From positions 7,703,563-7,767,562 of the forward strand of contig JAJEKV010000014.1 in assembly GCA_021234155.1 (NCBI GenBank): a stretch of DNA of 64,000 nucleotides. Reading direction: 5' to 3'. The stretch is from Isoetes taiwanensis. Its lineage: Eukaryota; Streptophyta; Lycopodiopsida; Isoetales; Isoetaceae. A program made the translations under genes and the position numbers. Positions 1 to 64,000 of the stretch are shown here, piece by piece; position 1 is the stretch's first letter; each line of letters opens with the position of its first letter. The notes below the pieces were generated by a model, which did no database searches, was not told the DNA's origin, and saw only the letters and a list, made by a program, of their open reading frames with translations.

Positions 1-1904
1 GTAATCCAATTGCTATGAAAGATATTCTTGTTTTTCACGTAAATCTTGCATCTCTGAGTTCATGGGTTTCTGAGTTCATGGTTTGCTCTTGTTATATCTG
101 ATTTTCTTGAGCTGTGTTGCACCTCTGAGTTCATAGATTGCTTTTGTTTTGTCTATTTCTTTTTTGTAGCTTTTTCGATTTTGCATAGTACAGGAGTTTG
201 AGTGGATGGTTTGTAGTCTATTGAGAAAGTGAGCAATGCTGAGAAGGACCTTTGATAGGCTTTGTTCTCTACATGCTGTAATTTGATGCATATAATTCGT
301 CTTGCAATTGGTTCTAGATTAAGCAAAGAGCCCCTTGGTGATTGGAAGTTACTGGTTGCTATATTTCTCCAGTTTGCAATCTCTTCAAAGCTTTGACCAT
401 GTTCTTAGTCTTGTAGTTACCTGGCAGCAGCATTGCTATTTGACTGGCCATGTCTTGTTCTTTTATCGGGTCTATTGGCTAATTTTGGGAAGCTTCTTTT
501 CATACAGCCTTCATATTTAATTTGTGTTCTGATCTGCATGTGATAGCTCTTCGTGCTAGAATGTTTTTCCAAGTTTATTTTGGTCAAAGGTTTATGTATA
601 TGTCATAACTCTTATCAAACAGAAGACCTTTCTATGGGAGTAAGCCAAGGATGTACCAGATAAGGATGTACTGGTCTCCCTCTTCTTTGATTATATTTTC
701 TTAGGCATATCGTTCTTCTGGAGTGTGGTTCTTCTGGAGTGTGGACGGAAGTGCAACCCATCTTGTTCAAGGGTCTTGTGTCTAAACGGCTTTCTCTCTG
801 CAATATCTGCTTTGGAGCCCTTGCAAAAGGATTACGGACCCTTGGTTCTCTGAGACGTTGTCGTTTTGAGACTTGTACTTCATGAGATTTGTACTTCATG
901 AGGAGACTTGATAGTGCAGAGGGTTATTCAGATAAGAATGTGTCTATGCCCTTCCTTTTCCAGATCATCTTTCTTTAGGCATATGCCTCTTATGGAGTGG
1001 TCTTAATTGCAATTCATCTTCTTCATTGGTCTTGTAAAGCTTTCTATGTACAGGGATAGATGGAATCATCTTGCCAAAGGTATGTTTGTATAAGGTGTGG
1101 AGTGGACTGGATTGCAATTCGTCTCCTTCGATGGCCTTGCAAGGCTTTCTATGTACAAGGATAGATGAAATCATCTTGCACAAAGGTATGTTTGTCTAAC
1201 ATGAGCCCTTACGGCTTGTTATTAGCTTAGCAGGAGGAGAATCATGAAAAAGTTTGTCATAGCTTTCTTTTCTGCAAGGTTGCAAGAGGGGATAATTTGA
1301 GGTTATCTGGCTTGTGCCAAATGTAAGGCCATCATTTTGCTTAAATCTAGTTTTTAAAGGCTAATGAGTTTGTTCTAAAGGTATTCTCAGTTTGCTCTGT
1401 TTCATAATGTGATTTGAAGCCTTCAAATATCCTTAAATTTATAGAGTTTATCCTTAAAATTTTGAAAGGTGTTCTTTGGTCGGCGATAGGTTAGCTTGTT
1501 TTTTTGGAATATTGCTATACAACTTTCATATTTGATTTTCAACTTGGAATTATAGCTTGGTGTCCATTCTTGTGTTCCCCCCATTTTTTATTTAGCCATT
1601 TTAATTTGAAGGCTTGTTTTTTCATGTTGCACGTTGCAATTTCGCTAGCTTTTGTAGTTTCTATATTTGGTTGGTTCCATCTCTAATCCAGGTGCATATG
1701 TATAGCTTCACGCCATTTATCTCCCAACATTGTTTTGTCCAAAGTCTTGCTTTGCATACTATTGGCCCTAGCAGGTATGTGGAAGGGCATGGTTTGGTGG
1801 GAGTCGTGTAAGGAATCTGGTCTTATTGTGGGATGTTTGAATGTTTGGTCTTTGTGTAGACTAGGGTGGGGACATTTTTTTCTCTTCTTCATGGAATACC
1901 TCAC
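1..1904. other. Gene-poor T-rich region
   Basis: I see no coding region, RNA gene or recognisable transposon domain here. Open frames are short, lack splice-supported continuation and match no family I know. The only clear structure is the tandem duplication at 994-1195, annotated separately. Confidence 0.6.
994..1195. repeat. Two-copy tandem duplication, ~105 bp period
   Basis: The segment beginning GGAGTGG near 994 recurs at 1099. Both units share ATTGCAATTC, a CTTTCTATGTACA block and a GATAGATG..ATCATCTTGC block in the same order, with scattered substitutions. No function is suggested. Confidence 0.8.
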
Positions 1905-3901
1905 TTAGTAGTATGTACTTATGGTGCCGGTTCTCACAGCACTCTTCAACAGGGCATTGCAAGAAGGCTTCCCCCCGCACTGGACTACCAGTAGAGTTGT
2001 GCCCATATACAAAGCAGGGGACCCCCATAGCCCAACTATCGCACCATTATGGTCGGGCCTGTCTTTGCCAAGTTGCTTGCCGGATTCTTGAGCTACATTG
2101 ACACTTTGGGTGAGGATGGAAGTGCTGCTCACGCCACGGGGCTTCAGCCCCTAAGATTCTACTATTGACCATATCTTCACCTGCGAACACTCATAGAGGA
2201 TAGCAGAATCTAATCGACGCTTTAATCTCAGTTGCTTTTGTGGATTTCCCGCAGCGCTTTGACACGCTGCCGGGATAAGTTGTAGGGCCGGATTGAGACG
2301 ACTAGGGACCCCCCGTCGACTTGCAGAATGTTATATCTGCACTATAATGTAGGCTTGCTCCGCCGCTCTCACACCGCTTGTCGGGGAGCCTTATTAGTAG
2401 CATTGGGGTGCGTGGCTGCCTCTATCCCCGAAGCTTTCTACTTTGTACATTGACCAGCTAGAAGAATGGCTAGCCGAGTACTGGGAGGCGCCGATTGATG
2501 CACCACATAATCCCAAGAACTCATATATGCTGATGATGTTGACCGCTCGCATATACCCGAGGAGGACATGCACGCCACCGGATGCTTTGGACACTTTCCC
2601 GCCAATTCACTCGACATGAGAGTTAACTTGGCAAAGACAAGGCTTCTTTGGTCCCATCATCCCGCACTTCCACGCCTTCCCCTTATTTACCAAAGGGTGT
2701 AGTGGAGGTGGCCTGCCTTATAAGCATTTGGGCATTGACTTTTCTACTACCACACACCGATGCATCCATCAAAGTTACGGGTCACCGCAGGCCGAAAGCC
2801 CCGTATGCAATGCAAAACAACGATCACAAAGGCGTAGTCAGGATGCATGGGGTCACCAGCACACTTGTTCGTGGCCTTGGTTGAACCGTGCCCCTCCTCT
2901 ATGGGGCGTATGTGGGGGCCGATATCCCTCACCACTTGGAACAATCTAGAGCAGTACAGATACCTTCTTGGCCTTCTTGGTAACTGGAGAAATCCACGGT
3001 CCCATATCGATCTTGCTCCAGAGGCGGGCTTCCCTTCCATTACGAGGGTCATACTGAACGTCCACATTATTTACTTCCAGAAGGTGGTGGCTATGGATGA
3101 AGCCGCTGCCCAACCTTGCTTTGGTAGTACATATGGGGCCCCAGCCACTCAAAGCTTCTTTGAAAGACAAACAAGCCCTGGTTCCCGCTATGGAATGTGC
3201 AGCACACGTGATGTGGACCAAAGTCTGCATACACCAAGGAACGCTACGCCTTGAAGCAAAAGATTGGATGCTGCTTCCTTGGCCAAGCTTTGGGATCAAG
3301 CAGGCCCCTGTCACATGTCAAGGTGGCAAATTATCGACAGTTAATCCCATGCTCACTTAGGCCCACACCACTACTTCCGCGCACCCATCTACCCATGAAA
3401 AGCCGCCAGGTGATTGCCCATTCGCATTGCGGTGCACACCCACCTCCGGGCATTGAGACGGGGAGATGGATTCGGGAGCTGCGTGAGGGCGAGTCCGATC
3501 TGGTCCAATCGTGAGCCATTGAGGATGAAAGTCCGCATGTGCCGGGCTTTGTGCATTTGAGCATATCCGGGCTCGGTATGCTCGGTTAGTTGTGCCCCAT
3601 CGGGCCTTGCGTGAGCCATCGAAAGCGGCCTACAGCTGGCTTTGTTGGGATCATTACCTCGGGGAGGTAATGGATACGCCGAGTCAGTTATGCCCCCGTC
3701 CCGACATTAATCTCGTACTTGTGATTATGTATATAAGCGTGCGGTATGTCAAGATCCTTATTACTAAGGTTTTTCCCAAAACCTTCTGGCGGGGTTTTTA
3801 ATCCCGTAGTAATATCGCTCACGCTGCTCTCTTTGTACTTGGGTCCCATAGGCCAGTTGGTCTCCATGGACGATAAAATCATATTCTATTCTATTCTATT
3901 A
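1905..3901 (+). mobile_element. Degenerate non-LTR retrotransposon (LINE), copy 1
   Basis: Reverse transcriptase motifs appear in order but in shifting frames: VVPIYKAGDP (1995-2024), RTIMVGPVFAKLLAGFL (2040-2091), VAFVDFPQRFDTL (2231-2269, the FVDF-KAFD block) and LIYADDVD (2520-2543, the catalytic YADD box). Near 3,450 a segment reading IETGRWI matches the C-terminal region of the LINE at 62.8-63.6 kb, and the two copies are collinear from about 3,150 to the end. The 3' end has GGGTCCCATAGGCC..GGACGATAAAA followed by an (ATTCT)n tail at 3,881-3,901 instead of poly(A). Many frameshifts and stops mean it encodes nothing functional. The 5' boundary is uncertain. Confidence 0.88.
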
Positions 3902-6900
3902 TAATTTGGTTTTTAGGTATACTTTCTTTTTAGATTTGCAGATGCACACACGGTGCCCCCCGTTTTGTCCAGACCTTTTTGCTTCCAGTTACCCCTAATT
4001 TTCCATTGCATATTTCTCTTAGATTAATCTTGTTTAGTTCTGGACTGGAGTTAGGTTATTGTTTAGTATCTCGTAGTAGTTTCAAGCTTGATTGCCAATC
4101 GTTGTTTCCTTAGGTGTTCGAACATCTAGGGCTGCTTGCTTTGAGACGTATATTTGGATGTTGCAGATGAGCTTTATTAGCTTGCAAATTCGGGCATTAT
4201 AGTTTACATTTGCCAACTTCTAGTTGCACAGGCTCAACGTTTGCCTCCTTCAGTGTTGGGATGTGCAAGTCGAATCCCTTGTGGATAGCCAGGTGTTGAT
4301 GATTGACACATGCAGTTGTTTCCTCCCGCACTCATTACCTCTTGTTGGTACCAAGCGCCTTTCTTTTCATTGCATAGTTTACAGTTATGGTCTCCAAGAT
4401 TGCATTTTTCCTCCCTCACTCAGAGTTGTGGTCTCTAAGGTTGTGTTTTTCCACCTTCACCTTTTGAGTTTTGTTAAGCTTGTATGGAGGAGCTCGTACG
4501 TGGCCCTTTTTCAGTCGCTTTGTCTCTAACCACGGTGCCAATCGACGCGGTGTTAAGTCAATTCGAGCATTGGTGTTCCATTGTTGTTGGTTGAGTTCAA
4601 GCTTCGGAAAGTGTGGGGAGTTACCAGTGGACCTTCTTGGTAAGGTATTTTGTGAGTCCAGGTATGTTAGTTCATTAGCTTGCTTCACAAATTGATGGCT
4701 TGGCGATTGTTTTCTATTTGCCTCGCTCATGTGATTGAACTCCATTAGAATCGACGATATTAAGGATTTCATGCCAAATCTTTTTCGTGGATCACTTGAT
4801 GCTCGTCTTGCCTATGCTCCTATACATCTAAACGCACATTTGTTTGTTCGATGGATTGTCTTCATTGAGCTCTAGCAATAAGTTTCCTAAGGATAAACCT
4901 TGTTGACCATGGCGCGGACTTGGTTTAGATCTTAACACTGGCCCTTGTGCCTAGATAGATTGTGCTTTTTTAGGTGCGTATGTATTAAAGTTTTGGTAAT
5001 CTTTTCTTGTTTGCTATCCTCTTAGGCCTTCTATTAGCTCCCTCGATTAGGTCTCATATTAACTCCCTTGATTTTCCTTGCAGTGTTAGTCCACCTCTTG
5101 TCTTTTTGCGTTATTTTGGAGTTGTGGATATGATGTCTTAGGATTTTACTAGTCTAGTTTATCACAATTATTCTAGTCTCCATTTGTTGGTTAAGACTTG
5201 GTTTAAGTGATTTCTAGTCTCCATTTATTGGTCAAGACTTGGTTTAAGTGATTTCTAGAGTCCTATTTGTTCTATAATTTTTCTTTTTCACTCATTCCTA
5301 TTTCTTGATCTCATTTAATTTTGCATTCATTTGAAGTGCTATTCTTATTAGAAGTTTGATCTGGCATATCAGGTCCTTTGTTCAAGATTTTTATCCATGT
5401 TGGTTAATGCACTTGTGCATGTTTGGAGAGTGGTCTTTGGAGGTTTGGTCATGTCCCAATAGTTTTTGAGGTATCGTATTTAGGCTTGTTGTTTGGTGCT
5501 TTTGTTGTCCTAGTGCTGGGAATTGCCCAATTATCATTGCTCATATGTGCAATTTGTGCCTTGATCTTGTTTGCAACTACTAGTGGTTATTGTTTTGAGC
5601 ATATTTTAGTTTGAAATTTTATTTCGTTGCCGGAGGTTTGCATTTGGGAGTTGTATGCTCGCATCTCCTTTTATAGTTTTTTGGTCGTTGATATTTGCCG
5701 GTTTCAATTGATTTGGTTATCTTAGTTAGTGATGGTGTACTAGACAGTTATTCGACTCCCATTCTTTGTATTGTGAACTTATTCTTTAATTTAGGCTGAA
5801 GAGCTCTCTGTTGCATTCACCCCTCTTTTAGTATTCGTAGTTGTTTGGATCTGCTCTAGTGCATTTTTCGTTGCCTCCTTTGTTATTAAATGATATTGTA
5901 CCCTTATTCTTTAGTCATTCGATTTCCTGATTTTTTGCCTCTTTTTTCAGCATGGTTATTTGGTGGCATTGGTTGAGTGCAACTAGGCTCTAGAAGTATG
6001 ATTTATCTGCGTTTTGAGATTAGCAGATAAATCTGCTTCTTGAGGCTAGTTGATTGAGTTCCCCTTAGAGTATTTATAGCCTTTTGCATCTCGTTCATTT
6101 CATCAGCCGTCTTTGAGCCTCTCCCTTTATGGTCGCTTATCACCCTCCCCCCTCCCATTTTAAGTTGTTTAGCCCTGCGTTATTGAAATTTTCTTTAGTT
6201 GATGTCTTAGTTTCTCATATTGATTGTTTTGCTGTTGACTTCTTGATCTTGTTATGGTATCTTGCACTATGCATTTAGGGCTCTCATGCCATGCATTGCG
6301 GTTGGTGCAAGTCTCAAGTCTTGAGTGTTTGGATTTAAGTGGGTGGTAAGGCCTTTGTTGCAGTGCCTATTTTAGATGATGTTGATGGCCCTTGTGCCAT
6401 GGTGGTTGGCCCTCGTGTGTCAAGATGTGGTAGTCCTCGTGCCAAGATTGAGGTCCTCGTGCCAGGTGTTTTTCACTGTTTTCTTTCTGCAGATTTTGCT
6501 CGAGATGGATGTGGTTTTGAACTACTGACTATGTTGGTGTTCATAAGGATTCATTATGGACCAAGCATTTAGAGGATTTCATTCGAGTTTTGCTAGAGTT
6601 TTGGCATGTTGGGGTCGTGTTGGACATTAACGGTGGAGGCATATGATTCTTCATGTGAAACTTGTTGAGTTTGAAAATCTCTTTGTGGCACCTTGATGCC
6701 TTTTGTATGCCCAAAAAGGCCAGTGTGCATGAGGGATTATTGGAAGTGGTAGTATTTGTAACACTATTTTATAAATAAGGGGAGGGCCATATGGCTCGTT
6801 CATCATGGTTGTTTGGTGGCATTGATTGAGTGCAACTAGGCTCTAGAAACAAAGAAACAAGCTTCAGACAAGCAATTGAATAACAGAAGAAAAAGAAATG

Positions 6901-7224
6901 CTGGAGGGCACCATAACTTAGAAGTTCGTCCAAGTTATGTGGGATACGTGTGGCGTACACGTGTATAGGCTAGAATTGTACGAAATCAGGCATCTCGAGT
7001 TAGGCAACCCTACTTAAAATATGGCATTCCCATTAACGCATCCCAATTTTTGGGTTGCCCACACGGTAAATGGAGGGGTGAAATTGGAGATATGTCAAAT
7101 GGAAGGTGGAGATTTGTGGAGATAGCTGATTTGAGGGTTGCAATTAATATTTAAGAATAACCATGTTTGAAAGCACTAGCAGTTCGATGGAAATCATGCA
7201 GGGAAATATTAAAGGCAGATTTAG
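3902..7224. other. Noncoding region with small duplications and a possible LTR remnant
   Basis: No gene is supported. A ~44-bp block containing GTGCAACTAGGCTCTAGAA occurs at 5,951-5,994 and again at 6,804-6,847. The second copy lies about 35 bp after a TATA-like TATTTTATAAATAAGG near 6,766, a layout seen in LTR U3/R junctions, but no primer-binding site, polypurine tract or pol domain is visible. A ~40-bp direct duplication (TCTAGTCTCCATTT..) lies at 5,171-5,251. Around 6,385-6,470 the phrase CCTCGTG/CTTGTGCCA is repeated several times. Confidence 0.5.
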
Positions 7225-7317
7225 GTGGCATTTGCACCAATGAAAAGCTCTTACAGAGCTCTTTCCAGGGATATCTAATTTACCTATGTTTGGCCAAGAT
7301 TTAAAAGTGAAAATAGC
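7225..7317. repeat. Left partial unit of the ~182-bp satellite-like repeat
   Basis: The sequence CACCAATGAAAAGCTC..GAGCTCTTTCCAGGGATATCTAATTTACCTATGTTTGGCCAAG matches, in the same orientation, the units at 19.1-19.96 kb. The unit stops at 7,317 where the large transposon begins and resumes at 19,101, so the element split one unit. The last four bases, TAGC (7,314-7,317), are the left target-site duplication. Confidence 0.85.
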
Positions 7318-7342
7318 AAGTCGTATTTAATTAAATTGGGAC
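7318..7342 (+). repeat. Left terminal inverted repeat of the 11.8-kb transposon
   Basis: The terminus begins AAGTCGTATTTAATTAAA and continues TTGGGAC, then TCATTCC inward. It pairs with 19,076-19,100 with one mismatch. TAGC lies immediately outside. Confidence 0.9.
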
Positions 7343-7696
7343 TCATTCCATTCCCACTTTTTTTCGGAACCCTGTTAATTTACACAAAAAGGAGCACCCT
7401 GACCCGAAAACTATCCTTAATTCGAATTTTTGTCTGTAAGTATGCATCCAAGCTTTCTTCCAGTTTTCTCGGATAGCGAGTCGAGAACAAGAACAATGCA
7501 ATTCAAACAAAGGAAATTCATTAAAGATTGAAACCAAAGTTCTAGTCGAAAAAAAATTTTTATTAATAAATTGAATAGGTACAATGTATTTTACATCTGG
7601 ACGATAGACCATGGCGGTCTTCTTGGCCACTGATTACATCATCGTGGTAGGTGGTCCACCTTGGGGGATTAACTTGCGGCACTTCTTCATGCCGTC

Positions 7697-8075
7697 TCAG
7701 AAGCCTTGGGGGGCAACCTCAAGAGTGTGGAATGCCTCACGAGGAGGTGCCTCGAGCCACCGGCTGACCCGGTCCACCCGACTACTCCACTCTCCTCCAA
7801 ACTTTTCATCGAATATGCTCCTTCCCCAACCCTCGTGGATGTTATGCAATGCTTGCAAGATGCTTTGAGCTTTACGGGATGTCTCTAATTTCTTCTCCTC
7901 TTCTTTATCCCGAACGTGTGCATGGCGCTCGTGATGCATTCACGGCAACCTTATCCCAAAGTAGGGCAAGAGTGTAGCGTGAGCGGGAGGGATGTGCCGA
8001 GCAGGAATCTCTGCCGCCTTTGAGGGGATGCATTGCGTACACCGAGGCGGTCTCGTGATGCCCTGGGCAGTATGT
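7697..8075 (-). pseudogene. Unrecognised coding remnant at the transposon's left end
   Basis: On the minus strand one frame stays open across this stretch except for a single TGA at 7,940-7,942. It encodes a charged segment (HVRDKEEEKK) followed by a Trp-rich part with HEGWGRSIFDEKFGGEW and VSRWLEAP. I do not recognise the family. It lies downstream of the HAD-like exon on the same strand, separated by a gap holding three palindromes, so it may be a further 3' exon of that gene or a separate small gene. Whether the TGA is a true nonsense change or marks an exon boundary cannot be settled here. Confidence 0.4.
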
Positions 8076-8201
8076 AGGTTGCTTGGGATCACGACAATTA
8101 CGGTATCATTAGTCAAAACGAAGAAAAGAATGGTGAATTCAAAATACAATGGAGAACATTCATTCCATATAACCGCATTCATTCGCGTGGCAAGTAGTGT
8201 C

Positions 8202-8480
8202 TTTCTCGACTTGAGTCGAGAAAGGCCCGAAAAAGTCAAAGTACAACCATTCTCATTAGAATATGGCTGCATCCAATCACGGCGGAAGCATACAAATGGT
8301 TTCGATCAGCGAGAGTTCTTGATTGCCTTTCTCGACTCGCGAGTGAGAAAGGCCCAGAAACTCCAATGTACAACCATTATCATTATAGATTATGGTTGCA
8401 TCCGATCACACAAACAAACATACAAATGGTTTCATCAATGGGGACAAGCATGCCTTTCTCGACTTCATGAGTCGAGAAAG
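8202..8480. repeat. Palindrome cluster 1 (three copies)
   Basis: Imperfect copies of the core CTCGACTCGCGAGTCGAG flanked by TTT/AAA lie at 8,202-8,223, 8,327-8,353 and 8,454-8,480. Each is self-complementary, with centre variation (CTTGAG; CTCGCGAG with one arm shortened; CTTCATGAG). They fall in the noncoding gap between the HAD-like exon and the 7.7-8.1 kb coding remnant. Confidence 0.85.
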
Positions 8481-9462
8481 CCAGAAAAAAAGTCAATGTA
8501 CAAGTATATTCATTACAAAATATAGTACATTTCTTCACATTTCTTTACATGATTTACACAACTCGAAAATCTGAAAGCAGTGGTCACTCGTCTTGTTCAC
8601 CATAAAATTTCTTGTCCATAGCGTTCATGATCGCCCTGCTCTCTGGATCTGGTTCCTTGAGGCTCGGATAGTTCCTAATCACATCGCCACAAGAACGGCA
8701 AACAGGGATTCCGCCAAGCAGGAACGAGAGGAAAAAGACAACCACCTATCCGTTTCATACTCTTCTGGTCGATAACTCTTAGCAATGATTGTATTTTGCG
8801 AGTTATGATAGCACTTGTAGGCGGAGTCGTCTATGATCAGCGTGTTGTGTTTGCCAAAGTCCGGGAATTGTTCATAAACCATGTCCAGCCTTTTCACCAT
8901 AATAGACTTCCCCTTTGTGATGGCTGGATCGAGGTCTGACACATGCTCGACCCTTTCGTTTCCCCAAACAAACTTGAACTTCAAAACTGGAAGGCCGATA
9001 ACACCAAGGACATTGACAATATTTTTCTTTGCCATACAAGACTATATGGCCACTTCGAATCCCCGTTCCAGGCACCATTCAACAATTTCCTTTGCTCTAG
9101 GCCTCAGATACACGATTTTATGGTCATTTTTCGGCCGGGATCTGCGAGGTGTTAAGCTTCGGGGCGTCTTTATCGTGGTATCTGCAGCTAATACTCCATT
9201 GACGTCAAATATTACAAGCTTGGTGGGACCATCCGGATCCCGGTTGAGTTTGGCTCGACCGATTTCCCCTTGATCGGGATCCATATGCGGGATCATTATT
9301 TTTCAGCTTCTTTCTTGCGCGCCGGTGTCTTGCTCTTGATTGTCTTTGTTGAATGCGGTGTCCTCCTCGTGGATGTGAACCGCCACTAGATATTGTCAAA
9401 GATCCGAGTCGTTGACTTGGATGTCCCCTGAAATGATGAGAGACGTCGGATAGAAAAGCGGT

Positions 9463-9534
9463 TTTTTCGACTCGCGAAGTCGAGAATGAAAAAGTTAAAA
9501 GTCAGGAAAGGTTTTCGACTCGCGAGTCGAGAAA
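9463..9534. repeat. Palindrome cluster 2 (two copies)
   Basis: Copies at 9,463-9,487 (arms separated by an extra A) and 9,512-9,534 (perfect core CTCGCGAG) sit inside the putative intron between the linker exon and the HAD-like exon (9,428-9,557). Confidence 0.88.
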
Positions 9535-11249
9535 CACCGAAAACAAAGTGACTCACCTCAATCTCCAGATTCTCAAGAATTTGATCCGCAAACATTCAGC
9601 GTCCAAACCTTCGACATTCTCGTCTCCGTCATGTTTCTCTCCCTGGCTCTCAGGTTTGTCTTCGTCATCATCGTCCTTACTGCTTCCATTTGTCTTCCTC
9701 CCTTTGAAATGCTCATGAAGCAGATCCAAGTATGACCGAATGGTTTCAACTATGTCCTTATGTCCAACCACGGATATTGGTTTCATTCCATACAGCATAG
9801 CCCCCTGAGAGAACAGGCCATTCATGTACCACTCGCATACAATTTTATCTTCCTCGACCAAGCTGGTTATGAAGTACTTGATAACTCTTGGCCGGATAGG
9901 AATTCTATGTATTGGACCTGTCGCACCATCATTGCTGACTTTGTCCATCGATGGCACATCCTCCATAAATCTGCCGCCCTTCCAGGGTTCCATCTGCTCT
10001 TGAGAAATCATGAATTTGTCGAGATAATGATGTTCGCTAGACCACCACTTGTCCAGGTCTACAACCGATCTTGAAACTATATTGGCAAAGCTTGGTGCCT
10101 TCGGCAAGCCAAGTCTACACTCATGTTCAAGTTCGTATATGGAGTACAAGATCTTGTTGGTGAAGTTAATATCAGCTGCCCATTAGGAGACAGCAGTCGT
10201 CTGATTGCCCAACATGCAAAAGACAAGGAAACTGAAAGTATCCAGGTCGGTCATGTCCACACACGTCTTGTACCACTGCTCTATGTCAGCTTTGTCATAA
10301 AAAAGGGTGGGGTCTTCGTCTTCGATCATATTGATGGCAAATAGTGCCACGGGCCCAGGTGCCAGTTCCAGACCACCAAATCCCTTGTGTCCCAAGGTTA
10401 CCAGGAATGGAGGGGAGCTATCATCGGTCTTAAATGGGACCACCCCGAATCCAAGCTTCCTCTTCAGAATTGCCATAGCACGTTCAAGGAAGGGAAGGGT
10501 TTTGACGTTATGCTTGAGCTTGGTGTTGATGTAGGGTTGATATAGACGGTTCAACTCCTTCATGTCTTCCTCATCAAGGGCAGCCTTTTCCTTGTAATAA
10601 TCAAAGTCATGGAATTCATTGGAAGCAACATTGCAGAACTCCGTGATGCCTTCTTCCAATGCACGCCGTCTCTTTAGGACTGTGGCATAATCCTTTGCGT
10701 CCTTCATTTTTGAGCTTCTACTCTTCCTTAGCAGGATTGTTCCATCCAGGATTCTGCCCTGTAGATCAAGCATTTCCTTGTCGGTCAGGCCCTGTATCAT
10801 TTTCATAAATTGCCTGTCGAACAACTTTGGGTCCGGCCTGCATGGGAATTCTCCATTGCTGTCCTTCAGCTTGCCTCTTGTCCATTGAGCCCATATCTCA
10901 GTCCATTTCTCCCAGACCGCCTCAGTGCTAAGAATGAGGTCATATTGGTCTGAGAGAGATTCCCTGCCCTTTCTTGGTGTTCTCTTCTTCTTCTCCTCTT
11001 CATCCTCTCCCTCATCATCTTCCTGGCCTTCTAGCAGAACATATCTGCAGAGTTTCTCAAAGGTCTTCCACTTATCCGAGGGAGCCCTGTTTCCTTTAGG
11101 ATGCTGAGGACAACCCAATGCTTTCCACTGTTGCCGAGCGTGTATGATCTGGTCAGGATACGGGCTGCATTCAGTCAATGTCCCAATGTTAGAGCATGAA
11201 GGTATCTACTAACACCCGAAGTAAACACTAAATAGGAGGATGCAGGGGG

Positions 11250-11690
11250 TTTCTCGACTCGCGAGTCGAGAATACCCACAGGAAAGAAGAAAACATAGGA
11301 GAGTCCATGCCAGAGAGAAAGCATCGCGCATTCCCAAATCTTTGCTTTCACGCCTCTTCGAACGATGCAACTTAGGATATAAACTAAGCGACATTGCCCG
11401 AAGAGGCGGGGAAAGAAAGATTGAGAAGGCTCGATGCTTTTGCTCCTCAGCCATTAATCTCCAATGTTCTTTACCGCCCCGGGGTTTCTCGACTCGCGAG
11501 TCGAGAAAGTCCCTTGAATGTTTAATTTTCTTTTACTTCTTTGGGTTTTCTCGACTCGCGAGTCGAGAAAGCTCCGCATCCTTTGATTTTCTGTGTTCCC
11601 CTGGCTTTCTCGACTCGCGAGTCGAGAAACCCCAGTGATAATCGGGAAATGTTAGGATGCTAGGGCTTTCTCGACTCGCGAGTCGAGAAA
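11250..11690. repeat. Palindrome cluster 3 (five copies, four regularly spaced)
   Basis: Perfect or near-perfect 22-24-bp copies lie at 11,250-11,272, 11,485-11,508, 11,547-11,570, 11,606-11,629 and 11,667-11,690. The last four start 62, 59 and 61 bp apart with unrelated sequence between. All five lie in the putative intron between the linker exon and the ParB-like exon. This is the least degraded cluster. Confidence 0.93.
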
Positions 11691-13002
11691 CCACCGAATC
11701 AGAGACAGTTATTTACCTTATGTAGCTGGCACTCGCTGTTATTGTGTTCTGGCAGTGGCTAATGCTGGCCAGCTCCGTTGCTGGCGTCTCCGCTGAAAGA
11801 ACTCTGCAGTCTCGCTTGGCATATCTATCCTTGATCCTTTGCGGCACCTCCTTCTCAGTCTGCAATACTTGCGCTGCCCTCACTGAATGCTGGCCGTCTA
11901 CAACCCAGAACCGGACGTCTTTTCCCTTCAGGTCTTCCGCAGACTTCCAGCTGAACAACTCACCGGTCGATCTGCTGAAAGGTATGACATCCGCAGGCAT
12001 TGGATCTGCAACAGGATGTCGCACCATCAGGTTCAGAATCTCCAGCATGTGTGCTGGATTAAATTCCCTGTGGTTGAACAAGACGGCATCTCCCGTGCAA
12101 ACCTTCAGGCGTCTGATGTCCAGCAGCAGCTTGTGTATATTCCCAACGGATAATACTGAGCCAGCCGCTCCATTTTCTGTGCCCCTCTCTGTGAAATCCT
12201 GATCTGCTCATTTGGATCCATTAATGGGGAGTCGACCATATCTTCATCTGCTTCATCATCTGATTCCTCCCGTGTGGTGTCATCTCCTGGCTCTGGATTC
12301 CTATCTGGAGTTTTTTCTTTCTGAAGCACAACTTCCCTTGTAACTGACGAGTGTTGTAGAGTCTTCAGCACACTGGACGTGAAGCTCCCCGTGTTGAAGA
12401 GTTTTCTCTCACTCTGGAAATCTCCATTCCAAGCTCCCTGGATGTTAGGGTTCCGACTTCCTTCATCCCTTCCAGATTTTTCCACCCAAGGTTCTGACAA
12501 TTTAAAGGCGCCAGCCTTTTGTCGGTGCCCTTCGACTTGCTCATTGAAGAGTGAGAATAATTTGATACTGATAATTTCTTCGTGTGGTAGAACTTACCCT
12601 TCTGGCAGTCTTCCACATACATTGTTAGATGCTTCGAATATGGCGCAGAGACGGAGATCACAACATCGACCTTCTTGTACTTATCCCCGGAGCTCTTCTT
12701 ATCCCTTTGGTGGAGAAACAGATCTTTCTCCTTCCCACTTGTTGATACCTCGACATACCACCAAGAATCTGCTGGTGTGTCAAGAAGCTCTGTCTCCAAT
12801 CCCTCGATGACGAAGAACGGAGTTCGGGCAGTGATCACTAGCGACTCCGCGGTGAATGCTGCAAGACCAAGGGATGGATCAGTAAATGTATTCCGACCAA
12901 AGAAAAACCTCAGAGCTCACCTGGAGCGCCTCACTTTTTTCTCTTGCTGCCGCTAGAACCAGCATCCGCTCCGGCGCCTCGCTTCTTGGTCGGAGTCGTC
13001 AT

Positions 13003-13229
13003 GTCTATATGCCCCTGCATCTTCTTCCTGCTCGAACTCCCCTATAAATTAAGCCTCTTCCGCGCCTTGGAGGTTTTAGGACTGCACGTAAAAAAGGTCG
13101 GGCGTGTTCTTAAATTTGAATTTAAGGACATACATTCATTTAAGAAAAAAAGCGGGCTAAGGGTACAGCACGGTCGGCTTTAGCCCGCCCAAACACCATT
13201 TCGAAATTGAATCACATCTAGGGACTTAG
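13003..13229. promoter_or_regulatory. Divergent intergenic region between the two transposon gene blocks
   Basis: This gap separates the minus-strand ParB/HAD gene start (13,002) from the plus-strand DUF8039-like exon. It contains an inverted repeat with arms GCGGGCTAA (13,152-13,160) and TTAGCCCGC (13,180-13,188), an AT-rich near-palindrome TTAAATTTGAATTTAA at about 13,110-13,125, and CTATAAATT near 13,041. A bidirectional promoter is inferred from position only. Confidence 0.35.
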
Positions 13230-13505
13230 TGAGCGCAGTGTAGCTTATCTTCACTGCGCGCGCGCGTCTTATTGCAAGTAGTTGATTTGATCGATGAGCA
13301 CGGAGCTAAGGTAGCAAGCGGAGAGGAGCTGCCACACACGGGAACTCTACACTGCAGCGCCATGGAAGGGGGATACACGAGAATCGCATTGATACAAGTA
13401 TTAGATGCGAATGCACTCTTGATGAGACCGACAGAAGAAGCAAAGACTCTCGGAGAGGCTGCGGGATCTGTGATACAATGGCCCAAGGAATTACTGCGTG
13501 AAGAG
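13230..13505 (+). CDS. DUF8039-like exon of a transposon protein (partial)
   Basis: An open frame reads VVDLIDEHGAKVASGEEL, then TRIALIQVLDANALLMRP, then TLGEAAGSVIQWP, and ends at a good donor, GAAGAG|GTGAGT (13,505). The order (G-x-VA-x-G, then V-x-x-VL-x-x-A-x-L-x-x-P, then a-LG-A-G-x-x-x-x-WP) is that of the DUF8039-type domain found in plant transposon-linked proteins. The N-terminus of the DUF7869-type gene downstream shows a similar arrangement, so the two may be duplicated domains. The first exon boundary is uncertain and no following exon could be placed. The domain call is from memory of the family pattern. Confidence 0.5.
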
Positions 13506-13857
13506 GTGAGTTTCAGAGATGCATGTGTTATTTTGTATGTAGAACATGCCGTCTGTGTTTAGATCATGGAACTGCTCATAAGCTCGACGGATTTATTGTT
13601 TCCTTGTCGAGCATTTCTCAGCTTCGAGAGATGAATTACTCTCTGGGTAAACGTGAACAGTTCCGTGTTCTGGTCATGGAATGTTCGGCAGCAACTAGTG
13701 AACAGTTTTAGGTGTATTTTTTCTTGGAATGTTTTCCCTTCAGTTTAGAAGCATAGGGCTCCATCCAGTGCGAGTATCTGTTAGGCGTACTAGTTGGGTA
13801 TAGATCAGGCTAGGTCTAAGGCCCTGGAGATGCGGTTCAAATGCTTAGACCCAAAGG

Positions 13858-13938
13858 CCTGCAGACAGTCAGGGCCACTTCCCTTTGTAATATTCGAGCA
13901 AGATAGTTCGAAGGAGAGTGGCTCAGACTGTCTGCAGG
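13858..13938. repeat. Large hairpin module, copy 1
   Basis: Arms CCTGCAGACAGTC (13,858-13,870) and GACTGTCTGCAGG (13,926-13,938) are perfectly complementary. Inner complementary blocks (GCCACT/AGTGGC) extend the stem. The loop contains AATATTCGA and GTTCGAAGGAGA, shared with copies 2 and 3, although the arms differ. Confidence 0.88.
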
Positions 13939-14011
13939 CACCTGGAGAATGCACGGGAGCGGGCATTGCTATGTGTGAGGCCAGCGGGTCCTCTCGACAG
14001 GATAGAGGCAT

Positions 14012-14659
14012 ACTCGACTCGCAGGCCGAGAATGCAGACAGCAAGCTCTGTGGTTTCCCTGTGGTTAGTTGTAGAGGCCTCCACCCAGTCCGAGCCCCTC
14101 CCCTTCGCAATATTCGACGAAGATGGTTTGAAGGAGAGTGGCTCTGACTGGGTCGAGGCCACTGCGACCATACACAGGAGAATTGACTGGCTAAGGGATT
14201 CTCGACTTGCGAGTCGAGAATGCAAGTGTTATTTTCTGTCAGATTTCGACTCGCAAGTCGAGAATGCCTTAGCCATCGAGAACTCGGATAGTACACATGG
14301 AGTCTTTGGTTGTTAAGGCATTCTCGACTCATGATGAGAGAATGCGCACGTAAGCCTGCGGGTTTCCTTGTGGTTAGTTGTAGAGGCCTCCACCCAGTCC
14401 GAGCCCATCCCCTTCGCAATATTCGACGAAGATAGTTCGAAGGAGACGGTCTCTGACTGGGTAGAGGCCACTGCGACCATACACAGGAGAATTGGCTGCC
14501 TAAGGGATTCTCGACTTACAAGTCGAGAATGCAAGTATTGGCTTCCTGTCTGCATTCTTGACTCGCAAGTCGAGAATGCCTTACCCATCGAGAACTCTAG
14601 ATAGTACACATGGAGTGCTGGCTGGTTAAGGCATTCTCGACTCGCGAGTCGAGAATGCA
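14012..14659. repeat. 309-bp tandem duplication with hairpin modules 2-3 and palindrome cluster 4
   Basis: Unit 1 (about 14,052-14,360) and unit 2 (about 14,361-14,659) share order and sequence. Each holds an 85-bp hairpin (14,076-14,160 and 14,385-14,469; arms ACCCAGTC/GACTGGGT and GAGCC/GGCTC or variant) followed by three short palindromes: 14,199-14,221, 14,244-14,264 and 14,318-14,344 in unit 1; 14,508-14,531, 14,551-14,579 and 14,631-14,659 in unit 2. A further degraded palindrome lies at 14,012-14,032. Long open frames here are by-products of the repeats. Confidence 0.85.
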
Positions 14660-15032
14660 GACAGAGAGCCAAATAAATACCCCTGTGGTACTGCTTTCCT
14701 TTTGATTTGCTTTCTGTTTGTGCTTTCTTGTGTTTAGTTATTGTTTACTTGAATACCTTGTACAAGCATCAGTGTTCTTAGATGCTAATAGTAGTGGCAA
14801 GCACCCGACTTAGGAATCCTGAGAGATAGGAAGAAAAGTATTGCATAACAGTAAGAGAACATCACCATAAACCATTCAGAAAAGAAAGTGCAAAATTGTC
14901 TATGATTCATAAAAGAACATAACTGTGCATGAAATTGTTTTACACAAACTTAAAATAGGAATTGCCTTACAGATTGAAAATTTCACTCACAGCATATCCT
15001 CCTTTGCAGGAGAGGTGCAGAAGGGAACCCGG

Positions 15033-15141
15033 CTTTCTCGACTGGCGAGTCGGGAATCCCTCAGTTTGCAAACAATCCAGAAAGTACAAGCCTTATTCTC
15101 GACTCGCGAGTCAAGAATGTCTCGACTCGCGAGGCGAGAGA
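15033..15141. repeat. Palindrome cluster 5 (three copies)
   Basis: Copies at 15,033-15,056 (CTCGACTGGCGAGTCGGG), 15,096-15,118 and 15,120-15,141, the last two almost abutting. They lie between short minus-strand candidate exons, again in noncoding sequence. Confidence 0.85.
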
Positions 15142-15171
15142 CAAATGAGAAAATATTAAGAAAAAAAATAC

Positions 15172-15486
15172 CTGGGAGATAAGTTGGATGAGGAGGAAGC
15201 TGCAGAGTTTGATGCCATTTTGCTACAGGCGTTTGCAAAGCGAAAGTAAGGATTTGTCGGGCTGGAAAATGTATCAGGGTATATGAAGAGGCTCTAAAAA
15301 AATAATAGGAGCAGCACAGTAGTAAAGGAATTGCAAAAAACTATAAACAAGCAGTATAAGAATATAAAAACTTACAGAAAAGGGTTCTCACTTTCTTCTT
15401 AGGATGTACTTTCTGCTGGCTAACTCAAATTGAGCCAAAACGTCGTCGCTGGATGCGTCGCGATCCATCGACCACTCTGCAGTCAT
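15172..15486 (-). other. Two possible short minus-strand exons
   Basis: On the minus strand an ATG at 15,486 opens a frame reading MTAEWSMDRDASSDDVLAQF and reaching ASRKYILRR before a donor AAA|GTGAGA (exon end 15,392). A second ATG at 15,218 opens MASNSAASSSSNLSP and ends at CAG|GTATTT (15,172). Both look like beginnings of spliced coding regions, but I could not place following exons or recognise a family. Confidence 0.25.
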
Positions 15487-15708
15487 AAGATTGCTTCGGA
15501 AATGCGGGAGTCGATCGATCGCCAAGGCGGAACATGCGGATGCCGGAGTCGGAACAGGGGAAGAGAAAGAGGAATAGAAGGAATAGGGGTCGCGGGAGAA
15601 GAGGTAGAGGGTGCAGTTATTTCTGGGTGCACCCTCGAACCTCGACAAAGTGGCATTTATGACACTCCTAGAGTCACGTGTGTGGCATGCCATCCGTGAC
15701 CTGGATTG

Positions 15709-15752
15709 CTGACGTGGCCATGTCAGATGTCGCTGACGAAGGGCCACGTCAG
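15709..15752. promoter_or_regulatory. Inverted pair of TGACGTGG (bZIP Hex-type) sites
   Basis: CTGACGTGGCC (15,709-15,719) and its exact complement GGCCACGTCAG (15,742-15,752) flank a 22-bp spacer. TGACGTGG is a known plant bZIP target. The pair lies ~300 bp upstream of the first coding exon of the DUF7869-type gene, so it may drive that transcript; it could equally be just another hairpin. Confidence 0.4.
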
Positions 15753-16011
15753 CACGTCATGAATTCGGGGAACCCTATGTTTTAATGGTTATAATGTTCA
15801 AATGCTTTTTAATTGTTAATGTTAAATGTTAATGTTAAATTTTTTAATGTTCTTAATGGTTATAAGGTTATAATGTTTTAATGCTTCTTAATGGTTAATG
15901 TTAGCCAGGATTTCAATGGTTTTTAATGTTTATATGGTTTCTAATGGTTATATGGCTATAGTGCTCTTTCATATATGGTTGTATATGGTTTTAATGTGTG
16001 CTCTTTCATTC

Positions 16012-18874
16012 AGGGAGCATGTGAGATGAGCAAAATGGAGCCAAGGAAGCCCAGCACGGGACATTGCCCTAGGCTCCAATGGAGGAAGATGGGTTGCTTG
16101 TTGTTGCACCCTTGCAACGAGACGGTATTTGCAGAGGGCATCATAACTGCAGTTGATCCTTTTGATAGTGTGAATGATGAAAGGCTGGGAGATGATCAAC
16201 TTGGAGTTGGCATTGTGAAGCTTCTTATCCAAGTTGATACAATCATGTCCCAGGGAAGCTCTAGTGATTGCATTGTGTGCTCTGGGTTGTTGGAGTCCCA
16301 AACTCAGTTGAGATGGCCAATTAGATATATTACACACAAGAATGGTGATAGTCTGGAATGCCCTACTGAACTACATACCCCAAGGCCCACCCAAGGCCAT
16401 GTGGAAGATTTGGTGGTCGATGAGCATCCTTTGATCACAAGGAAGAGACGCTATGTTTTTCATAAAAGGCAGCCAAGGGTGCCCAAGAGGCCTAGAAGTG
16501 ACAAATATTTAGAAAGGATGGAAAGTATGGCCCCAACCAAAGAAAACCTAGAGGCAATTAGGGGACAAGAGTGTTGCAACCTAGATTGCACAAAGGCAAG
16601 ATCTGGTGTGGATGACCTCATGCGAGATAAGGTCCCAATACATTGGACAGACTTCATAAAGATAGGATTAATTTCATCTACTCCTTGTGTAGGAATTCCG
16701 GCTATGATGAAAACACGGAAGGCTACTATATCAATTGAGGGGCATGAAGGTATGTATGAGAGCATTGAGATGGATTCTTGGGGTGAGCAAGTCTTCATTC
16801 TACGTGATATCTTTGGGAGCAGGTTAGAAAAAGGCACACAGTTTGTTCCAACATGGCAATGCACTCACTTTGAAACCTACAGCAAATACTCTCAAGGCCA
16901 TTGCAGTCTTCGAGAGTTTTGTGAGATACATGTCCCAATCTATGCCCCACAAGTCGAAGGTGAACGAGCCACGGTGTGCGAGTGGTGCAAAGGGTGTTGC
17001 CACAACACTATATCCAAAAGGAGTGCCTTAAAGAGGTCAACTCCATCCTAGAAACTACTGGAGGTAGGCCTCTTTCTCAATCACATTTCAGCAAGTTATG
17101 GAGCACTCACTTCTCAGACGTGAGTGTCCTGCAACACATGCCATTCTCAAAGTGCAACACTTGCATTCAACTCAAGGATACACTTGCATCAACTGCAATA
17201 GAGAAAGAAAGAATGGCAATTAGGGAGCAATTTGCAGATCATCAAAGGGACCAAATATCATGTAGACAGTTGTATTGGCAGTGGAGAACATTTTCTGAGA
17301 TGCAACCGGACAATTTTTTGTGTATAATTCATGATAAGATGGACCAACACAAGACTTTCTTGCCAAAGCTAGATCCTTTACCCAAGCGTTGTCAAAACGC
17401 TTTTCAGATGAAAGTAAGTCTGGCGGGTGTCTTAACACATGGTCATGGAACCGGAACCTATGGTCATTTTGTGCTTGATCTATGGAGGGATGATCCAAAC
17501 TTCCATGTGAGCTCTATTTTCAAGTGCTTGAGAACACTAGAAAAAGGATCGATAGAAGGGAGGAGGTATTCCCCTTCAGCACCCATTTTTGAGGCTTTGA
17601 TGGATGATCAACCGCTTTGTTACCAAAGGCAGATAAAAAACCTCACATCCAAGGTGTCTAGTGAATCAAGGAGGACTTGGGATGATTTCCCCTTACTTGA
17701 GAAACAACTGCCTGAGGAGCTATGTGTTCAATTGGACAACTGTTGGAAAGAAAACAAGAATAGATGGATGTTTGGGGCGATGTCATACTTGACAGCAGTG
17801 GGAGTATTCAAAGTTGTGAAAGTGGGATTCATGATGGTTGGGCATACGCATGATGATATAGATGCATTCTTTGGAACTTTCTCCACCAAGCTCAAGAGAG
17901 AAAACGTGACTAGTCTCCCTGAACTAATGGATGTGTTTGAGAGCAGCATTGACCCCAACCCAATGGCTTTCTTGATGGATGAGGTTGCAGATTGGAAATC
18001 ATTTGTCGAGGGATACTTGCTAGATGGTAAGGATCAGTTGACAGGACACAAAAGCCACTTCAGTTCAAGTTTTGGGTTAGGGATGGAATACCAATCATGC
18101 AATATAAGTGGAGACCAGGTGACAAGTTGTGGAGAAGGAATCGAGTTGTGGCAACGGGGTGCTGCTGGTGAAGTTCTCATTCCTAAAGGGCAGCCAAAAC
18201 CACTACCTCCCTTCAAGACTGTCAAAGACTCTAGCCAACTAGTGAAGGGCATCAAGGATTATATAACGCACTGGGATGATGTTCGAAGTGGAAAGCACAC
18301 CTCCACTCTTAAGAAAAATCAAATGGACTCCCTAATCAAGTACTGGGAGAAAGTTGTCACATGCTTAGAAACTGAACAACCATGTGGAAGGGAGCTGAGA
18401 GACGGGTTCTTGCCAGAGTCAAGATGGGAGGGTTCTCAACGAGCAAGCACGTCTAAGAATGTTCCTAACAAGGGTTCCAAGTGGTTTGTGGGAAGTAAGC
18501 CGAAGTGGTTTGATCTTCTTGAGTGGGATCTTTTTGAGGACATCAAGGAAGGATACTTTGTGCTAGTAAGGCCTGATGATGAGGATTGTCCAATATGGTT
18601 AGGGGTGGCACTCTCTGATGTAACCACCACTATGCCTGATGGAGAGGAGTTGCGTCCTGGATTCCAAATTCAATATTGGGAGCCCATTGGGAGGCACAAG
18701 AAGGGCAACTTGAAGGAGCAATACATGACTGCTGGGAGAAGAAGTAGAGGGCAAATCATGCTGATCCTCAAAGGAGGGAATTGGTGGAGTGTGTGGTATG
18801 GTCATATCCAAGTTCTCACATTGCAAAGGACAACACACACAAGATCCAAAAAAGGGAGATGGACAAAGCCATGA
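16012..18874 (+). pseudogene. DUF7869-type (DDE-like) transposase-like gene with two 1-nt frameshifts
   Basis: An acceptor TTCATTCAG precedes 16,012 and the first Met in context is at 16,026. The N-terminal part has DUF8039-like spacing (FAEGIITAVDP..LGDDQLGVGIVKLL..LRWPIRYI), then a Cys-rich ECCNLDC. Coding then moves frame near 16,830 at an A-run, continues as LKAIAVFESFVRYMSQSMPHK, and moves frame again near 17,028 to LKEVNSILET..LSQSHFSKLW. The core has KCNTCIQLKD (Cys pair), IIHDKMDQHK, VQLDNCWKENKNRW and FMMVGHTHDDIDAFF. The acidic residues in these blocks are where a DDE/RNase-H-fold transposase would place its catalytic residues, and the D-N-x-x-x-x-N-K-N and GHT blocks are the signature of DUF7869 proteins. 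A C-terminal tail (DLLEWDLFEDIKEGYFVLVR..WYGHIQVL) resembles a small barrel domain. With both shifts it would give ~950 residues. The preceding 15,760-16,000 stretch is a TTAATGGTTA-rich intron or 5' region. It is the best candidate for the element's own transposase. Confidence 0.7.
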
Positions 18875-19075
18875 GCAACCTCCATGCTATATCATTGTAT
18901 GAGGGTAGATAATATTGAGAAGCTTGAAAACTTTCTCAACTAGTGGTTTGATGAGGAAAACAAGTAACCCAATTCTTTGTGTGTGATGTGTAATTCTATT
19001 CAAGCAATCAATTCAGAAAATTTTTTTATGGGGTATGAGTCCCATTTTCAGTCTGAGTCCCAAAATGCAAGATTT

Positions 19076-19100
19076 GTCCCATTTTAATTAAATACGACTT
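19076..19100 (-). repeat. Right terminal inverted repeat of the 11.8-kb transposon
   Basis: The reverse complement of 7,318-7,342 with one mismatch, followed outside by TAGC (19,101-19,104). Just inside are two more AGTCCCA copies (about 19,036-19,062), giving a subterminal repeat cluster. Confidence 0.9.
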
Positions 19101-19960
19101 TAGCAGATTTACAGTCGGATCTAGGGTTCTGTTGCTTTTCGATAACTTGGTTTTTCTTCTCATAACTGCTCAATTGGAGCTCTGTTTTAGGTGAAATTTA
19201 TGTCAATGGAAAGCTCTCATTGAGCTCTTTCCAGAGACATCTAATTTGCCTATGATTGGCAGAGATTCTAGGGTGAAAACCACAAATACACATCCAGATT
19301 TAGGGTTATGTTGCTTTCAATGACTTAGCATTACAATTTTTTCTCATAATTGTGCAATCAGAGCTCTGTTTTAGGTGAAATTTGTGCCAATGGAAAGCTT
19401 CCACATAGACCTCTTCAAAACTATCTAATTAGCCTATGTTTGGCCAAGATTTGAAGCAGAAATCAATAAACTTACAGCTAGATCTGGAATTTTGGTGCTT
19501 TCTAATCGTAAGAGGTACAACTATTCTCATAATTATCTAACTACAACTCTATTCAGATGAGATGCATCAATGTAAAGCTTTTTCAGAGGTCTTACCAGAG
19601 ATACCTAGTTGGGCTATGTTTGATCAAGATTTTAAGGAGAAAATAACAAGTTTTAGGCCGAATTTAGGATTTTTGTTGCTTTCAATCACTCAATAGTATA
19701 TTTCTTCTTATAACTATTCAATGAGAGCTATATTTCAGATGAGTTTGGCGCAAATGGAGAGCTATTTAAGAGATACCTTCAGGAATATCTAATTTCTATA
19801 TGTTTGTCCAGGATCTGAAGGAGAAACTAATGAATTTCTGGCTAGACTGCCACACATGGAAAGTATATCATGAATGGACCTATTACAGAAATGTAGCAAT
19901 ACCATCAAATGCTAGGGAGGATGTAAACACATATAACAATGGAAAATCTAGGAGCAAATC
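19101..19960. repeat. Satellite-like array, ~182-bp period, four units
   Basis: The anchor CAATGGAAAGCT or a variant occurs at about 19,204, 19,388, 19,568 and 19,751 (spacing 184, 180, 183). Each unit carries the same order: GAGCTCTGTTTTAGGTGAAAT, the anchor, a TCTAATT..CCTATGTTTGG block, an AAGATTT block and a TTGCTTTC block. Units have diverged by point changes and small indels. Noncoding. Confidence 0.88.
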
Positions 19961-21543
19961 TATCAGGTTAGTAAGTCATTGAAGCTCAAAGTGGATACGA
20001 GTAAATCTAGGAGTCTTTTTTATACATGGTATCTTTGGATGCATGATTAATCATTTTATATAAATGCCCTAAAAGATCATGGTGATTTATGATATGTTCT
20101 AATATGCGGGACATATGACTCGACAGTACGAGTTTGCAGGATAGACTAGTTTGATTGAATACGTAAATGGCAAGGTTTTCACTAATTTTGTTTTATAGTT
20201 TGACACAACAAAATGGCTATTGTGAGTTAATTTATGATGGGAATATGCTACTAGGTAATGAGTTCATGTATTATGAAAATGCAACTAAGAATGTTGAATG
20301 CAAACTGCAATGCTGATGTAGAATGCTTAGAATAATAATTTTAAGCTCGGATCTAGAGAAGCAATGACCAGTTCCGTCAAGGCTTCACAGGGCAACGCTG
20401 AGCAGGGTGTTACAGGATACAGGATACACTAAGGATGTTGATAATTGACATCTTTGGTCTGTTTGAGTCGGTGAATGTGGAGAGGAACATTCATCCATCA
20501 TCTGGAGGTGATTTGTTGGTGAAAGATTTTATTAAACAAGGTGGTTTTGTGACGTATCAACCTGACCAAAATGCAAAAGGTCACACAGGTCTCCTCTACC
20601 GCCAGGCTCAGGTTGCACAGAAAAGAATGACATATTTAATAAAATTTGGACTTATTAAAATCTAATAAATGTACTTCAAGGATGCCATGATAATATTATG
20701 TGTATTTATAGCTTTTATTGATTTTAATAATTTGTTCTATTTATCTTTAGATAAAAAATATGATACTTACTAAAATTTAAAGTTGATTTTTAAGCTAATT
20801 CTCGGTTTCATCTATTTAGAATTAAATTTTCATTTAAGATAACTCTGTATAATTAAAATGCTATTCTTTTCAAAATGTTTAAAGAAAATTTTAGATTGAA
20901 TTCAATTAAATGATTACGTTTATGTTTTATAAAAATTGAGTAGTTTATTATTGATTAAATATCAATATATTTTATTTCATCAATAATAAATTATTCAATA
21001 GTTTTTATTAAACCAATAAATTTATATCATTTAATTAATTTCAACCTAAAACTTTTCTTAAAGTTTTTAAAAGTGTAAAAATTTGTAAATTGTTAAAATC
21101 TAATAATAGTTTTAAGTCAATCGCTTATGAAACCATCAGATTTCATTTAATTATCATGATTGTTAAATTTGAATCTGTAAATCCCTACAAATTGAAATTG
21201 TTATATTCTTGAAATGTCCAATTCTAAATAGATTCAAATGAAAAATTAGTTTGAAAATTAAATTTATTTTTTGATAACCATTATAATTTTAATTGAAAGA
21301 TAAACTATATAATTAAAACTTATAAAAAGTATAACAATAAAGAAGAATAAAAAAGTACGTTTATAATGGCGTTTTTGAAGTGCTATATATTAATTCTGAA
21401 TAAGTCCAAATATAATTAAAACTTAAATTATAACAATAAAGAAGAATAAAAAAATACACTTATAATAGCGTTCTTGAAGTGCTATCTATTAAATCTGAAT
21501 AAGTCTAAATTTTGTTGAATATGTCATTGATGTGGCAGCTTAG

Positions 21544-22090
21544 GAGCTAGAAGCAAGCAGTTCTGGCGCGGCAAAGTCTGATGATTCGGTTACCATGCTT
21601 GCGGCTGAGATGTCTCTCTTGAGGGAGGACATGAAGACTTTGAAGAGTGCCAACGCCAATCTGGAGGAGGAGATGAAGACTTTGAAGAGTGACAACGACA
21701 ATCTGGAGGAGGAGATGAAGACTTTGAAGAGTGACAACGACACTTTGAAGAGAGCCAACGTCAATTTGGAGGCGGAGGTGAAGACTCTGAAGAGTGACAA
21801 CGTCATTATCAAGAGACGAATGACATGTTTAAAATTTACCGTAAGATCAGCAGAGGCCCTTCACAAACGAAGGTTTTTAGAGGCCTTCCAACGCAAGGTG
21901 CGGGATTTGTGTGGCGGTGAGTTGAACCGAGATGGTGATGGCCCCTCTATCTCTTGGTGGCAGACGTTCATTGGGAGAATGCGAGGTTGGTTACAGGCCT
22001 TACTGGTGTACAGGTGTCGTCGGATGTGCTTGATGTGACCGGTCACGAGGAGGGGTCATTGCAGCAAGAATACTCTCAGCTTGTCCATCG
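21544..22090 (+). pseudogene. Coiled-coil exon, frameshifted copy
   Basis: An exon-like frame starts after an acceptor CTTAG (ELEASSSG..) and encodes a Leu/Lys/Glu-rich coiled coil built on a 14-residue repeat (MKTLKSDNDNLEEE and variants). It then reads VRSAEALHKRR and GPSISWWQTFI. At 21,970, seven bases present in the sister copy (CAAACCG after TTCATTG) are missing, which shifts the frame before the C-terminal part. It has one more 14-residue unit than the copy at 23,966. I do not recognise the family. Confidence 0.6.
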
Positions 22091-23965
22091 GCATGACATC
22101 TTAGATGAGCGAGAGGTCTACTCGACGTTCATCTAAGATGATATATATCATCTGGAGGTGATTTGTTGGTGAAAGATTTTATTAAACAAGGTGGTTTTGT
22201 GACGTATCAACCTGACAAAAATGCAAAAGGTCACACAGGTCTCCTCTATCACCAGGCTCAGGTTGCACATAAGAGAACTAATATGACATATTTAATAAAA
22301 TTTGGACTTATTAAAATCTAATAAATATACTTCAAGGATGCCATGATAATATTATGTGTATTTTTAGCTTTTATTGATTTTAATAATTTGTTCTGTTTAT
22401 CTTTAGATAAAAAATATGATACTTACTAAAATTTAAAGTTGATTTTTAAGCTAATTCTCGGTTTCATTCATTTAGAATTAAAGTTTCATCTAAGATAACT
22501 CTGTATGATTAAAATGCTATTCTTTTCAAAATGTTTAAAGAAAGTTTTAGATTGAATTCAATTAAATGATTACGTTTATGTTTTATAAAAATTGAGTAGT
22601 TTATTATTGATTAAATATCAATATATTTTATTTCATCAATAATAAATTATTCAATAGTTATTATTAAACCAATAAATTTATATCATTTAATTAATTTCAA
22701 CCTAAAACTTTTCTTAAAGTTTTTAAAAGTGTAAAAGTTTGTAAATTGTTAAAATCTAATAATAGTTTTAAGTCAATCGCTTATGAAACCATCAGATTTC
22801 ATTTAATTATCTTGATTGTTAAATTTGAATCTATAAATCCCTACAGATTAAAATTTTTATATTCTTGAAAGAATGGTGCTTGGTGTGACCGGTCACGAGG
22901 AGGGGTCATTGCAGCAAGAATACTCTCAGCTTGTCCATCGGCATGTAAACAAGGTGGTTTTGTGACGTATCAACCTGACAAAGATGCAAAAAGTCACATA
23001 GGTCTCCTCTACCGCCAGGCTCAGGTTGCACAGAAGAGAACTGATATGACATATTTAATAAAATTTGGACTTATTAAAATCTAATAAATGTACTTCAAGG
23101 ATGCCATGATAATATTATGTGTATTTTTAGCTTTTATTGATTTTAATAATTTGTTCTGTTTATCTTTAGATAAAAAATATGATACTTACTAAAATTTAAA
23201 GTTGATTTTTAAGCTAATTCTCGGTTTCATCTATTTAGAATTAAAGTTTCATCTAAGATAACTCTGTATAATTAAAATGCTATTCTTTTCAAAATGTTTA
23301 AAGAAAGTTTTAGATTGAATTCAATTAAATGATTACGTTTATATTTTATAAAAATTGAGTAGTTTATTATTGATTAAATATCAATATATTTTATGTCATC
23401 AATAATAAATTATTCAATAGTTATTATTAAACCAATAAATTTATATCATTTAATTAATTTCAACCTAAAACTTTTCTTAAAGTTTTTAAAAGTGTAAAAG
23501 TTTGTAAATTGTTAAAATCTAATAATAGTTTTAAGTCAATCGCTTATGAAACCATCAGATTTCATTTAATTATCATCATTGTTAAATTTGAATCTGTAAA
23601 TCCCTACAAATTGAAATTGTTATATTCTTGAAATGTCCAATTCTAAATAGATTTAAATGAAAAATTAGTTTGGAAATCAAGTTTATTCTTTGATAACCAT
23701 TATAACTTTAATTGAAAGATAAACTATATAATTAAAACTTATAAAAAGTATAACAATAAAGAAGAATAAAAAAATACATTTATAATGGCGTTTTTGAAGT
23801 GCTATATATTAATTCTGAATAAGACAAATATAATTAAAACTTATAAAAATTATAACAATAAAGAAGAATAAAAAAATACACTTACAATGGCGTTCTTGAA
23901 GTGCTATCTATTAAATCTGAATACGTCTAAATTTTGTTGAATATGTCATTGATGTGGCAGCTTAG

Positions 23966-24510
23966 GAGCTAGAAGCAAGCAGTTCTAGCGCGGTAAAGTC
24001 TGATGATTTGGTTACCATGCTTGCGACTGAGATGTCTCTCTTGAGGGAGGACATGAAGACTTTGAAGGGTGCCAACGCCAATCTGGAGGAGGAGGTGAAG
24101 ACTTTAAAGACTGACAACGACACTTTGAAGAGAGCCAGCGTCAATTTGGAGGCGGAGGTGAAGACTCTGAAGAGTGACAACGTCATTATCAAGAGACGAA
24201 TGACATGTTTAGAATTTACCGTAAGATCAGCAGAGGCCCTTCACAAACGAAGGCTTTTGGAGGCGTTCCGACATAAGGTGCGGGATTTCTGTGGCGGTAA
24301 GTTGAACCGAGCTGGTGATGGCCCCTCTATCTCTTGGTGGCAGACGTTCATTGCAAACCGGGAGAATGCGAGGTTGGTTACAGGCCTTACTGGTGTACAG
24401 GTATCGTCGGATGTGCTTGGTGTGACCGGTCACGAGGAGGGGTCATTGCAGCAAAAATACTCTCAGCTTGTCCATCGGCATGACATCTTAGATGAGCGAG
24501 TGGTCTACTC
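23966..24510 (+). CDS. Coiled-coil protein exon, open copy; family unrecognised
   Basis: After an acceptor CTTAG the frame opens ELEASSSSAVKSDDLVTM and continues without a stop. First comes a coiled coil with the 14-residue repeat (LEEEVKTLKTDNDTLKR), then a basic stretch (KRRMTCLEF, LHKRRLLEAF), then a conserved-looking tail (SISWWQTFIANRENARLV, GVQVSSDVLGVTGHEEG, YSQLVHRHDILDERVVYST). Similarity with the 21.5-kb copy stops at about 24,510, where a different interspersed repeat begins, so the natural 3' end is lost or lies elsewhere. It may be part of a host gene fragment or a mobile-element protein; I cannot tell which. Confidence 0.45.
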
Positions 24511-24520
24511 GACATTGGAT

Positions 24521-25790
24521 ATATACACAAGAAATTTACTACGTCATTCATCGCATTGTTCCAGTTTTAGCATGTTTCTAACGGTGCAAATTTCTGTCGT
24601 GCCCTACATTCTAAAAGAGTCTCTTGAGAATACTCTAAATTCATAGATTCTCTAAGATTCTACTAAGGTTCTCTTAGAGGTTTCGTGAAGATTCCTCTAA
24701 ATTTTATAAGATTCCATTAGATTCTCTTAGATTTTATAAGGTTCCTTGCATTCTATGAAGATTTCCCTAGATTCTCCAAGATTTTATGAAGATCCCCTTA
24801 GAACCCGCTAGATTTTATAAGATTGACCTAGGTTCTCTTACATTATATGAGATTCAAAGAGATTCTATAAAGATTCTCCTAGATACTCTAATATTTCATC
24901 AAGATTTTCTTAGATTCCCTTAGATTTTATAAAGATTTCCTTAGATCTTATGAAGATTCCCTTAGATTCCCCTAGATTTTAAGAAATTCCCTTAGACTTG
25001 TATATATTTTCCTAGATTCTCTTACATCTTATGAGATTTTATTAGATTCCCTTAGATTCTCCTAGATTCCTTTACATTCTAGGACTTTCTGGAACATTCT
25101 GAAACTTTCAAAACATCGTAGAAATTTTTGGAAGTATTTCCCTAGATTCCCTTACATTCGTGTAGATTCCTCTACATATAAGAACAATTTAGAAATTTTT
25201 GGAAGGATTCTCTTAGATTCCCCCTAGATTTTCTTATATTCTAAAACTTTCTAGAATATTCTAGAACTTTCTAGAAGATTCTAGAACTTTCTAGAGCCTT
25301 CCAGAACATTCTAGAACTTACTTGAACTATTTAGAATGTTATACTCTATTTTATCTTAATTAGAATATTCCCCTTAAGTATATAAAACATAATTATTTAA
25401 TGAATTATTGTTTAGTCTAGTGGTTAGAATAGAGGGTTGGGGGGTTGATGTTCAAGGTTCGAATCCCTCATAGAACATAAAAGTTTTAAAAGCCTCTCCT
25501 TAAGGGACGAGCATTCAACATGAGCCGTAGGATCTTGGACCCAATCAAGGGTCGAGATCTCAACACGTGATAATAATTAAAGCAACATGAGCCATAGATC
25601 TATTACATATAATTCCCAAAGCCATGTGCACCGTAGGATATGTGCCAAGCCAAGTGAGCCGTAGGATCCTGGATCGACGATCAGGATCAAGAACAATCTG
25701 GACCGCAGGATCTATTACATATAATTCCCACAGCCATGTGCACCGTACGATATGTCCCAAAGCAACGTGAGCAGAGGGTGAAGTGGCTTA
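24521..25790. mobile_element. Mosaic repeat R, copy 1 (TAGATT array, tRNA-like core, CCGTAGGATC body)
   Basis: The repeat starts ATACACAAGAAATTTAC. A long degenerate array of CTTAGATTCC / TTTTATGAGATT and then CTAGAACATTCTAGAACTTT blocks follows, then a tRNA-like segment (25,411-25,470), then a body with repeated GAGCCGTAGGATC and GACGATCAGGATCAAGAA phrases. Two more copies lie at 32.6-34.4 kb and 34.4-36.4 kb. No open frame of note. Confidence 0.75.
25411..25470 (+). repeat. tRNA-like Pol III promoter in repeat R, copy 1
   Basis: TAGTCTAGTGGTTAGAAT (25,413-25,430) fits a tRNA A box and GGTTCGAATCC (25,456-25,466) is a perfect B box; the spacing is tRNA-like. There is no acceptor stem, so this is a SINE-type promoter relic, not a tRNA gene. 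Confidence 0.75.
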
Positions 25791-26225
25791 AATCATAGTT
25801 CGAAGTCATGTTTTTACAATCAATTCAAATTGATACTTCAAAACAATAGAATACTTGATAGCATAACTTTATGGGAATTGGCCTGAAGAATTTCAGGGAT
25901 GCTCGGAATGGAAGAAGTATTGCAGAAGCATAAGGACAAGTCTAATAGAGTAGAGAATGGAAATATATACTTTGTTAGCATAGAAATGAGAGAACTCCTT
26001 GTGACCTCTAATCTGGTTTTTGTCATAGAGAGCTTCAAATATCTGAGGAGCAGGTTTTGTAGAGGCATAAAACATTGATGCATAGTCTAACTCTAAACCT
26101 CGCAAGAAGAAGTGAAACCAAATGGTCGCAGACTCGAAATGCAAGATCTATGCAATGCACATACCAAGAATCTTTGTAGCTAAATGAAGATCTCGACCCC
26201 CCTCCTTCCCTCCCTCCCTCCCTCT

Positions 26226-26783
26226 ACTGAAAAACCGCTATATTGCCCTGTTTGTGGATCTGACGAAAGCTTTTGACATGGTTAGAAGAGATGGCATATG
26301 GGCCAGACTTGAAAAACTGGGAGTTCTAAAAGACATGAGGAATGTGGTAGATTCACTCTATGAAAAGGTATGGATTCAATTGTCCTTCCCTTTGGTAAAT
26401 GTTTGCAATGAAATGATAGATAGCAATATGGGGGTAAAGCAGGGTTGGCCTCTATCACCTACTCTATTTGGTCTTTTTATTGATGAGTTAGAAACTTGGA
26501 TCTCTCAGAATGGTCAAGGAGGCACCTTGGTAGGAGGTTACACTCTAGCCTTGTTACTCACGCATATGGCATTGTTTTGCTCTCCAGAACTGCAAGTGGC
26601 ATGCAACAACAGCTCAATAACCTAGCATCCTTTTGAGATGCAAGGCAGATGGAAGTCAATCTTGGTAAGACCAAAGTTATAGTTTTTGGCACGAGGTCAA
26701 GAAATTTCAATCTCTGGTACAAAGGCACTAAGGTTGAGGGGTTCAAATCCTTGGAGCTCCTTTCAATTTATTTGCAGTACGAA
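26226..26783 (+). mobile_element. LINE reverse-transcriptase fragment
   Basis: A frame reads YIALFVDLTKAFDMVRRDGIW, then MGVKQGWPLSPTLFGLFIDELE, the standard palm/fingers motifs of non-LTR reverse transcriptases. After a frame change it continues IVLLSRTASGMQQQLNNL and, after another, QMEVNLGKTKVIVFGTRSRN. The YADD box has become HAYG and at least two frameshifts are present. The 5' and 3' parts are missing. A CCCTCCCTCCCT tract (26,200-26,223) adjoins the left edge. Confidence 0.85.
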
Positions 26784-26799
26784 AAGGTAGCAATTCTTA

Positions 26800-27111
26800 T
26801 GCATTGGCAAAATCCAATAGTATGATCAATATCCTAACTATTGCGTTCACTAATAAACTGACTAATATATGACCAATCTTCTGACTATTGATTTGCCTAA
26901 AACAATGACGAATTGTCTGACCATTTGGATGACTAATTTACTGACTAATTATCTGACTATGTCTAACTAATCATCTGACGATTATTCTGACGTTAAACCA
27001 TCAGATAAAACTCGTCAGTACATTCGTTAGGAATAAGGGTTTGGCAGTTGTCTGTTTTATGAAGGATGTCTGACGATTGTTCTGACGTTTAGCCATCATT
27101 CTCTTGTAGTG
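26800..27111. mobile_element. Probable CACTA-type terminus with CTGAC subterminal repeats
   Basis: The right edge ends CTCTTGTAGTG (27,101-27,111), whose complement CACTACAAGAG is a common start of plant CACTA elements. The preceding 300 bp is dense with CTGAC/ATCTGACGATT motifs on both strands, as in CACTA subterminal regions. The matching left terminus was not found, so this is a truncated or solo end. Confidence 0.45.
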
Positions 27112-30100
27112 ACATATCTAGTACCAAAAGAAAAAAGTAATGCCAACCCAATTGATGCAAGAGAAAAAAGAAATGCCAACCCAATTGATATGTTACCCAT
27201 TCTGCGTTTGGCCCAATATCGGGAACATTTGATAGCTTAAATTCTCAAAATATTATCCGACATTTGATGCAACAACGATAGATACTACTGAACATTACGA
27301 ATTCTGTTCATGTTCATGTTCTGATGGAGTTCATGTATCATCGGAAGGTTTCCTATATATTACTATATATATACAAGAAAATTAGCACGTCCTACGGTGC
27401 ATGTTCGAGTTTTAGCATATTCCTATGGTGCAAGTTTCTATCGGCGCATGCTTCAAAACATTATAGAGAATCAATCTTGTTAATTTGGGATTTTCAGGTG
27501 TGGCTAAAAACTTTTTTGGATTTTTTTTAAGTTGATTTCCTATGATTTTGAGATTTTTTCGTCGCCGGAAAAACTTATCGATTTCCAAAAATTGTAATTT
27601 TTTTCTAAAAATCGGGCCTGGGGGATTTGTTATGATTTCAAAATTTTGACCTTGATCGTGAAATGCGGCATGGAGGACACCAAGCGAGTTTTGTTATGAT
27701 TTTGAGGTCTGGGGTTCCGATCTGATTCATGTTTTATCTCTTCTTATCTGTCTGCAGTTGGCAACAGAAGGGCCTGCCACGACTGTTCAAGCTGAAGGTT
27801 TTTAGGCAATTTTGAGGTATCGGATTGCTACAGACCCTAACCGGCTGATGAAATGTTACGACTTTGGGACATATCTATTAGGAATGGATGGCAGATGCGA
27901 TTCTTCCCGGATTCCAGATTCACAGAAAACTGACGGATGTAGATATTTGCATTTTAAGGTAATACCCTATGTCTAAGCCATCATCTGTCTACATTCAAAA
28001 TACTGTTTTGATCCCTGCATATTGCACTAAAATGCCTCAGTAGAATACCCTGTGCAGGATAATTCGATCCTGGAGATCAACAAGTTTTGAATCCTTTTGG
28101 ACGATTTCTTCATCTTAAATATCAGCAAGCAAGTCTTGGAAGTTCAGATTAAGCTGCAGGAGGTCCTAGGCATGGGTCTGTTAAAATCATGGAAAATGAA
28201 CAAACAAAAAAATTGTGGTAAATTAACAATACTCCTCTGAAGGCTACTGCGCTATGAAGGATATGCTTACTCTATTTCAATCCAAGAACAAAACCACGTT
28301 TCGATTGCTTCCTTTCCAGGTGACATTATATTAGTGTTGACTACATTTTTCCAAGAAACAATTTATTTTTGGCTCTTTAAGATGCTTTGTCTGTGCATTG
28401 CAGAAGTAAGGAGACTAATGTCTGGCAGCTACGACCATGTCCACTAAGGGTGGAAAGTTTTCACTTTTTTTTTTTCAATAGCCTGTTGCATGTACATAAG
28501 AGAGAGAACTACTTGCTCCATGGAACAGGTTCATTCAATATCTTTATTTATGTGTATTTGGCATCAGAGATTCTCCTTGGACTATTCTTTTTTTATTACA
28601 TGTTTAATCTATTGCACATATGCAAGATATAATTCTCTTTGTTTCATCTATGCAGGCAAGTTGTCTCTAGCAGCATCTATTATCCTGCATATGACGACCC
28701 TGCAAAATGAGTTGTTTGCTTAGTTACACAGATGAATTTGTTGTTTTTAATTCGATAAATATACGAAGTTGCAAGAGAAAGGCGTACTCATAGATTATGT
28801 CCTTAGTTTCTACGAGTTTTTGCTAGAGATCGTGCCATTACGTATAGAATGAGAATAGTAGTGATTACATAATACTATACATTCTATGTAGAGATGATTC
28901 ACAGTCCATATATTTTAATAGTGTAAATTTTGATTTTGCACCTAATTATACAAACGCACAGCGAATTTATGCACGGATACTGCCTTTATATTTTGATAGG
29001 GCTACATAAGTGGGACTGTAAGTTATTCATTTGGAGCAGTTATCATATTTCATAAGGTGTTCATTTGGAGCAGTTGTCATATTTCATTTTGCAGGCGGAT
29101 TGAATACCTAAAATGTGGTTTTCAGGAATAATTATGCAAACTAGCAAAGTTAAACAAGGATCTGCTACCAATACCTGAGGTTAGAGCGAGTAGATTTGAG
29201 TATAAATGCACTCATGCTGATATGCAAATATCTTTTGACAGGTGAAGCTACAAAATTTCACCTAAAATTGCAAGGTGAATTATTAGTATGAGGCTTGGCT
29301 GATACTTTCACTTTTCTTTGCAGTGTGAATAAATCCGGTTTGTTTAAGATCTTTCCGTTTCACATATGTTTGATAGAAATAGACATCTCAGTTTCAAAAC
29401 AGATGGCTCTTTCTAAATTTTATTTGCATGCAGGTGTGAGATTCATTAACTTCTGCTGACTTTATTGATATGAGCAACATTTCATTGCAATGTTTCTTTG
29501 GTCAATTGCACATCATCTGTATCTCTAGGTAAGCATCTCAGCTTTTTGTCCATTACTTTCCATTTTATGCAAATAAATGCTTAAGGTTGCACTGTCGTAG
29601 GATTTTATTCCACAGTTGCATGAAGAGTTAATGTTTAGGAGATTGCATTGTCCAGAGCTAATGTTTTCTCTATTTCTTGGTTCCAGCTTATCAGAAAAAA
29701 GTAAATTTCTTTAGAATGCTATAAGATGGGTCATGGCTCTGCATCTTTTTTATTCTACATCAAATCGAGGGCTAACATATTAATTGATTGTAGGCTTATT
29801 GGCTGCAAAATGCTATAAGTTGGGCCAGATAAGTATGCCCTTTATTACAGCTGCATGTCACAGAGACCAATTACTCTCTTGGTATTATACCATCCATAGA
29901 AAGTTTCCAAAGTGTACTATCCAGGTAGTGAAACATCATATCTCAGGCCCGCTTAAACGTAAAGTTCTCATACACAATTACTATTACTGCTTTGATAGCT
30001 TCGCAGACTGCTTCTACCTATTGAATCTTATTCATTCTGTATATTGGCAGAGTTCATAGCAACATACATTTGCAGACTGCTTCTACCTATTGAAACTTAT

Positions 30101-32559
30101 TCATTCTGTATATTTTGTGTTATGTATATAGCATTTTATTCTTGCCGTATTGTCATAGGCTATTGACGTTTCGGATTTGATTGCTTTGTAACAGATCTAT
30201 GAAATTCTAGGGCGTCCAATGTGTGGCGAGATAGAAGGCTGCACATCTTATAGATAGGTATAGGAATATTCTTAAGATTGAGTAATCTTACTCAAAATTA
30301 ATGCGAATAGAGATGAACATTCCTGCTACAGCTTATTGTAACCTAGATGTCTATATTTCTTATAACTTGAATAAATGTATCAAACCTTAACAGATTATGA
30401 CAATAGCAAGAGTATAAGGTCGTAAACATTCTTATTATGTTGCAGTTCTAATGTGCAATCTACGAATAGAAAACCTGTTTAAGAATATCCTAGAGAAAAG
30501 TAGAGATGCTTGTCCTGTGGAAATTTCATTAATCATTCTGATTGGGATTAACCTATAAATACTCATACCGTCCTATTATCGAGCACTAGGATATGCCATA
30601 CCAAAGTATATGCTCCTAAAGAATGAAAAAAATGGCGTTAAGTACTAAATTTAGTGTATGGAGACACCACACTAAATTTTAAAATTTTAAAAAGCTTATT
30701 CTAGAAGGGAAAAGAAGTAAAAGAAAAGGATGGCATAAGTACTACGTTTAGTGTATGGAGACACACCACACTAAATTTTAAAAAAAGCTTATTTTAGAAA
30801 GGAAAAGAAGTAAAAGAAAAGGGAATTATTACTAAAACGAACTTGCTGATGTATACATAAGGCTGGCATAAACGACATGAACTCTCAATTGTTAGAACTC
30901 TCATGAACACACATTGAGTAAAACAACATGAAAGACCATTTTCACTATATTGTTTAACTTGTAGATATACATGAAACAATGTCTCTTTTTAGTAGAAAAC
31001 CAAACTACATGACAGTTGCATTAGCCAAATGGGTTCCATAGCACGAAGCACCAATATTAGAATAAGACATCGTCACTAAAGCCCAACTTCTTTATAACCA
31101 CACTGAAGAATAGACATGCCACCTTACAAAGACACCCAAATACTTCTTTTATTTTCGCACAACCAAGGTTTCTAAGGTGCTAGATCATTTGTTATCGGTA
31201 ACGCACATTTTGCACATATTTTCTACATCTAAAAGCTTTCTTAGAAACCATTGCAAGAGAATAGTCTTTGTAATATTGTCTTCAAGTGGGTTGAATCAAC
31301 GTAGCACTTGAATGTCAGGAAAGGATTAATTTTCATGTTGCAACCATTGAATGATTAGTATAATGTAACAATTAGATACAACTACAAAGCCAACAGTTAT
31401 ATGCAATTAGTGAAGCTCTTTAAATTGTGGTTAAATACACCGTGTTCATCCTTCATATATGGAATTAGACCCTTCTAAATACCAACTCACGACTTAGATG
31501 TTGTATTCATTACAAGATTTCTCAAACATATGCAGCATAATTTGATTTCAATTGATGTTGTTTGATGGCTCTTTTGCTTTTATGCAAAAATGACAAGCCA
31601 GTTTGCCAAACATCATGTAGTCATCCTATGTGGTAGTTCCATACTATAAAAGTCATCTTCTAAAGTCCTTAAACCTATATTCCTTCAATTTCAAGGTAAA
31701 ACAAACCTCATTGTATATCTCAAATATTAGAAACGGGTTGAACAACACAGTGCAACCTCAACTCCAAGAAAACATGATTATATATCTGGGTGTAATAGAC
31801 AATATACGAGATAAATAAACAACAATTAAAACATATTCTATCACCTCCTTTTTTCGATTCATATGCCAATGCCCTTTCAAATTTTGCGAATGGAGCACAA
31901 TGGTAAATTCATATCTGCTTTGCTGTACTTAAATTGTCCACCCCATCAAGACCAAGACGTACTCAATCAAAATAAATATCAGTGTTACATGGTGCTACCA
32001 CCTCCAAACCAAAGAGGGGCATACACAACAACTGTCATCATTGTTGCTTTCACATTGCCCTTCTTTAGCATATGTCATTGCTCTCCTATGTATTTCATTT
32101 GGTTATATGACTGACACACTATAGCTTCAAGCTGTACACGTTGAGAGCTCAAGTTCAAGAGAATGGGAATGTTTTGGGAACATGTTGCAAACTTTTGGTG
32201 GAAGATATGATATTATCTGGAAGCTAAATTGTCTTGGTTATTTTGGAAATGCAACAACATGTGATATCAAAGTCATAGTCTTTGGCAGTAATTTCTTATC
32301 TTTATCAATAACCTTTAAGAGTCTAATCAACCTTGCCCCCACCAAGTCACATTGTTTATTCTGGCCAACAATGAAACAACCACCTCTACAAATTGTCACT
32401 AGAACCCGGCAACACCGGGCACCATAACTAGTTAGAGTTTAAACTTTTTATTTTGGTCCTGATGTGCTTACTCATGTTGTTAATATACGCATGTGGTGCT
32501 TATGCACCTGTATCTACAATATTCTGGAAAATACTTTTGAAAACTTTCTACTTTGAGTT
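27112..32559. other. Long region without a supported gene
   Basis: No coding domain, RNA gene or classified transposon is recognisable. Several short tandem duplications are visible: 27,137-27,200 (~38-bp unit with GCCAACCCAATTGAT), 29,029-29,095 (CATTTGGAGCAGTT.. unit), 30,015-30,120 (GCAGACTGCTTCTACC.. unit) and 30,632-30,822, annotated separately. 27,365-27,440 resembles the start of repeat R (ATACAAGAAA..GGTGCATGTT). Confidence 0.5.
30632..30822. repeat. ~97-bp tandem duplication containing a small hairpin
   Basis: Two adjacent units share TAGTGTATGGAGACAC, CACACTAAATTTTAAAA, AAGCTTATT and GGAAAAGAAGTAAAAGAAAAGG. Inside the first, AAATTTAGTGT and ACACTAAATTT are complementary around a short loop. 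Confidence 0.8.
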
Positions 32560-34410
32560 TGAGGTGCTTAGGATCTCTAGAACATTCTAGAATCCTCTAT
32601 AATATTCAAAGACATTCTATTTGGACGGTTTGCAGGCTTTCATAAAAACTTCCTAGTAGGATATGTTAAGACTATCTAGAACATTATAGAACTTTCTAGA
32701 ATATCCTACATCACCTTAAAAAAAAGGCTGTCTATTTATAGATTGAGGTGCTTACTTACAAGCATGTAAAACATTTTAAAGCATTCTATTTTGGCTCTTT
32801 GCACATACTACAACATTCCAAAAACTTTATTTTGGATCTCATGCAAATCTAGAACATTAGAGAATTTTCTAAAACTATCTAAATTATTATATAACATTCT
32901 ATTTTGATTTTCACAAATTAAAAAAAAAAGGAACTTTGTATTTTTAGGTGCTTATCCACGACTATCTACAATATTCTAGAAGAATCAAGAACAGTCTAGA
33001 ATATTTTAGAACTTCCTAGAACTAAGATTTCCCTAGGTTCTGTAAGAATTTATGGAAATTCCTTTAGATTCCCTTAGATTTTATGAGATTACCCTTGATT
33101 CCCTTACATTATATGAAATTCAAATAGATTCTATGAATATTCCTCTAGATACTCTAAGACTTTATCAAGATTCCCTTCGATTCCCTTAGATTTTATGAAG
33201 ATACCCTTAGATTCCCTTAGATTTTGAGAGATCCCCTTAAACTTATAAATGTTTTCTTATATTCCCTCATATTTTATGAGATTTTCTTAGATTCCCTTGG
33301 ATTCTTCTAGATTGCTTTAAATTCTAAAACTTTATAGAACATTCTAGGACTTTCAGAAACATTCTAAAACTTTCAAAACATCCTAGAACTTCTTGGAAGT
33401 ATTTTCTTAGATTCCCTTACATTCTCGTAGATTCCCTTACATTTTAGAGCTCTCTAGAACTTTCTAGAAACTTCTAGAACAATTTGGAACTTTCTAGAAC
33501 TTTCTACAACATTCTGGAATTTTCAAGAAGGATTCCTTTAGACTCACTCAAGATTCTCTTATATTCTAAATTTTTTTGAACTTTCTAGAATATTTTAGAA
33601 CTTTATAGAACTATCTAAAAGATTCTAGAGTCTTCTAGAACTATCTAGAATATTATATTCTGTTTTATCTTAATTGGGTCATTACCCATAAGTATATTTA
33701 AAATACAATTATTTTACTGAATTAATACTTGATCTAGTGGTTAGAATAAGGGGCTTTGGGGGTAATGACCAGGGTTCAAATCCCCCAAACAATTTAAAAA
33801 TTTCGAAAGCCTCTCCTTTAAGGACTGAGCATCCAACATGAGTCGTAGGATCTTGCACCCAATCAAGGGCCGAGATCGTGCCATGTGGCAAAAATTTAAA
33901 GTCTCTTCTTAAGGGCTGAGCATTCAACATGAGCCGTAAGATCTTGCACCCAATCAAGGATCGAGATCGTGCCATGTGGCAAAAATTTAAAGCAACACGA
34001 GCCGTAGGATCCTGGATCGACGATCAAGATCAAGAACAACTTGGACCGTAGGATCTATTACCTATATTTCCCAAAGCCATGTGCACCGTAGAATATGTGC
34101 CAAGCAACGTGAGCCATAGGATCTTGCATCGACGATCAGGATCAAGAACAATCTGGACCGCAGGATCGATTACATATAATTCCTAAAGCCATGTGCACTG
34201 TAGGATGTGTCCCAAGGCAACGTGAGCCGTAGGATCTTGGACCGACGATCAAGATCAAATCAATCTGCACCGTAGGATCACTTACATATAATCTATATAG
34301 AAACTTCCAAGCCATCTGGGCCGTAGGACACGTCCCAAAGCCCCGTGAGCAGTAGGATCTCGGATCAACGGCCGGATTGAGTGGGACAAACATAAGAACA
34401 TATATATGTT
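32560..34410. mobile_element. Mosaic repeat R, copy 2
   Basis: Same order as copy 1: CTAGAACATTCTAGAA / CCTTAGATTC array (to ~33,655), tRNA-like core (33,731-33,790, B box GGTTCAAATCC at 33,773-33,783), then GAGCCGTAGGATC body with ATTACATATAATTCC blocks, ending GGATTGAGTGGGACAAACAT. It abuts copy 3. The left boundary is diffuse, and the part before ~32,990 is weakly repetitive. Confidence 0.7.
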
Positions 34411-34415
34411 AGATA

Positions 34416-36405
34416 TAGATACAAGAAATTTACCTACGGTGCATGTTAGAGTTTTAACATGTTCCTACGTGCAAGTTCTTGTCGTGCCCTACATTCTAAA
34501 AGAATCTCTTGAGAATACTCTAAATTCATAGATTCTCTAAGATTCTACCAAGGTTCTCTTAGAGGTTTCGTGAGCATTTCTCTAAATTTTATAAGATTCC
34601 CTCTAGATTCTATTAGATTTCCCTAGATTCTCCAAGATTTTATGAACATCCCCTTAGATTCCCTTAGATTCCTTTAGATTTTATGAGATTGCCCTAGGTT
34701 CCCTTACATTACATGAGATTCAAAGAGATTCCATAAAGATTCTCTTAGATACTCTAAAATTTTATCAACATTTTCTTAGATTCCCTTAGATTTTATGGAG
34801 ATTCCTTTAGATCCCCCAGATTTTAAGAGATTCCCCTAGGCTTGTAAATATTTTCCTAGATTCTCTTACATTTTATAAGATTTTCTTACATTCTATTAGA
34901 TTCTTCTGGATTCCTTTACATTCTGAAACTTTTTAGAACATTCTAAGACTTTCAATATATTCTAGAACTTTCTGGAAGTATTTCCCTAGATTTCCTTACA
35001 TTCCCGTAAATTCCCCTACGTTCTAGAACATTCTAAAACTTATGAGAACAATTTGGAACTTTCTGGAAGACTTTTCTTAGATCCCCCCTAGATTCTCTTA
35101 TGTTCTAGAACTTTCTAGAAGATTCTAGAACTTTCTAGAGCCTTCCAGAACATTCTAGAACTATTTTATCTTAATGGAACGTTACCCTTAAGTATATTTG
35201 AAACATAAATTAGATATGGAATTAAAGCTTGGTCTAGTGGTTAGAATGGGGGGTTGGGGGGTTAATGGCCAGGGTTTGAATCCATGGAATAAATTACTAC
35301 TCCTATATTTTAGTGTAGCCAAAATAGGTTTAGCTAAACTACCTTCAAATTGGGGCTAGAAGTTTCTAACGCTTGGCTAAACTAAGTGGTTTTTCTCCAT
35401 CACAGTTTCTTGCTTTTGGCTAAACTTTCACAAAATGGAAAGGCGAATATTAGCCATCATGCTATAGTAATTTCAGAAAATCCAAACATTTTTGCAAAGA
35501 CATTGAATTTATTGTAAATACATAAATCAAGACAATGTTCAAAAACCTAAAAAAAAAGGACTACATTGTTCCTTTTCCTCTAATGCTTCAACTTTGTACT
35601 TGGAACAAGAAAGAAAATGGAAAAAAGAAAAGAAAAATATAAACCCTATTTGAAATTTCTTAAAGTTAGTACATACATTGGTGTTGAATTTCCGGCTAAT
35701 CTATCCATTTTTTCAAGCCCACTCTATCTTAGGTTTAGCTAATCAATGTCCTGATGGATATATCTGGAGGTAAAGGTTTGGCTATTCAACTTAAAGACTC
35801 ACTTGGGCGGTAAAAAAATTGGGCTAAAATTCTCTTTTTTTTGGGCATTTTTTCCATTTACTTTAGCCGTTTTTCTTACCAAAACTGCTACAAAACAGCC
35901 ATTTGGCTAACCTTAGCCGTTATTTTATTCCATGTTCGAATCCATCCTAAGGGATGAGCATTCAACTTGCGCCGTAGGATCTTGGACCCGATCAAGGGTC
36001 GAGATCTCACCACGTGACAATAATTAAAGCAACATGAGCCGTAGGATCTATTACATATAATTCCCAAAGTCATGTGCACCGTAGGATATGTGCCAAGCCA
36101 CCTGAGCGGTAGGATCTCGGATCGACGATCACGATCAAGAGCAACCTGGGCCGTAGGATCGATTATATATAATTCCCAAAGCCATGTGCACCGTAGGATG
36201 TGTCCCAAAGCAACGTGAGCCGTAGGATCTCGGACCGACGGTCGGGATCAAATCAACCTGGACCGTAGGATCGCTTACATATAATCTACAAACAAACTCC
36301 CAAGCCATCTGGGCCGTACGATACGTCCCAAAGCCACGTGAGCCGTAGGATCTCGGATCAACGGTCGGATTGACTGGGACAAACATACGAACATATATAT
36401 GTTAT
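34416..36405. mobile_element. Mosaic repeat R, copy 3, with nested insertion
   Basis: Starts ATACAAGAAATTTACC and runs in the same order as copies 1 and 2: the TAGATTCC array, tRNA-like core (A-box part 35,231-35,248; B box GGTTTGAATCC at 35,273-35,283) and GAGCCGTAGGATC body, ending GGATTGACTGGGACAAACAT. A ~650-bp element interrupts it right at the B box. Confidence 0.75.
35286..35937. mobile_element. MITE-like insertion inside repeat R copy 3
   Basis: The 8-bp sequence GAATCCAT occurs at 35,278-35,285 and 35,938-35,945 on either side, consistent with a hAT-type target duplication. Inverted GGAATAAA/TTTATTCC lies at the left edge and six bases in from the right edge, so the exact ends are uncertain. 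The interior is rich in TTTAGCC/GGCTAAA on both strands and has no open frame. Removing it restores the repeat R order. Confidence 0.6.
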
Positions 36406-37272
36406 GATATGATATATGATATATATAGCAACACTATTTCAGCAAAGATGTTGCTCAAAATTTCAAGAGGACACAATTTTTGCCAGTTAAGCATCATAAA
36501 ATGGCAGCACCACCTTTCAATGGTGGCGACCTATTGGATACCTGTCCACCTTGCCCAATCAACAAATTACATATCCCCGTATATATTGTTAACAAACCGA
36601 ATGCCAACTTTGAATGCCATTGCCAATTGTGGTACTTGCTTTACGACAAAGGAACTTTCCACAACCTGCTCCAGTCCATTGATTATCTGATACCTTGTAT
36701 TTGATGACAGTGACATGAAGGCACCTGCAAAAAGGTTTTAGCAGAAAATGGTAGCAACACTTTAGCACAATGAGAAAACAAAGCAACAATTTTTGAAACA
36801 TGATGGTACATTACCCCAAAGAACAGCTGTTTGAGATACAGGTGCAATGGGAACTTCGGCCGCCTCTGATTTTTTAACCTTGCTGCAAGAATGCCACAAA
36901 AGCACATAGAGCAAATCAAATACTTTATTCCAAAAAATAGATTTGATTTTATTCAATAAATATTCCTGAAAGAATCCGTAAAATATGCTTAAGGAATAGA
37001 TGATAAAAGACGAGACTATGAGAAATATTAATTAACATTGGTATGCTTTCAATATACCTTTGATCCAATGTTAAGGACTTGAGATTTGTAGCTGTTACCC
37101 AACGCTTCACATCCATTACTGAATTTGCAACCCTAGCCAGTAAGCCCACATCCAAAACCAACCACACCATATTGAGTTGCCTACGTCACAAGAGAGATTA
37201 AACGTCTTTGTCCAGTATAGAGTCTATGGTCGCCCCCTGCACCATTACTTTGAAACCACTATTTGTAATAAC

Positions 37273-40200
37273 TTTTTTTTTTTTGAAGAACTGTGTCATC
37301 AATATATTAAAAGAATGGTAATGTTACAAAGCAAGTGAGGAGGAAGGAGAACTGCCCCAAAGAGACAGCGATACCTCGACACTCCACAACAAACTCACAG
37401 AAAAACTGCAACTCTACTGCTGTACAAACTGACCATCACCATCTACAACACCCAAGAAGTCCCGCCAAATGGCAAACTTCCGTTCTACTAATCCCGGGAA
37501 CACCAGAAAGCTTTGAAATAGCTTGTACCTGAGTCGAGGAATCAGAGAGGCTGCAGGCTGCTGAATCCCCTGAAAGATCCACAACCGCCGCCGCTTCCAA
37601 ATCAGCCACACCAACCAAGCCACGCGACACGGATGCAAGGCTTCTTCGCCCAAGAGCGGCCAAGCACCGGGATACACATGAAGCGAAAGAATCTGGCGGC
37701 TAGTCAATCTCACCGAAAGCGAGTCCTAACCCAATCCTAGGCAAACCGCAAATGAGGGCATAAAACCGCACAATGCTCCACAGTCTCACGATGAAGGCCA
37801 CAACAAGGGCGTAGAGGGCTCACACCCGGCCTTAAACCGACTCACAAGGGCATTCACCCCGATCAAATGATGCACCACCGCCACGTAAGCACCCTAACCT
37901 TCTCGGAGGAGGAAGTGAGCTCCATGTCCACGCCCAAACCGAAAGCCATCGAGAACCCGAAGCTGCAGAGACCACTTGCCCGGAGGGGCAAAGTGTGTCA
38001 TGAATAGCCCGACACCCAAAGTAACAAGACCGCACAAAACAAGAAGACACAACATCCGAATGAACCTTCCAAACCCGCACCACCACATCATCCCGAGGGA
38101 CTATAGGTATGTGTAGCGGAATACTCCCCGCCACTTGTTCCCGTGATAGCCCTACACGCCCCTCGAAGTAAAGCGAAGCCTCGAAGAACTCCCGAAGCTA
38201 GCTGACCACCCCAATACCAATCCTCCAAAGTGAGCACGGCCAGCTCGCCTCCAACGGCCTCAAGGCCCCAGCATGCATGTCTGATGCGCCAAGGGCAAGT
38301 GCTAGGGGGTAGAGGAACCCACAAGAAAGGAGAAGAGTGGTGATAAACCGAGGCATAATCTAATTTGGAAGAGCACACGACATGATCCCAAGCCCGCAAA
38401 GCACCCCCGTGGAGAAAAGGGGATGCATGTGGGAAAGGCCGGAGACCATACAACAGTGCCCAGGGCAACTCCACATGCACCGACGGCTTCCCAAACGCCA
38501 CACAATGGCTTAAAAAGATCGCAACAACAAACAAGCACCAGAGAAGATGCTTCATCCTGCAGAATGCTCCAAACAAACTTGGAGACCAACACCTTACTAT
38601 GCAAAGGCCAAATCCGAATGGCCAAACCCCCATCCTCCCTGGGGAGACACTTCCACCAAGCCACTTTAACAACCGCCCCTTCATCATCCCCCCCCACACA
38701 AAATTTGAACAATCTTATCCAAAGCTTGTATCTTACTCTCAGGAGCTAACATCGCAGATGCTGTATACACATGAGTGCTACAAAGTACTGAATTGGCAAT
38801 AGTGATCCTACCTGCCATGGACAACTTGCTACCCTTCCACCAATTGAGGTGTTTACGCAACCCCCGCAAAATCTCATCCCACACCCTCCCCATGGAAACA
38901 TCCCTCCAAAGGGAATACCCAATGACTTAGTGCACACATTACCCGGAAGCACCTTCCAAGGGAATAGAGCCAAACAAGGGGAGGCAGAGTCACCAAGCCC
39001 ATAATGCGAGCACTTACCCCAATTCAAGAATGCCCGAGGCCAAGGAGAAAGTATCCAAAGCAAACCCTTCACATTCGCAAATTCCTCTCTTACGCCACTA
39101 AGAAGAGGAAAGTGTCATCGACAACCCCGGTTAATAATCTGGCGGCTACCATCCCGCATCCGAAGCCCATCCACCACCCCTCCTCCACTGCTGACCCAAA
39201 ACAAGCGAGACAAGTGCCTCCGCCACAATCAAAAACAAAACGGCGCCAAAGGGCACCCCCGACGCACCCCTACGCCTAAGGAGAAAAAAGGCGGAGGGTT
39301 GACCCCGCACACCACAGTAGTCCGCGGCTGACCTATGCGACTTCATGATCGTCTCGTAAAGCGTGGACCACGCCCAACGCTAACATCATGGCGCACAAGA
39401 ACTCCCAAACGGACACTATCGTAAGCTTTGGCAAAATCAAGCTTAAGATCGGCAATGCCTTGACTCCATTCTCCCGCCCAATAAAGGCCCTCATAAGCTG
39501 CGGCAACATTAGTCAAAATGTTCCTCCCGGGGACAAACCCGCATCGCATCTTACTAATGGAAGAAGTCAACACCGGCTTCAACTTCTCGCAGGGGCTTTT
39601 CGCAATAATCTTATACACAGAGGACAACAAGGAGATAGGCCTCCAATCATTAATAGTAGAAGGTCGCTTAACCTTAGGAATCAAGGAAATGCATGCGGTA
39701 TTCAAGATCTTATCCATGTGAGAAGACCGCAAAGAACTCAAGATACACCGTACCATGACTCACCACCCCACTCCCAATAAGTCCGAAAGAACTCCACAGG
39801 GAATGCCATCCAGCCCGGGACATTTATCCTTGGCCATGCACATACATGCCTCCGCTTAAATCCTCTCCGAGAGCTCCTCGCTCCAAGCTCTCACCTGGTG
39901 TGGAGGGGAATGGATGGCTTAACGACCCTCAAAACAAGCTCCCGTGATCTCGCTCATAGGGAAGAGTGCGCGCAGCGAAAAACCCCGAGAAATGAGCATG
40001 CACATACCTCTCGCAAATCAGGGATCCTCCAAAGTCCGCCATCGGGCAAAGCAAGGGACGCCATAGATGCCGTGATATCGCCGCTGCCTAGTCGCCGAAG
40101 AACACCGAACTTAACTTGTGTCCCCTTCTTCAACCCGGGTAAGGGCCGCTTCACACGGGCCTCCTCGTGACTTTAACCTCGCTTCTAGAGCAACAATACG

Positions 40201-43192
40201 CTGCAACACCGCATTCTCCCTAATGCCACCGAAGGTCGCTACCGAATCTTTCCAACTCCCCGATAGAGACCATGCAACTCCCCGCCGCCTCGCCGCACAC
40301 GCCGCCTACCAAAGACCTTTGGCAAAACGCTTCACCCCGCCAACGCAGTCACCATACCGCATATACCCTTCAGAGATGAAAAGGTATCAAGCCACAACTC
40401 ATGGCACCGGGCCGAGAAATCAGATCGCCGTAAGCCGGTGTTCAAACGGAACACCGCCCTAGAGGGCCGAGAGGCAAATCACCGACCGACACAACCCGAG
40501 GGTAATGATCGAAATGGAGGTAGACAAAATGTTACTCCAACAGTAAAGAGGGCACACCATCCAAAGGCGCATGGGGAAGCATAGCACCGGCCATGCCTAG
40601 CATACGCCGCCCAAGCACTAACTGTCCTATTACAATAGGTGAAAGACAAGTCCCCGGGGACCTCAACCAAGGCCAAATCCTCAGAACAAACGAGACCATC
40701 GGGTCCCTCTCAAACCCATGCACAACCGGGTTCTTAACCCGAGCGATCCTCTACTCGCTCTACCATATTGAAATCCCCTAACAAAGAACCAAGCTTAATT
40801 CGCAACCCACCAAGGGCTCCAGAACTTATTCCGCATCAGGGCCCACAAAGCACCTCACGAGAAGGCTGATTAGGGGCATAAACATTAACAATCCCCCACT
40901 CTTGCCCTCCCTCCAACCACTTAATTATTGCCCATCGACCAAACATGTCCTGCCGCAGAGTAACGTGACTGCACATCCATCCTCCAAGCAATAAGAGTAC
41001 CCCCCACTAGTCCGCCTTTAAGAAGAAGCAATAGAGGCAAACCGCCTACCAACCATATTCATGAGCTGGACATATCACCCCCTCGGTGGACACTTATGAT
41101 CCTGAATGCAAACAATATCGGGGACGAACCGGCCGGTGCTGCCAAAGAAACACGGGCCCTCTTACTACTAGAGGACCGCACCCCCCGCACATTCCAACTA
41201 AGGATCGACCTATTCATCCCGGAGGAGAAATGTCCAGCCCCACATGCCTACCCACCAGGCCATCACCCCACTCCACAGAGTCATCATCTAGAGCAAGAGG
41301 ATTAATCATAGCAATGTGACCCACAACCGCTCTACGTGACATTCCACTTCCAACACGTGTTGAAAGTCCCCCAGGCACCTCCATAGAGTCATGGGCCACA
41401 CTAGTCTCTATCTCCAACCTGGCTGCTCCAGCCACCTCATGCTCAGCACATACTGCTACCGGGACATCCCCAACAGGATCATCAACCCCTTCCACAGCCC
41501 TGCCCTCAGACCTAGCCACAACCAAATCATCTGAGCCCTCCCCTGAGCCACCACGCCCCTAGCCCCCGCCATCCAATGGGCGGCCAAACAAGAAGCCCCG
41601 GCCTCGATCCCCACACCACCTCTCCCAACCACACCACCACCTCTCCCAACCACACCACCTCGTCCAACTCCACTCACTGCACCACGGAGTCCTCTGCCTG
41701 CCTCGGGAAGAGAGGAATCCCGCCCCCCGTGATAAGCACTCACCCGCAACCCCTACCACATCACAGGCACCAGGGGGATCATCAGCGTGGTCGATGGTAG
41801 CACAATAGATGGAAACATCCCCGGATCTCGAGCCATTCAAAAGCTTCAATCGGAAGAGAAAATGCCAAGGACCACTACGACCGGAAGAGAAGTGGGCACA
41901 GCCAAAGCAAAGAGCAGCAACATGTGATCTTGGGGACCGCACAATAGAATGAGCCAAATATACACCCGTGCCATTGGCCATAGAAACCAAGAAATCAGGC
42001 ACCATCGGATCGGGAGGAAGATCCCGAACTGAACCAACATGGGATTTTAAATTGCCAAAGAACCGTGGACATTGTTGGGAGTATAATAATCGATACAACA
42101 CATAAGATTCACCCAAAGTATCCACCCCCGACTAACCAATTGCCGCACGGAAGACTCAAGCCTCAAACATGATTATGAAGAAATTATTTGGTAGGAATTT
42201 GAGATCGACACGGGCAAACCAATCCGCCAGGATGTCCCAAGAAGCCAAGAGCTAAACCTCCTCAGATCCAATATGTAACCCGCGGAAGTAGCCCAATACC
42301 GCGAAAATGAAACTAGATTCTCAATGGTCCGAACATGCCCGGTATGATCAATATCTATCCATGGAGTCTCTCGGAAGAGTCAGTCAGCAGTCAACGTAAT
42401 GATGATCCTCCACAAATTTCGTGAGCCTCTTGAACACGCAGGGCAGTCCTACACTCGAGCCTTGCGCTTGATCCATCCGAAAACCCCGGCTGAAAGTGAT
42501 GCGAAAGCAACAGGTGTCATTGCTCGCAAAGCCGGGCAAGACAGAGTTGGGGCTGCCTCCCCCGGCACTCGAGAGGTATCCGTGGGCACCCCAGAGGCAC
42601 ATCAGCCACTGTGCACCCTAGAAGAGGGCGATCACCCGGCAAGTGTTCCCTTCCCAAGCACGTGGGAAGAGGGCATCACAGATCCGGGCCCAAAGGGGGC
42701 ATGCTTGATGGAATCAACACCGGAGTCTCCAAAACACAATCTACTGGAGTCTCAGAATTATATTGAGAGGAAGAGCAATCCACATACCTCTCAACCGAAG
42801 GGGATTCCAAGAGCTCCCTCATCTCTGCCACCAATTGCACACCACTTCCTACAGCCCGCGCCTCTTCATGCATGTCGAGACCCGCGCCCTTCCCCTTTAC
42901 TGGAGGATTCTTCCTCCTCGCCATCTCCCTTGGCTTCAGCCCCAAGCCATGAGGCTCAATCGATCCCCCATCAGCCTGTCTGGTAGGAGCCATGACATCC
43001 GAACCAGTCCGGAAATCAGCTGTTTGTGGCAGCAAGCCACATCCAAAACAGCTGGTGCTATACACCTCCGGAAAGAGCTCGGAACAAGCTTTCCAACGAG
43101 CCCAAGCACGCCGAAATCTGACACCAGATAAGAGAGATATCGCCGATCAAAGTTTCGCCGTCAGAACCCCGACCGCTCAGTTCCGTTCTTGT
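37273..43192 (-). mobile_element. Near full-length L1-type LINE with 20-bp target duplication
   Basis: CCACTATTTGTAATAACTTT is present at both 37,256-37,275 and 43,193-43,212, and a 12-bp T-run (poly(A) of the minus strand) starts at 37,273, so ~5.9 kb is delimited exactly. In minus-strand order: an ORF1-like region to ~41.3 kb; an endonuclease start ILSWNVRGV near 41.2 kb with IVCIQDHK; reverse transcriptase near 39.7 kb (ISLIPKVKRPSTINDWRPIS, CGFVPGRNILTN, LDFAKAYDSV); VDDTFLFL near 39.1 kb (the Y/FxDD box); WWKGSKLSMAGRITIANSVL near 38.8 kb; and WWKCLPREDGGLAIR near 38.6 kb, typical of the plant L1 C-terminus. Several frameshifts and stops break both ORFs. Its base composition is clearly richer in G+C than its flanks. 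Long plus-strand frames here are antisense shadows. Confidence 0.93.
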
Positions 43193-43764
43193 CCACTATT
43201 TGTAATAACTTTGAAGGAACCCTCATAAATAGAAACAATGTGCATCAAGCCAAAGGCTGTAGCTCCATTCAACCAATAGGAGCAGAACAACTTAAATAAA
43301 AACGACAAAGGATACGATATCACGGCACAATCTTTTACGATACCATGCAATCACTGGATTCAAAGACATTAACAATCTACAAATCTCTAGGCTTTTGCGC
43401 AAAAGCAAACATACCAACAATCCAACCCTTCACGACAAAAATACTAATACTTCTAGGCTAAAAAACATGACAGCATAACCAATGTCTCTTAGTTATTATA
43501 GGTGCACAATTTTCCTACTATGTTTAGATACAACTTACCTTTCTTAATTAAAAATAGAAAATCTACCTTGCAAACAAAAGCACCAAATCGTTGTGTAAGG
43601 GTAAACTTGCGTCCTAGTCTTATAACTACTCCTAAGGGCCACATCGCACTCTAAGAGAACAAAACATTCTCTAAGAATCATTCTCTAAGAAAAAAGCCAT
43701 GCAATGCCTCAAAATGTACTTGCATGGAATGATGCAAACAATATTTTCCAAATGTTACTAAACA

Positions 43765-43900
43765 TTAATAATAAGATAAGATAAGATAAGATGAATTTTT
43801 ACATCCACTGGAACCCAATGGGTTATGGGACGGCACATGCAAGGGCAACAACCCATCTAAAACCTGGGGACTAGGCCCCGGCACCAAACACAAGAACCAA
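43765..43900 (-). mobile_element. 3' end of a LINE with (ATCTT)n tail
   Basis: On the minus strand the segment reads GTCCCATAACCCATTGGG, then TTCCAGTGGATGTAAAAATTC, then repeated ATCTT (43,770-43,791). This parallels the 3' ends at 3.84-3.90 kb and 63.57-63.63 kb (GTCCCATAGGCC..TTGG..GGACGATAAAA plus a short-repeat tail). It is a severely 5'-truncated copy of a related family, inserted within the DUF3411 pseudogene region. Confidence 0.65.
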
Positions 43901-44388
43901 ATATTAAAAGACTACCAAGAAGAAGATAATGCTAATGCTAGAGGTAATTTTGTGCTTCTAAAATTATCTAGACATAGCCTGTCCAAGGATTGGAAGGCCA
44001 TTGATCTAGAATAATTGTTGCGCCTCCCCTGTACCTGAAAAGCAAGGTACCGAGACAAAATAAGCTTCCGAAGCCCAATGCTGGCAGCTATCTGTGCAAG
44101 ATCAGCAGGAAGAATAGCGCCACGGACCTTAAGCTCCTTATTAATTTCTTCAGCAGTCAAAACAGGCCCATAGTCATCATCTGTATTCGGAAGAAAATAA
44201 CGTACTTACAGAGATGGAAGAGATGTAGCATCATTCAAAACCTGATGCAACTGTAAACCCTGGAGCTGAACTGTTGGAATTGAGTGTTGGGTTGCCATAG
44301 TCAGGGCTTTGGCTATCAAAATATGATCTTAAAGTTGCGTCTCGCATATGCCGCTATAGGAAACAATAGGTTCGGAGCAGTTACCAGC

Positions 44389-44424
44389 ATATCCTAGGTA
44401 TATTTCAGCATATACCTAGGATAT
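44389..44424. repeat. Perfect 15-bp inverted repeat
   Basis: ATATCCTAGGTATAT (44,389-44,403) and ATATACCTAGGATAT (44,410-44,424) enclose a 6-base loop. No element or gene boundary coincides with it. Confidence 0.85.
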
Positions 44425-46118
44425 TCCAGAAACCCCACATAAGTGATGTTTTACCCTCTAGGGGCAACCTAGAAAAACTTTATATACTAGTATGGTTTTT
44501 GATGACTACAATAAGAGATATGTAAATGTTCTCTTATGATATCTAGAGAACTGGCTAAGAAAGAGAGTAGAGAATTAATCCACCAATCAAACATTGAAAT
44601 ACATTGGTTTGCAAAGGTGGACTAGCTTGTTTTTATGGAACTACGATGCAGTTTATATTCAATATGCTTTCATGCTCAGATGGGTGTTTTGCTAAACTGA
44701 ATCTATTAGTAGTTGACTAGATTAGTTTATTCATTGTATTTTGTATTGCTAGATATTTATGTTTCCCTTCGTTTAAAAACTAAAAGGAGTAAGGATTGCC
44801 TTAGGTACTTGAAGAAGGGGTTAACCACCCCTGCGAGGCTGTTACAACCCGTAAATAGGCGAGCCCAGCCTTTAACTGGCAGGACCATCAACTCTCACTC
44901 CTAAAGCTGGATTATCCCATCCACACCTCCACCCACAACAAGATTATCACATCAGAGCAGGGTTATTGGCACCCATAGCGGATTATCACATCCACAACTG
45001 AAACCAAAGCAAATCCAGAGATTTTGAATTGGGCTGGAGCGGATTTCGGCCTGTCACAGGGCTGGGATCAACGGTGGAGATGAACTGGATCACAAATCAT
45101 GCCAGTTAAGGTTCACAGAGCTTGTATTTTACGTTGTAGTTGGACGTGTGTTGATTGTTTGGGTCTTCCTCGTGTTGGTGTAAGTCTTCATTTGTCTTAA
45201 TAAGAGAAGCACTATGCTAGTACTACGTGATCAACTTTTTTCCCGCATTAGGAGCTAGGATAAGGATGATCATCAGGTAAATGAAACCAATTAAAAGGGA
45301 CTGTTCCTTTGTTCAGCCTCATGACATGACAGGATAATTTTTCAATAAGATAAAAGATTCTGATGATTCGGCAGGCTAAAAGTATCTCAACGGTGGTGGC
45401 GAGATATTATGTGATGTAGAAGAGTTGTACAAACAACAAGGGGTGGCTTGAATGGAACGTATACATCAGAATAGATGGTGAAAAAAAAAAGGTGTAAAAA
45501 AACGTGTTGGGAAACATAAAAGAAGGGGTAAATGTTGCCGCAACCATAGGAAAAAAAATAAAGTGCCACATGTCGTTATTTTGGGGTACAAGAGTGGAAA
45601 AAAATAACCCTAATTTAAGGTAAACGCAGCCGCCACTATTGCCGGCCCCTGCACGTGGGCTCTGGCGTACACGCACGCCAGAACATCGGAGCCCTTGGCG
45701 GAGCGTGTGAGCCCCCGACACTTTCAATCGCCGTCAGTCATCTCCGTTTGGGCCTTTTCCGTCCTCCCTACTAGTGTATTGCCCCAACCATAACATCCGT
45801 TGCTAATCTTCTCTGGCCCATCTCCAAAATTTGGCTTGATCTTGCCACTTCGTCCAAATATGGGTATCTTTTGTGGCCAATCGGAGATCATATCTCCCAG
45901 AGCCACATTTCAGGAACTTTTGTAGCAGTTTTATGCTCAAGGAACATATACAAAAGGCATCTCTCTATCGGGCTCCATGGAGTGCTCCAGATCTCCAGAT
46001 TCAGAGTAAAACCAGGTTTTTGTTCAAGCATTGATTTTTGATGGGAAGTCTGAGTGTTTGTTGTAGATTAGAGATGTCATGTGAACCATGTTAGGGGTTT
46101 GGCTTTGTTAGTGGCAGA
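44425..46118. other. Upstream region of the KDM5/JMJ17-type gene
   Basis: No gene found. GATTATCCCATC (44,910), GATTATCACATC (44,942) and GATTATCACATC (44,981) are three near-identical 12-mers within 83 bp, about 1.1 kb before the KDM5-type start. The final few hundred bases should hold the promoter and 5' UTR, but no TATA box stands out. Confidence 0.45.
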
Positions 46119-56165
<10,047 letters not shown>

Positions 56166-57867
56166 CAGGAATATGTGCATTCTTATTCTTTTCTCCACAC
56201 CACCAATAAATTGCCGCCTTGTAACATCAACAAATGTGGATCGCCCACACGTGTAAAATATGACCTTAATCTGAGCTCTTATGCCAGATTGTCTCACAGG
56301 TTCTTCACAGATGTATTAAAGTTTTCCACAGCAGAATGCCGCAAGATCGTGTTGCCGATGGCATAATATGAGCAGCAGGCTTGATGAGCCTCATTTTGTT
56401 AAATATTTTTGCTGCCGTGTTGCTTTCATCTTTTGGGAATAACAAAGAGAAAGTGGTTTCCATCTGTGTTCTTGCCGCATTATAATACCAAAGTTAGCAA
56501 GTGGATGCTTCATTGGATAATTCTTTCAACTTTGAGTCTTTTAGCCCTTTTTAAACGTAGCCTACTATTTTTTTTTGAATTTATGATGAACTCATGGGGC
56601 GCCGCGCACAATTCTTAGCTAGCGAACTTGATGATCCTTTTTTTTAATACAGTGTTTCTTGAAGAGATTGCTGGTACTCTAGCACTCTAAAAGGGAAATC
56701 GGGTACACGTAAAGTTCACCTAGCCTTCATTCTGTCCTTTTTACCCCTTATTCTGTTATGTTCTTCTTTTTCAGAAATGTAATTACTTAGTTGCAATTCT
56801 GTTTTTACTTGCATTTCTTGTTTTTACTTAGTTAGCATGGATGTGGAAAAAACGGATCAAAAACTGATTTGCTGGGCTTTCGCTGATAGGGCAAATCTAC
56901 AGGCGATTAACATGACAGACAGCAAGATGAGGATTTTTCCCACAACCGTTTCTTGTTTTGCCTGCAATCTGTAGTCTCAAAGGCACAAGAAAACACAAGA
57001 TCTGAGATGAGATGCACAAGAAAACACAAATATAACAGAAATTTACAACCAGAAGAAGCCGTCACAAGTGAGTTACGGTGCCATAGCCGGAGCAGGGCTG
57101 CAAACCGGAGTTGGGGCGTCATAGCTGAAGCAGGGCGCCATCGCCGTAGCCGGAGCAAAGAAACAGAGCAAAGAAACTAAGAAACTAAAAACAGAAACTA
57201 AAGCCGCTGCACAAATCGCCATGGCCGGAGCAGGAACAGGGTGCCATCGCAGGTGCCATCACCGGAGCCAAAATCGGAGCAGGGCGCCATTGCCATAGCC
57301 GGAGTTGCCAGAATAAACCCTAACCAAAACTCAGAGCTAGATGGCGCCACCGGAAGGAAAAACATAGAGAAAATAGACCAAAACAGACCAAGAAACTTCA
57401 GAACTTCGTCAAAATCTTCCAAAAATTCGTCTAATGAACCCTCAGACCTAGATGGCGCCACCGAAAACAGGATGATCGGCTAAAGAAACGATGGCGCAGG
57501 AAGAAGAAAGGGGGAAAAATTTTGACAGAATGAAGGCTAGGGTGAACTTCACGTTTCACTAATGTCATTTTTGTTGACATTCCTGTATACATTCTTGCAT
57601 CTAACTTATATGGGGTTATGCCCACCATTTTTTGGTGTGGACGTTAGGGCTGGGATCGGGTCACTCACTAGCCCATCGAAAAGTGGGACCCAGGTGCAAA
57701 CGCCACCTGACCACCTTTGAGTGGGAGCGTTTTTGGAGCTTTGGCCAGGACTCTGACGTTGTAGTAGCTGGAGCGGGAAGCAATTTTTATCATCAGGGAC
57801 CTGCATTGCTGGAGAGCTTAACAATCCAGCTATGGAGACCCTTCTTTGCATGATTGGTAATACTTCC
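56166..57867. other. 3' flank of JMJ17-type gene and unclassified repeats
   Basis: The first few hundred bases are probably 3' UTR. From about 57,050 to 57,310 the phrases GCCGGAGCA, GGCGCCAT and GCCATAGCCGGAG recur irregularly in DNA that is richer in G+C than its surroundings. From 57,620 to 57,855 there is an open stretch ([20 protein letters not shown]) with no family I recognise. No gene is supported. Confidence 0.45.
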
Positions 57868-58082
57868 TTCTAATATGGGCATTAAACAAGCTTCTACGTA
57901 TTTTTCAATAAAAATCTTTTTCAATGTGCGAAGTGGGTGAAGGCGCCCCTTTTCCCCAACAGAAGCAGCAATACGATTAGTTGCAAATAATGCGTCAAAT
58001 CCATTATCTGTAATTATAATGCAAAAATCTGCATAATTTAATGGAGAAGCAAAACCTCCACAGACTACATCACCTAATAATT
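57868..58082 (-). pseudogene. chlL: Nuclear plastid-DNA insert: chlL fragment with internal deletion
   Basis: The minus strand reads [19 protein letters not shown], then [20 protein letters not shown], then LHPLR and [14 protein letters not shown]. This is the conserved middle/C-terminal part of ChlL, the Fe-protein (L) subunit of light-independent protochlorophyllide reductase, normally plastid-encoded. Between HPLR and EKYVEAC about eight residues are missing relative to the family, several substitutions have accumulated, and similarity ends sharply on both sides, so this is a short decayed plastid-to-nucleus transfer and not a working gene. It also suggests the host lineage kept plastid chlL. 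Confidence 0.85.
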
Positions 58083-58153
58083 GATTTCTACGGATTCATG
58101 AAAACTAGCATGCACAAAACCCGGAGAATCAAGTCAGCTTACCTTGACGTAGT

Positions 58154-58266
58154 GGAGCAGGAAGGGGTCGAGCATTCTTGCCAGCCCGACGACTCGAATC
58201 GGCCGCCGACGCGGCCGGATTCTCTGTGTCGTGGGCCGGCAAGAATGCCCTCTCCCTTCCCGTTCC
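58154..58266. ncRNA. 113-nt hairpin, candidate MIRNA-like precursor 1
   Basis: The left arm, GGAGCAGGAAGGG.. then GCATTCTTGCC, pairs with a right arm whose complement reads GGAACGGGAAGGG.. then GCATTCTTGCC over ~50 bases with few mismatches, closing on CGGCCGC..GCGGCCG. Length, arm pairing and terminal loop fit a plant miRNA precursor, but I recognise no mature sequence. A MITE-like palindrome is the alternative. Confidence 0.5.
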
Positions 58267-58538
58267 ACATAACATCAAACAAAATAATATCATATTCATA
58301 AGAAGCGTTCAATTCCTTCGAAAAATTTAACAGGCTCTCATACTGCCTCCACACCCACCTCCTTCAACAATTTAACAGTCTCTCCTACTGCATATCCTCC
58401 ACACCCAGCTCCTGCGGGTGGTCCTCCCGCTTCCACGCAATCAACCCCCCCATAACCTTTATAAATTACGTCTTCGGGCCATGCTTGGTTGCATGCAAAC
58501 TTCAAATGTAATCTGTCGGAGCTTTGTAAGGACATAAC

Positions 58539-58669
58539 GGAGAGTGGAATTTTGGGGAAGCCATTCTTGCTGGCCCCATGACCTGCAGAATCCGGGAGCG
58601 CTGTTGAGGCGCGACTTGATTCTGCAAGTCATGGGGGCACCAAGAATGGCTAACCCCATTCCATTCTCC
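58539..58669. ncRNA. 131-nt hairpin, candidate MIRNA-like precursor 2
   Basis: Arms GGAGAGTGGAA..GCCATTCTTG..CCCCATGAC..TGCAGAATC (58,539 on) and the complement of the right arm, GGAGAATGGAA..GCCATTCTTG..CCCCATGAC..TGCAGAATC (ending 58,669), match over ~60 bases with few mismatches. It shares the GC(C)ATTCTTG..GCCC..GAC..GAATC order with hairpin 1, so the two are probably paralogous. No mature family is recognised. Confidence 0.5.
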
Positions 58670-59292
58670 AACGTCAAGCGAAGACGAATTCTCCGGGTTT
58701 CTGCAAGGCTATTTGTCATTCTCGATCAGAATGGCTCAAGAATTTTCAAGAACGCTGACCTACTTTGCTTGACGTTTTTTTGCTTTGTCAAGCACGTTGA
58801 GGATGCTAGAGTTGGAGCCATTTTAGTATTTATTGCTTGGACCAGCTCGCAGATAAGAGTATCTCCCTTGATCATTATAGTTTTGACCTCATTTTAGCGT
58901 TGCCTCTAATTTTTCTCTAGTCTTAGAAGATGTAGGATATTTTAAAAAAAAATGTAATAGCAAACTTGGCAAATCTCTAGCAAATCTCAGAAGAATGTAA
59001 AGTATACATTGCAAATTTGAATAATTATTGCAAGACGATTTTTGATGTAATATTTTGTTGTTCGTAGGAAGAACAAAGACATTCTCAACACCTTTATAGC
59101 AGGATGAAAGCTCCAATAGAGATGAAATTCTAGGTGTATATTTTAGTTCCTGTATGCTAATATTGATATTATATCAGTAGCAAAGGGAAAAGTAGCATAT
59201 GTAGTTTCACAATATGGTAGAAAGAAAGGAAAGAACACATGCTTTAGGTAGATCTTTAAAATTTTAAGATTATTAGATTACATTTTGAACCA

Positions 59293-59409
59293 AAGCAGGT
59301 TGAGGAAATTCCTCGAGGGAATTTCCCGAAGCAGGCGAATCCGCAGCACCGCCGAGTCTGGTTGCGCCGCTGAGGGAATATTCCCGAGAGGATTCTGGGA
59401 CCTGAACTT
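59293..59409. ncRNA. 117-nt imperfect hairpin, candidate precursor 3
   Basis: The left arm AAGCAGGTTGAGGAAATTCC, then GAGGGAATTTCCC, pairs with a right arm whose complement reads AAGTTCAGGTCCCAGAATCC, then CGGGAATATTCCC, with more bulges than hairpins 1 and 2. It lies 0.6 kb downstream of hairpin 2. The sequence differs, so relatedness is uncertain. Confidence 0.35.
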
Positions 59410-60967
59410 TCTCGAACGTAATGACCTGGAGGTTGAAATTTCTATCCTCATGTTTGTTCTGGCAGGTCATTTGCGTGAGCAGATCCATCTACTAACTCGA
59501 GGTTTGATAAAAACACAGATTTTTTTTATCAAGAGCTTTAAAAGAATAAAGGATTAATTGAAGCAGAAAATCAGAGCTTGATCTCAGTTTTTGAGAAGCG
59601 TTACACTGCCAGAAGTGAAGACTATAAGAAAAAAACACGAGAACATCAAAAAATGGCAAAGATCATTCCTTAGAGACAAGGAAAACGAATTTTAGCCTGA
59701 AATTTGGAATATAAGTAGTAGACAAGTTGATTCATCCAAGAAAAATATTCATTGGCCTTCATTTGAAAGTTTTAGATTTTTCCTATAATTTCCAATACAA
59801 GTGACTTTTAATTTAGTCTTTATTGAAGAAAAAATGTTCAAGGTTGCCCGTTAAAAAATCATATTACGAAAGTTAACAATGATATGAGATCAATACAAAA
59901 ATAAGCATGCAAAAAAACATATCATTTGTTCTCAAGAAATCAAGAAAGTCCACTACCGTTGCGACTATTACTATTCCACGATACATTAAAATGAAGAACT
60001 TTCTCATGTTAATCGATCTTAGTTTCAATTTTTAGATATAGGTAGCTTATCACTACACTAATCATTAAAAATATTTAGTACTCATAATCTTGTGGTTTAG
60101 ATTCAAGTTTCGAGCATTGATAGCAAGTTATTTGTTAGATTATATCTTCTATAAATTTTGCATCTAGGCTTTGAGTTGTGACTTTTGAAATTCATATTTC
60201 CAAACATCCCAAGTCATGAAAGCAATGTAAAAAGAATGAAAAAAAACATATTAAGCTATAATTATAAGAAATAAAGATATGCTGCTACATCCACTAACCA
60301 TTGCTGGTCCAGATGACTTAGGTTCATCTAAAAATCAAGAATATCCTCATCTTAATCCACTTGGATCTCAAATTTAGAATATAGGTTGCATGTATAGTAC
60401 TCTATTTGATAAAACTAGTTAGTTATGTGGAATTGCATAGTTAAAGAGTAATGTTGAACCACAAACAAATAGAACCTATGTGGATTTCAACTCTTCCTTT
60501 AGAAAATTATGCTACAATAGGTAAAAAGTCAGTGTATCTTTGTATAAATGACAACACAATGATAGATAGGGTTGGTTTAGAGAGATTTTACCATATATCC
60601 AATTTGTCTGATTGTGGACCATAACTGGTCCATGCCTATTTATATTCATATCTTGCATATAATATGTTATTTTAGCATGAAATTGGAAATATATGTTGCT
60701 AACAAAGGCTTGCATACATTAAAAAAAAAAAAAAAAAAAAAAAGCACACCAGAAGGCTTTGGTAAGGTCAAAGTTGTTATGTATATACTATAGAAGTTGG
60801 CAAGGAGTTGGCAACATGCAATTCGTTTAGAAAGTTACAAGACACCTTTATTGTAATTTAAAACCCAATTTACAATGTTGAGTATTTGCTGAGTTGGAGG
60901 TGCAAGAATCGCAAGAAAGGCTGTAGGCTTGGTTAGGCTGGTGTGCTAAAAAAAAAAAAACAAAACA
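59410..60967. other. AT-rich region without a supported gene
   Basis: No coding potential or classified repeat is seen. A run of 23 A's lies at 60,721-60,743, which may mark the 3' end of a retroposed sequence on the plus strand, but no flanking target duplication could be paired with confidence. Confidence 0.5.
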
Positions 60968-62535
60968 AAAATACCTGTGACATCCTAAGGCTAGGAGTTA
61001 TCCTGCCTACAAAGTGTACGTGTATGGCTAAAGTTTTGCCCAACGGATGTGTGGTGAGTTGGTATAGGTCTAGTAATGTCAAAATAAATGTGCATTTGGT
61101 CAGGGGTTCAAACCCCTGCCAGTGTATGTTTAGCGTTGGGAGTTGGTTACTGGGGTTATACGATGATGATCCCCAACGTGGTAGAACTTAAGCCTATATG
61201 TGTCCTCCACTTTGGCCCCTTGACCGGTGGTGGGATATTCTAGCTAGTCTATATTCTAGAGACAAGACTAGTCTAGCTTAGCTTGGACCATAAACAAAAA
61301 TACCTGTGACATCCTAAGGCTAGGAGGTATCCTGCCTACAAAGTGTGCATGTATGGCTAAAGTTTTGCCCAACGGATGTGTGGTGAGTTGGTATAGGCCT
61401 AGTAATGCCAAAATAAATGTGCATTTGGTCAGGGGTTCAAACCTCTGCCAGTGTATGTTTAGCTTTGGCAGTTGGTTACTGGGGTTATACGATGATGATC
61501 CCCGACGTGGTAGAACTTAAGCCTATATGTGTCCTCCACTTTGTTTTTTTTTTTTTTTTTTTTTTTTGAAAGAAAGAAATTTTTTTATTCATAAGATTGG
61601 AAATATTATCACAATTAATGATCCCTCATGGATCAGATAAAAATTAAGTACAATGATCCCACATGGATCAGATGCCATAACTGAAGCTTCCGTACTTATA
61701 GGTCTCTCTCAACCTCTTCTTCTGCCTAGTTTGTACTACAGGACCCAAATCAACATCTTCCAAACTAGAGAGAATACTACAGGAGTCAAGAATATATTTT
61801 CCAAAAGCTGCAGATATATCTTGAATGTTCAAAATCTTTTTGCAAGAGTAGAGAAGATGAGAAAAGAAACAGAAGTAACATGAGAAATCTGCCACATTTC
61901 TCAAAGATGCTGCCAATGCCCCTATATTTTGATCAGAACTGCAAATTAGTTGGCCAGAAAATGAACCCAAATGAGATGCTGCATTGTCGGGAAGTGAAAC
62001 AATCAACCTGAAGCTAGCTAGACACATAAGCCCAGCCACCAGATTTCCCCTCCTCCACTTTGGCCCCTTGATCGGTGGTGGGATATTCTAGCTATGTACA
62101 ATATACTATTCTAGAGACTAGACCCTCCACTTTGGCCCCTTGATCGGTGGTGGGATATTCTAGCTAGTCTATGTACAATATACTATTCTAGAGACAAGAC
62201 TAGTCTAGCTTGGACCATAAACAAAAATACAAAAATACCTGTGACATCCTAAGGCTAAACAAAAATACAAAAATACCTGTGACATCCTAAGGCTAGGAGG
62301 TATCCTGCCTACAAAGTATGCATGTATGGCTAAAGTTTTGCACAACGGATGTGGGTGAGTTGGTATAGGCCTAGTAATGCCAAAATAAATGTGCATTTGG
62401 TCAGGGGTTCAAACCCCCGCTAGTGTATGTTTAGCTTTGGGAGTTGGTTATGGGGTTATACGATGATGATCCCCGACGTGGTAGAACTTAAGCCTATATG
62501 TGTCCTCCACTTTGGCCCCTTGACCGGTGGTGATT
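60968..62535 (+). repeat. Three SINE-like units with tRNA-type A and B boxes
   Basis: Units begin near ACCTGTGACATCCTAAGGC at ~60,972, ~61,301 and ~62,274. Each carries GGTGAGTTGGTATAGG (A-box-like) and a B box GGTTCAAACCC or variant (61,105-61,115; 61,434-61,444; 62,406-62,416), followed by GGGGTTATACGATGATGATCC and CCTCCACTTTGGCCCCTTG. Units 1 and 2 are head-to-tail at 329 bp. Unit 2 is interrupted by a retrocopy (61,544-62,050) and by an extra repeat of its 3' part (62,051-62,210). The tRNA-like promoter plus conserved body is a SINE signature; the tandem arrangement is unusual. Confidence 0.7.
61544..62050 (-). pseudogene. Retroposed mRNA fragment with poly(A), polyA signal and target duplication
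   Basis: TCCTCCACTTTG lies at 61,532-61,543 and 62,051-62,062, flanking a 507-bp insert that on the minus strand ends in 24 A's (61,544-61,567), with AATAAA 17 bases before the tail (61,584-61,589). From the 5' edge an uninterrupted frame runs to a stop at 61,668 (GLMCLASFRLIVSLPDNAAS, IGALAASLRNVADFSC, VVQTRQKKRLRETYKYGSF) and is followed by ~100 bases of 3' UTR. This is a 5'-truncated processed copy of a spliced or intronless mRNA. I do not recognise the parent protein. The open frame suggests a young insertion. Confidence 0.8.
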
Positions 62536-62537
62536 AA

Positions 62538-62804
62538 CTAACTAATTATATGGTTGGTATGAATGCAAATTTTTCCTGCATCAGCCACTTCAAACTTGCA
62601 CTTCTCATTTTTTGCATGATGTCTTGTCCAGTTCAGTTTTCCCTTGCATAAGTTTTTTAACATGAAATGTGAAAATCTCATCTTCTCAACAACAATCCCA
62701 CGCATGGCATTGCATGCAGCAACACAATATTTGAATTGCAAACGAGAAAAGGCACCTGCTTCTTGCTCTCGCACCAGGTTACAAATAATGCTGGTGCCCC
62801 ACAA
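62538..62804 (-). other. Unrecognised minus-strand open frame
   Basis: A frame of 88 codons reads GTSIICNLVREQEAGAFSRL, CVAACNAMRGIVVEK and LCKGKLNWTRHHAKNEKC without a stop. Its Cys/His content and length make it a possible exon fragment or retrocopy, but there is no family match I can name and no splice context that settles it. It lies between the SINE-like units and the truncated LINE. Confidence 0.25.
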
Positions 62805-62809
62805 ATGCG

Positions 62810-63634
62810 TAGTGACAATTTTGGTTTTACCCAGTCCGTAGTAACCCTGACAAGCTTATCCAGAATGTATTTGCCGCAGCGCCTCAAGGCCTGCTGGAGG
62901 GAAAAGAGAGCTCAATGGTTGGCTAGATGGAATGTGCAGGAGCACAAGTGCATACATATGCAAACAGAGGCAGATCGCCATAGCTTGAGGCAATATCTTG
63001 ACGCTTGCTTCCTCAGCAAGCTTTGGGATGCCAATGCCCTTGAACATGTCAAGACAGCAAATTATCAGCGCCACATAAACCCCACATTGGAACGAGGCCC
63101 GCAATGCTACCTGCGTACCCACTTGCCCATGAAAAGGCGCAGACTCATTGCCTCCATTCGCACAGGGGCACATCATCTTCGAATTGAGACGGGCAGATGG
63201 ATTGGTGAGCCACGCCGGGCGGGCTCTGTCAATGCCGCCAAATGGGAGTCATTGAGGATGAATCTCATACTCTTCAAAGTTGCCCAGCATATGATCAAAT
63301 TCGGACGGCGCTTATGCCGAGTTGGTCGCTGGCCGCCATTACATGTGACATTGAGCACAGCATCCGTACGGGTGCTGGGATCATACCTTCAGGAGGTTAT
63401 GGACATGCGAGATCAGCTATGTCCTCGGGCACACACTTGACATGTATATATACATTGATGTATACTTGTACAGTTTGACAGCATTCTTATTACTGCCACG
63501 GTTTTTCCCTCGAAAACCCTTCGGGGCGGGGGTTTTTTTAACCCGGACAGTAATAAGTTTGTTGCGCTCCTTGTGGGTCCCATAGGCCGATTGGCCTCAG
63601 TGGACGATAAAAAATCATTCTCATTCTCATTCTC
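62810..63634 (+). mobile_element. 5'-truncated LINE, copy 2, with short-repeat tail
   Basis: A frame reads YLPQRLKACWREKRAQWLAR, HTRLPMK-like YLRTHLPMKRRRLIASI and HHLRIETGRWIGEPRRA; after a frame change it reads MGVIEDESHTLQSCPAYDQI, a Cys/His C-terminal motif of LINE ORF2. The DNA aligns with copy 1 (3.15-3.90 kb). The 3' end has a GC-rich hairpin-like GCCACGGTTTTTCCCTCG..CGGGGCGGGGG, GTCCCATAGGCCGATTGG, GGACGATAAAA and an (ATTCTC)n tail to 63,634. Both copies face the same way. The 5' edge is approximate. Confidence 0.85.
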
Positions 63635-64000
63635 ACATGGTAAGGCGCTACAATAAACACAAAGAAAGTTTGTAAACAAATACACATGTTGGCACTGGAA
63701 AAAATGATAAGTAACAGTAGCATGAAAGTCTGCAAAAAACGCGATAAAGACCAGGAGTATCACAAACATCAAATGCAGCTATGAATAGTTTAATTTACTA
63801 AATCCAAGCACATGAAAGAATGAACATTAACCTACAAAGTGATATACAATGCCACCATTGAAAAGTCTGACGATCATAAAACACAATCTATTCTTTGACC
63901 AATATGCGTAACATTTGAATCAAATTCGTTATTGACTATCCGAGCATTAGTGGTGTGTATGCCTCACATCTAGCAGATAAATGCTATTGCCTAACAGCCT
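63635..64000. other. Window end, nothing recognised
   Basis: AT-rich sequence without a supported open frame, repeat or RNA gene. Confidence 0.5.

Follow-up and report, generated by a model that had tools for sequence, protein, structure and literature searches.

A large terminal-inverted-repeat transposon of Isoetes taiwanensis with a probable DUF7869 transposase, a ParB-like gene and a palindrome array

A 64,000-bp stretch of the Isoetes taiwanensis genome (the whole stretch analysed, hereafter the window) contains an interval of 11,783 bp bounded on both sides by TAGC, which raises the question of whether this interval is one mobile element and how its two main genes, here called A and B, and its repeated palindromes might contribute to transposition. 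The transposon was placed at 7318..19100 on the basis of its termini, target duplication, empty site, and genomic copies. The left terminal inverted repeat (7318..7342, plus strand) and the right one (19076..19100, minus strand) agree at 24 of 25 positions (AAGTCGTATTTAATTAAA.TGGGAC), with the first 18 bases identical, and the TAGC target-site duplications were read directly at 7314..7317 and 19101..19104, bearing out an earlier note on this DNA. Pairs formed between internal palindromes set aside, the 64-kb window has no other exact inverted pair of 18 bases with a separation above 3 kb. After deletion of the interval and one TAGC, the joined flank aligned across the junction with satellite units further downstream, at 70.7% in an alignment of 505 columns. 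The satellite hosting the insertion comprises a unit piece in the left flank (7220-7313) and the region at 19153..19502, which was defined by repeat analysis and the empty-site alignment. The earlier statement that removal of the interval makes the satellite whole was supported by this junction, while the unit length had to be corrected from 182 bp to about 184 bp.

When the host genome was searched with the element ends, the left 383 bp matched at 92-100% and the right 380 bp at 94-100% identity, in each case for 40 scored matches out of some 2,000 candidates. The exact 25-base terminus occurred 1,128 plus 1,141 times, the reversed control giving 0 occurrences, and the family has many hundreds of copies in the host genome. 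Both ends were read in 18 copies, comprising the window copy, 13 further complete copies, and four for which the right end (or both ends) was retrieved separately; copies 2-11 were taken by rank, except for c10, whose right end was not found, and the other eight were picked for having both ends among the listed matches. Perfect 4-bp duplications flanked 16 of these 18 copies, the two imperfect pairs being ACAC/GGAT and AAAG/GAAG. Of 34 neighbouring end pairs, 22 showed a spacing of roughly 4 or roughly 12 kb, and the ~4-kb derivatives retained the termini and the palindromes. Because of the matching duplications around whole units and the spacing of the end pairs, the alternative that the termini come from two unrelated short elements, and that the interval is not one unit, is refuted and retains practically no probability. 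Every complete copy sampled, 14 with the window copy included, carried both genes in divergent orientation, and one large DNA transposon, as proposed earlier, is what these shared ends, genes, and duplications describe. None of the 13 other complete copies had an open frame over the queried part of gene A or gene B, and the window copy is a dead transposon.

The inverted termini with 4-bp duplications in 16 of 18 copies, together with a predicted RNase H-fold domain with conserved acidic residues, are those of a TIR (DDE) transposon. Kolobok and, as described, piggyBac duplicate TTAA; both were rejected, as the 16 duplications were varied and TTAA was not among them. EnSpm/CACTA elements have CACTA-type ends and 3-bp duplications, and this assignment was rejected on the AAGTCG ends, the 4-bp duplication, and the lack of a Transposase_21 match. 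Zisupton/KDZ, with an 8-bp duplication for Zisupton in the accessible text of PMC12730594, was rejected on the 4-bp length found here. A 4-bp target duplication is shared with the Sola superfamily, in which Sola2 elements are described with 4-bp duplications (PMC3627910, in the accessible part).

Gene A lies on the plus strand. Its presumed first exon is an open frame located by tblastn at 13233..13562, with putative borders; within it, 13341-13550 matched the N-terminus of P0007 only, among the seven relatives listed, and a Pfam scan of the exon gave no match. The middle part (16071..16962), assigned by homology to relatives and open frames, is split into two frames in the window copy, and the C-terminal end (18727..18885) was found by tblastn in another frame, reflecting a frameshift in this copy. 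The catalytic part between them (16964..18724) matched DUF7869 (Pfam E 1.4e-41) and, according to structure prediction, fold matches, and conservation, is predicted to form an RNase H-like core with the acidic residues D124, D258, and D298/D300 conserved (17333, 17735, and 17855/17861). Many genomic copies aligned over residues 2-590 only, among the matches listed, while genomic rows near 990 aa contained internal stops and were left out as open frames; the third-position excess in gene A was weak.

The predicted DDE-type fold supports the earlier suggestion that the DUF7869 gene encodes the transposase. Its link here to a complete transposon, whose ends and duplications are defined, justifies the annotation of DUF7869 as a probable DDE transposase. 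The gene A family profile gave no match to PDB sequences at E up to 1, Pfam reported DUF7869 alone on gene A, and the NCBIfam matches were weak only, the best being IS1182, which scored 19.3 bits where the cut-off is 270. One relative (P0003) had a weak TNP1-type match with an E of 0.023, below the cut-off. None of 44 viral-contig stretches was confirmed for the DUF7869 family, and no paper in the literature searched carried its name or accession. The DUF8039-like exons claimed previously gained only indirect support: PF26133, which we take to be DUF8039, is listed for 8 of 38 relatives, and the exon at 13.3 kb does match P0007, but the Pfam scan of two of those eight relatives and of the window exon did not report PF26133.

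Gene B occupies the minus strand. Its approximate N-terminal exons, drawn from open frames, lie at 12105..12858 and change frame at about 12.14 kb; they are followed by a ParB-like domain with the motif DGQHS at 11713..12140, a large exon of about 550 aa at 9553..11165 with a TAA at 10183-10185 (open frames, genomic rows, and the relative P0039), and a Pfam NIF-type HAD phosphatase domain at 8679..9302 with a TAG at 9042-9044. On the predicted model, with its matches to ParB/Noc/KorB structures, the N-terminal domain is a ParB fold. The NIF match reached an E of 2.7e-8 (34.1 bits against a cut-off of 21.8) with the read-through piece and 6.9e-5 with the C-terminal piece alone. Structure prediction and Pfam thus recovered a ParB-like and then a HAD-like domain, the order and strand agreeing with the earlier reading. 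HAD motif I is usually D-x-D, and it reads D-x-N in 15 of the 15 copies displayed. Genomic matches to the large exon included frames about 550 aa long, three of them of 550-551 aa, that contain no stop where they match; as the stop at 10183 falls in this region, an altered genetic code was rejected. The ParB profile and the HAD piece had no match among PDB sequences at E up to 1, the ParB-like family was found in 0 of 26 viral contigs, and Pfam gave no methyltransferase domain in the pieces scanned.

Gene B could be passenger cargo captured by chance and standing outside the transposition machinery, as its NIF/HAD part resembles what is presumably a plant host family, and giant transposons are described as frequently carrying unrelated genes (PMC12477816, accessible part). 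However, gene B pieces were kept in every one of the 14 complete copies, the third-position excess over the whole gene indicates constraint, and 119 genomic candidates, window included, were scored of 4,881. The same arrangement, with a ParB-like gene on the opposite strand, is also described for Ectocarpus Sola1-1_Ec32 in the accessible part of PMC12477816, and we consider a passenger role unlikely.

The element also carries an array of 22-bp palindromes, which was absent from the first reading. It comprises a degenerate palindrome with three mismatches (7466..7487), three sites in ~127-bp tandem units (8204..8490), which lie downstream of gene B, and a cluster, partly in 309-bp tandem units, in the presumed 2.5-kb gene A intron (14006..15141). 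Presumed introns of gene B contain further sites, two in a small one (9466..9535) and five, all exact palindromes, in another (11251..11690). The palindrome has thousands of genomic occurrences and lay within element copies in 6 of the 6 places retrieved; among the places listed, 21 of 50 had no exact terminus within 16 kb, and the only such place retrieved matched an element copy with 83% identity across its 180 bases. A reading as mobile mini-insertions was rejected, since in three aligned regions the centre was rewritten or lost in place with no clean insertion.

The palindromes might be functionless hairpin repeats that spread tandemly and persist in young copies. Tandem duplication is clear in parts (127-bp, 309-bp, and ~61-bp spacing), the centre is rewritten between copies as hairpin slippage would produce, and palindromes in general are not rare here, with 11 generic ones in the element and 9 unrelated ones in a window control stretch of the same length. 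Between copies the core is 93.3% identical, little more than the remaining noncoding DNA (92.4%), but this exceeds the identity of the adjacent 30 bp (88.0%), and CpG columns of the palindrome are retained above other CpGs. Core positions were 79-99% conserved against 29-71% in the flanks over 238 sites in 16 copies, the sites having been selected by core similarity, and no site fell in presumed coding DNA of the window. On balance, neutrality seems improbable.

Another explanation is that the palindromes are internal or subterminal binding sites of the DUF7869 transposase, like the TNPA sites of En/Spm, with gene B otherwise employed, for example in regulation via its phosphatase domain. DUF7869 loci on other contigs speak partly for it, since palindromes accompany DUF7869 in three of four places (the window family, L062, and L064). 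In L062 (4.3 kb), an intact 963-aa DUF7869 frame is flanked by seven copies of a different palindrome, TTTAGCTCGACTCGAGCTAAA, three before the gene, four after, and none inside, with 0 found in 20 shuffles; its surroundings gave no convincing terminal repeat duplication. In L064 (5.2 kb), the 500 bp that follow the DUF7869 frame include two tandem units of 89 bp with two palindromes apiece, and retention in the ~4-kb derivatives fits as well. Conversely, no palindrome array was found in L063, and both L062 and L064 are short enough for a gene B to lie beyond their ends. In the window element, the 3.9 kb adjoining the right end lack palindromes, and the good ones nearest to the left end stand 0.9 kb away from it, a layout unusual for end-recognition sites. 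Transposase binding is possible, and we lean against it.

Our preferred explanation, held with modest confidence, is a large cut-and-paste TIR transposon with gene A as transposase and gene B as a palindrome-recognising accessory protein. Judging from the predicted folds, the gene A product would cut at the 25-bp ends and join these to a target cut with a 4-bp stagger, which would produce the 4-bp duplication. The gene B product may recognise the palindromes as a dimer, a role less certain than that of gene A, and could load onto the element to promote escape from silencing, as VANC does for Arabidopsis VANDALs, or assembly of a transposition complex; the ~4-kb derivatives, with their retained ends and palindromes, would rely on mobilisation in trans. 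The weak third-position excess of gene A, the palindrome places distant from any exact terminus, the closed frames of the 13 other complete copies, and the frequency of generic palindromes in the control stretch count against this reading. A more specific version, which we regard as rather doubtful, is a ParB/parS-like system adopted by a eukaryotic transposon, in which gene B would load at the intron and spacer palindromes, spread or bridge along the element, and label it as self, with resistance to silencing or compaction of the long element for transposition as the outcome; the HAD phosphatase fused to it would target chromatin or transcription proteins there. The 22-bp palindrome is a candidate target for ParB-like accessory proteins of giant transposons, so that two proteins and one oligonucleotide would suffice to test the question directly.

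Compared with known systems, gene A shares a predicted RNase H-like core with Mos1/mariner transposases and retroviral integrases, but differs in that its profile has no PDB sequence match at E up to 1; mariner makes TA duplications. Bacterial ParB, Noc, and KorB use palindromic parS-type sites, and ParB superfamily proteins have a GERR-type CTP motif and a helix-turn-helix. Gene B resembles them in its predicted N-terminal ParB fold and in palindromic sites on the same element, but has DGQHS where the GERR-type motif is expected and resides in a eukaryotic transposon. ParB-like accessory proteins are known in algal giant transposons, with no target named in the accessible part of PMC12477816, and Sola1 is listed for Physcomitrella (PMC9033089, in part). 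The earlier view that no described element has such a gene set proved only partly right, because Ectocarpus Sola1-1_Ec32, likewise a large DNA transposon, encodes its transposase on one strand and a ParB-like accessory protein on the other. Its ParB part is joined to a methyltransferase instead of the NIF/HAD phosphatase, it measures 21.5 kb against 11.8 kb, and the window family has a palindrome array, whereas the word 'palindrom' is absent from the text of that paper (PMC12477816). In motif layout, the only aspect compared, the window family resembles VANDAL/VANC in its family-specific arrays of short tandem motifs in noncoding DNA, including introns (PMC5735166, PMC10398659, accessible parts), whereas the VANC21 motif has 9 bases in a single orientation and is not palindromic (PMC5735166).

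The inverted termini described in the earlier note at window positions 7318 and 19100 were borne out, with 24 of 25 bases identical and TAGC at both flanks, as was its empty site, the flanks joined without the element aligning through the neighbouring satellite units at 70.7% identity over 505 columns. No other exact inverted match of 18 bases with its arms separated by over 3 kb was present in the window, apart from pairs of internal palindromes. Short GGGACTCA repeats lie directly inside both ends, once at the left (7336-7345) and twice at the right (19040-19075), and are possible candidates for subterminal transposase sites.

The host assembly (1.66 Gb, 1,110 contigs) was searched with the left 383 bp and the right 380 bp of the element, and further copies sharing both termini were found, in agreement with the earlier reading of the interval as one transposon. 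Among the best 40 of approximately 2,000 candidates scored for each end, 39 were other than the window's own, with identities of 92-96% for the left end and 94-97% for the right. Of the 39 left-end matches elsewhere in the genome, 15 were retrieved as long stretches (the first 10 by rank and 5 for which both ends were listed), and 3 additional copies were sampled by their ends only; copy c10, whose right end was not found, was left out, giving 18 copies with both ends read, including the window. A perfect 4-bp target duplication was present in 16 of them (AAAG, GAAT, AATA twice, TTCT, GTAT, CTCT, CTTC, GCAT, ATTT, TTTG, TAGC, ACAA, TCCA, AAAA, and CTTG), and two had mismatched flanks (ACAC/GGAT and AAAG/GAAG). 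The duplications had an A+T content of 72% and shared no fixed motif. The exact 25-base terminus occurred 2,269 times in the host genome, the equivalent of about 1,100 copies, and its reversed control 0 times.

From 100 listed places, 34 convergent pairs of neighbouring termini were obtained, with spacings of 3.5-4.6 kb (10 pairs), 11.0-12.7 kb (12 pairs), and 5.1-324 kb (the other 12). Since the spacings group at 3.5-4.6 and 11.0-12.7 kb, the family comprises a short and a long class. For each of two short elements one end was read, and in both cases it matched the long element's left end. A stretch starting 26 bp past the end of the 15.5-kb host copy c16 (contig G000 C930, near 16385700-16386200) shares approximately 90-94% identity with the ends of two ~4-kb derivatives.

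All 15 occurrences of the palindrome TCTCGACTCGCGAGTCGAGA in the window (up to 3 mismatches) were within the element, with 0 expected, and its exact 22-base form occurred 3,678 times in the host genome (control, 0). Among 50 listed palindrome places, which cluster and hence are not mutually independent, 29 had an exact terminus no more than 16 kb away, in every case with the place on its inner side and never on the outer, against about 2% expected by chance. Five fetched from those 29 all lay within intervals bounded by one or two exact termini, and one fetched from the remaining 21 (L065) was 83% identical to an element copy across its 180 bases. None of the 17 palindrome sites in the window fell in presumed coding DNA (p ~1e-6 under independence, an assumption broken by tandem duplication). 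Because a control window stretch of the same length contained 9 unrelated palindromes with arms of at least 8, versus 11 in the element, the mark of the element is one repeated palindrome rather than palindromes as such.

Across 238 sites in 16 copies (up to 5 mismatches), which were selected by their core, core positions were 79-99% conserved versus 29-71% for the flanks. Identity between the window and other copies was 93.3% in palindrome core columns, 88.0% in the adjacent 30 bp, and 92.4% in the remaining noncoding DNA; CpG positions were kept at 94.0% in palindromes versus 87.2% elsewhere. At window positions 8204-8260 and 11660-11690 and the corresponding places in copies, the palindrome centre was swapped (e.g., CGCG, TG, TTCATGAA), often with dyad symmetry retained, a pattern pointing to selection on symmetry or, alternatively, to rewriting templated by hairpins.

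The analysis establishes the unit itself, its duplications, its copy number, which genes it contains, and how the palindromic sites are distributed. In the proposed mechanism, gene A (+), the DUF7869 gene, would carry out transposition, gene B (-), with ParB-like and NIF/HAD phosphatase domains, may have an accessory role, and the palindromes are candidate binding sites for either protein. ParB proteins are dimers acting on palindromic sites, and for this reason gene B is preferred as the putative palindrome-binding protein. Its distant metagenome relatives (P0039-P0080) are mostly ~450 aa with no Pfam domains listed, and in many the ParB-like DGQHS region is close to the C-terminus. Binding by the gene A transposase instead stays close behind, because palindromes accompany DUF7869 frames at two other loci. 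At L062 (CADCWO010000071.1, 34-4091), on a contig assigned to a cyanobacterial MAG, a 963-aa DUF7869 frame (30% identity) is intact and is flanked on its two sides by a total of seven copies of TTTAGCTCGACTCGAGCTAAA (0 in 20 shuffles), a palindrome that differs from the window element's. In L064 (CAILMA010000604.1), two identical 89-bp tandem units (4972-5149) lie in the first 500 bp past its DUF7869 frame, and each unit holds CTTGTGTTCGTTTCCGAACACAAG and a second palindrome whose centre is TTCGCGAA. No palindrome array was found in L063, a weaker DUF7869 match. All three loci are filed as bacterial; judging from their content, we infer contaminating eukaryotic DNA.

Elsewhere in the window, a 508-aa frame (46095-47621) has apparent JmjN, ARID, and PHD parts, presumably indicating a plant-type histone demethylase gene and pointing to a plant as host, and we take a fragment at 26188-26625 to resemble a LINE reverse transcriptase by its motif LFVDLTKAFDMV. 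Two similar coiled-coil frames approximately 2.4 kb apart (21544-22038 and 23966-24646), with internal repeats of 63 bp and 42 bp, read as a local duplication.

DUF7869, DUF8039, PF25273, and PF26133 were not mentioned under those names or accessions in the searched literature. The arrangement of the element's motif arrays, in introns and spacers, is similar to that of VANC targets in VANDALs (PMC5735166). The Ectocarpus element Sola1-1_Ec32, as described in PMC12477816, has a gene arrangement of the same kind, with a ParB-like gene joined to a methyltransferase opposite the transposase, whereas the window element has a phosphatase in place of the methyltransferase and, in addition, a palindrome array.
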